From Clavaria fumosa (lineage: Eukaryota > Basidiomycota > Agaricomycetes > Agaricales > Clavariaceae): a stretch of 64,000 bases of DNA. How positions within the stretch are numbered: the first letter of the stretch is position 1; the number at the start of each line of letters is the position of its first letter. The position numbers and the translations under genes were made by a program. Where the stretch lies: the NCBI GenBank assembly GCA_951802425.1, contig OX637800.1, forward strand, positions 496,001-560,000. The letters run 5' to 3'. Shown one piece after another: positions 1 through 64,000 of the stretch. The notes beneath the pieces are model-generated. The model made no database searches. It had not been told where the DNA came from and was given only the letters and a program-made list of their open reading frames with translations.

Positions 1-495
1 TAGGTCAATTCCACCAAAATACAAGTGTAAACGACAGTGAGGGAGGGTGTAGCAGTAATTCTGATGGTGAGAGGGAATTCTGCATGCAAGCTGCATTGGC
101 AGGAAGAGGCGCAGATACAACAGGAGGAGGTGGGAGGTAGCAGAACAACATAAGGGGGGGTTTTGACCTGGAGACCACATGAGAGGGTGGCCACTATGTG
201 ATGCCCAGTCCAGTACCTGAGGCAGCTCTCGACAGTGATCCTTGTGCATAAGTGGGTAATCGAGTTTATGTTGTATGCTGTAGTAACTACTACAACCTTG
301 GGGTTTATATAGTAAGTGGTATCTAAAATAGGATAGCGTAGGAGAAAATCTGCAAAGAAGAAGTTATAAAACAAAGACCAAGGAATTGCCCAGAAACATG
401 TTTCAGCCACAGTATCCAAATCCCCAAATCTAATATTGTTAAGGGACCTTCACTAACTCATCTGGTGACCACCCTGCAAGTCCTAAACTGACTCC
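1..495. repeat. Dispersed repeat R1, copy a
   Basis: This stretch is a diverged reverse-complement copy of 49,060-49,560. Shared blocks include the phrase around 415-440 (also near 49,140-49,170) and the one around 235-270 (also near 49,290-49,320). No open reading frame is shared. It contains a TATA-like run near 304 and could be an LTR or a non-autonomous element, but no ends or target duplications can be set because it runs off the window edge. Confidence 0.6.
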
Positions 496-1857
496 ACTTG
501 TTTCCCAAGTTTCCTGATGTCAGCTGAACAATGGCGAAGCGTGCGGAGTATGTTGGAATTTCGACTCACGCATGGTATTGCTGATTGTCGATTTGGGACA
601 GCAGTCGGGCGGCGGAATTACATCGGGAGTAGTCGTGGTGTGTGCAGGTGCATCAGGCGGCCCATAGTGGGGTGTGTTGGGTTGTGACACCTGCCTGATA
701 TGTAAACCTACCAAATTCTCCTTAATTTAGAGTCCTTAAATGGTATGTTAGGATTACTAGTTAAGGAGCTATGTTGAATCTTTCCAAATGTAGTAGATAT
801 GCAAATTTGAGTATAAATAGCTGATGGAACCTCATGTTGCAGGCATCATTACATACCCACTTATCGATTACACCATCCCCCAAGAGGATTAAGCCTATGT
901 CTAGCCCAGCAAGGAGCTAAGGACAAATTTAGTTAAACTAAGGACTAAATCTAGTTGAACTAAATCTAGTAATTGCTGACTAAGGACTTAGTCTGGTCAA
1001 GTGATCTGGGTACCCAAGGGTACCCAGGCTTTGATCGAGCCACCCTATGCCGACTCCCTTGGCGCGGTAAGTATTGAGCAAGTTACAGATATCTTGGTAT
1101 AGGGTACAAGCTGTTCTACTGTACAATGGCTAAGCCCATGGGATGTTGTGACTTAGGTTACTAACTAATAATAATATCTGCCCAAAGCAATGCCTTGCTA
1201 GCAGTGTTGGTTTCAATACTGTTAGCAGGAAGGTATGGAACTGGAGGGTCTACTAGTCCTGTAGGCCAACTGCATAAGGAATTGAGGACCTGTCTGAGTC
1301 ATCCTGATTCTCAGTGACTCATTTCTGACTGCACCCAGTACCAGATCCATAACAGATGTGCAATGGGGTTCAGGTGGTAGGTATGCATAAGGTGTGTTAG
1401 GGAAGGGCATTGCAAGTACAGCCTGGTGGTTGTGAGTGTCATGTAAGAGCAGGGAAGGTCAGAGAGGCTTCTGGAAGGGGACTGCAGGTTCCAGAAGTGT
1501 GTAAAGGGGCTCGCAAGGTTGTAGAAGGCTGTTGGGAGGTTCATAAGTGTCAGTAGAGTCTGCTTGGGTAAGGGAAAATGAATGGGTCCTGATAGGCCAC
1601 TCACATATATATACTGTGTCACAACTGTACAGAGGGGTGGATCCCTATACATAGAACTACTAGCTCAATATACCATTGAGTCCAGTTCATTTGAGGGATA
1701 GAAAGTATTACACCTGTGAAGGACAAGGGACCATCACAGTCATGAGAAAAGAAGCCTGAACCCCACTCTCAGTCACCTTCACCCCTCACCTTCACCTTCA
1801 TGAACACTCTTACTCACCCTCACCCACCCCATTTACTCTGTCACTCTCACAATCATC
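496..1857. other. Anonymous intergenic sequence
   Basis: No gene can be supported here. A 113-codon minus frame (1,652-1,311) lacks recognisable domains. Visible small structures are a 22-bp inverted repeat centred on a doubled gggtaccc near 1,006-1,027, several copies of a ctaaatctagt-like word at 930-990, and a CT-rich run at 1,755-1,860 ending in the TTCAC that became the Gypsy-A target duplication. Confidence 0.5.
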
Positions 1858-1862
1858 TTCAC

Positions 1863-3155
1863 TGTCACGTCCGTGCCGCTCCCTTCCGGTCCGGACCGGA
1901 AACACGATCCCCGGTCCCGGACTTTCCATCTCCGGCCCTGACCGCCAACCTCCGATCCCCGGATCCGACCGCCGACCTCCGGTCTCCGGACCCGGACCTC
2001 CGAACTCCCGCTCTGGTGCCTCAGCATCTGAGGGTACCTGCCCCACATGTGGGGCAGGCACCAAACCCACATCCGGGGATAGTTCCCCAAGAGGCTGTCC
2101 CGATCCCGATCCCGATCCCGATTCCTGATTCCCGATCCCGATCTCCAATTCCTGAATCCGACTTCCCGACAGTCGTGAACCAATGTCCGTGGTTACTCCA
2201 CCAGCAACGAACTCCGAGCGTGGAAACCGGACAATCCGCGCAGTTGCTAGGCTGCGTAGTTACCATCCTGACGGTAGCAGTATCTGACTCCGGGATCAGG
2301 AAACTGATCCCCGTTGCTATCCCGTTGTTCCGTAGTAAGTCCCGCGATGTATCTCCGGGCCATTCTCCGTAACTACCGTCAAAACTCTGGGTTGCTGAAA
2401 ACGCCCCGGACTCGTAGTATATATACCTACCTACTTCGTAGAGTATTCTGCAGTCCGGATACCGCCCTCGTACACCCTCGTATACCCACGTACACCCCTC
2501 CCGTATACCCCCGAACTCCCCCGCACCTCCGTCCCCCCGTCCCTTGTATATCTCCGCACCTCCATACTCCTGTCCGACTCCCCGTCTCCTGTCCCTCCAT
2601 CTATCTCCGCACCTCCGTCCTTTCCGCCCGCCACCTTGTAATTTGTATCATGTCTAATCCGACCCTCGTCCTCTGTCCCCTACGTCAGTTGTGCCAAGTC
2701 CCGACCAAGTCCCGACCAACTCCTGACCAACTCCTGACTTCCACCCGACACCCGGAATCTGTCCCGACAGCCTACACCATCCGTCCGACCTCCGGAAATC
2801 ATCCCCGAACTCCGGAACTCCGTATCCCTCCTCCTCCCTCGCCTCTGTCTCCTCTACTTAGTCACTCATTAAACCCGAACTCCATCCGAACTCCATCTCC
2901 ACCCTCCCATCCATCCCTCAACTCGAATATGACGAAGTCCATCCCGGACATCTCGCCCGAGCACCGGACCCGAAGTCCCGAATCCTGTAACTCCGAAATA
3001 TGGGACACCCAGGACTCAGTAAGGGCGTCGTTTCAATACATTCGCCAAAGTCCCACCCGAACCCCGAAGTCCAACTCCGGACCTCCGGACCCCCCGGACC
3101 CGAACTCCAAACTCTGACCGGACTTCACCCCGACCCTCCGAGCATGCACGTAACA
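1863..3155 (+). repeat. Gypsy-A 5' LTR
   Basis: 1,293 bp with TG...CA ends (TGTCACG to GTAACA). It contains TATATATA at 2,418-2,425 and a predicted start site at 2,452. It preserves the single CCTAC (2,426-2,430) that is duplicated around Gypsy-B in the other LTR. The sequence is saturated with short words built on CTCCG, CCGAAC and CCGGA, and has a small cgatcc satellite at 2,098-2,145 that is 24 bp shorter in the 3' LTR. Confidence 0.92.
2418..2462 (+). promoter_or_regulatory. Gypsy-A TATA box, predicted start site and self-primer
   Basis: TATATATA at 2,418-2,425 lies 34 nt upstream of AGTCCGGATAC (2,452-2,462). That 11-mer is the exact reverse complement of the sequence at 3,158-3,168, two bases inside the internal region. 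By analogy with Schizosaccharomyces Tf1, the 5' end of the RNA would fold back and prime its own reverse transcription. The start site is inferred, not measured. Confidence 0.75.
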
Positions 3156-3157
3156 GT

Positions 3158-3168
3158 GTATCCGGACT
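3158..3168 (+). other. Gypsy-A self-priming primer binding site
   Basis: GTATCCGGACT sits two bases after the LTR end (spacer GT) and is perfectly complementary to 2,452-2,462. No TGG-initiated tRNA 3'-end complement is present, which argues against ordinary tRNA priming. Confidence 0.75.
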
Positions 3169-3199
3169 CCCGCTTTCTAGTCCTGAAAAATTCCTTCAC

Positions 3200-6170
3200 C
3201 TGACACAGTTGACCTCCAACTCCCTTAGTGGACAAAGGCCGACACCCCATTTCCACAACTCCAAGTGAATCGTCAATTCCCGACATCACTATCCTGACCA
3301 GCCAAGAATACTCCACTGCCCCGCTGAAACTCGCTGATGCAATCCATGCCACTACAAAGTCCACCAGACCAAGTCCCGGCATAATCGCGAGTTAGGGAAC
3401 CCGAACCCCTTCAATGGATCCGACCTCCGAGAAACTCCGAAATTCCGAAAAATTCTCAAGTCGATATTTTTTGACTTATGAGCTCTGCTTCGGCGCATTT
3501 GCGATTTCCACCCTGTCTGATCTTTTGTCAATAACCTCTGCCCATCTCCGTGTAGTTCAGTCTCCGTAGTCCCCAAACTCCGACTGACCCCGGACATCGC
3601 ACTTGTGCATCCGGAAAACACCAATCTGACCAAATCCGACCTCTCCGACTCTGCCCCATCAAATCCCGGCAACTCCCGATGGATTGTTTTACATCCGTCA
3701 AAATCCGATCCCATCTCCGACCTACTCCCCGACCTCAGGAATCATTTCCCAAGATCTCCTCATCACTCCGATCGACTCAACCTCCTCCACAGTCCCAGGA
3801 TATTACTGACTCACCCGCCAGAACCCGTTGGTTCATTGGGTCAGAGACAGTGCCAATTTCCGGACTACCAGACACAAAGGAAAGTCGCATTATCCGAAAC
3901 CGGGAACTCAAAACTCCCAAACTCCGGATCGCTGCACCGGAAATTTATTCCTCAAAATGCAGTAACCCACTCCGTGATCACCGAACTTCGGAGATCAAAA
4001 TCCTTTTGTTCCGGACTTAGTCCCAGGACGAAACCTCCGTCCGGTTCCATCCCCCGGAACCTGCGGACCTCTCCGACATAATTCTGGAAGTCCGCAACTC
4101 CACCGACGTGCCCACCAAGTCAAGTGTTGACTGACACATCGGCTCCGTTCGACCGCAAGGTCAATACTGGAAGCAGGAAAAGAGACTGCAATATGGCACA
4201 ATCAATTCCTGCTCCCGCCTGGAACTCCGAGTCTTTCTGAGATCCCATTACCTCTGAATCCGGTTTATCCACCACCCGTCCGCTTAACTCCGCATATGGA
4301 GTATCTGTCCCCCCTAGACGGTTGTCTCCGCTTCGGCAAAGAACTCCTGGGTCGTTAATCCGAACCACCCGGAAACCGCAAACCAATTCCGCAACACCCG
4401 GAATTCCTTAAGGTGTCCCCGGAAGCGCAAAGATCTTTTATGGCAATCGATCTCCGGCTCGCCTTCCATTCGTCCGCATCATAGAAGCAACTTATGGAAA
4501 ACCCGTGCCTCGGACCCACTCACGGTCCCTCGATTGGCTCATGCCTTTCCACCCAACTAGTGCCATTTCGGCATTTCAACATTCCGACACCCCGCCAAAT
4601 CCGAACTTCCTCTGACCGATCTCCGACACCTCCGAATATTGTCCGACGTCTCCGATCTCGCGCACTTATGCGCACCCTGGGGAAATTCCTTCCGAAAGCA
4701 AGGAAGTTGAATACCCCGGACCCCGGACCTCACCCGGCAGGCTGCCATGGTCCTAGGAAACAGTTTTGTCACCCAGGACTGGCCTGAAGCCCTGCAAGGG
4801 TAAGGAAAGTACTTACTCCGAAGCTGCGCAAACCCTGTCTGGAGAATTATTCTCCGCAAATCCGATTCTCCGACTCCGTGGTACAGCTATATGAACTAGG
4901 CGATATCCCTCACCCGGAAACTCTCCGCAAAATGTCTCAAGCATTCGAGACGTTGAAAGTTCAATGCTTACTACACTTTCCACCTCGGCGACTGTCATCT
5001 CCGACGGTCGCCACGATTTTCCGCGATCTCCACATCCGGAAAATCGTTTCCGGTTGTACTCCACTCCCGGACTTTCTATTCCGGCATAGTCGAACTACTC
5101 ACAAGGAACTCCTGACAGATGTTCAAAACCCTCAGTCTTTGCGCCTCGAAGGATTTGTTATCCCAGCTTAGGCATTCACTGACTACGAGAAACCCAAACA
5201 GGCAGGAACCACTCGGACTTTGACTGCGTCGAGTCCGGCAACCAGAGTTCTTTTCCAACCCCATTCCGCCCCCACCTGGTAATCCGATCCCGCTCCGGAA
5301 TCCGAAACCAAAATCCGACACTCCGAATCGATGGGACCTCTGCCCTAAGAGGGGGAGAGTGGCTATGCCATTCTAGGCTTTGAAGCAATTTCCGACCCAC
5401 ACCTTTGGCAAAACCACTCGAAATCCTCCTCCGGGCACCGTACCTTGTAAACTCTGAAACCCGACCTGAAACCCGAACGCTCGCATGAGCAAAACCTGAC
5501 CGCTAGACGCGAACTTGCAGGCCCCGCACAAGCGAAATCCGACTGTCCGGACTTTATCCCGGACCCCTCCGACTGGACACCCGGACTTAGTTTCCAAATG
5601 TCCTACAAGTCCTACAGTCTCGACACGACCACCTGAAAGCCGGTCAACTCGGACTTACCCAGAAATCCGACCCACCGGGATTATGCGTGGCCCGGCCATC
5701 TGCAAAGTTCCGCAATTCCTGTGTGAACTGCAGAGATCAAGTCCTCTGGTTTAGGCCTACAGACTCCTCCGCAACATCCGACTCCGGAGAAATCACAGAA
5801 ATCAACCTCAGTACATATTTCACCGAACCATCCGAACCCGGTTGCAAGCCAGGGATCATTATCCCAATGCGAGACACAGCCACCCGAGGAGTTGACTAAT
5901 TTCTTTGTCACTCAAGTCCTTACAGACACGGGATTCCGACACACGTAATATCCGACCCCAAATCCGAAATCCGTCCCACCACTGGAATTTGCGAATCAGC
6001 AATACTCCGAGCCCCGGAATTTCCCCGATCTTCGGGAATAAGAAATTCCACCCGAGCCTATCTGAACCTGTTTCCGGCGCCGCTTCCCATCCCATTGTCA
6101 AGCTGCCGAAACACATATCCGACCCCTGAAATCCGAACCCGGACATCCGTCCATCCGACCCTTGGAGCAA
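3200..6170 (+). pseudogene. Gypsy-A gag-pol relic
   Basis: No long frame survives, but homology to the Gypsy-B polyprotein can be followed through frameshifts. Near 4,480-4,590 lies the reverse-transcriptase stretch leading into the MPF motif and FQH. At 4,765-4,790 the QDWPE turn appears. The RNase H segment with HSRT, THKELL and LEG..IP is at 5,070-5,160, the RWD.CPK.G motif at 5,328-5,350, and an integrase zinc region with SC.NC followed by RHRPYGLLRQL near 5,700-5,790. Gag and protease (3,200-4,300) are too decayed to delimit. The gene is dead; orientation is plus, matching the PBS and polypurine tract. Confidence 0.8.
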
Positions 6171-6463
6171 CTTAGCGCAATAATGCTATGACCTCCGAAG
6201 TGCCATCCCAAGGAACAAGTTTCATTCGTATTCCGACTTCCGGCACAAACTCCGAATCCTGGAATCCGAGCCCCGACATCTCTCGACTCGCAGGTTTTGA
6301 AGTCCAACTCCTGCATAGGAGCTGGTCGCAGATTTTTTACTCTGCGTATCCGACACCACCCGGAACTTACTCCGATCTCCGCCATTTCCGCGCATGACTT
6401 AATTCACACAAGTCCGAGCGCAAAAGCAAAGTACATTAAGTAAGAATCAAGGAAACTATGTAC

Positions 6464-7803
6464 TTACGCAGGCAACTTGTTGCCTGCAGCTGCTTTCTCC
6501 GCCGGAGCCGGCCCCGGCTCCGATCCCTCCCTCACATCTGCATCCGCCGCCTTTGCGGGTCCCGGACCCGTGCCCGCCGTCTTTTCCGCAGCCGGACCCG
6601 GACCCGCTCCCTTATCCGACCCCTTCCCCACATCCGCCTCCGTCCTTTTTCCTGGACCCGTGTCCATCTTCCTCCCGACCCCCGGACCCGCTTTCCCCTC
6701 CGCTCCCGTCTCCGGCTCCGCATCCGGCATCTCCGCGTCTTCCTCCAACTCCGGGACTTCGAACCCGGACTTCGCGAGACTCGCACGGATGTTCTCCTCA
6801 ACACTGATTGAGACTTGCTTGATAATATGGTCCCACCGCTTTGTCATCACCTCCCGGTGTAGGGACCGGTGTAGGGCCCGACCATCGGCTGCCGCCAATT
6901 CCTTCACGAAAATTTCCCCCGTCTCCTTGACAGTGGCTCGGAGAGCCCGCAACTCCCACACGAGCCACTGCGCCGCCTGCAGGAACGTAGTCCCCGCAGC
7001 AATCTCCCCCGGCATCGGCCCCGGCTCCGACCCCACCGCCCGTTGTTTTTTCTGCGCCGGCACCTCCGCCTCCGTCTCCACCGCCTCGTCCGATCCCGGA
7101 CTTGCGGCTCGCTTCTCCACCCGCTTCCCCGCTTTCTTCCCCCGTTCCGGCTCTCCCAGCCAATTGCACACTATGTGCTTTTCTCGACATTCGTCGCAGC
7201 TCTTGACCCGACCGGGTCCGGTATGCTGGCAAAGCTGCCGGAAATTCCGCACCGCAGGCATGCCTCGTCTGTGGCCCGCTGGGCTGCCTCGACCTTTTCC
7301 GCCTGTTTCTGGGCCTCCCGCTCCGCCCGCTCCATCACCGTCCGCGACGACTCCGCCTCCTGCTGCAAGGCCATTGCCTCCGCAGCAGTTCCTCCGACCC
7401 TCTTGACCGATGGCCTCGCAGCCACAATTTCTTCCCATCGGGCCTGAGCCCGCTCCCCCGATTCCGCTTCCTTCCGCTCCCGCTCCTCCGCTTTCCGCCT
7501 CGCTCGTTCCGCCTCCTCCGCCTCCTCCCGCACTCACTCCTCCGCCTCTCTCTGAATCTGCTCCGCTTCCTCTGCCTCCTGCCTTTTCCGCTCCTCCGCC
7601 TCTCTCCGAATCCGCTCCGCTTCCTCTGCCTCCTGCCTTTTCCGCTCCTCCGCCTCTCTCCGAATCTGCTCCGCTTCCTCCGCCTCCTGCCTTTTCCGCT
7701 CCTCCGCCTCTTTCACCTTCCGCGTCTGCTCCGCCTCCAACGCCGCCATCTCTGCCCGCAACTTCTCAATTTTTATTTCATAATTGTCTCCGTTGTCTGC
7801 CAT
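6464..7803 (-). pseudogene. Gypsy-A antisense accessory ORF (coiled coil plus Cys6 cluster), broken
   Basis: Reads from ATG at 7,803 towards 6,464, opposite to gag-pol. The N-terminus is a charged coiled coil with four near-identical copies of an EERKRQEAEEAE-type heptad block. It is interrupted by an in-frame TGA at 7,534-7,536 and by a one-base loss inside the cysteine cluster near 7,245. Restoring that base gives Cx2Cx6Cx10Cx2Cx6C, exactly the spacing in the homologous Gypsy-B ORF. Downstream comes a basic stretch, then a helical domain, then an acidic Gly/Pro-rich tail. Function unknown; the cysteine spacing resembles fungal Zn(II)2Cys6 clusters with a lengthened central loop. Confidence 0.75.
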
Positions 7804-8000
7804 GCCTGATGGTGGTGGTTCAGGTCTAAGGAGAAAAACCGGACTTAGGGCATGAGCCCGGACTTATATATCCGGGCTCGGAGATTCAAACTCCGCCCGA
7901 AATTCCCGATCCGACACTCCGCGGAATACTCTGATCCCATCACAACCCGATCTTCTCCAATCTCCTGGCTCCGATCTAAAGGTCTCAAGGGTTCGACCTT

Positions 8001-8013
8001 AAAGGGGAGGCAC
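8001..8013 (+). other. Gypsy-A polypurine tract
   Basis: aaaggggagg followed by cac abuts the TG of the 3' LTR. This is the usual plus-strand primer site and confirms left-to-right orientation. Confidence 0.8.
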
Positions 8014-8555
8014 TGTCATGTCCGTGCCGCTCCCTTCCGGTCTGGACCGGAAACACGATCCCCGGTCCCGGACTTTCCATCTCCGGCCCCGACCGCCAAC
8101 CTCCGATCCCCGGATCCGACCGCCGACCTCCGGTCTCCGGACCCGGACCTCCGAACTCCCGCTCTGGTGCCTCAGCATCTGAGGGTACCTGCCCCACATG
8201 TGGGGCAGGCACCAAACCCACATCCAGGGATAGTTCCCCAAGAGGCTGTCCCGATCCCGATCCCGATCTCCAATTCCCGAATCCGACTTCCCGACAGTCG
8301 TGAACCAACGTCCGTGGTTACTCCACCAGCAACGAACTCTGAGCGTGGAAACCAGACAATCCGCGCAGTTGCTAGGCTGCGTAGTTACCATTCTGACGGT
8401 AGCAGTATCTGACTCCGGGATCAGGAAACTGATCCCCGTTGCTATCCCGTTGTTCCGTAGTAAGTCCCGCGATGTATCTCCAGGCCATTCTCCGTAACTA
8501 CCGTCAAAACTCCAGGTTGCTGGAAACGCCCCAGACTCGTAGTATATATACCTAC
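8014..8555 (+). repeat. Gypsy-A 3' LTR, left part
   Basis: Matches 1,863-2,430 apart from about a dozen substitutions and the 24-bp contraction. It ends in CCTAC (8,551-8,555), the first copy of the Gypsy-B target duplication, immediately after the TATA run. Confidence 0.92.
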
Positions 8556-9278
8556 TGTCAAGGTCCTAACAAGGTTAGCGGCGAAGGGGTTAGCGGAGCG
8601 GAGCGGAGATATTCTATCGGAGTCCGGTCGGAGTCCAATATCGGAGAAATGGAGAAGTAAACACAAGGAAGAGAGACTTATGGGACTGCGGCCTCAACGT
8701 ATGTGTTGTGCCACCGCGTATATACATGTCCCTATTTATCAAACAAGAACAATACCTAAGGGAGGATCAGAACACAAGTCAAAACTCCGAAGTTGATCGG
8801 AGTCCGTCGGAGTTGGTCGGAGTTGATCGGATGACATGGAGAACGTCGAGGACGATGAGGACGAAAGCTCAGAGATGTTTAGGATCAAGAGACGTTAATA
8901 TTCGAACTGAGGAGCAGGGAGATACAGGTGGAAACTTATACTGCAAGGACAGAGTATAGGAGTAATGTGAAACAATGTACTTATCAAATTACTAGGAGAG
9001 TTTCACCACTTGTGCCTGTGCAAATTTCTTGGAACAAAGAAACAACAACAAAAGCGACTCCCATGGGTCAAGGGTATCCTCTCAGTAGTGAACAGAATGA
9101 GGGGATGGAGGGAGAAGGTTCTAGAACGAAGTCCGAATGGTTCGAAGGTCGGCGGAGTAAAGTCCGATGAAGGTGCGGAGCGGGGCGTACGGAGTTACGG
9201 CGGAGCGGATCGGAGTTGGTACGGAGCTCGGAGTCCGGGGTGGGGATAGTGCTTATGCAAGCGGATGGGGTCGTAACA
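8556..9278 (-). repeat. Gypsy-B 3' LTR (left copy)
   Basis: 723 bp. It differs from 16,120-16,842 at 8 sites by eye, 7 of them transitions at CpG positions. A polypurine tract (plus-strand gtatccccctctta, 9,279-9,292) lies just inside it, fixing the minus orientation. Confidence 0.93.
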
Positions 9279-9506
9279 GTATCCCCCTCTTAGGGTCGAA
9301 CCCCTGAGACCCTGTGGCCAAAGTCCGCATGAAAACGTGGCTCCCATATCAAGTTAGCACCGGAGTTTCGCGGCGCTTCGATCGGAGTCCGAAATTTTTT
9401 TGGGGGTTAAAACGATTGTGTGCGTCGCACTCCGCTTTTCTCTTCCTTAACTCATCACTCCCACCACTCGCCCCTAACACGGGCAATTCCTTTCAAAAAA
9501 CTTATC

Positions 9507-10489
9507 ATGTCCAACACGCAATCGACGCCCGGAGCCGGGCCCAGTCGCCCCTCCTGCCCTCGCCCACGACCCGTCGTCGCCGCCCCCACGCAACCTCGTG
9601 CGGTGGACGAGGACCCAAGATCGCTGCCCTCACGAAGAAAATTAACGCGCTGAGGGAGAAAAGGGCGACGGAGGAGGAGGAGCGGAAAGCGAGGGAGGTA
9701 GCGGATAGGGTGCGGCGGGAGGAGCTGGAGAGGGCGAAGGCGGTGGAAGCGAAGCGGAGGGCGGCGGAGGTGGCGCGGGAGCAAGGGGTGGGGAGGAAGC
9801 GGTCTCCGACACCGGAGACGGAGGCGGATCGTGCGGAGTGCGCGCGATGCCATAGGTTGGGGGTGGCCTGTGTGTGGCTGAGTGGGGGGCAGGGGACGGC
9901 CTGCAACGCCTGTGCGGGGGCAAAGCAGAAGTGCGGAGGAGGAGAGGCGGAGAGGCCTGAGCGGAAAAAGGCGAAGGGGACACGGACCAAGCGGTCCGCG
10001 GAGTCGGAGGAGGATAGGGCGGAGATGTGGGTGCCGCGGGGTTGGCGGATGGAGGAGGAGATTAAAAATTTGATGCAGGCCATGCATAGCGTGGTCCTGA
10101 GGGGGGTGTTTGCGATGGAGGAGTGGAGGCCGGAGGCCGCAGCGGAGCGGAAGGCCGCGGCGGAGGATCGGAAGATTCTCCGCGGGATTTTGGAGAAGTG
10201 GGGGAAAAGGATGGAGGTGGCGGAGAAGGCGGAGGCAGCGGAGGAGGTGAGGAAGGAGAAGGCGGAGGTTCTGAGGGCGGAGGCGGAGGAAGCGGAGGCG
10301 GAGGACATGGTGGTGGAGGTGACAGGGAAGGAGAAGGAGAAGGGAAAGGCGAAGGAGGTGGGGTCGGAGAAAGAGGCGGAGGAAGAGGCGGAGGCGGAGG
10401 CGGAGGCAGGAGAAGTGGGAGCGGAGTCCGGGCTTAAGGAGCCCGAAGGAATTTTGCAGGCGTCGCCCGGCTCGCCCCCCTCCGCCTAA
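9507..10489 (+). CDS. Gypsy-B antisense accessory protein with Cys6 cluster and coiled coils
   Basis: Encoded opposite to gag-pol, beside the 3' LTR. The ATG at 9,507 opens a short frame (MSNTQSTPG...). Around 9,615 the reading shifts to the long frame that runs to 10,489, probably through loss of one base. The protein has a coiled-coil region rich in R/E, then a cluster CARC...C...CNAC...C spaced Cx2Cx6Cx10Cx2Cx6C near 9,840-9,935. A basic KKAKGTRTKR stretch, a middle helical part and a very acidic E/A-rich tail follow. The same order and spacing occur in Gypsy-A, which supports a selected protein. Function is unknown; nucleic-acid binding is an inference from the cluster and basic patch. 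Confidence 0.7.
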
Positions 10490-11101
10490 AAAAATAAAAA
10501 TTTTATATACTTATTTATTGTTTCTTTTTTTTTTAAAAAAAATTATTTATAAAATTTTTGTTTTTTATCTTTGAACTCGAGTGAAAAGTAAGCGGAGTGA
10601 AAGGAAAATAAAGTAAGACAATACGGAGAAGACGAAGAGAGGTTCGGAGTTGGACTTGGGAGAAAAAATCAAAGGTTCAGAGTTTACGGAGAAAAGGAAT
10701 AAGAAGAAAGGAGGTTTTTTAGAGTTTTCGGAGTTTTTGGAGGCAGGAACAGAGAGAGAGACAGAGAGACAGAGAGACAGAGAGACAGAAATACGGATTT
10801 TTATTTTTATTTTTATTTTTTATTTTTTTTTGGAGATGAAGACGGAGAAGCGAGAGATGGAGTAGTATAGAACAGAAAATGTACGTAAGTAGAAGCATAA
10901 GAGAAATTTCGGGGTATCGGAGTGAACGGAGAAGAGAGACAGAATTGGATTGAATGGAAAATGTACGTAAATAGAAGTATAAGAGAAATTTTGGGGTATC
11001 GGAGTGAACGGAGAAGAGAGACGGAATTGGATTGAATGGAAAATGTACATAAATAGAAGTATAAGAGAAATTTCAGGGTATCGGAGTGAACGGAGAAGGG
11101 T
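10490..11101. repeat. Gypsy-B 3' region with 82-bp tandem repeats
   Basis: An A/T run (10,490-10,560) follows the accessory stop and could hold its polyadenylation signal. A purine-rich gagaga microsatellite lies at 10,752-10,792. From 10,876 to 11,100 an 82-bp unit is repeated about 2.8 times, with unit starts at 10,876, 10,958 and 11,040 and only a few differences. The pol frame ends at 11,102, so this is the non-coding space between two convergently transcribed genes. Confidence 0.75.
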
Positions 11102-12569
11102 CTAGAGGGTATTGAGAGGTCCGGGCTTGTTTGGATAAGCTTGGTGGAAATCCGAAACGGCCTCGGAGGCGTGGACAAGTTCCGTAGCGGGAAGCCAGGA
11201 TGTTTCTTCATCGGTTCCTTCGTATCCGGACCACCGCACCAGGTATAGGAGTTTGCAGGTGCAGCGTTTGTCGATCTTGGAGTCGAGCACTTCGGAGATT
11301 TCGTGCTCTAAGTCTCCATCGATCTCTACTGGAGGAGGCAGGGTGATGGTACGATTCGGAATTGTATTCGGAGTGACTGGCTCCAGCATGGAAATGTGGA
11401 AGACGGGGTGGACGGCTCGCATGGCCTCGGGGAGTCGGAGTATGAAGGAGTGCGAACCGGCCTCTCCGATGATCTCGAAAGGTCCGAGGAACTTGTCGGC
11501 GAGTTTTTTGGAGGGTCTGGTCGTACGGAAAAACTTCGCCTTTACGTATACTCGGTTTCCGACCTTAAACTCCAGTGCCGGAGTCCGACGTTTGTCCGCC
11601 AGACCCTGATAGCGACTCTGCGCTTCGGCGATTTGGTTACGGAGTTCTTGGTGCAGCTGATCCAAGTCTACAGTGAGCTCTCGGGCACGGACCGAAGTTA
11701 CTTCGCGTTCGGGAAATACCGAGATATTCAGATGATAACCCTTGTTCACGAAGAACGGAGAAACCCCAGTGGTGGCGCTCGGGGCATTGTTGTAGGCAAA
11801 CTCGGCGAGGGGTAGAAGCTGCGACCAGTTGTCCTGCTGGTAATTGCAGTAACAACGGAGGTATTGTTCCAACGTCTGGTTAGTCCGCTCCGTCTGTCCG
11901 TCGCCCTCCGGATGATATCCGGAGGTGAAGTGTAAAGTCATGTCCAGGACTTTACCCAACGAGCGAAAAAAAACGGGAAACGAACTCGGAGCCGCGATCG
12001 GAGGTGACATGCGACGGAACTCCATGTTTCGAGAAGACGTGGAATACGAATAGACAAGCCAACTCCGCGGAGTTCACTTTGTCGGTCGTCGGGATGAAGA
12101 TTCCCTGCTTCGTAAACCTATCAACAACCACCAATATTGCGGTAAAACCGGAGCTCTCAGGGAGTTGCTTGATGAAATCCATCGAAATGGAATTCCACGG
12201 TTTCTCGGGTATGGGTAGCTGCTTGAGCGTTCCATATGGCTTATGCTGAGGGGCTTTCGCCCTACCACAAGTCGTGCAAGACTTGCAAAAGTCCGATACG
12301 AATCCTCGGAGTTTCGGCCAGGTATAATCCCTGAAGACCAAGGCCGTAGTCTTGGTCTGACCGAAATGTCCGGCGAGCGGGTGATCATGTCTCACGCGTA
12401 AAACGCGGAGTCGGAGGTCATTGACGTCCGGTACATAAATCTGTCCGCGCTCGCGGAGAAGTCCGTCATCGTCCATGGACCACTTAGGGTCCGCGGAGTT
12501 CGAGCGGAGGTCTTCTAGGATCGAGCAAGAGTCCAGACTGGATGTCCTCTCGGAGTTGATGATCGTCAA
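11102..12569 (-). pseudogene. Gypsy-B integrase and chromodomain, two frame breaks
   Basis: Continuation of pol. The first frame (12,569-11,952) has the HH-CC zinc region ending CTTCGRAK and the catalytic core with MDFI and SDRG. It breaks at an A8 run (11,966-11,973). The next frame (12,025-11,102) carries GYHPEGDGQTERTNQ, the GPF-EI segment, HPVFH and a C-terminal chromodomain (LVRWSGY, SWLPATEL). A first break separates it from RNase H near 12,484-12,540. Both breaks look like one-base indels. The homopolymer break could be a sequencing or assembly error. Confidence 0.85.
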
Positions 12570-14907
12570 TCACAAACGACGCGCGGAGTGCGGGTACGTA
12601 AAGCGACGAAGCTCGGAGAGACGATATCAATTGTTCGCTGGAGAACATCGGCCGGAGGTTTTGCGGATTGACGCGGGCATAGTCGCTATCCCCCTCTTTG
12701 GGATAGACGTCCCAACGTCTAGTCAACGCATTGGGTTTCATTCCGAGGCGCCTGGGGCGGAATTGGATCACAAAATTGAACTGGGAAAGGAACTCCGACC
12801 ACCTGGCTTGACGCCGGGTGAGTAGGCGGACTGTGGAGAAGTACTCTAGGTTCTTGTGGTCGGTAACAATGTCGACCGGAATTCCAGAACCTTCGAGATA
12901 GTGCCTCCAAGCGGTAAACGCCTCAAATATAACGAGAAGTTCCTTATCGTGGGTGTCATAGTTCAGTTCGGAGACGCCTAGGGTGCGGGAATGAAAAGCG
13001 ATAGGGTGGACTTCACCGTCGGAGGTGACCGTAGAAAGTATCGCGGCGACAGCGTAGTCCGAGGCGTCCGTTTCGACTATCAGCGGAGCTCCAGGTATGA
13101 AGTGCAAGAGGATCGGAGCCGTGGAGAACGCGGTTTTTAGATAGTCAAACGTGGACTGGCAATCGTCGGACCACTGCCACTCAATGTTTTTATGCGTCAA
13201 GCGGTTCATCGGAGCGACGATCTCGGAATAGCCATGGACGAAGCGGCAATAGAAATTGGCGAACCCGAGGAAGGACTGGACATCCTTGACCTTCTGTGGA
13301 GTCGGCCAATCCTGAATAGTTTTCACTTTAGCCGTGTCCATAGAAAGTCCGGACAGAGATAAAACAAATCCGAGATACTCCACGGTTTCAGCGTGAAATT
13401 CACACTTAGCCGGGTTCAGGAAGAGACCGTGCTCCTGGAGCCTTCGGAGTACCTCTCGGACGTGCTCAATGTGTTGTTTCGGATCCTCGGAGTAAATTAG
13501 GATGTCGTCGAGGTAGACGACCATGAACGTGTCGAGAAGGTCGGAGAATATGTCGTTCATAAAGTGCTGGAATGTGGCGGGCGCGTTTGTGAGCCCGAAA
13601 GGCATCACACACCATTCAAAGGATCCGTATCGGGTGCGGAATGCGGTCTTCCATTCGTCACCCTCAGCGATACGGACCAGGTGATACGCGTGTCGGAGGT
13701 CGAGTTTTGTATAGATTCGGGCTTTTCCTGGAACGTCGAGAAGATCTTTAGTCAGCGGGAGTGGATAACGGTCTTTTTTGGTCAATTTATTGAGACCACA
13801 GAAATCAACGCATAATTGGAGCGTTCCGTTCTTCTTCCGGACAAAGAGCACAGGTGCTCCGTGCGGAGAATGGCTTGGATGGATAAATCCGATGCAGAGG
13901 TGCTCGTCCAAAAACTCGCGGAGTTCGCTGAGTTCGGACTGCGACAGAGAGTAGACCGCACCTGGCGGAGGGGATTGGCCATCCAGCAGGTTGATCTTTA
14001 AATCATACGGTCGATGCGGAGCAAGGGTATCTGCCTTCTTTTTACTGAAGACATCTGGGAAGTCCCTGTACTCCTCCGGAACGGAGAGGAGGTCCTGGGG
14101 GGTGGTGTCGGGGATGTTGAACGAAGCGGAGGCCGCGCGCGCGGACTCGCTCGACAACGTCATGCCAAAGACTTGGGACCCGCGAAGTCCACAAGCCGTG
14201 ATGAATGCGGCAGCATTCACAAAAGAAACTTTGGGTGTCTCCTGGAGAGACGGAGTAGACGGAAAGGTCAGAGACTGGGTCAAAGACGGAGACAGAGGCA
14301 GAGATGGAGACGGAGTCCGGGTCTGGTTCGGAGTCGCTGCAGACGACATTTGAACCGGAGCACACGGAGCGGAGACAGACAGAGGGACAGAGGTGGACAG
14401 AGGGACAGAGTAGAGAGTGCTGGCCGGTGCACCCTCTGGATCAGATTTCGGAGTTTTCTCCTCTTTCGTAGATGGTCTGGGCTTTATCTGGCCAGTAATC
14501 CAGTCAACCAGCGGGTTGTTTTGGAACAGCCAATTCATTCCCAAGATCACATCACTAGAGGGATCAAGATTGGTAACTACACACAAGACATCGGTCGGAT
14601 CCATGGCGGAGAGCCGAATGGATAACCAGACCGCTTCGGTAACCCATACGGAGGTGGTCCCGTTAATAAAAATGACCTCCCGAGGGGTCACCGGAGTTTT
14701 CGGAAGACGGAAGCGAGAAGCAAATTTGGCGTCAATGAAACAAAGTTCAGTGCCGGAGTCTATCATAGCTTTGAACGGAGACGAAATAGAAGGAGAGGAG
14801 GCAAGAAGGGAAAGAGAACGATGAAAGGAAAGGGTATCGAGTATCGGTTCCGTACGATCGGAGTCGGAGCAGCCGGAGAGTCGTACTATGCTCTCTGGGC
14901 TGCTCAA
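12484..14907 (-). CDS. Gypsy-B Pol: protease, reverse transcriptase, RNase H
   Basis: Frame -1 to gag, with no AUG at its head, so a Gag-Pol fusion by frameshifting is expected. Protease has the IDSG catalytic loop and ILGMNWL. Reverse transcriptase has VDFCGLN, MPFGLTNAPATFQ and the YLDDIL active site. RNase H has ETDASDYA, HDKELL and TDHKN. The frame ends at 12,484, after the RNase H-integrase linker, at a frame break rather than a natural stop. The closest relatives should be chromovirus-like Ty3 elements of basidiomycetes. Confidence 0.93.
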   Translation of the reverse strand: MSSPESIVRLSGCSDSDRTEPILDTLSFHRSLSLLASSPSISSPFKAMIDSGTELCFIDAKFASRFRLPKTPVTPREVIFINGTTSVWVTEAVWLSIRLSAMDPTDVLCVVTNLDPSSDVILGMNWLFQNNPLVDWITGQIKPRPSTKEEKTPKSDPEGAPASTLYSVPLSTSVPLSVSAPCAPVQMSSAATPNQTRTPSPSLPLSPSLTQSLTFPSTPSLQETPKVSFVNAAAFITACGLRGSQVFGMTLSSESARAASASFNIPDTTPQDLLSVPEEYRDFPDVFSKKKADTLAPHRPYDLKINLLDGQSPPPGAVYSLSQSELSELREFLDEHLCIGFIHPSHSPHGAPVLFVRKKNGTLQLCVDFCGLNKLTKKDRYPLPLTKDLLDVPGKARIYTKLDLRHAYHLVRIAEGDEWKTAFRTRYGSFEWCVMPFGLTNAPATFQHFMNDIFSDLLDTFMVVYLDDILIYSEDPKQHIEHVREVLRRLQEHGLFLNPAKCEFHAETVEYLGFVLSLSGLSMDTAKVKTIQDWPTPQKVKDVQSFLGFANFYCRFVHGYSEIVAPMNRLTHKNIEWQWSDDCQSTFDYLKTAFSTAPILLHFIPGAPLIVETDASDYAVAAILSTVTSDGEVHPIAFHSRTLGVSELNYDTHDKELLVIFEAFTAWRHYLEGSGIPVDIVTDHKNLEYFSTVRLLTRRQARWSEFLSQFNFVIQFRPRRLGMKPNALTRRWDVYPKEGDSDYARVNPQNLRPMFSSEQLISSLRASSLYVPALRASFVIDDHQLREDIQSGLLLDPRRPPLELRGP

Positions 14908-16079
14908 TCTTTTTTTGGCATGGAGTCACCTCCCTCGGAGGTGATTCGTGCAGCGCTGGCACTGGCCCGCGAGGTCCACTTACGACACTCGTTGGCTTTG
15001 TGGCCCGCTATTCCACAGAAGAGGCACAGATTATTATCGAAACGCCGTTGGTGTTCCTCTGGAGTCAGTTTTCCATCCTGACCCAGATGGGCCTTCTTTG
15101 TGTCGCTGGAGCTACCGGAGTTAGCGGAGCCCTCAGTGACCTTTGGAACAGAGTTCCCAGAAGTCGAACCGGAGTTCACCGGACGCTTATCCGAGGGTTT
15201 CTCGGACTTGGTATTAGCGCCGGAAGTGCTTGGGGACTTGGGAATATCCGAAGTCTCCTTTTTTATGGTGTTGTTAGGCGTTGGAGCTTTAACGGAGTCC
15301 CAGGAGATCTCCTGCTGACGAGCCCAATAACGGCCATCGATCGCACTGGCTTGCTCGCGGAGTCCGCGGAGCGTGTCCGCGCGGTTAACGCGGGCCAGTT
15401 CATCTTTGATGCGGCTAGCAAGTCCTTTGTAGAACTGCCGCTGCAACGCGTACTCGTCCCAATGGACAATGGACGCAAATCTGTTGAACGAAATGGTATA
15501 TTTCGTCAACTTCTGGTCCTCATGCATCCGGAGGCGTTCGAGTTCGAACTCCGCCTCGCAGATCGCGTCGTAAGGACCAAAGTTCTCTGTAAGTTGAGCA
15601 ACAAACATCTTATAGTTCGAAAGAACCGGATGGTCTTCACCATCCAGGATCATTGGTTCGAACCATTCCAAGGCGAAGCCTCGGAGAAAGGAAAGGACAT
15701 AGCGTACCTTATGAGAATCGGATTTGAACGCTCTTGGGTGATCAAGGAAGTTTAACTGGCATTGGACCAAGAAGCTTTTCAACTTCTTAGCATCCGAGCC
15801 ATCGAATGTGTCGGGGTCGCGTGGTTTTACCGTATCCGGGCGCTTGTTGGCGTTGATAATTTGCTGAAGAAGGTGTGCCAGAGTTGGTTCGCGCTCTGCT
15901 CGAGGTGTCAGAGGTTCATTTAGCTCGTCATCGTCGTCAGTGACCGCGGGATCTGACTCTTTGTCGTGGTCCGGAGGTCCGGACACACTCGGAGTCGGAG
16001 TATTGTTGGCCGGTTCTGGAATGTCGACGTCGTCGGCAACAGGAGGTGGAGGTCGAGCACCGGAACGTGTAGTAGGCAT
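14904..16079 (-). CDS. Gypsy-B Gag
   Basis: 391 residues from ATG at 16,079. It has a proline- and acid-rich N-terminus, a retrotransposon Gag capsid-like core (FDGSDAKKLKSFLVQCQLNF onward), a Ser/Thr-rich linker and one CCHC knuckle (CLFCGIAGHKANEC). The stop lies two codons after an A7 slippery run. Gag would form the particle and bind the RNA. Confidence 0.93.
   Translation of the reverse strand: MPTTRSGARPPPPVADDVDIPEPANNTPTPSVSGPPDHDKESDPAVTDDDDELNEPLTPRAEREPTLAHLLQQIINANKRPDTVKPRDPDTFDGSDAKKLKSFLVQCQLNFLDHPRAFKSDSHKVRYVLSFLRGFALEWFEPMILDGEDHPVLSNYKMFVAQLTENFGPYDAICEAEFELERLRMHEDQKLTKYTISFNRFASIVHWDEYALQRQFYKGLASRIKDELARVNRADTLRGLREQASAIDGRYWARQQEISWDSVKAPTPNNTIKKETSDIPKSPSTSGANTKSEKPSDKRPVNSGSTSGNSVPKVTEGSANSGSSSDTKKAHLGQDGKLTPEEHQRRFDNNLCLFCGIAGHKANECRKWTSRASASAARITSEGGDSMPKKD
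14910..14916 (-). promoter_or_regulatory. Gypsy-B -1 ribosomal frameshift heptamer
   Basis: On the minus strand the zero frame reads CCA AAA AAA GAT TGA, giving the canonical slippery site A AAA AAA. Slipping back one base reads through as K-K-R-L-S-S into pol. A run of seven T on the plus strand at 14,910-14,916 encodes it. Confidence 0.75.
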
Positions 16080-16106
16080 TGTTAAGTTTGTATATACGAG
16101 GTTTGA

Positions 16107-16117
16107 AGTTCGAATAT
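16107..16117 (-). other. Gypsy-B self-priming primer binding site
   Basis: On the minus strand ATATTCGAACT follows the LTR end after a two-base spacer (GT). It is exactly complementary to the predicted RNA start at 16,472-16,462. Confidence 0.75.
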
Positions 16118-16119
16118 AC

Positions 16120-16842
16120 TGTCAAGGTCCTAACAAGGTTAGCGGCGAAGGGGTTAGCGGAGCGGAGCGGAGATATTCTATCGGAGTCCGGTCGGAGTCC
16201 AATATCGGAGAAATGGAGAAGTAAACACAAGGAAGAGAGACTTATGGGACTGCGGCCTCAACGTATGTGTTGTGCCACCGCGTATATACGTGTCCCTATT
16301 TATCAAACAAGAACAATACCTAAGGGAGGATCAGAACACAAGTCAAAACTCCGAAGTTGATCGGAGTCCGTCGGAGTTGGTCGGAGTTGATCGGATGACG
16401 AGGAGAACGTTGAGGACAATGAGGACGAAAGCTCAGAGATGTTTAGGATCAAGAGACATTAATATTCGAACTGAGGAGCAGGGAGATACAGGTGGAAACT
16501 TATACTGCAAGGACAGAGTATAGGAGTAATGTGAAACAATGTACTTATCAAATTACTAGGAGAGTTTCACCACTTGTGCCTGTGCAAATTTCTTGGAACA
16601 AAGAAACAACAACAAAAGCGACTCCCATGGGTCAAGGGTATCCTCTCAGTAGTGAACAGAATGAGGGGATGGAGGGAGAAGGTTCTAGAACGAAGTCCGA
16701 ATGGTTCGAAGGTCGGCGGAGTAAAGTCCGATGAAGGTGCGGAGCGGGGCGTACGGAGTTACGGCAGAGCGGATCGGAGTTGGTACGGAGCTCGGAGTCC
16801 AGGGTGGGGATAGTGCTTATGCAAGCGGATGGGGTCGTAACA
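16120..16842 (-). repeat. Gypsy-B 5' LTR (right copy)
   Basis: 723 bp with the same ends as the left copy. It carries the sense promoter and start site. The leader from 16,472 to the gag ATG at 16,079 has a single AUG (at 16,459), created by a C-to-T change relative to the other LTR, which has ACG there. Confidence 0.93.
16462..16504 (-). promoter_or_regulatory. Gypsy-B sense TATA box and predicted start site
   Basis: Minus-strand TATAAG begins at 16,504. The 11-mer AGTTCGAATAT, complementary to the PBS, starts at 16,472, 32 nt downstream. Confidence 0.7.
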
Positions 16843-17583
16843 CCTACCTACTTCGTAGAGTATTCTGCAGTCCGGATACCGCCCTCGTACACCCTCGTAT
16901 ACCCACATACACCCCTCCTGTATACCCCTGAACTCCCCCGCACCTCCGTCCCCCCGTCCCTCGTATATCTGCGCACCTCCGTACTCCTGTCCGACTCCCC
17001 GTCTCCTGTCCCTCTGTCTATCTCCGCACCTCTGTCCTTTCCGCCCGCCACCTTGTAATTTGTATCATGTCTAATCCGACCCTCGTCCTCTGTCCCCTAC
17101 GTCAGTTGTGCCAAGTCCCGACCAAGTCCCGACCAAGTCCTGACCAACTCCTGACCAACTCCTGACTTCCACCCGACACCCGGAATCTGTCCCGACAGCC
17201 TACACCATCTGTCCGACCTCCGGAAATCATCCCCGAACTCCGGAACTCCGTATCCCTCCTCCTCCCTGGCCTCTGTCTCCTCTACTTAGTCTTTTGTTAA
17301 ACCCGAACTCCATCCGAACTCCGTCTCCACCCTCCCATCCGTCCCTCAACTCGAATATGACGAAGTCCATCCCGGACATCTCGCCCGAGCACCGGACCCG
17401 AAGTCCCGAATCCCGTAACTCCGAAATATGGGACACCCAGGACTCAGTAAGGGCGTCGTTTCAATACGTTCGCCAAAGTCCCACCCAAACCCCGAAGTCC
17501 AACTCCGGACCTCCGGACCCCCCGGACCCGAACTCCGAACTCTGACCGGACTTCACCCCGACCCTCCGAGCACGCACGTAACA
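16843..17583 (+). repeat. Gypsy-A 3' LTR, right part
   Basis: Resumes the Gypsy-A LTR after the second CCTAC and ends GTAACA followed by TTCAC. It holds the R-U5 portion, including the self-primer copy just downstream of the nested insertion. Confidence 0.92.
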
Positions 17584-17588
17584 TTCAC

Positions 17589-18046
17589 TCTCACCCTGGC
17601 TCACACTTCTGCTTCATCTGCACACCCACTCTCCCCTTTACATTAAATCATGTAAATTCATCCAAATATTACTGAAGATACTGCTCATAGGTATGCATCT
17701 ACTCACAAAGTCTGATGAAAATATATGAAGTGTTTGCTGAGATATAGCCAATGTGCCATGCTCATTTAATATCAAGAATAATGGGGATCTTTGGAACAGA
17801 TGGAAAGTGGGATGTGGTTTCCATACAAAAGATGATGCCAAAAATGGGAACTAGGCATATGAATATTTTGGTGATTATTGGAAATTATTTAACAGAAGTT
17901 GGCCTGAAAATATTCCTGGGGTTAGGGCACCTATTTGACATCAGGTTCCAGGTGTTTTGAGTGTGGTATACCTTATGCTTCCAAAGATCCCAGGTTCCAA
18001 AACTACAGTGGCCAGCTGTGGCCAGATGTTAGAGAAGGGTCAGCAG
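17589..18046. other. Anonymous AT-rich sequence
   Basis: Flank of Gypsy-A. No gene, RNA or transposon end is recognised. Confidence 0.4.
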
Positions 18047-18880
18047 AAAGTGGAGCATTGGCCACTTGGTAGTGAATGGTATGGGGGGTTAGAGGGGGTA
18101 TAGGGAAAGGGTGTGGGTGCTTTACATAAGTGTTTTAGTGTCCAGGTCCAAAGATCCCGGGAAAATGAGTTTTTTGGGCATTTTCAGGGGATCTTTGAAA
18201 ATAGAAGCTCAGGGGATCAGGTAAGTGGCCATAAACCATTGATATACTATAGAGAATGTCTTCTCAAAGTTTCATAGGCCTCCCATGCCTACATATTGTA
18301 AAATATGCTATTCTTTGTAATGATACACTAGGAAGAGGCCAAAATGAAAACCAGGGGATCTTTTGAAGTAGCAAGTGGGGTGAGACATGATCCATACAAA
18401 AGTTGTATTGTTTTACCTATAGAACATGTCTACAAGGTTCCTATAACACATTTTGCAGTTTTTTATTATGTGGCCAAACTTGCATTGGCCATTTGTTTTA
18501 CAGCTAGGTGCCACCACAAGTACAAACTTGTGTGAGGACTGTGAGAACTGGATTCTGACTGTATGGTGGAATTGTTGCTTTGTGGGTGATGGGAGGGGAG
18601 AGAGAGGGATGGAATATGATAGGTATGGGATTGCCCAGTATAGCATTCCATTTGTTTTGGAATCCTATGGTTGGTTTTGACAAACAGGAGAATTTTGACT
18701 AGTTCAGTCAGCAGCTTTGGCATGCATTGGGAAATGAGTTTGGGAAAAATGTAAACCATGGAAATTGAAGATTAGAGGGGTAGATATAGGCACACAAAAT
18801 TTCAAAAGACTAGCTTGAGTGGTTAGCTTGCAGTGAAAGAAAGCGCAGATGCTCCATCTGCACAAGGACTATGCTGTTAG
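18047..18880. repeat. Duplicated segments X (18,047-18,509) and Y (18,506-18,880)
   Basis: X recurs at 19,531-19,993 and Y at 19,157-19,530, both directly oriented with only scattered substitutions, but in the order Y'-X'. A 55-codon frame starting MKTRGSFEV at 18,344 is present in both X copies and has no recognised domain. The X-Y joint and the X'-Gypsy-C joint both fall at the same cagctaggt sequence. Confidence 0.75.
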
Positions 18881-19156
18881 GATAGGAGCAACAAGGGACC
18901 ATTCGCAGAAAAACAGTTTAGTCTGTTTAGCATGTTATATGATAGTGGTCATCATTTAGAGCATCCATGATCAATTTCAAGAGATTTTCACAGTTAGATC
19001 TTGTGCTGTGAGGCCTGCAAATTGTATGGGTACTTGTGTTGTTTAGGTTTGTAGGAAGGCAACTGTAGTCCTGGATGTGGCAGAGTAATTGAAACAAAGT
19101 CAGGGTGTATTATTCATGCACTATACTCAATCTTTCAATGTGATCCCATTTGATTT
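18881..19156. other. Unique spacer between duplicated blocks
   Basis: Single-copy AT-rich sequence separating Y and Y'. No feature is seen. Confidence 0.4.
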
Positions 19157-19993
19157 AGGTGCCACCACAAGTACAAACTTGTGTGAGGATGTGAGAACTG
19201 GATTCTGACTATATGCTGGAATTGTTGCTTTGTGGGTGATGGGAGGGGAGAGAGAGGGATGGAATATGATAGGTATGGGATGGCCCAGTATAGCATTCCA
19301 TTTGTTTTGGAATCCTATGGTTGGTTTTGATAAATGGGAGAATTTTGACTGGTTTGGTCAGCAGCTCTGGCATGCATTGGGAAATAAGTTTGGGGAAAAT
19401 GTAAACCATGGAAATTGAGGATTAGAGGGGTAGATATAGGCACACAAAATTTCAAAAGACTAGCTTGAGTGGTTAGCTTGCAGTGAAAGAAAGCGCAGAT
19501 GCTCCATCTGCACAAGGACTATGCTGTTAGAAAGTGGAGCATTGGCCACTTGGTAGTGAATGGTATGGGGGGTTAGAGGGGGTATAGGGAAAGGGTGTGG
19601 GTGCTTTACATAAGTGTTTTAGTGTCCAGGTCCAAAGATCCCGGGAAAATGAGTTTTTTGGGCATTTTCAGGGGATCTTTGAAAGTAGAAGCTTAGGGGA
19701 TCAGGTAAGTGGCCATAAACCATTGATATACTATAGAGAATGTCTCCTCAAAGTTTCATAGGCCTCCCATGCCTACGTATTGTACAATATGCTATTCTTT
19801 GTAATGATACACTAGGAAGAGGCCAAAATGAAAACCAGGGGATCTTTTGAAGTAGCAAGTGGGGTGAGACATGATCCATACAAAAGTTGTATTGTTTTAC
19901 CTATAGAACATGTCTACAAGGTTCCTATAACACATTTTGCAGTTTTTTATTATGTGGCCAAACTTGCATTGGCCATTTGTTTTACAGCTAGGT
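19157..19993. repeat. Duplicated segments Y' (19,157-19,530) and X' (19,531-19,993)
   Basis: Second copies of Y and X, in swapped order. X' directly abuts the truncated 3' end of the Gypsy-C gag at 19,993/19,994. Confidence 0.75.
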
Positions 19994-20995
19994 CTGTTTC
20001 GCAGTCTGCTTCTTGGGGCAATTCTTGGCCAAATGGCCAGTTTTGTGGCATGTGAAGCATCGTCCTTCTTTAAAGTGTCTGATGCGTTCTTCTGGATTCA
20101 TTTGCACTGCTCAGATCTGTCGCCCAGCTGGCCTTCGTACTAGACCACCCCTCTCCCTCATGCGTGTGAGGATTCTTTCTTCGAATCGTAAGGCCGCATG
20201 CAGCAGGTCGGACATGCTTTCTGGTCGTGTTATATTGACCATTGCATCCTTGATGCTTTCCTTTAGTCCAGCGTAGAACTGATGCATCAGTGCGGCTTCA
20301 TTGTAATCCGTGAGTGGTGCGTCCTTCATGAAGGCTGCGTAGTAGTCAGCTACGGTGGTGGTCTGTCGGAGCTTCTCAATTCTCTGCTGCGCTTCAATCC
20401 TTGTGTCCAATGGTCCCCAGAGTCTCTTAGCCTCCCTGACTAGGGTCTCGAAGTCATCCAAAAGTGGGTCTGGGATGGCTCGTTCGAGGGACTGGAGGAT
20501 CCCATAGGCCCATGGCTGGACGTTCTCTCCTTCGCAGAGTCGTAACAGGTACATTGCCTTATTTCGGTCTGAAGCAAAGTACCCTGGGTAGCTCTGGAAG
20601 TACACCCGTAGCTGGATTGTGAATGGTCCCCAGTTCTTCCTCTGGCCGTCGAAGGGTTTGGGTGCCGGGGGTCTCGGTCCTCTCCCATCGTCCCTCGAAT
20701 CTGGGTCTGGGGCCGGGGTAGAGGTGGGGATTCGGGTTGTCCGGATTCTGAATGGGTCCGGATCAGGCCTCCACTCCTCTCCTGGGGACTCCATTTCTGG
20801 TCTGGGGACCTCCATACTCTGTTCTCCTATAACAGATGATGGTACCACCAGTGATCCTTCCCCTCTGGGGGTTGTCGATCCCTCAATCTCTGAGGGGCTG
20901 GCAGTCAGTCCTGCTCCCGCCGGGTCTATTCTGGCTGGTGTTGCCGGCCCTTTCTTTGTTCCTATTCCGAACTTGGCTAATGTCTCTTTACTCAT
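19994..20995 (-). pseudogene. Gypsy-C Gag, truncated
   Basis: ATG at 20,995 opens 294 codons with a Pro-rich N-terminus and a capsid-like core (KPFDGQRKNWGPF through to MREFGG-like endings). A stop at 20,111 comes before the knuckle CFTCHKTGHLAKNC. The knuckle is read in another frame starting MNPEERIRHF near 20,077, so a frame break separates it. The rest is lost at 19,993. The gag ATG overlaps the leader ORF stop as ATGA (20,992-20,995). Confidence 0.85.
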
Positions 20996-21795
20996 GTCAC
21001 CGAGTAATTCACGTCGTAGATATAGTCGAAGTTAATGTTCTGAATTCTTCCTAATTGGTCTCGTCCAATTGTCGGGCTTCCTCGTAGGCTTGTTAATCGC
21101 ACCTTTCGGCAATAGTCTCGTGGGTTGCAGTGGACGTGTGGGAGAGTTATTCCGTCTCCAAATTCTATTGCAATTCCGTGTGCCTCGTCTCTCGAGGGTG
21201 GTAATGGTCGGTCTGGTCTTTCTTGGTCTGGTCTCTCTGACTCCTCGGTTGTCTCCTCTTGTTCCGTAGAGCGTTGTTCAGGTGTTACGGGAAGCGGGGC
21301 CGAAGGCTCGGAGGTGCTTTCCGTCAGGTGATCAGGTGCCGGGATTATGTTAGTCCCGAGTGCCGGAATGAGAGGATCGAACGCTGTCTGGTCGATTGGG
21401 TCAAATTGGGAAATTACTCTGTCGCTGGGTCTTCCGGGACCTAGGAAAGAGCGAAGTAGGGTGGTTCTGGCTCTGTACTCGGAGTCAGAGGCTTTGATGA
21501 CTCGTTGCCTGAGATTGGCTACTCCTCGCGCGAATGCATGCTCGAGGGCTTGGCGGTTGGGGTGATCGTGTCCAAGGATATCGACGCAAATAGAATGACT
21601 GAACTCAGTCAGGTGGTGTGTGAGTCGTGTGATCTGCGCTCGTCGCTGAGTCAGCGTCGGGTAGATCCGTCCGGAGGTTGGCGTAGTTGCTACTTCGGGC
21701 CAGGAGGAGAGGGGGTATCTCTCGTCGGCAGTAGGGAAAGCCAGTGTGATTTCACCAAAGTACGATAAGGTGATAAGGGACAAGTGAACAACGCT
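20992..21795 (-). CDS. Gypsy-C AUG-less leader ORF (ORF0)
   Basis: From the predicted cap site (21,795) to the gag AUG the RNA is open in one frame for 267 codons and has no in-frame AUG. In all three frames only one AUG exists (21,539), and it opens a six-codon uORF. The product would be hydrophilic with a Pro/Glu-rich middle. The stop overlaps the gag start. Whether it is translated (near-cognate TTG at 21,783 or another route) or is simply kept clean for scanning is unknown. The same arrangement is seen in Gypsy-D. Confidence 0.55.
   Translation of the reverse strand, partial: SVVHLSLITLSYFGEITLAFPTADERYPLSSWPEVATTPTSGRIYPTLTQRRAQITRLTHHLTEFSHSICVDILGHDHPNRQALEHAFARGVANLRQRVIKASDSEYRARTTLLRSFLGPGRPSDRVISQFDPIDQTAFDPLIPALGTNIIPAPDHLTESTSEPSAPLPVTPEQRSTEQEETTEESERPDQERPDRPLPPSRDEAHGIAIEFGDGITLPHVHCNPRDYCRKVRLTSLRGSPTIGRDQLGRIQNINFDYIYDVNYSVT
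21270..21280 (-). other. Gypsy-C self-priming primer binding site
   Basis: TGAACAACGCT (minus strand), two bases after the LTR end, is exactly complementary to the predicted RNA start AGCGTTGTTCA at 21,795-21,785. This match was what located the inner LTR boundary at 21,283, where the sequence indeed has the expected TG/CA terminus. Confidence 0.72.
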
Positions 21796-22187
21796 AAGGG
21801 GTTTCCCATGTCACTGCACCCCTTATATACCTCAGGGGTGCTGCGGGTCCCTGCGGCGCAGTCCATCGTCCGCAGCCCAAGGATGCTATCCATCTACTGC
21901 GGCGTATCTTTCCGCAAGCCTGCTCAGTCCGCAGCTGCCTGTTACTGCTCTTCGACGCAGCTGCCCTTGTGGGGCCGCGCAGCCCGCAGCTTGCCGAATG
22001 CTGCCCTACACTCTTATCTTGAACATCATCGCCTTTCGCTTATCGGCCCATGTGCTGCTCCGCAGTCTTCCGCATGGCACGGCTTATCTCCACATGTTCC
22101 TTCACCCGTCATGTGTTCCTGTGTGACGGTCCTTTCCCACCACCTCGCTTATCTTCCGGCTCTTACCCGTCCCTTGTAGTATATAAG
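21785..22187. promoter_or_regulatory. Gypsy-C divergent promoter
   Basis: Minus-strand TATATAAG starts at 21,829, 34 nt before the predicted sense start site at 21,795. Plus-strand TATATAAG at 22,180-22,187 lies 37 nt before the antisense gene ATG. The ~350 bp between them is dense in CCGCAG/CTGCGG words, which look like an iterated regulator site. Confidence 0.6.
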
Positions 22188-22223
22188 GAGGGCTTGTACC
22201 GCTTCTCTTCCCCATCCTCTGGT

Positions 22224-22713
22224 ATGTGCTGGGGCCCTCACAAACTCAACTTCCTCCCCTCCTCCAATGTCTTCCAACAAGTTGCCCCCCTTGTACTCTC
22301 TTGTGCAGCCTTCCACTGGGCCGTTCAGAGGGGAGCCGACGACCTCCTCATCCTTACCGTTGCTCGACGATGCTATGCTTGCGGCCATCCTGGCCATTTT
22401 GCGTCGGGATGCCCTCGGGTCGTCCGCCCGGGCAACCTTATCTGTGACCTACTCGAGGACCCCCATAGTACCGTCTTTTCTTCCATTTCTCATTTGCTTT
22501 GCTGATTACTTTCTTGCAGGATGGGATTGCACTCCCCCTACTCGGTGGACTTCTCCCACCTCCTACTCCGGGTGGAACTCCACTCCCCCACCCTCATCCC
22601 CTCCGTCAGCCCCTGCGATGGCTATGGTGGCTCTACCAGACGTCGAGGGCGAGTATGTCCAGGCTGGGGAGTCTCCTTCTCAATCGGTGGACGAGGATAG
22701 GCTCTGGGTCTAG
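22224..22713 (+). CDS. Antisense CCHC zinc-knuckle gene in the Gypsy-C LTR
   Basis: Two exons, 22,224-22,467 and 22,520-22,713, separated by a 52-nt intron (GTACCG...CTGAT...TTGCAG). The protein is 145 residues. It starts MCWGPHKLNF, has LSCAAFHW, then the knuckle CYACGHPGHFASGC and ICDLLEDPH. After the splice it continues W-D-C-T-P-P with a Ser/Pro-rich, acidic tail ending DEDRLWV. Gypsy-D encodes an alignable protein with the intron at the same codon and phase. CCHC knuckles bind single-stranded nucleic acid, so an RNA-binding or Gag-like regulatory role is possible but unproven. Confidence 0.75.
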
Positions 22714-22967
22714 TGGCCCGAACGTCGAGGTTTCCTTTTGACGTAATACATAGTTTCTGGTTTCGGATTGGTTTTTGTATTACTTAGGTGCTTCGATCCC
22801 ATAAACCAATCCCCAATGGCCATCAACAGCGAGGAGCATCTCCTCGCTCTTGATTGCCATTGGTACTTTGGTTTTCCTGTCTCTAGTGTTGCGGTTGTCC
22901 TAGTCGTGTTGCCTTTGTTGTAGTTTGCCTTGGTTACATAATCGACTTTGTCATTCTTCCCATGACA

Positions 22968-23556
22968 TTTATGGACTTGGAGTGGGTGAAAAAAGTGGGA
23001 CTAGAACCCTCCCTCCTGCTGAACCCAATCACCATGTATAATGTGGATGGGACGCAGAACAGGAATGGGAAAATCTGGTATGGGATGGACTTGCTTGTTG
23101 CAGTTGGTGACCACCAGGAGCGGATCCACTTCCTGTTAGGGAAGACCCAGTCTCACATGGTGATCCTTGGGCATGACTGGCTAAAGCAACATAACCCAGA
23201 GATCGACTGGGTGAAAGCTGAAGTAAAACTCACCTGCTGCCCCCATGCCTGTACCTCTCCCCCACACAACCACCCGACTCCTAAACGAGCCACTACACCC
23301 CCAAAAACGAGTACCCTGGCCTCTACCAGTATTCCGGACACCTGTTTTCCCAACACTGGCCCCACACCCGATTGGCCCAGCCTGCACCCCATGGTCTTTA
23401 GTGAAGCAAAGTGGGATGAGCTCCCTCGCTCCCAGCCTGACTTTGACATTAAAATTGAGTTCAAGACCAATCCTGGCCACCTCTCCACTAAGCTGTACTC
23501 TCTAATGCGAGAAGAGATGGTGGAGATGAATCGCTGGGTGGATGAGCAGCTGGCTG
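22968..23556 (+). pseudogene. Protease fragment of a Gypsy-E family element
   Basis: Reads FMDLEWVKKVGLEP, then the GHDWLK and PEIDW motifs, ending VDEQLA. This is over 80% identical by eye to residues around the protease-RT linker of the Gypsy-E Pol, on the opposite strand. It is cut at the left by Gypsy-C and at the right by the RFC1 fragment. The protease DSG loop has been lost. Confidence 0.88.
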
Positions 23557-23960
23557 CTTAGTTCACTGATGAACACGAATGACAAGCCTGCAAGACAATT
23601 CTATGATGCGGGCTCAGGGACTGGCTTAGAGCCAGGCGCTTTTGGGCCAGCGAGTCTGGCGGCCTTCGCAGCAACCCAGCTGAAAAAGAGAAAAGCGTGA
23701 GTTCAAAGACATCAGTGACGAGGAAAGAAGGGAGCGCACTTGAATTTGGGCTTCGCCGGCTCGACTTCATCGGGTTTCATGGCAGGCGGCTTGATCTTCT
23801 TCGACTTGGTTGGGATGAGATCGTCATCATCATCATTGTTAATAAAGTCGTCATCCTTAATGACGTCTATTTCGTAGTCATCATCTAGCTTCCCCTGTGC
23901 CTTGAGATTTTCCACGAGGTGGACGGAGCGGCCGCGCTCTCGCGACTGGGCCGAGGCCTG
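23557..23960 (-). pseudogene. RFC1 (replication factor C large subunit) fragment, 3' part
   Basis: Minus-strand reading gives an acidic linker (KLDDDYEIDVIKDDD...), a 60-nt intron (23,739-23,680) and then NWVAAKAARLAGPKAPGSK. A TAG interrupts PEPAS-NCLAGLSFVF, the start of the RFC1 BRCT domain. RFC1 is the clamp-loader subunit that loads PCNA. The intron is retained, so this is a genomic fragment, not a processed copy. A frameshift lies near 23,900. The CDS continues on the far side of Gypsy-D. Confidence 0.8.
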
Positions 23961-24350
23961 TGTCGGGCTTGTGACAGCAAAACCCCTTTGGTGTGCAAGG
24001 GTAGAGCGAAGGGTCTGTTCAGTTTCTAATGCTAGTCGATAGTCCTGGCGGACTTGTCTCTCGATATACAGGGAATACTCCTGTAGTAGTCGAAGTGTCT
24101 GGTAATAAGTCTGGGGATTGGCTCGGAGTAGTCGGTCCTTTATCCAAGTCCTTGTATACCTTTGGTAATACTCGAACCGATAGAGGTTCTGCTCAATCGA
24201 TGGGTGGCTGGTGAAACTCTCAGGAGGGACGACTTGCGACCTTAAAGGTGGGAAGACGAATCCTTCCAGCGCGAAGTTCTCAGCAGCGACGTTTGCTGTC
24301 AGACTTAGTTGAGGTCTCTCAAGTAAGTGTATAGACGAAAAGATCGAAGC

Positions 24351-24790
24351 TAGGGTACATGTGGGTTGGTCCCAGGTCTTATATACTCTAGCTATGGGCT
24401 GTACGTGATGTATGAGTCATTGATTAAATATCGGAATCTGATAGATGATCAGGAAAGCTGCACGCTTGCACTGGAATGATGAGTCCGAGCAGTGTCGATC
24501 TTTGTTGGGATCCTTGTGATGATGATGTCATCTGCGATTAGATAGGGTCCCCGCTTCGATGCATTACATCACATCAGCTGTATCTGATCCTGTTGAGGAT
24601 ATGATCGGAGGATCAGTTGATCTGTGATCGAGTTGCTCTGAGTCATGATCACTTGATCGATCGGTGTGATGTAGTGATCGAGTGAAACTGATCTTTGATC
24701 AGAGATCTTCTTAGGGGTGATCGTGTCTGGTGGATAGGGGTCTGTCCGATCGAGGTCGAGATCAGTCCGTGGTGGTTATTGGATAAAAGG
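24351..24790. promoter_or_regulatory. Divergent promoter in the Gypsy-D LTR (left copy)
   Basis: Minus-strand TATATAAG starts at 24,385 and drives the sense direction. Plus-strand gataaaagg at 24,782-24,790 lies about 45 nt before the CCHC gene ATG. Between them, 24,560-24,725 contains more than a dozen TGATC/GATCA words, several as palindromic TGATCA-like sites. The identical right copy is at 31,755-32,194. Confidence 0.6.
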
Positions 24791-24832
24791 ACGGTCTCCC
24801 TCCTTTCGCCGTCCCTTCAGAGTCTGCCTGTT

Positions 24833-25619
24833 ATGTGCTTCCAAGGCCACCACCTCGTCGAGTTCTTCCACAGCTCCTCCCTCTTCGCTCCCCGCACTGG
24901 GATCAAGCTCTCCTGCGATACCTTCCATTGGTGGGTTCAACTTGTCCCTGCCGATGCGGACCTCTACTGGGTCCTCGATCGATGCTTCGCCTGTGGGGAT
25001 CCCTCCCACCTTGTCAAGGATTGCTCTTTGACCCAAGGTCCTTACCGACGTATTTGTGACCTTCTCGAGGACCCTCATGGTGAGTTAGCCGAGCTGCTTC
25101 TCTCTGTCTCCAGTAAGTCTGATTCTTTATAGATTGGGACTGGGCTCCTCCCCGTCCTCCCTCGCCGACTGCTTGGGCCACTACCCCTTGGGGTGACCAA
25201 GGCACTTGGTACCAAGGTGGGCAGGATTGGGCTGAGATCGGTTCTGGTCCTGTACATCCGGCTTACCATCCCCAGGTCCAGATCCCCAACCTCTGGATAC
25301 CCCGTTGGTGGCGCCTCCTCCATCGCCCTCCCTTCCTACCGTTGACCTCCCCCCCGCCTATTCCCCCCTCCCGTCTCCTACTCTGGACGACGGAGGTTCT
25401 CTCGGCGCTGTGCGAGATCTGCGAGAGGCTGCCCTGGAGGCGGGAATCTGGGATGGTCAGTTTGCCTCCCATCCCTTGAGGGTAGCTCTCGGGTTCGTGG
25501 GTGAGTCTGACTTCTCAGACTCTTCAGATGAGTCATGGGAAGAGGAGTCTTGGGGGTCTGAGTACAGCACCTCGGGCTCCTCCCTTGATGAAGAGGGGTC
25601 TTGGCTTTCTTTCGTGTAG
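24833..25619 (+). CDS. Antisense CCHC zinc-knuckle gene in the Gypsy-D left LTR
   Basis: Exon 1 is 24,833-25,079 and intron 1 is 25,080-25,132 (53 nt; GTGAGT, branch CTGAT, TTTATAG). A likely second intron, 25,217-25,275, restores frame into an acidic final exon ending 25,619; together they give 224 residues. Without it the frame stops at 25,479. The protein begins MCFQGHHLVEFF, contains LSCDTFHWW, the knuckle CFACGDPSHLVKDC and ICDLLEDPH, then WDWAPP and a tail DEEGSWLSFV. Intron 1 has the same position and phase as in Gypsy-C. Function is unknown; a nucleic-acid-binding accessory factor is the natural guess. Confidence 0.75.
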
Positions 25620-25766
25620 ATAAGTATTGTACTTATCTTGCGATAAAATATATAGTTGGGGTTTAACCCCTTGTTCGCCTGATTTGCATGGTGTTCCTTA
25701 AGTTAAAGGATTGAAATTTGCTGGCCTGGTAGTACGGACGACGCTTTCATGACACGACCCTCTCTC

Positions 25767-28700
25767 TTAAGCTTCACCGGAGATTTTCGAGGATGAACCA
25801 CGGGCCTTCCTCCTCTTAGCAGTCATCCAGACGAACTCTGGATGGGTGTCATGAAAGTGTCTGATTGCCTCTTCCGCGTGTCCCAATTCCTTCTCTGGTT
25901 TCCACATGTCTTCGTTTGGTCCATATCCTTCCCATCCGACTAGGTACTGTTTCTGACTTCGCCATAGCCGTCCATCCTTGATCTCACCAATCTCGTACTC
26001 CTCTTCTCCCTCCACTTCCACTGGCGGTGGTGGGGGTTCTACTCGTCCTGGAATCATTGATTCTTCGTATGGATATAGCAGGGAGATGTGAAACACTGGG
26101 TGGACCCGAATCGAGGCTGGTAGTTCCAATTTGTAGTTGACGTCAGAGAGAACTTCAATGACCTCAAATGGTCCTAGTCGTCGATCGGCCAGTGTCTTAC
26201 TGGGGGCTGTGGTGGTGATATTTCTGGCATCTAACCACACCTTCTGTCCTAGTTTAAATGGTGATTCTTTCTGACGGTCCTTGTCGTAGTACCGCGCCAT
26301 TTGTTCCTGAGACAGCTTCATAGCTGCTCTCAGTTCGTCCTGTACCTGATGGAGATGGCTGACTACTTCCTCCGCCTTGGGCACCCCTGTATCCTTTCCT
26401 GTGTCAAATGTCATCCTTGGATGATATCCCCTCGCAGCATAGAAGGGAGATTGCTTAGTGGTGGTGCTAACATTGTTGTTGTAGGCGAATTCTGCCATTG
26501 GCAGGTAGTGGCTCCAGTCATTCTGTCGATAGCGACAGAAGAGTCGTAAGTATTGCTTTAAGGTCTGATTGATTCGTTCGGTCTGTCCATCTGTCTGTGG
26601 GTGGTATGCAGTGGAATAGGCCCCCTGTACGCCTAACTTCTTGAACACTCCTCTCATCAACTTGGATGTGAATTGTGTTCCTCGGTCTGAGATCATCTTC
26701 TCTGGGACTCCATGCAGCTTCCAGACATGTTGTAAATACAAGTCAATGGTCTCTTCTGTGTCAATGTCTGACTTGACTGGAATGAAATGTGCTTCCTTGG
26801 TTAGATGGTCTGCTACCACCCAAATTCCATCGTATCCTGCCGACTTAGGTAATTCCACGATGAAGTCATTGGTGGCCACTTGCCAAGGTCGTTCTGCTGG
26901 TGGAATGGGTCGAAGTTCCCCTCTGGGCTTCTGCGCCCAGTTCTTCTTCCGATTGCAGGTGTCGCAGGTTTCTACGTAATGCTTGATGTACCTGGTCATC
27001 CCTGGCCACCAGTAGTTCCGGGAAATAAGTTCCATTGTCTTGTAGACCCCTGGATGGCCTACTTCTAATGAGTCGTGGTGCAGTTTAACCAGATCTCTTC
27101 GTATCCCTGGGTTGTCTGGTACGCATACCTTCCCCTGGAAGAGTAGTAATCCATCTTCCAGGTTCCAATCTTCCAGTCCTTTTCGCAGTTGCCTTGGTCC
27201 CATCTTCAGGAGTTTCATTGCTTCCATCACCTCTGGGTCGTACTCTACTTCCTTCCTAATTCGTTTCCGAATAGGGTGATCCTGGAGGCTTGAAGCATGT
27301 CCTCTCTTCATGGCACAGATCCTAATCCTTTCTGGTTGTAGCACTTCTGGGGAGTTCAGCTGTAGGACCTGCCATCCTTGGTTGTCTGGGGTTTCTGGCT
27401 TATGGTCGGGCCTCCGTGATAGTTTGTCTGGCTTCCCTCCCAGTCGTCCAGGTCGATGCTTGATCTCGTAGTCAAATCGTGTCAGGAATAAACCCCACCT
27501 CGCCTGTCTCCGGGTGAGTGTCTGTGCTCCCCCAAAGTATTGCAAGTTCTGATGGTCAGATAGAATGGTTACCCTGTGTCGTGCCCCTTCTAAGTAATGT
27601 CGCCACTGCTTAAGAGCCAGAATGATAGCCAGTAGCTCCTTGTCGTAAATCTGGTAGTTTCTCTCAGCGGCATTCATTGCTTTTGACATGAAGGCTATCG
27701 GGTGCACATTCCCATCCTCTCCCTTCTGTGACAATACTGCTCCGACTGCAAAGTCTGAAGCATCACACTCCACTACATAGGGCTCCTCCGGATTTGGGAT
27801 GATCAAGACAGGGGCGTCCTTGAACTTATCCTTGTACTGTCTGAATGCTTGTCTTTGTTCCTCTCCCCATTCAAAGACCTTCCCTTTCTTCAATAGACTA
27901 GTCAAAGGTCTGACCTGTTCAGAGTACCCTTTGATAAACCTTCGGTAGAAATTGCCGAACCCCAGGACTTCCTGTATCCCCTTCACAGTTGTTGGTTCTG
28001 GCCAGTCCATGATCGCCTGTACCTTTGCTGGATCCATTCTGATTTGATTGTGTGAAATCAAAAACCCTAAGTATTCCGTCTCTCCACGGAAGAACTTGCA
28101 TTTTTCTGGTTTACAGAATAGGTCATTCTCCTGTAGTCGTCGAAGCACCTCCAGGACTGTCGTCACATGCTCCTCTCTTGTCTCTGAGAATATCAGGATG
28201 TCGTCCAGGTATACCACCACGTTGACCATATCTTTGAATATGTCGTGCATCATCCGCTGGAAGGTTGCCGGGGCGTTACACAGTCCGAACCCCATAACCT
28301 CCGGTTCATACAATCCTTCCTCAGTCACGAAGGCAGCCTTGTACTGGTCTCCTTTCCTTACCCGGACGTTATTGTATCCCCACCGTAAATCCAAGGCCGT
28401 GAAGTAATAGGCCAAGGCCAGCTTGTCAAGTAAGGTCTGAGTCAAGGGTAGTGGGAATCGATCCTTGATGGTAATTGCATTCAGCTTCCTATAATCAACC
28501 ACTAACCTCAGGCTACCATCCTTTTTCTTGATGAAGAACACTGGTGAGGCTGCTGGTGACCCTGGTCCTTCTGACTTCCTGATGTACCCTTTGGCTAGGT
28601 TCTCGTCCAAGTACTCCATCAAGGCTTCTCTTTCTTTCGGGGACATGGCGTACTTCTTGGAGTTAGGTAAGGGCGCTCCTTCCTCCAAGTTTATTGCGTG

Positions 28701-29591
28701 GTCCCATGGTTTCCTCTCGGGAAGTCGTTCTGATGCCTTTTGTTCGAACACCTTCTTGTACCTTCGAAACTCCTTGGGTACCATTTCTTCGAACGTCCGT
28801 ACCTTCTCTTGTCGAAGTACCTGCTCTGCTATTTGCTGTGACTTGGTAAACCCTGCGGCGATTTGCATGATCCTTTCTGTATCCGTAACCTCGAACACTT
28901 GGTCTCCCTCTTCGGGTTGGTCATCTTCATTGGGTTCTTCTTCTTCTCCCTCTAGACATTCAGTGGTGTCTTCGAATTCCTTCATCAACCTCTGAAAGGT
29001 GTCCTTTGCATTTATTCCTCCAAAGCTCATTGTCACTGGGGTATAGCGCCTCCCTTTCTCTTTCGTGCAGCTCACCGGGCACTTGGAGAATGTGAACTTC
29101 CCTGTCCTCCAATCTATGGTTGGGTTGTGTTTCCTCAACCAGTCGATTCCTATGATGACGTCTTCGACCCCTATGTCTGCTATCAATAGGTTCTCCTTTG
29201 ATTCATGCCCCTGTGCCTTCAGGGTCGCCTTCACTTGATGGGTGATCTTCCCGATCTGGTTAGGGGTCCCATCAATATTGGTCAGGGAAATTGCCTTTCT
29301 GAGGTGCTGTCGCCTGAATCGCTTGGCCAGTCTTGGGGATATGAACAGACTTGAGGCCCCACTGTCCACCAGTGCCCTTACCTTAGTATTTATTCTCTCA
29401 GTCTCCAGCATGATGTCAAGATAAATATGGTCATCATTTGGGACTGATCGAATAAATACAGGTGCAGACTCTGGGGTACTATAGGTCGAAGAGTTTGTGG
29501 GTTCTCCCTTCAACCTTCCTGAAAATCCTCTTCTTTCTTGGTTTCTTCGTTTGCTGTTCCTCGGATTTGCATTCTCTGTCGTTGAGGACAT
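25767..29591 (-). CDS. Gypsy-D Pol polyprotein
   Basis: 1,274 codons from ATG 29,591, overlapping gag by 82 nt in the -1 frame. Protease: VDSGASS and IIGIDWL. Reverse transcriptase: VDYRKLN, MGFGLCNAPATFQ, YLDDIL. RNase H: ECDASDFA, YDKELL, SDHQN. Integrase: H..H zinc region ending CDTCNRKK, catalytic NDF, SDRGTQF and QTDGQTERINQ. It ends with HPVFH and a chromodomain (YLVGWEGYG...MWKPEKEL) followed by a basic tail. No inactivating change is seen. Expression is either by -1 shift or from its own AUG. Confidence 0.96.
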   Translation of the reverse strand: MSSTTENANPRNSKRRNQERRGFSGRLKGEPTNSSTYSTPESAPVFIRSVPNDDHIYLDIMLETERINTKVRALVDSGASSLFISPRLAKRFRRQHLRKAISLTNIDGTPNQIGKITHQVKATLKAQGHESKENLLIADIGVEDVIIGIDWLRKHNPTIDWRTGKFTFSKCPVSCTKEKGRRYTPVTMSFGGINAKDTFQRLMKEFEDTTECLEGEEEEPNEDDQPEEGDQVFEVTDTERIMQIAAGFTKSQQIAEQVLRQEKVRTFEEMVPKEFRRYKKVFEQKASERLPERKPWDHAINLEEGAPLPNSKKYAMSPKEREALMEYLDENLAKGYIRKSEGPGSPAASPVFFIKKKDGSLRLVVDYRKLNAITIKDRFPLPLTQTLLDKLALAYYFTALDLRWGYNNVRVRKGDQYKAAFVTEEGLYEPEVMGFGLCNAPATFQRMMHDIFKDMVNVVVYLDDILIFSETREEHVTTVLEVLRRLQENDLFCKPEKCKFFRGETEYLGFLISHNQIRMDPAKVQAIMDWPEPTTVKGIQEVLGFGNFYRRFIKGYSEQVRPLTSLLKKGKVFEWGEEQRQAFRQYKDKFKDAPVLIIPNPEEPYVVECDASDFAVGAVLSQKGEDGNVHPIAFMSKAMNAAERNYQIYDKELLAIILALKQWRHYLEGARHRVTILSDHQNLQYFGGAQTLTRRQARWGLFLTRFDYEIKHRPGRLGGKPDKLSRRPDHKPETPDNQGWQVLQLNSPEVLQPERIRICAMKRGHASSLQDHPIRKRIRKEVEYDPEVMEAMKLLKMGPRQLRKGLEDWNLEDGLLLFQGKVCVPDNPGIRRDLVKLHHDSLEVGHPGVYKTMELISRNYWWPGMTRYIKHYVETCDTCNRKKNWAQKPRGELRPIPPAERPWQVATNDFIVELPKSAGYDGIWVVADHLTKEAHFIPVKSDIDTEETIDLYLQHVWKLHGVPEKMISDRGTQFTSKLMRGVFKKLGVQGAYSTAYHPQTDGQTERINQTLKQYLRLFCRYRQNDWSHYLPMAEFAYNNNVSTTTKQSPFYAARGYHPRMTFDTGKDTGVPKAEEVVSHLHQVQDELRAAMKLSQEQMARYYDKDRQKESPFKLGQKVWLDARNITTTAPSKTLADRRLGPFEVIEVLSDVNYKLELPASIRVHPVFHISLLYPYEESMIPGRVEPPPPPVEVEGEEEYEIGEIKDGRLWRSQKQYLVGWEGYGPNEDMWKPEKELGHAEEAIRHFHDTHPEFVWMTAKRRKARGSSSKISGEA

Positions 29592-30880
29592 TCACGAGCA
29601 AGGTGTCCTTTCTGATCGCAAATAAAACATGTTCCTTCTTTGAGTCGTCTCATCCGTTCTGCTGGGGCGAGTCTCGAGGCTTTGATCGCCACTCTGTTCA
29701 TGTCTCCCCTGGCTGTCTCTCCTTTGAAGGGTTGTCTGGGCGTCTTCCAGACTGGTCCCCTTTCTCTGATTCTTGTTAGGATACCTTGTTCATACTGGAT
29801 GGCCACTCCAAGCAGTCCGGACACCGTTTCTGGTCTCTCGACATGCACCAGGAGATCCTTGATTGCTGGTTTCAATCCGTGATAGAACATCTCTCCTAAG
29901 GCGATTTCATTGTATCCACTCGGTACTGACCATCTGGTGAACATGGCGTGGTATTCAGATACTGTCTTCTCCTGTTTGAGTTCTCTGAGCTTTGCCCTGG
30001 CCATCTGTGGTTCATTGATGGGGCCCCAGAGTTTGGCGGCCTCTCCGAGGAGTGCGTTCCAATCACTGAGGAAGGGATGTTGCTGTGGGGTCCCTATTGT
30101 TGTCAATAATCCATAGGCCCAAGTCTTCACTACAGGTCCTTCAAACCATCGCAGGAACTGCAGGCACCTTGCTTCGTCTTGACCAGCTCCAAAATAGAAT
30201 GGGTATGCTGCGAAATATAGGTATGCCTGCACTACGAATGGTCCCCAGTTCTCTCGCTCTCCATCAAATGGGACAGGGGGTGTTGGCTTTGGTGGTTTAG
30301 GTATTCCTATCCTCTCTGGCATTCCGATCATTCCTGGGTACCCTCCTCCTGGTGGGCCCCCTCCTGGTGGGCCTCCTCCTGGTGGGCCTCCTCCTGGTGG
30401 GCCCCCACCTGGTGGTTCCCCTCCTGGCGGTCTCCTCCCGAATGGTTCACTCCCAGAAGGGTCCCTCCCTGGTGGGCCTCCACCTGGTGGTTTGCTTCCG
30501 GTCCCTCTTGATAAGGTGAAGGGGTTAAACTCTGCTGCAGGTGTGGTGCTTTCCTTTACTCCTTCGAAGGGATCTGTCGACATGGTGACCCTTCCTTTGC
30601 CCTTTGGTGCTGGTGTTGGTGTTGTCGGTTCCTGCTTGGGTATAAAGTATTCCCGTTCTGCACTCACGGAGGTCTCCACCTCTGGTAGTCCCATCCTCGC
30701 CCTATATGTGGCTTCTTCTTCCCTGTGTGCGGCCATTCTGGCTTCAAACTCTCTTTCCTTCTTGAAGATGTCTTCTTCTAGACTTGATGCCATAAGTGAA
30801 GTCTGTCTTTCTGCTGTATAGGCCGTGGCAATCTTTGCCCCTCCCTTGCTCCCTGGAATATCTTCTTTAACGGAGCTCAT
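29510..30880 (-). CDS. Gypsy-D Gag
   Basis: 456 codons from ATG 30,880. It has a helical charged N-terminus, a Pro/Gly repeat region with tandem GGPPGGGP units, a capsid-like core (PFDGERENWGPF onward) and one knuckle CFICDQKGHLAREC. Its ATG lies inside the last 14 nt of the leader ORF. Confidence 0.95.
   Translation of the reverse strand: MSSVKEDIPGSKGGAKIATAYTAERQTSLMASSLEEDIFKKEREFEARMAAHREEEATYRARMGLPEVETSVSAEREYFIPKQEPTTPTPAPKGKGRVTMSTDPFEGVKESTTPAAEFNPFTLSRGTGSKPPGGGPPGRDPSGSEPFGRRPPGGEPPGGGPPGGGPPGGGPPGGGPPGGGYPGMIGMPERIGIPKPPKPTPPVPFDGERENWGPFVVQAYLYFAAYPFYFGAGQDEARCLQFLRWFEGPVVKTWAYGLLTTIGTPQQHPFLSDWNALLGEAAKLWGPINEPQMARAKLRELKQEKTVSEYHAMFTRWSVPSGYNEIALGEMFYHGLKPAIKDLLVHVERPETVSGLLGVAIQYEQGILTRIRERGPVWKTPRQPFKGETARGDMNRVAIKASRLAPAERMRRLKEGTCFICDQKGHLARECPQRQRMQIRGTANEETKKEEDFQEG
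29522..29528 (-). promoter_or_regulatory. Possible -1 frameshift heptamer G GAT TTT
   Basis: The gag zero frame reads GAG GAT TTT CAG GAA GGT TGA, placing G GAU UUU four codons before the stop. The same heptamer occurs in frame near the gag end of Gypsy-E. GGAUUUU is a known -1 site in some plant RNA viruses. Pol has its own AUG upstream of it (29,591), so reinitiation is an alternative. Confidence 0.45.
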
Positions 30881-31755
30881 CAGTATGACTTCTTCTTTCG
30901 TGCGGGTTCCTGCAAATGATCTCTATGATCCTTCCTTCCGGGTTATGCTCGATCTGTACTTCTGCTCTGAGTGCGTCAAGCCAGGTGATTGGGTACCCTA
31001 GGTTGGCGTAGTCTTGGTGTTTAAACTCGAGTGCGGGTACAAATGAGATGACTGGATTTCTTTCTCGCTCTGCTATCCCTTCCTGGGCAGCGTATAATAC
31101 TTGCAGGTTCCGATGTGCGGTTCTCCTCTGAATGCTTCTGGGGGGTATTACTCTCCCTAAGGGTCGTGTCCACAATACTGCGGCGTCTAAGACTCGTCCC
31201 ACTACGTTCTGTTCCAAATTGGTAACAGAGATATCTGAATCGTCTGGGTCAACGTGTCTTCTTCTTCTTCGAGGTAGTCTCTCTCGTCTTTCTTCAGAGG
31301 TGTCTGTGGTCTCCCAATCCGGTTCTCTCTCTCGCTCTAGGCTTACTGAAGAGCTTCGATCTTGTGTCGGGCTTGTGACAGCAAAACCCCTTTGGTGTGC
31401 AAGGGTAGAGCGAAGGGTCTGTTCAGTTTCTAATGCTAGTCGATAGTCCTGGCGGACTTGTCTCTCGATATACAGGGAATACTCCTGTAGTAGTCGAAGT
31501 GTCTGGTAATAAGTCTGGGGATTGGCTCGGAGTAGTCGGTCCTTTATCCAAGTCCTTGTATACCTTTGGTAATACTCGAACCGATAGAGGTTCTGCTCAA
31601 TCGATGGGTGGCTGGTGAAACTCTCAGGAGGGACGACTTGCGACCTTAAAGGTGGGAAGACGAATCCTTCCAGCGCGAAGTTCTCAGCAGCGACGTTTGC
31701 TGTCAGACTTAGTTGAGGTCTCTCAAGTAAGTGTATAGACGAAAAGATCGAAGCT
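30867..31755 (-). CDS. Gypsy-D AUG-less leader ORF (ORF0)
   Basis: From the predicted cap site at 31,755 to the gag ATG at 30,880 no AUG exists in any frame, about 875 nt. One frame (from 31,754) stays open for 295 codons and ends 14 nt into gag. It runs across the LTR end at 31,365. The putative product is rich in aromatic and basic residues, with coiled-coil potential (TYYQTLRLLQEYSLY), an RRRRR patch and a conserved-looking C-terminal domain. An ATG scarcity this strong plus a fully open frame is unlikely by chance. Translation would need a near-cognate start. Confidence 0.55.
31352..31363 (-). other. Gypsy-D self-priming primer binding site
   Basis: AAGATCGAAGCT (minus strand), one base after the LTR end, is exactly complementary to AGCTTCGATCTT at 31,755-31,744, which begins 34 nt after the TATATAAG at 31,789. 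Confidence 0.75.
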
Positions 31756-32194
31756 AGGGTACATGTGGGTTGGTCCCAGGTCTTATATACTCTAGCTATG
31801 GGCTGTACGTGATGTATGAGTCATTGATTAAATATCGGAATCTGATAGATGATCAGGAAAGCTGCGCGCTTGCACTGGAATGATGAGTCCGAGCAGTGTC
31901 GATCTTTGTTGGGATCCTTGTGATGATGATGTCATCTGCGATTAGATAGGGTCCCCGCTTCGATGCATTACATCACATCAGCTGTATCTGATCCTGTTGA
32001 GGATATGATCGGAGGATCAGTTGATCTGTGATCGAGTTGCTCTGAGTCATGATCACTTGATCGATCGGTGTGATGTAGTGATCGAGTGAAACTGATCTTT
32101 GATCAGAGATCTTCTTAGGGGTGATCGTGTCTGGTGGATAGGGGTCTGTCCGATCGAGGTCGAGATCAGTCCGTGGTGGTTATTGGATAAAAGG
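31755..32194. promoter_or_regulatory. Divergent promoter in the Gypsy-D LTR (right copy)
   Basis: Sense TATATAAG (minus strand) starts at 31,789 and antisense gataaaagg is at 32,186-32,194. The TGATC-rich core lies between them as in the left copy. Confidence 0.6.
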
Positions 32195-32236
32195 ACGGTC
32201 TCCCTCCTTTCGCCGTCCCTTCAGAGTCTGCCTGTT

Positions 32237-33023
32237 ATGTGCTTCCAAGGCCACCACCTCATCGAGTTCTTCCACAGCTCCTCCCTCTTCGCTCCCCGCA
32301 CTGGGATCAAGCTCTCCTGCGATACCTTCCATTGGTGGGTTCAACTTGTCCCTGCCGATGCGGACCTCTACTGGGTCCTCGATCGATGCTTCGCCTGTGG
32401 GGATCCCTCCCACCTTGTCAAGGATTGCTCTTTGACCCAAGGTCCTTACCGACGTATTTGTGACCTTCTCGAGGACCCTCATGGTGAGTTAGCCGAGCTG
32501 CTTCTCTCTGTCTCCAGTAAGTCTGATTCTTTATAGATTGGGACTGGGCTCCTCCCCGTCCTCCCTCGCCGACTGCTTGGGCCACTACCCCTTGGGGTGA
32601 CCAAGGCACTTGGTACCAAGGTGGGCAGGATTGGGCTGAGATCGGTTCTGGTCCTGTACATCCGGCTTACCATCCCCAGGTCCAGATCCCCAACCTCTGG
32701 ATACCCCGTTGGTGGCGCCTCCTCCGTCGCCCTCCCTTCCTACCGTTGACCTCCCCCCCGCCTATTCCCCCCTCCCGTCTCCTACTCTGGACGACGGAGG
32801 TTCTCTCGGCGCTGTGCGAGATCTGCGAGAGGCTGCCCTGGAGGCGGGAATCTGGGATGGTCAGTTTGCCTCCCATCCCTTGAGGGTAGCTCTCGGGTTC
32901 GTGGGTGAGTCTGACTTCTCAGACTCTTCAGATGAGTCGTGGGAAGAGGAGTCTTGGGGGTCTGAGTACAGCACCTCGGGCTCCTCCCTTGATGAAGAGG
33001 GGTCTTGGCTTTCTTTCGTGTAG
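32237..33023 (+). CDS. Antisense CCHC zinc-knuckle gene in the Gypsy-D right LTR
   Basis: Second copy of the LTR gene: exons 32,237-32,483, 32,537-32,620 and (tentative) 32,680-33,023. The three coding-region differences from the left copy by eye are CpG transitions and none opens a stop. It is divergent from the leader-gag-pol transcript that starts at 31,755. Confidence 0.75.
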
Positions 33024-33158
33024 ATAAGTATTGTACTTATCTTGCGATAAAATATATAGTTGGGGTTTAACCCCTTGTTCGCCTGATTTGCATGGTGTTC
33101 CTTAAGTTAAAGGATTGAAATTTGCTGGCCTGGTAGTACGGACGACGCTTTCATGACA

Positions 33159-33425
33159 GCCTGGCAGGAGACGAGGCAGGCATAACTGCAACTTCTTTCT
33201 TAGAAGGGGGCTCTATGTCACGCTTGCGTTTCTCTTTGCGCTCTCCTCCTCTTCGTCGCTCGAAACAAAGGCGGTATTTTTTTTTTCACTTCATGGAGGT
33301 AGAAGATCTGCGTGGCTGCTGAGGGGTACCCTTCTCAAAAACGTCCACATCATTGTTGCTACCCTTCGCCTTGAGAACGAATGAAGCATCAGTGATAAAC
33401 CATCCTGAGAGTGACATGCATGAGA
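33159..33425 (-). pseudogene. RFC1 fragment, 5' part
   Basis: Minus-strand reading gives SSDEEEESAKRKRKRDIEPP and then SSPARPRPSRES across the Gypsy-D insertion point. Upstream, separated by a stop and an A10 run, is NNDVDVFEKGTPQQP. The acidic-then-basic pattern fits the RFC1 N-terminus ahead of the BRCT domain. It is broken by a stop and a frameshift, so it was already a pseudogene or is decaying since disruption. Confidence 0.65.
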
Positions 33426-33889
33426 ATTATCTGCAATACCCACTTCTGAAGGCCTGAGTGGCTTGCTGTTGTGTGCATGTCAACTACAAGCCTAGTAGGA
33501 ACAAAAAAAAAAGATATGTCGCTCACATCTGAGAGGGGGAGTCCTGCTTCCTGGATGGGTCCAGCAGATGAGCAAGTCCAAGCGACTGTGTCCGCAACAA
33601 TTATAAAACTCACTTCTCATCATCATCACCTGGCGCAAAACACAATGAAGGCGCACGTCAACTTTCAGAGGAAAGAAAGCACGCACTAAGCTCGATCACA
33701 CCAACATGCTGCGACCTTTTCGGTGTCTACTCAGAGCATCAACATGGGAATATTCACAGCAGCAACGCATCAATAGCAAATCAGCGACACCTCAATTCTC
33801 ATGTGTGAGGGGAAAAGAAGGGGTGGTGCAAAGAAAAGCAAGAGTCCATGACATACACAATGACAGTCAATGACCCCAAGGTCTGTGCT
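33426..33889. other. Anonymous sequence
   Basis: No coding potential or repeat end is recognised. Confidence 0.4.
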
Positions 33890-35831
33890 CATCATCAGCA
33901 AAACCTGTTTTTGGATTGTAGAAGCCATAGAAGGCCATAGACACCATAGAATTGGGTGTATCTATGCAGGCCTCTGCAGCTCTTCATAGACTAAGGTACA
34001 TCTATGCAGTACTATGGAGATGAGGCCTTTCTGGAGCTGCAGTCTGTTCGAATGGCCCTTGTTCAAGTTGTAGAACACGGTGCTATGTACCACTAGTAGA
34101 GCCCACCGCTGTGGCCGTCATTGTCATGCGCCGCCGCTGCCCTCGTCATCACTGTGCACCGCCGCCGCTGCTGCCACTGCCGCCCTCGTCACTGTCTGCT
34201 GCCGCTGCCGCCGCCACCGTCGTCACTGTCCGCCGCCGCTGCCCTCGTCACTGTCCCGCCGCCGCTGCCGCCACCGCCCTCGTCACTGCCCGCCGCCACC
34301 GCCACTGCCATCCTCGTCACTGTCCGCCGCCGTCCTCATCAATGTCCGCCGCCAACGCCGCGCCGCCGCCCTTGTCATCTCTGTTCGCCGCTGTCATCGT
34401 TACTGCCTGCCGCCGCCGCCGCCGTCCTCGTCACCGTCCGCCGCCGCTGCCGCCGCCGCGCTCGTCGTCACTGTCCGTCGCCGCTGCTGCCCTCGTCACT
34501 GTCCGCCGCTGACGACGCGCCGCCGCCCTTGTCGTCACTGTCCGCCACCATCGTCGTCACTGCCCGCTGCCGCCACCGCCGCCGCTGCCCTCGTCACTGT
34601 CCCGCCGCCGCTGCCGCCACCGCCCTCGTCACTGCCCGCCGCCACCGCCACTGCCATCCTCGTCACTGTCCGCCGCCGTCCTCATCAATGTCCGCCGCCA
34701 ACGCCGCGCCGCCGCCCTTGTCATCTCTGTTCGCCGCTGTCATCGTTACTGCCTGCCGCCGCCGCCGCCGTCCTCGTCACCGTCCGCCGCCGCTGCCGCC
34801 GCCGCGCTCGTCGTCACTGTCCGTCGCCGCTGCTGCCCTCGTCACTGTCCGCCGCTGACGACGCGCCGCCGCCCTTGTCGTCACTGTCCGCCACCATCGT
34901 CGTCACTGCCCGCTGCTGCCACCGCCGCCGCCGCCCTTGTCACTGTCCGCCGCCGCTGCTGCCGCCGCCCTCGTTGTCACTGTCCGTCGCTGCCGCCGCC
35001 GCCACCCTCGTCGTCACTGTCCGTTGCTGCCGCTGCCGCCGCCGACGACGACTCGCCGCTGCCCTTGCCATTACTGCCCGCCGCCGTCATCGTCACTTGC
35101 TGTCGTGCTCACTGCCACTGGTATTATGTAATCTGAAATATTACCATGTGATCATGTTGAACATGACACATCACTCTCGGCACCCTCCACATCTCTCCTC
35201 CCTCTCTTTCCTCCTTCTCCCTCTCCTTCAGCGGCAGCGGCGGCGCGATGACGGCGATGACGACGACGGCAGCGGCAGCGGCGGCGGCGGCACCCGCACC
35301 CCCCTCTCTCCCCTCCCTCTCCTCCCCCTCTCCCTCTCCTCCCCCTCCCCCTCTCCTTCAGCGGCGGCGGCGGCAGCGGTAGCGGCACCCTCTCCCTCTC
35401 ATCTCTCCCTCTCCCTCACCCTCTCTCCTCCCTCTCTCCTCCCTCTCTCCTCTCTCCTCTTCTCCCACCCCCCAGAGACGATAACGGCGGCGACGGGTGG
35501 GAACCACCAGGTGTGCCCCCCCCGCCTTTTTTTCGTTTTTGTTTTCTTTTTTGTTGTTGTAAATTTGCTATTTCCAGGGTAACGGACAACGGCGGTAATG
35601 ATAGACAGCAACCACGACAACGACGGCAGCGGCTCTCCCTCTCCCTCTTTTCCCTCTCCCTCTCCTTCAGTGGCGGCAGCGGCGGCGGCGACAGTGACAG
35701 CGGCGGTGGCAACGGCGGCGGCGGCAACAGCGGCGGCAACAACACTGGGTGCGCCCTCCCCCATCTTGTTTCATTTTCATTTCATTTTTTTTTTTCCATT
35801 CCACTATTTACAGGTCAACGGACGGCGGCGG

Positions 35832-35864
<33 letters not shown>

Positions 35865-36826
35865 CCCACTCTCTCACCCCTCCTCCTCTTTCTCCTCCCT
35901 CCCTCCCCTCCCTCTCCTCCCTCCCCTCCCTCCTTCCCTCCCTCTTCCTTTCCCTCTCTCTCTCCTCCAGCAACGACGACGATGGCGGCGGCAGCGACAG
36001 CAGCAGCATCGGCAGCAACAGCGGCAGGCGGCGGCGGTGGCGGCGGGCGGCGGCGGAGGCGGCAGCAACAGCGATGGGCGGCGGCAGCGGCGGCAGCAAC
36101 AGCGGCGGGCGGCAGCGGCAGCAGCAACAGCGACGGGCGGCAGCGGCGGCGGCAGCAACAGCGGCGGTGGCAGCAGCAACAGCGGCACCAGCAACAGCGG
36201 CACCAGCGACAGCGGCGGGCGGCGGCGGGCGGCGGCGGCGGCAGCAGCAGCAACAACAGCGATGGGCGGCGGCGGCGGCAGCAACAGCGGCGGGCGGCAG
36301 CGGCAGCAGCAACAGCGGCGGGCGGCAGCGGCAGCAGCAACAGCGGCACCAGCGACAGCGGCGGGCGGCGGCGGGCGGCGGCGGCAGCAGCAGCAGCGAC
36401 AACAGCGACGGGCGGCGGCGGCAGCAGCAGCAGCGACAACAGCGACGGGCGGCGGCGGCAGCAGCAGCGACAACAGTGACGGGCGGCGGCGGCGGCAGCA
36501 GCGGTGACAGCGGCGGGCGGCGGCGGTGGGCGGTGGCAGCAGCAACAGCAGCAGCAACAATGGCCCAGGCCCCCCACTGCGGTCACAGACCGATGACGGG
36601 GACCTGGGCCATTGATTTGCAGCAGCTGGTGTGCAAAGGAATGGAGGGGTGGTGGTGGCAGGCTGGAAGCACCATCTACATAGTGCTACATAGTTCTACA
36701 TAGAAAGGCCTGTATCTATGTAGTTCTATATAGACCAGGAAGTTGTCTATGGGTTCTATGGGTTCTACAGGGTCTATGTAGATCTACACGGTCTACTGCA
36801 GTATCACCCCTGGTTTGCTGATGATG
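33890..36826. mobile_element. GCC/GGC-rich element with CATCATCAGC termini
   Basis: Ends are inverted repeats CATCATCAGCAAAACC and GGTTTGCTGATGATG. Inside each end are many copies of a ctatgtaga/ccatagaa word (33,930-34,030 and 36,670-36,800). The core is strand-asymmetric. 34,110-35,110 is CCGCCG-type with a 345-bp unit repeated twice (from about 34,248 and 34,592). 35,225-36,550 is CGGCGG/CAGCAG-type. Long frames across it (up to 500 codons) are low-complexity A/R/P/S strings and are not credible genes. No target duplication was found. Confidence 0.5.
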
Positions 36827-36833
36827 TGGTTGC

Positions 36834-37897
36834 AGGCGATCCTGTAGTTTTGATGTATCATATGCACCAAATTGATGCATTTGAGTGATGAACAATTAGC
36901 ATCAATTGGTGCATGCACCTGATGTATCACTTTGGAGCATCTGATGCATTACCTTGTGGATGGTACATCTGATATATCATGATGCCAGATGATGCATCTG
37001 CCATAGCCATAGACAGTGAATGTATCATGCATACATAATGTTGATGTATCAGCATGTCAGCATCTGATGTATTGTTGAAGCTGTTCTGGAAATTTGGCAC
37101 ATCTGATATAACATGGACATTCAATACATCACTGCCAATGCTTATCCAAAAATGAATAAAAAAGCGAATTTATTATCATTAAACTTAAACTTATTACTGT
37201 ATTACAGTAATGACTAATATTAAATCTATTTCTATATAAATTCTATTTATTCACACTCTATCACAATCCTGAAGTTGGGAGAAAGTTGGGGGGGAAGCAG
37301 GGCAAGTTGCTGTATTTATATGCCACGCTTTGTGGCTGTGCAAACGCGTGACATGGTAACGTTGATTAGGTGTTACCATGTCACGCATTTGCACAGCCAC
37401 AAAGTGCGGCATATAAATACAGCAGCTTGCCTTGCTTCCCCCCCACTTTCTCCCAACTTCAGGATTGTGATAGAGTGTGAATAAATAGAATTTATATAGA
37501 AATAGATTTAATATTAGTCATTACTGTAATACAGTAATAAGTTTAAGTTTAATGATAATAAATTCGCTTTTTTATTCATTTTTGGATAAGCATTGGCAGT
37601 GATGTATTGAATGTCCATGTTATATCAGATGTGCCAAATTTCCAGAACAGCTTCAACAATACATCAGATGCTGACATGCTGATACATCAACATTATGTAT
37701 GCATGATACATTCACTGTCTATGGCTATGGCAGATGCATCATCTGGCATCATGATATATCAGATGTACCATCCACAAGGCAATGCATCAGATGCTCCAAA
37801 GTGATACATCAGGTGCATGCACCAATTGATGCTAATTGTTCATCACTCAAATGCATCAATTTGGTGCATATGATACATCAAAACTACAGGATCGCCT
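36834..37897. repeat. 1,064-bp near-perfect palindrome
   Basis: Two arms of about 525 bp, running from aggcgatcc... inward to a loop of roughly 10 bp near 37,364. Each arm carries a TATAAATA-like box close to the centre, a long A/T tract and dense tgatgcatc/gatacatc words. GGTTG flanks both sides (36,828-36,832 and 37,898-37,902), a possible 5-bp target duplication with one unmatched base at the left end. It resembles a fold-back transposon. The mirrored frames on both strands are consequences of the symmetry. Confidence 0.8.
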
Positions 37898-38106
37898 GGT
37901 TGAGACGCCTCATTTGGATCGACTCTACAGGCCTGCCTCTGTAGATCACGTTGACTGGTTGGTATCTGATAATAAAGCCACTTTTATACTGTCATTTAAG
38001 CTAAAGACATGCTTGCCTTAATTTGCGCACATGGTCATGCACCACTCTTTGACCCTAAGTTCCTTTCCTCTGTTATTCATGCACATTCCTTCCGCCATTG
38101 CCTGCC

Positions 38107-38913
38107 CTAATCACCAACCATAATTGTCATCCACTCGAATGGCATCCTGGAAATCTCTAGTGTTGATTCCTGGCAGTGCTCCTTTTTGAGCCAATCACTG
38201 TTATAGAGTACCTGTGGTAAGCCCTTCACTGCTTGGCATATGCTGACTGGATTGTCACTGTCACATTGTCTTTTCAGAGGTTTTGATCCCTGCTTCCTGA
38301 AGGCCATTGGTTCCTGGAGTCATGCAGAGTCAACAATGCACAACTCCTTATCAATGTTTCGTCGCCAAAGCATGTTTTTGATGTGAAGAACAACGTCCAC
38401 ATCGTCTTCGATGTCACTCTCCTCAGAACTCATGCCTTCATGGCCCAAGGCATTGACGACCTTGCCTAGCCACTCCCACACAGCCCCTTCGTCCTTGTTC
38501 ATGTTTTCTGCAATCTTACTGTCGATGATTTGCCTGCACTGCAAGTATTTCTATGACCATTAGTGTGGATACTGACGCAATGGCAAGCATTCACTTACAT
38601 TTGTGCAACGTGTATTAGCTCGCTGAATCTTCAATGTGTCTTGCTTTGTTTTAGTTAGGCACTCTTCAACATCAGCTGATGTCTCCCAGTCACCAGCATC
38701 TGTAATCTTCGGCATTGCACTAGCCCAATAGACTCTGATGCGCTTGAATTTTGCCATCAGCATCTTCTCAACATAGAATCTTGGCTGTGGTGGAAGTCTA
38801 GGCAGCGCAGGGTGGCAAAGGCGTCTTTCCTCAAATTTATCAGCCAGAATGGCGATTACACCTTGGTTCCATGCATTGTTGTAATGACCTTTGAAGTCGA
38901 AGGCAAGATTCAC
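38107..38913 (-). pseudogene. Broken host-type gene of a basidiomycete-expanded family
   Basis: Exon 38,913-38,599, a 60-nt intron (GTAAGT...TTGCAG, 38,598-38,539), then exon 38,538-38,107 with one in-frame TGA at 38,320-38,322. Motifs include GHEGMSSEESDIE, the NMLWRR segment, VKGLPQVLYN and FEWM near the end. I recall the MSS-ESD...PWR...GLP..LY pattern from a large uncharacterised agaricomycete family often found near transposons. That is memory, not a search. Exons upstream of 38,913 are probably missing or decayed. Confidence 0.65.
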
Positions 38914-39880
38914 CAGCCATCACAAGTTCTCACGTTGAGGTTGAGGTGTCAATGTCGTTCGAGAAGGACATTGACATGGCGTAGTTGCAACCTGTCTCAG
39001 TGCATACCAGCTTTCCAGGGCAGCGTTGGACTTCCTCGGTGGGTCTCTCTTTCGCCTTTCTTTGGATTCGGCTGCTTATGTTTTCCTCTTGTTTTCTTTT
39101 TGGTTTTGTTTTTCTATGGGTTAGCTAAGCATGACTGGGAACACGAGCCCGTATTCGCTAAGGGTACGGCCGGGCAGGGGATCTCGTTGGTGTTATCTCC
39201 TTGGTCATCTATCTTTAATCATTCCCATTGCATGTTCATTTATCCCCGCCAGAAGAGTACACCACGCACCACGACACAGTGCTCGTTGACGCAGCGCATG
39301 TAAACCTCCTTGCCGGGGTGCTGCTTAGTTCCCTTGAATTGGTATGCCCCTTTTTTCAGGATTTTTGAGCTTTAAGTAGTATTTTTTTGAGAGGCGCCAT
39401 TATCGCAGTTTGGCGTGCCGAGTTCTCACTTTCATAGACAGTTCTCGTTTTCATTGATGTGCATTCTCCCCACAGCTGCTCCACGACACTCAACAGACGC
39501 TCCAGCGCCTGGATGTGCACACCGTGCGTCTTGGACACCCTAGCGACTGCGACGAGGGCGGTGCCAACGGTGGTGGGGCTGGTGCCGTGGCTGGGACTAC
39601 AGGACTGCTGGTGTCGGAGCTGGTATAGTTAGTGGCAACACAGCTGCGAACGCAGAGGCAAGGCAGACGACGACGGCGGCCCGTTCAAAGCGGTCTTCTC
39701 GGATGGTCAGTGGGACCTCGTCACCCCCTTCGACACGCTCATACGGTGAGCATCTCCTCTTATCTGGATACTTCCTTTTTTATTTGGCCTGAGATGTACT
39801 GACGCTGTGTCATTCTCCCATGTGCCCGATCTGTACTTATGAAGGACCAAACTGGACAAAATTCATATCTTTGGTAAATT
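38914..39880. other. Decayed sequence with short coding-like pieces
   Basis: No complete gene. A phrase near 38,960-38,995 (caatgtcg...gacattgacatggc) resembles 52,736-52,765, and the block ending at 39,880 recurs inverted at about 49,990-50,037, so these are pieces of a duplicated locus. The stretch at 39,480-39,625 has a GC-rich 50-codon frame without a recognised domain. Confidence 0.4.
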
Positions 39881-40570
39881 ATGCTTCCAGACATGCATGC
39901 ACACATGTGTGCATGTATGGACATGCATGGACATGTATGTACACACATGTCCATCCATGTACATGTGTGCCCATTCATTTACATGCATGGGCATGAGCAT
40001 CCATGAATGTGCATATGTGTCCATGCATGGGCATATGTGTCCATGCATGGGCACATGTGTCAATGTTGGCCCTGTGTGTGCAAATGTATGCTAATATATG
40101 TGCAAGCTTATGCTGATTTGTGCAGAATTATGCTATTATATGTGCAAGCCTATGCAAATTGGTGCAGAATTATGCTAATTTATGTGCAAGCTTATGCTGA
40201 TTTGTGCAGAATTATGCTGATGTATGTGCAAGCCTATGCAAATTTGTGCAGAATTATGCTATTATACATGCAAGCCTATGCAAATTTGTGCAGAATTATG
40301 CTATTATATGTGCAAGCCTATGCAAATTTGTGCAGAATTATGTTATTATATGTGCAAGCCTATGCAAATTTGTGCAGAATTATGCTATTATACATGCAAG
40401 CCTATGCAAATTTGTGCAGAATTATGCTATTATATGTGCAAGCCTATGCAAATTTGTGCAGAATTATGTTATTATATGTGCAAGCCTATGCAAATTTGTG
40501 CAGAATTATGCTAATGTATGTGCAAGCTTATGTCAATTTGTGCAGAATTATGCTATTAGATGTGCAGGCT
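39881..40570. repeat. ATG-rich simple repeat and 42-bp minisatellite
   Basis: 39,890-40,080 is an acatgcatg/tgtgtgcatg mixture. From about 40,085 to 40,560 a 42-bp unit (core tttgtgcagaattatgcta) is repeated about eleven times. Because 42 is divisible by three and the unit lacks stops, all three plus frames stay open (up to 196 codons). That does not imply a gene. A shorter inverted copy is at 49,565-49,990. Confidence 0.85.
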
Positions 40571-40572
40571 TA

Positions 40573-40822
40573 CATCAGGAAAAACCTCCCAAGCTAATTA
40601 AACTTATTGGGAGAGTCCCCATCTTATTAGTGCTAATTATCACTTATTAGGTCTAATAGTCAATAATTGTTACTAATCTATTAATAATTAGAACTTATCA
40701 GACCTAATAATTAATAGATTAGTAACAATTATTGACTATTAGACCTAATAAGTGATAATTAGCACTAATAAGATGGGGACTCTCCCAATAAGTTTAATTA
40801 GCTTGGGAGGTTTTTCCTGATG
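40573..40822. mobile_element. 250-bp fold-back MITE with TA target duplication
   Basis: Arms of about 120 bp are nearly perfect inverted repeats (termini CATCAGGAAAAACC), with a loop of about 12 bp. It is flanked by TA at 40,571-40,572 and 40,823-40,824. The surrounding sequence rejoins as one minisatellite unit if the element is removed. The TA duplication suggests mobilisation by a Tc1/mariner-type transposase, none of which is seen here. Confidence 0.85.
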
Positions 40823-40824
40823 TA

Positions 40825-41321
40825 TGCCAATTTGTGCAAGCTTATGCTAATATATGTGCAGACCTACAGATGACTCTGGTGTACTTGACAGGATTGGGTA
40901 TGGCCTAATGAACTTAGGCATGAGTGGTGAAACCCTCCTTGAAATTTGATACATATACTATGTTTCAGAGTGCTCCTACATGTATACTTCTATCCTTGCA
41001 GTATAAGATCCCACATGTATTTCCCTGGTCCTCAGTTCAAATATTATCATCTCTTGTTCCTAAACATTTCTTAGCTTTCATCCTCATTGTCCTTGACATT
41101 GCAATTGCACAGGCAATGTGGGCTGATTACACCCAGAAGCACCAATGGGCTGTATGAATCATTTGCATATTGTAATTATACACTGTATTTTACATGGCAT
41201 GACAAGTAGAAATGAATAACCATGGCCTAGGCAAGGGATTAACCAGAACACTGTTTGGCAAGTTGTCCAAGAAGGAAACAGCTATGAGAGGAAGGAAGCT
41301 TTGCTAATGGCCAAGTACATG
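40825..41321. other. Anonymous sequence before Gypsy-F
   Basis: No gene. The start still resembles minisatellite units (to about 40,870), then AT-rich unique sequence. Confidence 0.4.
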
Positions 41322-41679
41322 TGTAAGAATTCCCACCCCTTCTTACTCCACGTGACTCCCCCAACCACACTGCCTCTCATGCCATCACCACCACCCCTGC
41401 CCCTACCCACATGCTCCCTCCTCCTTTTCCTTGTCACCACCCCATGCGGTGCTGCCTTGCCGGTCCCTTGTGTATCCCTCATGTATGACTCATGCAATGC
41501 ACTGCCCCCTTTCCGATTATGACTCATACCTCACATTACACACTATATAAACATGGACTCTTGTAGTGTAGTCTCCTTAGGTTGTGACTCCTCTTCCAAT
41601 ACAACCTTGTGCTTCTATTTGGCCAAGCCATGAACCAGGTTCCCTCAAATGCACAGAAGTTGCATCACTCTTTGTGACA
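41322..41679 (+). repeat. Gypsy-F 5' LTR
   Basis: About 358 bp, TGTAAGAA...TTGTGACA, delimited by homology to Gypsy-G and by the adjacent PBS. TATATAAA at 41,544-41,551 lies 35 nt before the predicted start AGGTTGTGACT at 41,579. Confidence 0.7.
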
Positions 41680-41690
41680 AGTAACAACCT
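41680..41690 (+). other. Gypsy-F self-priming primer binding site
   Basis: AGTAACAACCT directly follows the LTR and matches the complement of the predicted RNA start (41,579-41,589) with one mismatch. The Gypsy-G counterpart pairs over 10 nt. Confidence 0.6.
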
Positions 41691-41719
41691 CTCCCACTGC
41701 CTACCTCTTTGGACCTAGG

Positions 41720-41978
41720 CACTCTCCACCCTGCCCGAGTCGAAGCAAGACTCGTGTATCCCGAGAAGACAGACTGGTGCACTTTTGGACAGCGTATGAA
41801 TGATCCATCAGGAGAAAGGCTCTCCTGGGACTAGATATTGAGACTGACTTTGAACAACTGACACTGCCGAATATGCCTGGAGGAAGCTATGGTGACTTCC
41901 ACTACCCAAGACATTCAGAAGTAACTGCATTATTGTTCCAATGCCATTTTGCCAGCAAGAGGATCTTTACATGAGAAG
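41720..41978 (+). pseudogene. Gypsy-F leader ORF, part 1
   Basis: A frame with HFWTAYE, then ALLGLDIETDFEQLTLPN, and HYPRHSE..., aligns residue by residue with the Gypsy-G leader (ALTGFDQETDFEQLTPPN). It has in-frame stops. The frame continues after Gypsy-E at 47,880. Confidence 0.65.
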
Positions 41979-42283
41979 TGTCAGACTTAGTCTCACGGTT
42001 CACACAACTTAACGTAAGGTTGATGATGACGATACTAACATAAGGGGAAAAGGGTACAAGTAAGAAAGTGACGTAGTATATATAGCGAGCGGTTCGGGAG
42101 TTGCCGGCGTTCCCACGCTCGGACCCCGTGCGTCACGTGATGAGTCCAGGCCCGGGTCACGTAATTTTCCCATTATGTAAGCCACCACCCGTTCGGGTCA
42201 CGTGACTCGTCCGCAAACTTCCCGCAACTCTTTTGCAATCCTTTCTTGGCCTTTCCAACCTGCTTATGTAAGCAATCCTGACA
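41979..42283 (-). repeat. Gypsy-E 3' LTR (left copy)
   Basis: 305 bp, TGTCAGACTTAG...ATCCTGACA. It contains several CACGTG-like E-boxes (tcacgtga, gtcacgtgac). Confidence 0.95.
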
Positions 42284-42294
42284 TCACCCCCCTC

Positions 42295-45200
42295 TTAAGG
42301 CTGGGCGTCTTGACCTGCCAACTTCGCCTTGTCAGGGTATTGCTGGAAGAAGTCCCGGAGCAACAGTGCAACGTTAGTGAGGTTGCGACGAGGTTCCCAG
42401 GTGTTCTCCTCTGCAGGGTATCCTAACCACTTCACCAAATACTTCACTCCCCGTCCAACCTTCTTGACATCAAGGATTTCCTCCACCTCATACTCCAAGT
42501 GGTCATCGTCAATCGTGGGGGGTGGGGGTGGAGGCAAGTTCTGGGAAGGGAAAGAGGGAGCAATATACGGGGTGAGTAGCAACTCATTGAAAACCCGGTG
42601 AATGCGCCATGCTCAGGGGAGCTTGAGTCGGTATGCTGCTGGTCCAACCTTCTCTTCGATAGTGAAGGGTCCAGCCCGCTTGTTGTCAAGCTTCTTGGAT
42701 GGTCGATCCATTTTCAGGTTCCGGGTATCCAGCCAGACTAAGTCCCCCTTTGAGTATTCACGACTCGAGCGCTTTCCTTTATCATAGCTAGCCTTCATCG
42801 CATCTGCCGCCTTCCCCATTGCATCCCTGGCTGCTCTTCGGGATTCCGTGAGCTTGGCCATCCACTCGTCTGCTGCAGGGTTCACTTCAGAGGGCAGCCG
42901 GATACCACCATTCCAAGGGTGCTGGCCATACTCCAGATAGAAAGGTGTGAATCCAGTGGCTGAGTGCTCACGGTTATTGAGCGCGAATTCGGCTGTGGAT
43001 AGCCACTCTGCCCAATCATCCTGCAGATGGTCAACATAGGCCCGGAGATACACTTCAACCTCCTGATTGACCCGCTCTGTCTGTCCATCTGTTTGTGGGT
43101 GGAAGGCAGTGCTCGGGTTCGCCTTAACTCCAATCATCCCATAAAACTCCCTCATGAATCTGGACACAAATTGGGTTCCCCGGTCACTCACAACTTTCTG
43201 CAGGACTCCATGGTCGCGGAAGACCCGGTCTCGAAGGATCCGAGCAGCACCAAGTCCCGTGAGGTCAAGGCCAATAGCTTCGATGAGAGTTCGTTTTGTA
43301 AACTTGTCAACAATGACAAGGATCGCATTGTGACCACATGAGAGGGGGAAAGGCCCAACAATGTCCCAAGAGATGACTGCCCAGGGGCTCTCAGGGACAG
43401 GGTGCGGATGGAGTGGAGCGGCGCACCTGGTACGATCAGGCTTGATTCGTTGGCATGTCTCACATCCACCTGCATACCGATTGGAATCCTTCACCATGCC
43501 CACCCACCAGTAGGACCTCAGCAGAGCCGCCCTCAGTTTCCGTGGACCAGGGTGTCCTGCGATGGGGAGGTCATGCTCAAAGGTGAGCACTGCCTCACGT
43601 GCTTCTGGGGGCACCCAAGTGATTTCTGCCTTCTGCCAGAGTCCCATCCGATCTCTCATCCACTCATCATCAAGCTCCTCCGGCTTCTGCACATATACCG
43701 CGCTGTTTTTCTGGAGTAGCATCTCCATCTCCGATGTGAACGATGTGCGGGTCTCAGCCTCTGGGAAGACCTGTACTGGTGCATCCTCCTCCACCATCTC
43801 TCCATAATCTGGCCTCTGTGAGAGTGCATCCGCTTTCGTGTTTGACTTCCCAGTACAGTACTTGATCTCGAAGTCAAAGCACTGGAGCTCTCCAACCCAA
43901 CGGACCTGCCTCGGTTTCAACTTCTGGGGCTTCTGAAAGTACTGGAGGTTAGCATGGTCCGTCCAGATTTCGATAGTCTCTTCCACCCCAATCAGGTAAG
44001 CCTGCCACTCGCGTAGTGCCCGGATTACAGCCAGGAACTCCTTGTCATACACATCATAATTCTTCTCAGCTGCAGTGAGGGCTTTGGAGATGTAGTCTAC
44101 AACTCTCCAAGTCCCATCCACCTGCTGCTGTGAGAGAACTCCTCCAGTTGCCAAGTTGCTCACATCCGTTTCTACCTTCCATCTCCCTTTGTCTTGTGGT
44201 AGAGCCAAGACTGGGGCTGATACTAGTGCCAGGCGGAGATCTTGGAAGGCTGCTTCCTCCTCCTCCTCCCATCTCCACGGGACTTTCCCTGTCAGCCGGA
44301 AGAGTGGTTTTGCCCGGGCAGAGAGATTCGGGATGTGCCGGCGGAGGTAGTTCAGCATCCCGTTGAATCTTTGTACCTCTTTCACATTTTTTGGTCTGGG
44401 CCAGTTACGGATCACCGCGCCTTTAGCTGGGTCATGCTCTAGACAGTTGTGGGAGATCTTCATCCCCAGGAAGAAAACCTCACTCTTCTCAAACTCGCAC
44501 TTGCTGAGTCTGAGACACAGGCCATTGTCCCCAAACTTCTTCAAGACCCGATCCATCCAATACCGATGTGTAGCCAAATCCTCTGCAAACACTATAACAT
44601 CATCGACATAGGCTCGGACATGCCCCCCTGCAATCTCTTCTCTCAACACATGGTTCATGAAGCGCTGGAAGGTTGCAGGCACATTCTGCAGCCCAAACCA
44701 CATAACTGCCGGTTCGAAGAGTCCACGCGGCATTAGGAAAGCACAGTGGTGCTGATGTTCTGGCCAGACCTGCATCAATGGGAAACCTCCCTTCGCATCA
44801 ATCTTGGAATAGATGGTCGCCCCCTTTAACACATCCACAGTGTCTCGTATGAGGGGGAGGGGGTACTTGTCTTTGATTAGATACGAGTTCAGCCTAGAGT
44901 AATTGATAATCGGCCGCAGCTTGTCCTTCTCACGTTTGAAGAAGAAGGGGCTCGCATACGGGGACTTCGAAGGTCGGATTCGTCCAGAAGCTAGCTGCTC
45001 ATCCACCCAGCGATTTATTTCCACCATCTCTTCTCGTGTCAGAGAGTATAGCTTAGAGGAGAGGTGTCCAGGGTCTGTTTTAAACTCGATTTTAATATCA
45101 AAGTCAGGGCGGGAGCGGGGGAGCTCATCCCACTTTGCTTCACTAAAAACCAAAGGGTAGCGGCTGGGCCAATCAGGGGTAGGGCCAGTGTTGGGAAAAT

Positions 45201-45918
45201 GGGTGTCTGGGATACTGGCCGAGGCCAGGGTACTCGCTTTTGGTGGACCTGAGGGTCGAACAGGGGACCGGTGGCTGTGTGGGGAGGAGGCACAGGAGTT
45301 GGGGCAGCGGGTGAGCCTTACTTCAGCTTTCACCCAGTCAATCTCTGGATTATGACGCTTTAGCCAATCATGCCCAAGGATCGCCGTGTGGGACTGAGTC
45401 TTCCCTAGCAGGAAGTGGATCCGCTCCTGGTGGTCGCCAACTGTCACAAGCAGCTCCATCCCATACCGGATCTTACCATCTCTGTTCTGTGTTCCATCCA
45501 CATTATACATGGTGATTGGATTCAGCAAGGGAGATGGTTCCAATCCCACTTTTTTCGCCCACTCCAAGTCCATAAAGCAGTTGGTGCAGCCTGAGTCGAC
45601 AAGGGCTTTCGTAGTTGCCCCTTTGCCAGTGCTGAGAGCCTCCAGGTGCACCTGGATGGAGAGCTCTCGGGGCATACGCAATAGGGTGTCCTTCAGCACC
45701 TCTGCAAGGTGCTTTGTTGGCTCCACTTGGCTGCTAGTCCCCTTTTCTCTTTTCGGTATTTCACTTTTAGCAGTTTCCGTTTCCGCTTTGTCCTTCACCT
45801 CAGCCCCAATCCGGGTGTGTCTCCACTGCAAGATAGTGTATTTTGGGATACTAGCTGCGGGTACAGGGACGGGAGGGGGGCTGGGATATCTACTCCTGAG
45901 ACTCCAGTTCGGACTCAC
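42295..45918 (-). pseudogene. Gypsy-E Pol, one premature TGA
   Basis: Protease VDSGCTNCF and ILGHDWL; reverse transcriptase INYSRLN, WFGLQNVPATFQ and the YVDDVIV active site; RNase H ETDVSNLA, YDKEFL, WTDHAN; integrase with CETCQRIK, the SDRGTQF core and QTDGQTERVNQ. After KLP a TGA (42,613-42,615) precedes AWRIHRVFN in the same frame, which leads into the chromodomain (YLVKWLGYP...TWEPRRNL) ending 42,295. One CGA-to-TGA change would explain it. The frame starts without AUG in -1 register to gag. Confidence 0.92.
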
Positions 45919-46916
45919 TGGGCCTCGTCTCCAAAATCCAGCTCCTCAACAGGGGCCCTCTTCTCTCTCTCGAGCAAATCCAGGCGGTCTCGGAGCAGTG
46001 CGATCTCGTTCTCATAGTCCTCTGCACTACGTGCCTGGCTTTCCGCGGCGCGGACCTGCGGCCTCGGGATCTGCGGACGTGTGTCCTGGAGCTGGCAATC
46101 TCTCACCATGTGACCAGCTTGGCCACATCGGAAGCAGGTGCGCAACACTCCAGGGGCATGGGCACGATCCACCACCATGGCATCACCGGCATTGGTGGGA
46201 TGCGGCATGGTGGGAGGGGCAGGGGTGCGGGCCAGAGGCTGGGCCAGGAAGGGACGGGGGGCTGGGGCGAAGCGGGTTTGTTGAGGGAGGGGGCGGCTGG
46301 TTGCGGGCAGAGCAGGACGCACAGAGTTCTGTTGTGTGATGACTCCGTCGAGGCGATGCTGCTGAGCGTCTAGCTTTTCGGCAAGTGCCTTCCACTGCAC
46401 GTAGGTCTCTGGCATTGGTGAAACACCATAGACCTTTCCCACTAGCCTCCTGCTCAGATTCGACTCCAGCCAATGGACCAGGATGTCCAAATCGGCCACT
46501 TCTGTCATCCCCGCTCTTCGGAACATTGTTTCGAACTTTGCGAAGAACTCAGGTGCCATCATGACACCCTGTTTCAACCTCGCAATATCTGCGAGGGCAG
46601 TCGCACGGTCGTTCGGGTCATTGAACACTCACTTCATCTCTTCCACAAATTCTGCCCAGGTTCCAACCTCGTTGTTACCCAGGATTTCCTCTCCCTTCAC
46701 ATTTGCCCATTCTGTGGCAAACCCCTCGCCAGTAATTTTGCTGAGGGTGTAGAGGACCTTTGCCAGGTCCGTGGCATAGATTATCGGATTTGCCATAAAC
46801 AGGAGGCGGAGCGACCGGAGGAATGTACGGAAATTTCTTTTTTGCCCATCGAATGGGGCGACGACTAAATCCAGCCTCGTGGCATGGACTTCAGGCGGGG
46901 CAACATGGTCAGCCAT
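45915..46916 (-). pseudogene. Gypsy-E Gag, one premature TGA
   Basis: ATG at 46,916 (MADHVAPPEV). Capsid-like core FDGQKRNFRTFLRSL onward. A TGA after EEMK (46,629-46,631) is followed in frame by VFNDPNDRATAL, so one stop splits it. The C-terminal half has a Pro-rich linker, the knuckle CFRCGQAGHMVRDC and a coiled coil (ENEIALLRDRLDLLE). Confidence 0.9.
45933..45939 (-). promoter_or_regulatory. Possible -1 frameshift heptamer G GAT TTT (Gypsy-E)
   Basis: Zero frame CTG GAT TTT GGA GAC GAG GCC CAG TGA. Slipping at G GAT TTT enters pol (W-R-R-G-P-V-S-P-N-W). The heptamer and its position mirror Gypsy-D. Confidence 0.45.
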
Positions 46917-47557
46917 CACAGACCCTGGTGGTGGTGATGGGGTTTTGGGGACATTGGTAACAGGGGAATCGGGGGGGAGCTGGGCTCGACCCGGTCTCGG
47001 ACGCAGACGCTGTAAATAGAATTCCAGGCCTTGGGCACTCAGGATTTCTTCGATCTCTTAGCAGTCCTGTCCTCTCAGGCTGCTCTCTATGTATCTAGGT
47101 ACTTATAGAACTCTTATTCTATAAAACTTGTTGCTAGCGTGGGGCCCAAATGGTGTCCCAGGTGGTCACTCCACAACTCCTAGTGAGTTGCCCGTGTGCC
47201 CTTCTGACAATGGTCACAGAGCAAGGGCCCTGTCCACTGGACCAGGAAACTACAGAAAAACTATGTATAGGGCCTTTCCGTGCCCTGTACACTACACGAT
47301 TCACTGGTACGTAGCTGTAAAGCAAAGTTCTGGGCCTTTGGCACTCGGTGTCTCTTGGGGAGGGTCACAGTAGACTTCCTCCGGGTCTGGTCACGTGTAT
47401 CTACACACAGTAAAAATTTCACACAGTTCTGTTGCACACCGTGGGCAGGGTAAAGAGAAAGAGGATGAGGGGGATAAGCTGTCACAGAGTGTGACAGTTT
47501 GAGATAGGGGTCCAGGCTAGCTGGGTTAGGACATGGGGCTAGGGCAGACAGGGGTTG

Positions 47558-47569
47558 ATGTTAGTATTG
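47558..47569 (-). other. Gypsy-E self-priming primer binding site
   Basis: CAATACTAACAT (minus strand) directly abuts the 5' LTR and is exactly complementary to ATGTTAGTATTG at 47,632-47,621 in that LTR, 43 nt after the start of TATATATA at 47,675. Confidence 0.75.
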
Positions 47570-47874
47570 TGTCAGACTTAGTCTCACGGTTCACACAACT
47601 TAACGTAAGGTCGATGATGACAATACTAACATAAGGGGAAAAGGGTACAAGTAAGAAAGCGACGTAGTATATATAGCGAGCGGTTCGGGAGTTGCCGGCG
47701 TTCCCACGCTCGGACCCCGTGCGTCACGTGATGAGTCCAGGCCCGGGTCACGTGATTTTCCCATTATGTAAGCCACCACCCGTTCGGGTCACGTGACTCG
47801 TCCGCAAACTTCCTGCAACTCTTTTGCGATCCTTTCTTGGCCTTTCCAACCTGCTTATGTAAGCGATCCTGACA
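47570..47874 (-). repeat. Gypsy-E 5' LTR (right copy)
   Basis: 305 bp, same ends as the left copy. Sense TATATATA on the minus strand (47,675-47,668). The copy retains the exact 12-nt self-primer, whereas the left copy has one mismatch in it. Confidence 0.95.
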
Positions 47875-47879
47875 AGAAG

Positions 47880-48232
47880 ATCCATTCCAAAACAACCCTT
47901 TGTCCCACAAACATGCCATCGAGTGGTGTACTTTCTGACGCAACCTGCTGGAACAGCTAGATGTTTTAGCTGAGAAACAAAGAAACAAAGACGAACTTAC
48001 CAAGTTCCTATGAGGGGACGAAGATCTTGAAAGCTTCTCTAGTGAAAGCGACTACCAAAGCACTCTTGAAGAACTTACCCATTACTCTGTTGGGGTTCAG
48101 ACAGACCCAGTACCAGAAGTGCCACACTGCTCTGTGCATGCCCAAACCAACCTCACCTTTCTCAGCCTAGATAGGCTACATATCGACATTTTCGCAGAAC
48201 CCCCTCGAATCTACCTACAACCCGACTAAGAC
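47880..48232 (+). pseudogene. Gypsy-F leader ORF, part 2
   Basis: Continues the leader frame with stops: LLEQLDVLAEKQRNKDELTKFL, GDEDLESF..SESDYQSTLEEL and a GVQTD...PHCS...NLTF segment. It ends three bases before the gag ATG. The same motifs occur in order in Gypsy-G. Confidence 0.65.
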
Positions 48233-48906
48233 ATGGCGGACACCACACCTGCACCAGAACCAGCACCACCCCTCGCCCCTGCCATGTTCTCCCTAAAGAT
48301 CACCACATACTCTGGAAAGAGGGAGGAGTTCCAGACTTTTTTGAGAAGCCTGTGTCTGGAATTCCAAGTAAACAAGGCCAAGTACCTGATGGACTTCCAC
48401 AAGGTAGTCTTCTGCTTAAGCCACATGACAGAAGGATATGCTGCAGAATGGGCAAATCAAGCTGTGAATGTGCTACTAGAAGAAGGAGGCAAGCTTGTAA
48501 TTTGGGCCATGTTCGAAGCTCGAATGAGAGAGGCCTTCTCTCCCATCGAGGACCAAGCCTTGGCCATGCAGGAACTTAACAACTTCAAGCAGGTACAGAT
48601 GGATGTGGCACAATTTTTCCAAAGGCTTGAAACACTCATGAACCGAGCAGGGTATGAGGAAGATACCCATTGGAATGTGATACATGCCTTGCTAATGAGG
48701 GCAGTCTACCCAAAGCTCATGGAGAAGATCCTCACATGTACAGACCAGCCTGTGGACTACCAAGCCTTCCGCATGCTTGCCATATGCCTGGACAGGCAGC
48801 ACCAATTGCACATGGCAGTACAGAGAGAAATGCAGGCACTGCCCAGCCCCTGCCCTGCCTGGAACCAACCGAGACTAATCCATGATCTTCCCACAACTCT
48901 TTAGTA
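48233..48906 (+). pseudogene. Gypsy-F Gag, truncated
   Basis: 223 codons from ATG 48,233: MADTTPAPEP, then a Gag capsid-like core (YSGKREEFQTFLRSL, HMTEGYAAEWAN, RMREAFSP, FFQRLETLMNRAGY). It is cut near 48,886, where sequence like the end of a Gypsy-E LTR begins, before any zinc knuckle. The last ~7 codons are therefore read from LTR sequence. Confidence 0.85.
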
Positions 48907-48942
48907 ACCATTCCATGACCACTTACATAAGTGATCCTGACA
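48887..48942. repeat. Fragment of a Gypsy-E type LTR end
   Basis: About 56 bp resembling 42,220-42,283 (cttccc.caactctttt ... cttat/cataag...atcctgaca). It forms the broken 3' edge of Gypsy-F. Confidence 0.6.
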
Positions 48943-49564
48943 ATAGTTGAATTCTGACACTTGGCAATTATGTCTGACCAACAAATGGCAATTCCAAGTG
49001 CAATCCATAATTCTGACAATTGCTGCTTGCCTTGCTGTTGCTCAGGCATTGTTCAGGAGTTGCTTTAGGATTTGCAGGGTGGTCTCTAGACAAGTTAGTG
49101 CATATGCCTCAATGATGTTAGGTTTTAGGGTATGGATATGGTGGCTGAAACATGTCTCTGGGCAATTTCCTTATTATTTGTCTTGCATTTTCTTCTTTGT
49201 AGATCTTCTTTGGTACTATTCCACTTCTGATAATTCTTCAGTATATAATCCTTGAAGTAGTAAATACTACAACATACTATATAACATAAACTCAATTACC
49301 CACATATGCATAAGGATCACTGTCAAGAGCCACCTAAGTACTTGGCTGGGTATCACACAGCAGCCACCCTCTTGTGCAGTGTCTGGGTCAAACCCCTCTG
49401 TCATGCTACCCTGACCATCCCCTACCTCATCCAGTTGCATCCCTGCCACTCATTGGCAACATGACCAACATGCAGGATTCCTGCCCATTGTTGGAATTAC
49501 TGCTATGCCCCCTCCTTGCCATTGTATACATTATTAACTGGTTTAATTGACCTACTCTTGACAA
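48943..49564. repeat. Dispersed repeat R1, copy b (inverted)
   Basis: 49,060-49,560 is the reverse complement of the first ~495 bases of the window, at perhaps 65-75% identity by eye. No coding frame is shared. The bases before 49,060 are unique. Confidence 0.6.
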
Positions 49565-50037
49565 CAAATTGGCATAAGCTTGCACACATAATCCTGCACA
49601 AATTGGCATAAGCTTGCATGTATATTAGCATAATTCTGCACAAATCAGCATAAGCTTGCACATATATTAGCATAATTCTGCACAAATCAGCATAAGCTTG
49701 CACATATATTAGCATAATTCTGCACAAATTTGCATAGGCTTTCACATATAATAGCATAATTCTGCACAAATCAGCATAAGCTTGCACATATATTAGCATA
49801 CATTTGCACACACAGGGCCAATATTGACACATGTGCCCATGCATGGACACATATGCACATTCATGGATGCTCATGCCCATGCATGTAAATGAATGGGCAC
49901 ACATGTACACAGATGGACATGTGTGTACATACATGTCCATGCATGTCCATACATGCACACATGTGTGCATGCATGTCTGGAAGCATAATTTACCAAAGAT
50001 ATGAATTTTGTCCAGTTTGGTCCTTCATATGTACTGC
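49565..50037. repeat. Inverted minisatellite and ATG-rich repeat copy
   Basis: Reverse-complement counterpart of 39,833-40,200, with about five units of the 42-bp minisatellite, the acatgcatg stretch and the flanking gaccaaactggacaaaattc block. Together with 39.8-40.9 kb it forms a large inverted pair around Gypsy-E/F. Confidence 0.8.
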
Positions 50038-52308
50038 TTGTACCACCTCCAATACACAATGTCCTTCTGCACATTGTCCACCATGACCACACAAAACTCC
50101 CCTTCCCCTGATACACATATAACAAAGTGTCCATATGACTCATGGCCATCTGTGAATGCCCCTCACCTGTGCCTGCACCTTCTCCCAGGATGTCTCTTCC
50201 TCCCCTCCCCGTCGGCTTCCACCACAACGCCCACAGCAGATACAGACGCACTAATGGCAGCAGCGGCAGCAACAGATACCGGGACGCCCGCCTAGCATGC
50301 GTGCTCTAGCGCGGGCCTGGCGAGTGCGTCGAGGCGCTCGGCGTGCTCGTCCCCCCCACCGGCACTACGTGGAATTTCAATGATGACTATTGCTGCCGCT
50401 GCCGGGAACGACGCTGACGACACTGAAATGGCTGGCACTGGCGTTGCCGACGCCAGCGGCCTGGGCCACACTTGGAAGGCGGCGGTTAAAGCGCCAGGCT
50501 CGCCGGCGAAGCGACACGCGTAGAGCAGGGCGCGGGCGTGTCCACATCTGCATCTGCAGTTGTTCCTGCTCTGGCCCACACACTTGGGATGACTGTGCAG
50601 CTAACAGAGGATCCGATGGCGACGAGAATGGAGGCATACGTCGGCCTCATGCACCATTCGCAGCCGGCTCGTGGACCACGGGCCACCTGCTGTGGATGCT
50701 GTGGTGACTGCACCAGAGGCGAAAACTGGAAGAACAGTGAAGGCGACGACAGATGCTCCGCCGCCAACAGATCCACCAGCAGCAGTGACAGCAGCATCGG
50801 CGCCCGCCCAGACCACGGATGCACAGATGGACGTGGTGCACTTCCAAGCGCTGTGGTGCGCTAAGGCAGAGCTATGGCACATCAAGGACGGACATATTCC
50901 AAGGGCGTCATGTGGTGAGACGAGGGCGTGGTAGCGCGTCTGCATTTGCTGGTGATCCATTTTGGTGTGGGAGCTGAGAAAAACACGGATAATGCAATGA
51001 AGGTGGATACGCCGAAGGACGGCGTCAAAAGCTCTCCCACTTGCACGAACAAGGTGACCGTGCTCCTCCCGGGCCCTTCGACTGTGTGTTGCGACTCCCC
51101 ACGCCGATCATGGCTTTGTACCGTGCACGCGGGGTCGACACGGGAAACAAGGCTGCCCTGCGCGCGTTTGAGGAGCTCGCGTGGCACGTACACACTCTGG
51201 GGGGTGGGGGCAGTGCCACGAAAAGCTAGGAACGGCGACGCGACGACTCTCCCGCTAGCGGTAGCGAGTATCAGCCCCACCAGCGCACACACGAGTGCGT
51301 GTGAGCTGGTGCCGGTGCCCACGTCGCTGCAGCCTGCGCCGCTGGTGGGCGCGCGCTTCCTCTCGCCGATGGCGGCGGTGCTTTGCATTCAAGCGGTCAA
51401 CGATGTGGCCAGATGACCTCGGCGCGGTGCGTGCCGTCGCGCTCGCGCTGCTCAAGCGCCTCACCGATGGGCTGATACACCGCATGTGTGGTGCACATGC
51501 GGCGGTCGTCCTTGGCGCCCCCTCGCTTCGCAACGGTGGGCACGGCAATGCCAATGGCCCTGGGGAGGCTGCCCAAAACGGCACCCGTGCAATTGGACGT
51601 ACGCGACAGTGATGGTGCATACCTCGAGGTGGTCACCCACTGGGTGGGCGTTCGTCCTGCGCATATCACACGCCTTGCAGACGGCGGGCTGGTGCCATAC
51701 ATAAAATGGCCCCCGGCTAGCGGCGGAGGCATGGGCGCGGGCGGGGACGCCTCGCCGCTGTTGCTCCGGAGGGCGGCCCGGTGCGCGCTGGAGTGGCCCA
51801 CGCGCCGGTTCGTACATGTGCCGCGGCACCACTACTTCAAAGCGTAGGCAGGGACGGTGCCGCTCGTGAAGCGCTGGTTGAGTGGCTCTTGTGCAGGCGC
51901 GGCTCGAGCGACAAGGACCTCATGTGTGAGCGCAAGGAGGACGACAGGCTGGAGGAGGGGGGAGCGGGAGCAGGAGTGTCTACCCCATTGCTGTTCGACC
52001 TCGTGGTGCCATCCACTGCGGCTTCCTTGCCGTCCCTGTTCCTGTGCAGTTGTCTGGCTGCCGGCAAGTGGGTCGGCGTGTGCAGTGCAAGATGTGAGCA
52101 TTTACTTCCCTGCCAGCAACAGGCATGATGACAATGACTGGGTTGGTGTGCCCTCGGCAGCCACGACAGCCAGGGACAGTGACGATAGAAGCCATACACG
52201 ACGGCAGCGATGGCAGCCACGATAGCTTAATCTTTGTAAGAATCATACTTCCTCTTCCCTTTTTTTCTCTTCTCACTGAGTGCCACACCCACAGACCAGC
52301 TTCTACAT
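50038..52308. other. GC-rich sequence with coding-like fragments, unrecognised
   Basis: Several plus frames of 100-160 codons (50,928-51,416; 51,488-51,847; 51,781-52,128) change register repeatedly. The phrases AFEELAWHVHTLGGG near 51,170 and VTHWVGVRPAHITRLADGG near 51,630 look protein-like. No domain is recognised and no consistent intron set joins them, so a decayed gene is likelier than an intact one. Confidence 0.35.
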
Positions 52309-52513
52309 CATCAGGAGAATAATTGGGGTGGTAAAACAAGGTATATACTGTCATACCAATCTTAACCAGTTTTAACACCTAGCCTGGTATATACCACACT
52401 TAAACTGGTTATAACCTGGTTTATACTTGGTTATACCATTTTATACCATTTTATACCATTTTATACTTCTCTATACCACAAAGTGGTATGACAGGGCCAT
52501 GATTTTGCTGATG
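52309..52513. mobile_element. Putative 205-bp MITE (CATCAG...CTGATG ends)
   Basis: Outer termini CATCAGG and GCTGATG; inner perfect 11-bp inverted repeat CTGTCATACCA (52,348-52,358) with TGGTATGACAG (52,484-52,494). The centre is made of ttataccattt and ggttataacc words. No clear target duplication. Confidence 0.5.
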
Positions 52514-53453
52514 ATTGCGTTCTAGATCTTGTCCAAGTCAATTGATTGAGGACCCGTCATTCAACTTCCACAGCCTCTCGCCGCCACTAGGGCACCCCTC
52601 TGCCCACATATGTGCTCACTGCAGGTGCTGCCATTTGTTGTGGTTGATGGACACATGTGTGTCATGGGGATGACAAAGTGAGCACAGACCTCGAGGTTGT
52701 CACGATGGGTAAGGACAAGAATAAGGCCAAGGTGTCAATGCCGTCGGAGGACATTGACATGGCAGACGAGGACCAGGTACTTTTTCGTGTAATGACTTTT
52801 ATTCATTGGCTGACCACAAATATTGTACAGTATAAGTGGCTTGTGGAATCGCTAGGATGATCATATGAATGTCTGCTGGAGAGTGATGTTGTATTCTAGG
52901 AGGGGTTCCGGCACCCTGCTTGTAGGATGTCACTGTGCGTACCTTGCAGAACTCCTCTGATATCTTGTCTCGATGTCTGAAGTTCTCCTCTATACGTTTT
53001 CTCACCAAGGTTATACCTTGTTGAGACAGTGCCTGGCGCTGTCAATGAGGCTGTGGAGGTGTTGTATGCATGGTGGGTGCGGCGACGTGGGGGCGAGCGT
53101 CTTGCGTAGCAAGGAGCGCGGATTCTGCTCAGTCGTTGGCTTCTTGAGCAAGTGGCGGTGGGACCAGGGGCTGCTGTACTTCCCGTTGCTTGGAGGCACA
53201 GAGGACGGCAGCGGCGATGCTGTTGCTGGCGCTCCTTCTGGTCCTTTGCTGCCGCCGACGTGGCTTCCGTCGTCGTTCTCGTCGTCTCTCGGCTGTTGGA
53301 AATTGTCTACGGAGGTGGATAGGATGGGCATGTGTGGACTGGACGGGGCCTGGTCGCCAACCGGGTCCATCCAGGCACTGGCGAAGGCGAGGTGGGGGCT
53401 TCTGAAGGGAGTCAGTGGACGGGACCACACCCCCGTCCATGTCGGTGCCATCT
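52514..53453. other. Flank of the Copia insertion, unrecognised
   Basis: The plus frame 52,973-53,482 (170 codons) runs into the Copia LTR and has no known domain. A short phrase KVSMPSEDIDMADEDQ at 52,724-52,773 is echoed at 38,960-38,995. Probably remnants of a duplicated host locus. Confidence 0.35.
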
Positions 53454-53687
53454 TGTTGGAGTTCAACATTGCGCTATCGTAGAGTATAATCTTACGTAAT
53501 AAGTTTGGTATTTTCTCGTACGACGCGTACCGCGTACCCTCAGTCTTCGTACTACGACTGAGGGTATGTGCACAGTATATTCGCTCGTTATCACCTACTC
53601 ACCCATTACATAGATCTCTATCAGGTAGCTAACCAATAATACTCAGTCTTCGTACTACGACTGAGGATCTCTATCAGATCTTCGACA
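53454..53687 (+). repeat. Copia-1 5' LTR
   Basis: TGTTGGAG...CTTCGACA. It contains two copies of an inverted-repeat word, ctcagtcttcgtactacgac followed by tgag (53,539-53,562 and 53,643-53,666), each able to form a hairpin. The downstream copy may mark U5. Confidence 0.95.
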
Positions 53688-53702
53688 GATTATGAGACCC
53701 GG
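53688..53702 (+). other. Copia-1 primer binding site
   Basis: gattatgagacccgg follows the LTR. Its complement contains TCTCATAATC, matching the anticodon loop of a methionine tRNA. Copia-type elements commonly prime from an internal cut in tRNA-Met, so a half-tRNA primer is inferred. Confidence 0.5.
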
Positions 53703-53792
53703 TTGACGCTCACCGCTCGACCGTATCATACCCTCGTTATTTCGCAACCCACGACACTCGTTTCCTGACACTCGCTACCCCAACAAACCACT

Positions 53793-56700
53793 ATGACAGG
53801 ATCTGTCTCATCCGGCTCAACAACCGAGCCCAACACACCAAAAGGAAAGGAACGTGATGACGCACCGTCGCTAGCGAGCGAACACTGGACGCTCGAGTCC
53901 ATGATCGACCCCACAAAGTATCTTGGCCTACTCCGTTTACCACGAAGGCTCGAACCAAATAACTACGTTGCCTGGATGACGATGATGGAATCAACCCTAG
54001 CAATGAATAGATTATTTGAGTACTGTGACGATAGAGTCCCGAGACCTGCGAGCGGAGAGAAAACGACTTACTGGGAATGCGCAAATGCCCTCGTCCGATC
54101 AATCCTCACAACGAACATGGCCGACGAAATCGTCAACCAAGTCAGCCACCTCACGGCTGCTGCTGAGATCTGGCAGGAGACAAGACGCTTATTTTCTGGT
54201 CAAACCATTACAGATTGGACACTCACAATAACTGCGCTGGTCACAACACACTATGTCGATGGAGAGGACCTTCTCGCCCATATTGCGAAGATGAAATCCC
54301 TCAGACGCGACCTAATCCTAATGAACCGAAACATTGACGATGATATGTTCGCGTGTTTTCTTCGGATCTCGATGCCGCTGACCTGGAACTATGTCTTTGC
54401 AGGTTTACCTGTAAAATACACTGCCGCCGAAGTCGAACGCCGCATTAAAGATGAATTTGGGGTTCGAACGAACCAAGAGGCATCAGCAAACGCATACCAC
54501 ACAGCCAATAAGGGGAACAAAACCAGAAACGGCAAAGATAGAACTGCACGTCCAGGCGAACCATTCTGTACGAACTGCAGGGTAGCCGGCCACTGGCTTG
54601 ATGGATGCTGGTCAAAAGGGGGCGGAGCTGAAGGAAAGGGACCACGCCAACAAAAGAAAAAGGCTAAGAAAGGAAAAGAAAACAAGCCAGAGAAGACGAG
54701 AAGACAAGCGAACGAAGCGGTCGCTCAACAAAGTGACTCCGAATCCGAACACTCCCACTCCTCTTACCTGGCAACCAGGGACAGATCCTCGTCTCAATAT
54801 AGATTCATCCTTGATAGCGGCTCCACGAACCATATATGTAACAACCGCCAAGCCTTCAGAACCTTCTCCCCCAAACGCGCGACCATAGGAAGCATAAACA
54901 AATCCGGACCTAAGCTCGAAGTCCATGGGGAAGGACGAGTTGACATAATTTGCTCTGTTAATGGCCAGGCCGACCGTACACTTTCCCTTCTTAATGTCAG
55001 CTACTGTCCTGACGCTGCCGACAACCTGATATCAGAGAGCAGAATTGACAGAAAAGGACTTGAGATCCATAAGAAAGGAGGAAAAGTCTCCATCTACAAA
55101 GCCAACGGAACAGTCGCAATGGAGGGGAACCTATCCAATGGCCTATACGAGCTGAAATGCGTCATCTCACTGACATCGACTCAACCCTGCGACGTGGCAT
55201 TCACTGCGCAATCCGCTACCCCACTCAGCATCGAGATCTGGCACCGCCGACTTGGTCACCTCAACGAGGCTAGTATCCGTCACATGGCCAAGAATAAATT
55301 GGTCAACGGTCTAGACCTGAGAACTGGCGAGACGCTAGGACCATGTGAGGGATGCGCAAAAGGAAAGCACCCGCAAGCACCTTTCCCCAAAGATGGTAGA
55401 AAAAGGGCAAAGGGTCCACTTGATCGTCTCCACATGGATCTCCAGGGACCTTTCGACACATCAATCGGAGGACACCGCTATACCCTAGCAGTAGTGGATG
55501 ACCATTCACGAAAGGGCTGGAAGGAGTTCATGAAAAAGAAAAGTGACGCCCCAGACCTAATCAAATCCCTGATCACCCGTCTCGAAACCTCAACCGGTCG
55601 GAAAGTCAGAACCGTCAGATCTGATGCTGGTGGAGAATTCATGGAAGGCGGACTATTAGATTGGTTTAAATCCAAGGGGATCACCCATGAAATCTCAACG
55701 CCTGATACACCACAACAGAACGGCGTAGCGGAGCGTTTCAACCGCACCACACATGAACATGCACTCTGTCTATTACATGACGCGAAACTGAGCAACGCTT
55801 TCTGGGCCCTCGCACACCAGTACGCATCCGACACCCGAAATTGCAGCCTGACACGAGCACTCAATAATATCACACCTGAGGAAGCATTCACAGGCGAAAA
55901 ACCTGACGTGTCAGAGCTACGAGTATTCGGATCGAAGTGCCATGTGCACGTGGACCCCAAGAAACGCCGAAAACTTGATGCGCACTCTTTAGATGGGATA
56001 CTATGTGGACTCGCACAGAACTCAAAAGGCTACATCGTTTGGATACCGTCGAAAAGGAAACTAATAACATCCAGGGATGTCATAGCATACGAGACAGTCC
56101 CAACCATCGACAACGAAATCGTTGCCCCTGCTCATAGCGAGGGGGTGTCAAATACTGAAACCGACAACACTCTAAACAAAGTCAACGATTCGACTTCAGA
56201 CGACGACCACATACCCTCTACTGAGCCTGATCCGCTACTACCCGCTATCTCTCACCCTATCACTCCTCCTATCCGTCGATCAACTCGCATATCTCGACCG
56301 ACCTGGACAAAAGTCAAAAGCGATGCCCAAAGACAGGAGGAACTCACCAAAAAGGCTGAGAACAGAGCAACCCGTGAAGCGCGAGCGAAGCAGAGAGAGG
56401 AAATCACTCTACCAACTCAACAATCAGAAATTGCACAGCTTGCCTACCTTGCGGCCCATGGCCCCGAAACCCCAGGAAGCTTCAGAGAGGCGGTAAGGGG
56501 CTGTGACGCTGACCGTTGGTGGGAAGCCATGAGAGAAGAAATTGACCTGTTAAAAAGGCGCGGTACTTGGACAATCGAAGACCTACCTGAGGGGAGGAAG
56601 CCTATTGGCTGCCGATGGACCTTCACCCTCAAGTACGGACTGGACGGCTCCATCACGAGATACAAAGCCCGCCTGGTTGCCCAAGGCTTCTCGCAAATCC

Positions 56701-58031
56701 CAGGTGTCGACTACGACGACACATTCTCGCCTACCGTCCGACTCGACTCCATCCGCATCCTGCTCCACCTTTCTGCCGCTCATGGTTGGCACCGCGGACA
56801 AGACGACGTCACAGGCGCATTCCTAAACAGCGACCTGGAGCACGTCATATACATGCGACAACCAGAAGGATTCGACGACGGCACCGGCAGACCGGTCAGA
56901 CTGATCCGCAGCCTCTACGGTCTCAAACAAGCATCGCGCGCATGGAACCAACTGATGAGAACCAAACTAGAATCAATACACTTCCATCAGCTCGTCTCCG
57001 ACAGCGCAGTGTTTGTGCGACGCACCAAGACAGGCGACACCGTCCTAGCCATCCATGTCGACAACTTTCTGTCCTTCGCAAGCTCTCCCCAAGAGTTAAA
57101 GACTGTTAAATCTGAGCTGCACAAACTGTTCGAGATGAAAGAAGAAAATCCGGACTGGGTAATGGGCTTTGAGATCATCGAGGACAAGGCGGCGCGAAAA
57201 GTCCTCATATCGCACCGGCAGTATATCGACACCATCCTCAAACGCTTCAGGATGGACGATTGCAAGCCTCAGCAAACTCCCATGGAACCGAAACAGGTCC
57301 TCTCGAAACAGGACTGCCCGCAGAACGAGGAGGAGGTAGACGAGATGCAAAAATGCCCGTATCGCGAGCTTGTCGGAGCTCTAATATGGATTGCACACAT
57401 CTCACGCCCGGACATTGTGTTCGCAGCCCGTCACCTAGCCCAGTTCAATGCCGACCCAGGCCCGAAGCACTGGACGGCGGCGAAACGCGTTCTACGTTAC
57501 CTCGCAGGGACCCGTGGAGTGCAGCTAGTGCTTGGCGAATCGACAAAGGATCCGGACTCTCTCACTGGCTTCTCAGACTCTGACTGGGCCCGCGACATCG
57601 ATGACCGGCACTCGATATCCGGCTACATCTTCCAGATGGGGTCATCTACAGTGTGCTGGGGCAGCAAGAAGCAACCGACCGTCGCAGCGTCATCGACAGA
57701 GGGAGAGTACATGGCAATCTCGCACGCAATCAAACAGGGCTTATGGCTGCGCTATTTCTTGGCAGAGATCGGCCTCGACCCCTCCGGAACCTCAACAATG
57801 CTCTATGTTGACAACGCCGGGGCGATCGAGCTCTCGAAAGAAAGCCGCCACCACTCTCGAACGAAACACATAGACGTACACCATCATTTTATCCGGGACC
57901 GCGTCGCAGACGACACTTTCTCCATTACTTACGTTCCCTCATCCGAACAAATTGCGGACATATGCACTAAACCTCTCTCGCTTGATACATTCACTCACTT
58001 AATCTCGTATATCGGACTAGCTCAATCTTGA
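53793..58031 (+). CDS. Copia-1 Gag-Pol polyprotein
   Basis: 1,412 codons. Gag (about 1-250) is of the UBN2 type with knuckle CTNCRVAGHWLDGC. Protease has LDSGSTNH. Integrase has the H..H zinc region with CEGCAKGKH, catalytic HMDLQGP, RSDAGGEF and NGVAERFNRT. Reverse transcriptase has KARLVAQGF, GAFLNSDL and the LYGLKQASRAW segment, but the active-site box reads HVDNFLSF, with Asn where YVDD has its second Asp. RNase H has FSDSDWARD, SSTEGEYMA and YVDNAGAI. Single-ORF layout without a frameshift, Copia order (integrase before RT). Confidence 0.97.
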   Translation: MTGSVSSGSTTEPNTPKGKERDDAPSLASEHWTLESMIDPTKYLGLLRLPRRLEPNNYVAWMTMMESTLAMNRLFEYCDDRVPRPASGEKTTYWECANALVRSILTTNMADEIVNQVSHLTAAAEIWQETRRLFSGQTITDWTLTITALVTTHYVDGEDLLAHIAKMKSLRRDLILMNRNIDDDMFACFLRISMPLTWNYVFAGLPVKYTAAEVERRIKDEFGVRTNQEASANAYHTANKGNKTRNGKDRTARPGEPFCTNCRVAGHWLDGCWSKGGGAEGKGPRQQKKKAKKGKENKPEKTRRQANEAVAQQSDSESEHSHSSYLATRDRSSSQYRFILDSGSTNHICNNRQAFRTFSPKRATIGSINKSGPKLEVHGEGRVDIICSVNGQADRTLSLLNVSYCPDAADNLISESRIDRKGLEIHKKGGKVSIYKANGTVAMEGNLSNGLYELKCVISLTSTQPCDVAFTAQSATPLSIEIWHRRLGHLNEASIRHMAKNKLVNGLDLRTGETLGPCEGCAKGKHPQAPFPKDGRKRAKGPLDRLHMDLQGPFDTSIGGHRYTLAVVDDHSRKGWKEFMKKKSDAPDLIKSLITRLETSTGRKVRTVRSDAGGEFMEGGLLDWFKSKGITHEISTPDTPQQNGVAERFNRTTHEHALCLLHDAKLSNAFWALAHQYASDTRNCSLTRALNNITPEEAFTGEKPDVSELRVFGSKCHVHVDPKKRRKLDAHSLDGILCGLAQNSKGYIVWIPSKRKLITSRDVIAYETVPTIDNEIVAPAHSEGVSNTETDNTLNKVNDSTSDDDHIPSTEPDPLLPAISHPITPPIRRSTRISRPTWTKVKSDAQRQEELTKKAENRATREARAKQREEITLPTQQSEIAQLAYLAAHGPETPGSFREAVRGCDADRWWEAMREEIDLLKRRGTWTIEDLPEGRKPIGCRWTFTLKYGLDGSITRYKARLVAQGFSQIPGVDYDDTFSPTVRLDSIRILLHLSAAHGWHRGQDDVTGAFLNSDLEHVIYMRQPEGFDDGTGRPVRLIRSLYGLKQASRAWNQLMRTKLESIHFHQLVSDSAVFVRRTKTGDTVLAIHVDNFLSFASSPQELKTVKSELHKLFEMKEENPDWVMGFEIIEDKAARKVLISHRQYIDTILKRFRMDDCKPQQTPMEPKQVLSKQDCPQNEEEVDEMQKCPYRELVGALIWIAHISRPDIVFAARHLAQFNADPGPKHWTAAKRVLRYLAGTRGVQLVLGESTKDPDSLTGFSDSDWARDIDDRHSISGYIFQMGSSTVCWGSKKQPTVAASSTEGEYMAISHAIKQGLWLRYFLAEIGLDPSGTSTMLYVDNAGAIELSKESRHHSRTKHIDVHHHFIRDRVADDTFSITYVPSSEQIADICTKPLSLDTFTHLISYIGLAQS

Positions 58032-58038
58032 GGGGGTG

Positions 58039-58272
58039 TGTTGGAGTTCAACATTGCGCTATCGTAGAGTATAATCTTACGTAATAAGTTTGGTATTTTC
58101 TCGTACGACGCGTACCGCGTACCCTCAGTCTTCGTACTACGACTGAGGGTATGTGCACAGTATATTCGCTCGTTATCACCTACTCACCCATTACATAGAT
58201 CTCTATCAGGTAGCTAACCAATAATACTCAGTCTTCGTACTACGACTGAGGATCTCTATCAGATCTTCGACA
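58039..58272 (+). repeat. Copia-1 3' LTR
   Basis: 234 bp, no difference from the 5' LTR seen by eye. It follows the stop codon by seven bases. Confidence 0.95.
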
Positions 58273-58339
58273 CATCTACCTATTCTCAATTTCTCTCAGT
58301 CAAGCTCATCATTCCCCCTTCACTTTTGGTTGTAGGAAC

Positions 58340-58983
58340 ATGGCTGTCCAGCAAATACTTACACCCGTGGACGACTATGATATCATGCTGCGGCTGGGCG
58401 TCACCGCGCTCCCGCGATACGTGCAGAATGTGCGTCCGGATGCTGCCGTGCTGACTCGCCTCCCTGCGTCTTCTGACACGGATACCAGCTTATCGGCCCT
58501 CCGTGTGGGTTTTGACCGGGCCGCCATGCTGTTTGACAAACTTAGGGTGAGATTTTCTGTATTCTTAATACGCCCGCTTCAGGCGGCTTCCCGGACCCCT
58601 CGCCCTGTGCTTTGAATGTTGTCGGGCTGAGTCCTCACCCATTTTTTTCTGTAGTGGGCACATTGCACTTTTTCTATGACCCTGTGGGTGGGGACACGTT
58701 CAGTGCCATGTGGGACACACAGGTGAAAATGCCTCAGGTATTCAAAGTCCTCAATGGGTTCTCCAGCTTGCCCACAAGCCAAGGTTAGAGCCGGTTTCTG
58801 ATGTATTTGGAGTTGACTGAAAGGCCCCTTTCTTTTTACCCACAATGTGTACCCTAGCCCAAGGACAAGAAGAACAAGCAGAAGAATGTCGTGGTGTTGA
58901 ACAGGCAGCCTGTGCTTAGTGAGATTGGGAGGCTGGGTCTGGGTCTACTTGCTGAGATTCGGTTTCTGGGCACAAGGCACCGG
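58340..58983 (+). pseudogene. Fragment of an unrecognised intron-containing gene
   Basis: First exon ATG 58,340 (MAVQQILTPVDDYDIMLRLG...) to 58,546, then GTGAGA...CTGTAG (108 nt). An exon-like block with HFFYDPVGGDTFSAMWDTQ and VFKVLNGFSSLP follows, then GTTAGA...CCCTAG, and a last block PKDKKNKQKNVVVLNRQ with EIGRLGLGLLAEIRFLG. The first splice leaves the frames out of register, so it is either mis-modelled or broken. Copia-1 inserted about 60 bp upstream of the ATG, possibly in a 5' intron ending TTGTAG. I do not recognise the family. Confidence 0.45.
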
Positions 58984-59090
58984 TGTAGTAAACAGGGTTG
59001 TTCTCTATCATAAAAATTTAATCAGCATAAAATATCTTCTAAAGTTGAATTGAAGCCAGTCTAAGACCACTCGAATCAGTTTGACCTTTT
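58984..59090. other. Short AT-rich spacer
   Basis: No feature is seen. Confidence 0.4.
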
Positions 59091-59228
59091 CATCAGTGAA
59101 ATAGTTTGGATAGGGGCTTGGTATAAACTAGTTTATACCTGTCTATAACACCTAGAGGTGTTAAGAACCGCTTAAAACCACTTAAAACCAGTTTATACCT
59201 AGCCCCTGTCCAAATGATTTCACTGATG
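59091..59228. mobile_element. 138-bp MITE
   Basis: Imperfect 38-bp terminal inverted repeats starting CATCAGTGAAAT. The inner ends hold ggtataaac/gtttatacc, with a short palindrome gtataaactagtttatac. TTT flanks both sides and could be a 3-bp target duplication. Confidence 0.65.
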
Positions 59229-59626
59229 TTTCCTGATACATTCAACCATGCATTTGCCCAAGCAGTCGCCCACTCATTGCCTGCTCATTGCCCACTCATT
59301 GCCCACCCATTGCCCACTCATTGCCCTTTGATCAGGGCAATGAGTTTAGACTTGGTCTGAATTTGGAATTTACAATAAGATTTAAAAGTCAATCTAATTT
59401 CCAAGTAATCATTGTGCCTAAATGTGAATCAAAACATTAAGTACTGACTACAATTTGGATCTGGCCCAAATTTGGTATTTTATTGGGGATTAATTTCCAA
59501 GTTTGACTTAACATTTTGTGCCAGTTTTAACTCCAAATTTGGATTCAGATTTAAATGTTTATTTTTATTCAAAGTTTAAGATGGCATTTAAATTGACATT
59601 TAGCCAGTTCTAAATACAGAAACCCC
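59229..59626. other. AT-rich anonymous sequence
   Basis: Begins with a cattgcccactcattgccc microrepeat (59,252-59,325), then AT-rich unique sequence. No gene. Confidence 0.45.
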
Positions 59627-59817
59627 TGATGTGTCACCATGTGGCTCAGGGTGAAAATGACTCTATGAAAGTTGGTGGGGTATTTAGCCCTGTTTATTTG
59701 AAATTTGAGATGTAGGCTTCAGAGGAAGGTTTGGAACTCCTCCCTCCTTCCAGAGTAAGGGGCAATCTTCAAGGTTAATGCTGCTGGTGCAGCAAGTGCA
59801 GGTGCAGCTTCGGCCAT
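59627..59817 (-). pseudogene. Gypsy-G Gag N-terminal fragment
   Basis: ATG 59,817, MAEAAPALAA, then APYSGRREEFQTFL, a TGA, then SLHLKFQINRAKYPTNFH and LSHMV. It aligns with the Gypsy-F gag and breaks off near 59,627. Confidence 0.75.
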
Positions 59818-59820
59818 TTT

Positions 59821-60400
59821 CTAGTCAAGTTCTTCACAGTAGACATGGGCAGGGCTTTGAAAGCTATCTACTTGTAGGCAGTGTTGGAGTCCCACAAATG
59901 TAAGGTCCATCTGTACTTCGGTGGAACAATGTGTAGGTAGCGTTTCCTCAGTTTGGGTTCCTATTGAAGTACAGGTTTCATCTTCAAGTTCTTTGAGGGC
60001 ACTGTGATAGTTGCTTTCTTCAAAGAGGTCTTCTTCTCCAGCCAGGAATTCTAAGGTCTCTTGTTTGTATGCTTCTTCGGCTGCTACTTCAGACAGTAGG
60101 GCCACCAATCAGGTCCGGAAAGTTTGCCACTTGGGTAGATGCACAATTGATAAAACATTATTTGTGCTTGGGTCTCTGGGTACACAGATTCTCCTGTTGG
60201 CAAAATGGTACTGCGGTGCCAATTGTGTGGCCTCAGACTGTCTTGGATACAGGAACTGTTTGTAGGTTCCTGCTTTCAGTGTGTTTGGTGGGGTCAATTG
60301 TTCAAAATCTGTTTCTTGGTCAAATCCTGTCAGGGCTCTACACCTCTCATGTTGTTTGAACACTGTCCAAAAGTGTGCCAGTTTGTCTTCTCAGAATATG
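59821..60400 (-). pseudogene. Gypsy-G leader ORF
   Basis: The minus frame reads HFWTVFKQHERCRALTGF, ETDFEQLTPPN, then a TGA at 60,109-60,111, then EAYKQETLEFLAGEEDLFEES and GTQTEE...HCSTEVQMDLTF. It stops four bases before the gag ATG. Agreement with Gypsy-F is far above chance and in frame across both, so a real pre-gag protein once existed in this family. No domain is recognised. Confidence 0.65.
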
Positions 60401-60466
60401 CAAGTCTTGCTTTGACTTGGGCAGGGGTGTGGGTGCCTAGGTCCATGAGGAGGTAGGCAGGGGTGG

Positions 60467-60477
60467 AGGTTGTTACT
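60467..60477 (-). other. Gypsy-G self-priming primer binding site
   Basis: AGTAACAACCT (minus strand) abuts the LTR. Ten of its bases pair with AGGTTGTTAC at 60,572-60,563, which starts 34 nt after TATAAG at 60,606. Confidence 0.7.
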
Positions 60478-60827
60478 TGTCACAAATAGCCTCTGACTCC
60501 TGTGGGTTTGAGGAGACATGTGTCCAGCCAAATGGGAGCAGAAAGGTTGTATTGGAGAAGAGGTAACAACCTAGGGGAATGTCTGTAGCAAAAGTCCATA
60601 CTTATACAGTGTAGGGTACAGGGTGTGAGTCATAATTGGGGAGGAGGCAGTGTGCAGGCACAAAGAGTACATGAGGGACCAGCAAGGCAGTGCCGCATGG
60701 TGATGTGAAATAGAAGAAGGAGAGGAGCATGTGGAAAGGTATGCAGGTGGTGGTGACAGCATGGGGGCAGTGTGTGTAGCATGTGGGTGTGGGTCACATG
60801 GTCAGGGGAGGAGTGCAATTTCTTACA
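60478..60827 (-). repeat. Gypsy-G 5' LTR
   Basis: About 350 bp, minus-strand TGTAAGAA...TTTGTGACA, homologous to 41,322-41,679. The outer end is set by where the two families stop matching. Confidence 0.7.
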
Positions 60828-61671
60828 TCAACACCATTGCAACCACTCACAACTTTCTCAACAATATCTGTTTCCCCCAACTTGTCTGTTTCTCTTTCTA
60901 CACTTCATCTGTCAACTTTGCAACTTCCTCAGTGACATCTCCCTTCTCCCAACTTGTCTTTTCTGCTCTTACACCTTGTCAGACATTCTCACAACCTTCC
61001 AGGACCAAGTATTCTCAATTGTGCTCAACAGTTGATTGGTCTTAGCAAGTTCACAGGACTGATCACCAACAAATTGACTTTCAGTGCTATTCATGAGACA
61101 GGACAAGTCCTAACAAACAGCTACTCCTTGTAGCAGTGATTCTGCAGAACCTCTCACATCAGATTGATCTGCCTCAGGTGCTGGCAGCTGATGAACTGTA
61201 GGGAAGTTGATCATGCACCCCACTATCAAGAGTTGGAATGATAATCTTGTTGCACATTGTATTGTCACACTTGATGGTGTCTATTATATTATGACCCACC
61301 TTTGAGGTTTCACAAAACTCATCCACAGCCTCCACTGATTCCACTGTTCTGAATATTGATGACTCCTCTTGAATCCTTCTTGTTGAGAATATACAAAGTG
61401 GAGTCATACATCCAGGTCATCTTATCATCCTTGGGATGTGTGCCCATGAGTCTGGGGCATGTCTCTTCACCCCTGAAGGGCAAATGCCACCTGGTAAGAC
61501 TGCAAACTCTGGCATTAGCAATGTGGTGCTGGTCTGGTTATTGCTATCCCAGATTACCCACCTCAAGACATTATCAAAAATTGTCCCAGAAAGCATGGAA
61601 CGACTCAGTGCCATCTTCATCTGGTGGTGAAGATATAAGGGCAGTATTTATTGACTAAGGCTAGAAACATT
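60828..61671. other. Interval before the Crinkler-like gene
   Basis: A minus frame (61,620-61,174) is interrupted once, at 61,417-61,419. It contains a WVIWDSNNQ stretch and NKIIIPTLDSGV, but no family can be named. The rest is anonymous. Confidence 0.35.
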
Positions 61672-63664
61672 TTACACCTTCCAAACCTCTTCGGTGTCTA
61701 ACTCGAGCACATACTGAGCTACTTTAAGATCCCAGGTTGATCTGCCCGCTGCTTCTTTATAGCCCTGCTTGGTGAAGGAGGATCCCATTGGTTTCGGCAC
61801 AATAAAGACAATGATCCACTTCCGCGTAGCTGATGGTCGAAGGCATTCAAGTTCTGGGACTGTGCGCTTGAGTGATGTCTGCATGATTGCGAAACCCTTG
61901 ATGCTTGAAGGATGAGCCTGAGCATCAGTTATTTGACAACCAATGAGTTTTCGGAGATCGGGGTTATCATCATGTACATAAAGCACAGAATCGACAGTCG
62001 CAAAGGTTTTTGAACTTGGTTTCAGATAGCATGATCGATGCTCACGGACCGAAGACATCAACAGGCCTTGAAAGGTCTGAATGTTCCCGAAGTCTTTATG
62101 CTGTACGGTGCGCAAAAAAGATATTTCAATGGATTCCATGCTATTATCAAGGGAAGAGGCCCGGAAGGTCGTTGGTTCCATTATGGAGCGGAAGTACTTG
62201 TGAACTTGCCGTTCCCATAACCGTCCACGAATTGCAGAAGCATCGTTATTGCCCTGGATGCTTCGGTAGAAATTTCGGGCGGACTCTTCGTCTCGTTTCT
62301 CCAACTCGGCCATAAGTTGGTCAAACGCCCACTGGGAAACAGGCCGGATCTGGCAAAGATATAGTGTTCTTTCGTCAGGGCCGCGAGGGTAAATCTCAAA
62401 TATTCGATGAGGAACAACGCGATTGCCGTGTACACCGTCTATGGCTTTAACCACATCGTCAATCTCCTCAATGGCCCTCGTGAGTTCGCTAAGCACATTG
62501 TTGAGGTTACCCATAGAAGCAGCAGCCTCGAAGCATTGGCGAGGTATGTTACCGCAGAATTTGATGGCGTAGAGAATGTGCGTGAGAGGAATGTCAGGGC
62601 CTGACATGAACAGCCTATATGAATAGTTAGATGCGAAATGAGTGGGTTGATAGCAAACACAAACGCCATTAGAACAACTTCTTCTAATGAACAGGGCTCC
62701 ATCACCAGCACTTGTCCAGTATATGGACAATACTGTTTCATCCAACGTCGATCGATACGTGTCCTCGGTGACGATGTTAGAAGTATTCGATATCTACCAT
62801 TTCTAAGAACTTGGTGACTGGGTTTGCAATGCTCGCCATCCGCATCGACAAGTACAATAACATCATCGCCAGTCAGGGTTCCCTTTTCGCGTATCTGGTC
62901 AGTGATAGCAAATACGGATTCGTCCGTGCCTTGGAACACAGTAGGCTGAGATCGAAGGAGGCGAAGGATGAGAAGATAATACAGGAAGCAGGTTTTGCCT
63001 GCAAGGGAGTTAAGACAACAATAGGTATGAGAAATAACTGTTCGAACCGATGCCCGGTTGGCCAGTAATGACAATGCTGCCATTAACACCCTTGGGTGCG
63101 CGACTGATAATTTCCATCATCGAGTCCCAGTCCGTTCGAATGAGCATTAGCAGTGGCACGCGCGGCGTCTCCTCCAACTCCAACACAGACAAGTCCAGAT
63201 ACCGTAGGCTGCAGGGAAATATGCTTGAGATTAGCCCCGATATCTCAGTCGAGGCATTTTCATCGAAATTGGTTTTCGCATCAGAATTAGCTTTCAGATT
63301 AGCTTGAAGGCCGCCATCATTAACACTCTTTCTCGATCGCAGGAACCTGGATTTCACGGCAAGAGCATCCGACGGCAACGAGGTTTCGCGTTCTGGGTTG
63401 AGTAGCTTAAGTTCATTTTGCAGTTCCATTATACTGCTCTTGTCCAGAGCCACTTCACGGATGATATGGTCGAAGAGGTCCACCTTGCCCCACAACTTCT
63501 GATGAAGCTCAAGAAGCCAACCGGGGATGGATCCTACGATGAACGATAAGCAAGGTTGCAAATACTTTTCAATTGGGTAATGGCAACAGGTTAGGACGCT
63601 CACCAGTCCGTGGCTTCTTGACATCGCTGTCTGATGACGAACGAAGACATTTCAAACCGGGCAT
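61672..63664 (-). CDS. Crinkler/RHS-like P-loop NTPase
   Basis: Four exons: 63,664-63,604, 63,533-63,048, 62,998-62,665 and 62,614-61,672. The introns are 70, 49 and 50 nt, with GT...AG ends and a CTAAC branch in the last. Together they give 607 residues with no internal stop. The Walker A motif GQPGIGKT is created across intron 2 and is followed by CFLYYLLILRLL. A Walker B-like VIVLVDADG lies about 60 residues on, then LLTSSPRTR. The C-terminal half has GGN-type IPRQCFEAA and a hydrophobic-basic region (KWIIVFIVPKP). I assign it to the Crinkler-type NTPases common in agaricomycetes. Their role in fungi is unclear (effector-like or inter-fungal conflict). No signal peptide is seen. Confidence 0.75.
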
Positions 63665-64000
63665 GACACGCGTGGGCGAGTAGACGGAGCGAGCGATATA
63701 ACGAGACGAAGGGTGCGGAGTATTCGAAACGGAAGGCCGGAAAATGAGAGATGTTTGGTATGGCAAAGAAGAAGGCCACAAAGAAAAGGGAAGTGAGGCG
63801 GGTGATCGTGAAAACGGGACGGGGAACGAGGAGCGAGAACACGACACGCGGGTGAGAGCGAATGTTGGCCGAGGATGCAGGGTCGGTAAACGATGTGCAC
63901 ATGCGAGAGCAAACCGAACAAACCGGAGAGATGGATAAGCAACGGGCCACGATGGTGTGGAAGGATGGAGACAGGTAAAAGGACGATAGCGATAGCAGAA
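63665..64000. other. Upstream region of the Crinkler-like gene
   Basis: GC-rich with no TATA box. Overlapping minus frames reach upstream of 63,664, but the ATG at 63,664 is the one consistent with the splice model. Window ends here. Confidence 0.4.

Follow-up and report, generated by a model that had tools for sequence, protein, structure and literature searches.

Can the LTR of a retrotransposon hold, on the strand opposite to gag-pol, a complete spliced gene, and what would such a gene do? The question is raised by a locus of Clavaria fumosa (assembly GCA_951802425.1, contig OX637800.1, positions 496,001–560,000 of the forward strand). This whole stretch of 64,000 nt is the window, and positions below are positions within it. 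It contains members of two sister families of Ty3 chromoviruses, C and D, and inside the LTRs of both lies what is well supported, as judged from sequence, as an intron-containing gene, antisense to gag-pol and contained entirely within the repeat.

The elements and the genes inside their LTRs

The LTRs measure ∼1.69 kb in C and ∼1.79 kb in D. In both pol frames protease, RT, RNase H and integrase follow in that order, and a chromodomain lies at the end of integrase (Chromo E-values of 8.3e-14 for C and 9.5e-8 for D). Among 150 RT matches scored of 1713 candidates, full-length D matches were 69–73% identical to C, and the next family was 59% identical. The C element of the window is a fragment (19989–22967) with a single LTR; a complete C element (L071) has TG...CA LTR ends and a 5-bp duplication, GCTTC. 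The D element is laid out as follows, with the LTR of the C fragment given first.

21283–22967, minus strand: C 5' LTR, the single one of the fragment (minus-strand element)
23961–25754, minus strand: D 3' LTR (TG...CA ends, 5-bp target duplication GCCTG on both sides of the element)
25767–29591, minus strand: D pol frame (protease, RT, RNase H, integrase and chromodomain, from domain matches)
29510–30922, minus strand: D gag frame (domain scan: Retrotrans_gag-like domain below its cut-off; CCHC knuckle)
30867–31820, minus strand: D ORF1, an open frame upstream of gag that spans the junction of LTR and internal region
31365–33158, minus strand: D 5' LTR (TG...CA ends, same GCCTG duplication)

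A preliminary description had taken 24833–25619 and 32237–33023 for the D LTRs; these intervals are the genes, and the LTRs are the longer stretches listed above. The predicted gene structures, all on the plus strand, are these.

22180–22186, plus strand: TATATAA, TATA-like word of the C gene, 44 nt 5' of the ATG
22224–22467, plus strand: C exon 1 (MCW...CCHC...ICDLLEDPH; ATG at 22224; third positions most variable, non-synonymous changes depleted)
22468–22519, plus strand: C intron 1, 52 nt, phase 1 (GTACCG...CTGAT...TTGCAG; splice words and codon phase)
22520–22713, plus strand: C exon 2 (WD..PP, acidic end, stop TAG; codon phase and N/S)
24783–24788, plus strand: ATAAAA, TATA-like word of the D gene, 50 nt 5' of the ATG (from 24783)
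24833–25079, plus strand: D exon 1, 3' LTR copy (codon phase, depleted non-synonymous changes)
25080–25132, plus strand: D intron 1, 53 nt, phase 1 (GTGAGT...CTGAT...TATAG; splice words and codon phase)
25133–25216, plus strand: D exon 2 (codon phase and N/S)
25217–25275, plus strand: D intron 2, 59 nt, phase 1 (GTGGGC...CTTACCATCCCCAG), ends provisional, placed from the frame change
25276–25619, plus strand: D exon 3 (rich in Pro, with an acidic end and stop TAG); clear support for the frame over ∼25431–25616
32237–33023, plus strand: second D copy, in the 5' LTR (exons 32237–32483, 32537–32620 and 32680–33023; shift of 7404)

The motifs that the preliminary description had found shared by the C and D genes, including C-x2-C-x4-H-x4-C, are present. 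So are the TATA-like word upstream of each ATG and the first intron, which interrupts the same codon in the same phase after ...LEDPH and contains CTGAT in both genes. Its picture of two alignable spliced genes also stands, with the amendment that D needs a second intron beyond the one it had recognized.

To follow these features across copies, we aligned 51 of at least 113 D matches, picked for spread and to include LTR pairs, and 46 of at least 64 C-type matches, leaving out L035, L037, L069 and L070 (chimeric or degraded), 11 split copies and a few others. In C, both GT and AG of intron 1 are kept in all 46 copies, and TATATAA in 44. In D, GT of intron 1 is kept in 51 of 51 and AG in 49; the other two (L077 and L078) are short stretches that end before the AG. 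The same two lack upstream sequence and account for two of the eight misses of ATAAAAG, found in 43 of 51. For intron 2 of D, at its provisional ends, GTGGGC is kept in 48 and AG in 49 of the 51.

The second D intron is implied by a change of codon phase. From ∼25433 onward the variable codon position lies in another phase than a one-intron model predicts, and the constrained terminal frame ends at 25619, so a frame change is needed after ∼25222. Pairing a donor GTACCA at 25209 with that same acceptor, 25275, would make an intron of 67 nt and leave the wrong frame. Other frame-compatible ends, for example an acceptor at 25281, are possible, as is an intron further on, and 25217–25275 is a provisional placement. 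Over the first half of exon 3, with five badly aligned copies dropped, the spliced frame gave 0.64 and the unspliced continuation 0.74 of expected N/S, no clear preference. With the intron so placed, the predicted D protein has 224 aa; the spliced C protein would have 145.

Constraint on the antisense frames

We compared exon 1 between families and then among copies. C and D share 132 of 243 nucleotides, and the exon-1 proteins, aligned over 82 columns, reach 44% identity. In 5000 shuffles of columns within codon positions, identical residues numbered 24.8 ± 2.5 and never exceeded 34, versus 36 of 81 observed. The two other same-strand frames gave 28 and 27 of 80, and the opposite-strand frames 25, 30 and 21. 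Between C and D, dN/dS is 0.385.

Within families, pN/pS was 0.07–0.17 in eight divergence bins (51 D copies) and 0.18–0.26 in nine bins (46 C copies). When changes were re-placed on sites matched for base and CpG class, the N/S seen in exon 1 came to 0.37 of expectation in both families, while frames +1 and +2 gave 1.43–2.04. The ratio near 1 across many copies that the preliminary description had named as telling against a gene did not appear; non-synonymous changes are depleted. In both families the fast-evolving codon position also changes phase across intron 1 as splicing predicts, and D shows a further shift.

In D, constraint shows among variants that several copies share. Among the 51 D copies, non-CpG variants of exon 1 present in at least five copies were 38 synonymous and 6 non-synonymous, versus ∼16 and 28 expected (0.09 of expectation), whereas non-CpG singletons looked neutral (0.88). 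Shared variants at CpG sites showed no depletion of non-synonymous changes (0.99), which we read as repeated decay. In C the contrast between singletons and shared variants was weak (Fisher p 0.07). LTR pairs, expected to be neutral, gave a pN/pS of 0.32, not near 1, on 36 changes and with the mutation spectrum uncorrected. Exons 2 and 3 of D are compositionally simple and more weakly constrained, at 0.66 and 0.79 of expected N/S, the exon-3 count covering all 51 copies, badly aligned ones included; five of these were dropped from the later exon-3 counts. Purifying selection on the C and D antisense frames is thus well supported. Judged by these substitution patterns, the data show that it has kept the gene in lineages that went on transposing.

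Copies, descent and relation to known systems

Exon 1 matches at least 113 D-type and at least 64 C-type places in the genome. Of the listed matches, from 150 candidates scored per search, those inspected fall in the C or D LTR families or their relics. When LTR copies were instead picked through regions outside the gene, most carried it. The D gene places (at least 113) compare with 17 neighbour pairs, i.e. two-LTR elements. This survey, together with the codon-phase and N/S tests and the kept splice signals, supports the proposal in the preliminary description of a selected accessory gene that is duplicated with each insertion and read away from the element. Exon-1 identity between C and D (44%) is akin to that of Gag (40%) and Pol (52%), which indicates that the gene predates the split of the two families. 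Fourteen of the 113 listed D matches have one stop each, every one TGA, and a few codons account for most of the stops in the aligned sets; the pattern looks like methylation- or RIP-like decay.

No relative was found among the IMG/VR viral contigs scanned, and among the open-licence PMC papers listed, judged by titles and abstract openings, none reports an antisense spliced gene inside an LTR. Partial parallels are known. Antisense additional frames termed aORF-3R are described for plant elements (gene23 of maize Grande, rice RIRE2, Silene Retand and PvRetro13; PMC7264820), and brtn of Boty in Botrytis is a fungal case (PMC8365987). Each element has one such frame, placed downstream of pol and ahead of the 3' LTR. 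Like them, the C/D gene is antisense to gag-pol, conserved and present in most copies of a family. Unlike them, it falls outside the interval between pol and the 3' LTR: it is complete inside each LTR, hence present twice per element and in solo LTRs, and has conserved introns and a CCHC domain.

HBZ of HTLV-1 is antisense and spliced, has its start codon in an LTR exon and acts back on sense transcription from the LTR; its coding sequence crosses out of the 3' LTR into internal sequence and encodes a bZIP protein, and APH-2 lacks a classical bZIP (PMC3185765). The C/D gene is likewise antisense and starts in the LTR, and codon phase and kept splice words point to splicing. Unlike HBZ, it also stops in the LTR, and the Pfam scan found no bZIP. 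VANC, the anti-silencing protein encoded by VANDAL DNA transposons of Arabidopsis, has been shown to bind dense, family-specific arrays of short motifs in non-coding regions of its elements (PMC5735166, PMC10398659). C and D may similarly pair an element-encoded protein with family-specific arrays, here confined to one part of the LTR; unlike VANDALs they are LTR retrotransposons, and their arrays are known from word counts and from conservation that is significant in D only. The sag gene of mouse mammary tumour virus is a protein gene inside an LTR, in sense orientation; the C/D gene differs in being antisense and in encoding an unrelated protein.

Candidate roles of the protein

The predicted protein has a conserved, Cys/His-rich domain of ∼82 residues with one CCHC knuckle, followed by a proline-rich part and an acidic tail. 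Across 32 aligned sequences each of the four knuckle positions is either invariant or kept in 90% or more, and their spacing is that of zf-CCHC. Pfam zf-CCHC (PF00098, cut-off 20.8 bits) scored 17.4 and 18.4 on the exon-1 frames and 15.5 and 18.6 on the spliced proteins; the scan of both spliced proteins returned zinc-knuckle models only. Two AlphaFold predictions of the exon-1 domain were of low confidence (pLDDT 60 and 51). The last 40 residues hold 12 D/E and no K/R in D, and 7 D/E and 1 K/R in C. Between the presumed promoters of gene and element, each LTR has an array of its own word.

21840–22170, unstranded: C inter-promoter region, 7 CCGCAG words (8 in the count across the C LTR)
24420–24800, unstranded: D inter-promoter region, 16 TGATC words (15 in the 395 nt counted between the promoters)

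Neither word occurs elsewhere in its own LTR; the C LTR has five TGATC in its U5 part. The TGATC words are conserved (0 of 373 shifted masks were as conserved), whereas conservation of the CCGCAG words was not significant (31 of 325 shifts as low). Repeated short words are also present, by counts only, in two adjoining stretches of a different long LTR that has no CCHC antisense frame, and such arrays may be general to LTRs.

The preliminary description had proposed an RNA-binding regulator, a silencing antagonist or a Gag modulator as candidate roles. We tentatively regard the protein as most likely a nucleic-acid-binding regulator that is specific to its element and acts on its own LTR. The LTR would have two divergent promoters ∼0.4 kb apart, one for genomic RNA and the other for the antisense gene, which would hence lie in U3. 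The protein would act at or near the array between them, as an activator or anti-silencer. Antisense orientation would keep the introns through retrotransposition, because their splice sites would not be read in genomic RNA, and placement in the LTR would give two gene copies per insertion and a full gene in each solo LTR. Against this reading, a single CCHC knuckle typically binds single-stranded RNA rather than specific DNA sequences. An extension of it, possible but doubtful, makes each LTR a self-contained module of divergent promoters, family array and a gene for the array's reader. Solo LTRs would then leave regulator genes that act in trans, feeding or restraining the elements, and protein and array would diversify together.

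It is rather unlikely, yet worth weighing, that the protein is instead a Gag-interacting or RNA-chaperone factor. It would bind element RNA or join the particle and tune packaging or reverse transcription, and it might, with solo LTRs as lasting sources, hold down the number of copies in trans. The best solved-structure matches of its profile, to the knuckle only, are indeed retroviral nucleocapsid and Gag chains (2bl6, E 2.6e-5), and the excess of D gene places over neighbour pairs would suit such sources. But similarity to D Gag is limited to the 18 residues of the knuckle, which also led us to reject an origin of the D gene from Gag, and the protein is acidic (34 D/E versus 10 K/R in D, 13 versus 9 in C), whereas typical nucleocapsid proteins are basic.

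It is unlikely that the protein is a silencing antagonist, one that would target host RNAi or methylation, leave the array unbound and so protect element transcripts. A genome that attacks its elements, as the TGA-only stops among the D matches would suggest, might favour such a factor, but the case is one of analogy, and the Pfam scan found no suppressor-like domain. We think it improbable that the LTR of the C/D ancestor took up a host gene, since retained for a role apart from transposition, as a passenger or to the host's benefit: a captured genomic piece could bring introns and a promoter of its own, but the genome matches inspected among those listed sit in C/D LTR families or relics and gene divergence tracks that of the element. 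A still fainter prospect is that the antisense transcript itself acts, through dsRNA with the 3' end of genomic RNA or through promoter interference. Its mRNA would be complementary to U3 in genomic RNA, and such transcripts are discussed for other elements (PMC7264820), but an RNA-only role leaves unexplained the selection on codons with its phase shift at introns. That there is no gene, the constraint coming from an overlapping signal or the frames being open by chance, is scarcely credible despite the simple, weakly constrained exons 2 and 3 of D and the ambiguous first half of exon 3, since constraint is frame-specific in both families and, with the codon-phase and N/S tests, rules out chance open frames.

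LTRs are usually treated as regulatory DNA. Here the LTR doubles as a gene that is intact, selected and apparently spliced, and that remains in LTRs which no longer flank an element. Survival of introns through retrotransposition would be a simple reason for its antisense placement. C and D form a natural diverged pair, each with its own protein and word array, and with them the role of retrotransposon antisense accessory genes becomes directly testable.

The antisense gene and its host elements

The following features, on families C and D, carry the analysis; the antisense frames were read in the window sequence.

22224-22713, strand opposite to gag-pol: C antisense frame
24833-25619 and 32237-33023, strand opposite to gag-pol: D antisense frames, two copies
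19989-22967: C element in the window, a fragment
23961-33158: complete D element, LTRs of 1794 nt, 5-bp duplication GCCTG
L071 (a copy elsewhere in the genome): complete C element, LTRs of ~1686 nt, duplication GCTTC
20992-21810 (C) and 30867-31820 (D), both on the minus strand: ORF1, a long frame before gag

The preliminary description had reported alignable antisense frames in C and in both D copies, and this held. The frames have in common an MC... start, LSC..FHW, a C-x2-C-x4-H-x4-C knuckle and ICDLLEDPH, and intron 1 (52 or 53 nt, phase 1) falls at the same place, directly after the H of ICDLLEDPH. In both families the entire gene lies within the LTR, with the pol-side LTR edge (in the 3' LTR) on one side of it and the presumed divergent promoter region on the other. 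A short inverted repeat (AGATAAGTA...TACTTATCT) at 25620-25640, directly 3' of the D stop codon, is possibly part of the 3' end of the gene. Fold prediction for the LTR protein was of low confidence.

Among full-length matches of the D reverse transcriptase (RT; 150 of 1713 candidates scored), C stood at 69-73% identity and the next family at 59%. Over aligned parts, C and D are 52% identical in Pol, 40% in Gag and 44% in the LTR protein. In its divergence the LTR protein has thus kept pace with the other parts of the element, and the gene therefore predates the C/D split. For a Ty3 element with RT at 58% (C7:509366, window ~13366), no CCHC antisense frame was found in the window. ORF1 of C shows no likeness to ORF1 of D, though both occupy the same place in the element. 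In each family ORF1 begins in the LTR and crosses the LTR-internal junction, and its translation lacks a methionine. On the minus strand, the LTR part of D ORF1 shows an excess at third positions, though a weak and uneven one; coding on both strands of the LTR is therefore possible.

Selection and predicted splicing

A dN/dS near 1, named beforehand as evidence against a selected gene, was not seen. Pairwise pN/pS of exon 1, which encodes the knuckle, was 0.07-0.17 in D (51 copies, 8 divergence bins) and 0.18-0.26 in C (46 copies, 9 divergence bins), and the C and D genes differ with a ratio of 0.385 (dN 0.57, dS 1.48; 81 codons). Because old copies are rich in C-to-T and G-to-A changes, we used a null in which observed changes were re-placed randomly on sites of equal base and CpG class. 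Exon 1 N/S was then 0.37 of expectation in C and 0.37 in D. Corresponding values were 0.66 for D exon 2, 0.79 for D exon 3 and 0.67 for C exon 2, and 0.99-2.04 for shifted-frame controls. After removal of five poorly aligned copies, the first and second halves of D exon 3 gave 0.64 and 0.40; shifted frames gave 0.74 and 1.78 in the first half, which hence does not decide the frame, and 1.30 and 1.43 in the second.

Variants were also split by frequency. Non-CpG variants of D exon 1 found in at least five copies were 38 synonymous and 6 non-synonymous (0.09 of expectation), versus 9 and 24 for singletons (0.88); taken over all sites, the contrast had a Fisher p of 0.00026. Common variants at CpG sites were without non-synonymous depletion (9 to 16, 0.99), which we read as repeated decay. 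The contrast was also seen for the entire D coding sequence (p 1.8e-6, 46 copies) and D exon 3 (p 0.038). It was weaker in C, with the same direction in exon 1 (0.22 versus 0.53, p 0.07; entire coding sequence p 0.06). Fourteen LTR pairs, pooled, held 17 synonymous and 19 non-synonymous changes, a pN/pS of 0.32 (mutation spectrum uncorrected) rather than ~1, and this goes against a clean selection picture.

Of the 51 D and 46 C copies, 25 in each family keep the whole spliced frame open without indel. Others are broken by a stop only (9 D, 11 C) or by an indel or gap (15 D, 10 C), or are too short (2 D), in line with the decay that dead copies would undergo once inserted. In one LTR pair (L055/L056), both members have a stop at codon 49. 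The element may have transposed with its frame already broken, or CpG decay may have recurred at this codon; the latter is an option because many C copies carry a stop there.

Mean diversity by codon phase showed a third-position peak in the exon-1 frame as far as intron 1, and phase was lost inside the intron. Beyond it, phase was as intron removal predicts, namely 0 in C exon 2 and 1 in D exon 2, where 25163-25222 shows it clearly. In D, codon phase is unclear at 25223-25432 and is 0 between 25433 and the stop. This shift calls for a second intron, with a length of 2 modulo 3. A candidate at 25217/25275 (59 nt) fits; of 51 copies, 48 retain its donor end and 49 its acceptor end. We place intron 2 there provisionally. 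The intron 1 donor GT is present in 51/51 D and 46/46 C copies, and the acceptor AG in 49/51 D (the other two stretches stop short of it) and 46/46 C. Codon phase and splice ends are thus sequence evidence for the predicted splicing of both genes. Going by the retrotransposition cycle, the introns would survive because an antisense gene is on the wrong strand in genomic RNA for splicing.

Copies across the genome

D-type exon 1 occurs in at least 113 places (150 of 188 candidates scored; a piece of 35 residues and another that overlaps a listed copy are excluded), and C-type exon 1 in at least 64 (150 of 202 scored). The matched stretch is stop-free in 99 of the 113 listed D places and has one TGA in 14. 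Among these places, just 17 pairs of neighbours lie on the same strand at a distance of 6.5-9.5 kb, which suggests that most D copies are solo or broken LTRs.

To avoid gene-based choice, a second search used LTR DNA outside the gene, and places were compared by hand with the exon-1 listings. For a D U5 query, the gene lay at the expected distance in 40 of 40 scored matches (135 candidates). For a promoter-side query from a diverged D copy, it was present in 29 of 33 matches (four of the 29 partial), once rows matching query bases 1-303 alone were set aside as presumably other DNA. Of the remaining four, two lack it through an internal deletion (L112, L114) and two are truncated (L111, L113). 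L112 (C6:3054600-3056800) and L114 (C11:2380600-2382800) are D-type LTRs that keep both LTR ends, with the antisense gene deleted. Exon 1 adjoined 29 of 40 scored matches to C promoter DNA (62 candidates; one of the 29 partial). The other 11, mostly near contig ends, had only codons from 24 on, ~2 kb away; from this spacing we infer that ~2 kb of other DNA interrupts exon 1 of these C-type copies (e.g. C15:7554, C14:21331, C9:75786) near codon 23.

A single old copy, L035 (G000:C12:2156769-2158769; oriented position ~970-1142), is a chimeric LTR: U5, promoter side and exon 1 are C-like, and the remainder, from the exon-1 end to the LTR end, is D-like. This looks like template switching between the families at a conserved coding stretch.

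Word arrays and a proposed mode of action

In the region bounded by the antisense ATG and the sense TATA-like word, the D LTR has 16 occurrences of TGATC, counted on both strands (expected 5; as many in 1/500 dinucleotide shuffles), and the C LTR 7 of CCGCAG (expected 0.4; 0/500). The complete D element L072 has 15 TGATC in this region and 0 elsewhere in its LTR, and L071 has 8 CCGCAG there and 0 elsewhere in its LTR. Their internal regions hold 15 TGATC in 5.6 kb (D) and 2 CCGCAG in 4.8 kb (C), and the U5 part of the C LTR has 5 TGATC. D copies carry 10-19 TGATC in 24 of 25 cases (1 in L032). C copies carry 2-8 CCGCAG in the window copy and L038-L068, and 0 or 1 in the relics L035, L036, L037, L069 and L070. 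Divergence from the reference is 7.1% at TGATC positions versus 17.9% outside (23 copies; 0/373 shifted masks as low), and 10.9% at CCGCAG positions versus 16.5% (31 copies; 31/325 as low).

An array by itself is no mark of the antisense gene, since two adjoining stretches taken for another long LTR likewise carry repeated short words, going by word counts. Other features of the window are:

2425-3155, 8553-9278 and 16117-17583: presumed other long LTR (~1.47 kb), dense ACTCCGA/AACTCC-like words
17144-17545, antisense: putative 133-aa low-complexity frame in that LTR
34000-36700: long GC-rich low-complexity stretch, CCGCCG/GGCGGC-type repeats, long open frames on both strands

The C and D LTRs combine a selected, spliced-looking frame with TATA-like words and arrays. 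Transcription may start from both promoters. The N-terminal domain of the LTR protein would bind nucleic acid, and its acidic tail (12 acidic and 0 basic among the last 40 residues in D, 7 and 1 in C) could contact transcription or chromatin machinery; the protein would act on the LTR of its own element. A single CCHC knuckle more often binds RNA, which keeps alive the alternative that the protein binds Gag or RNA.

The C/D gene may be set beside known systems. VANC proteins bind short-motif arrays special to their own transposon families (PMC5735166). HBZ, antisense and spliced, starts in the 3' LTR without having its entire gene there (PMC3185765). Antisense additional ORFs (aORFs) of plant elements and the fungal Boty, of unknown function, lie between pol and the 3' LTR (PMC7264820), whereas the C/D gene is entirely within the LTR. 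Because none of the three, as these accounts describe them, has its entire gene in an LTR, the C/D gene appears to be a distinct form of antisense accessory gene, outside the aORF, HBZ and VANC groups.
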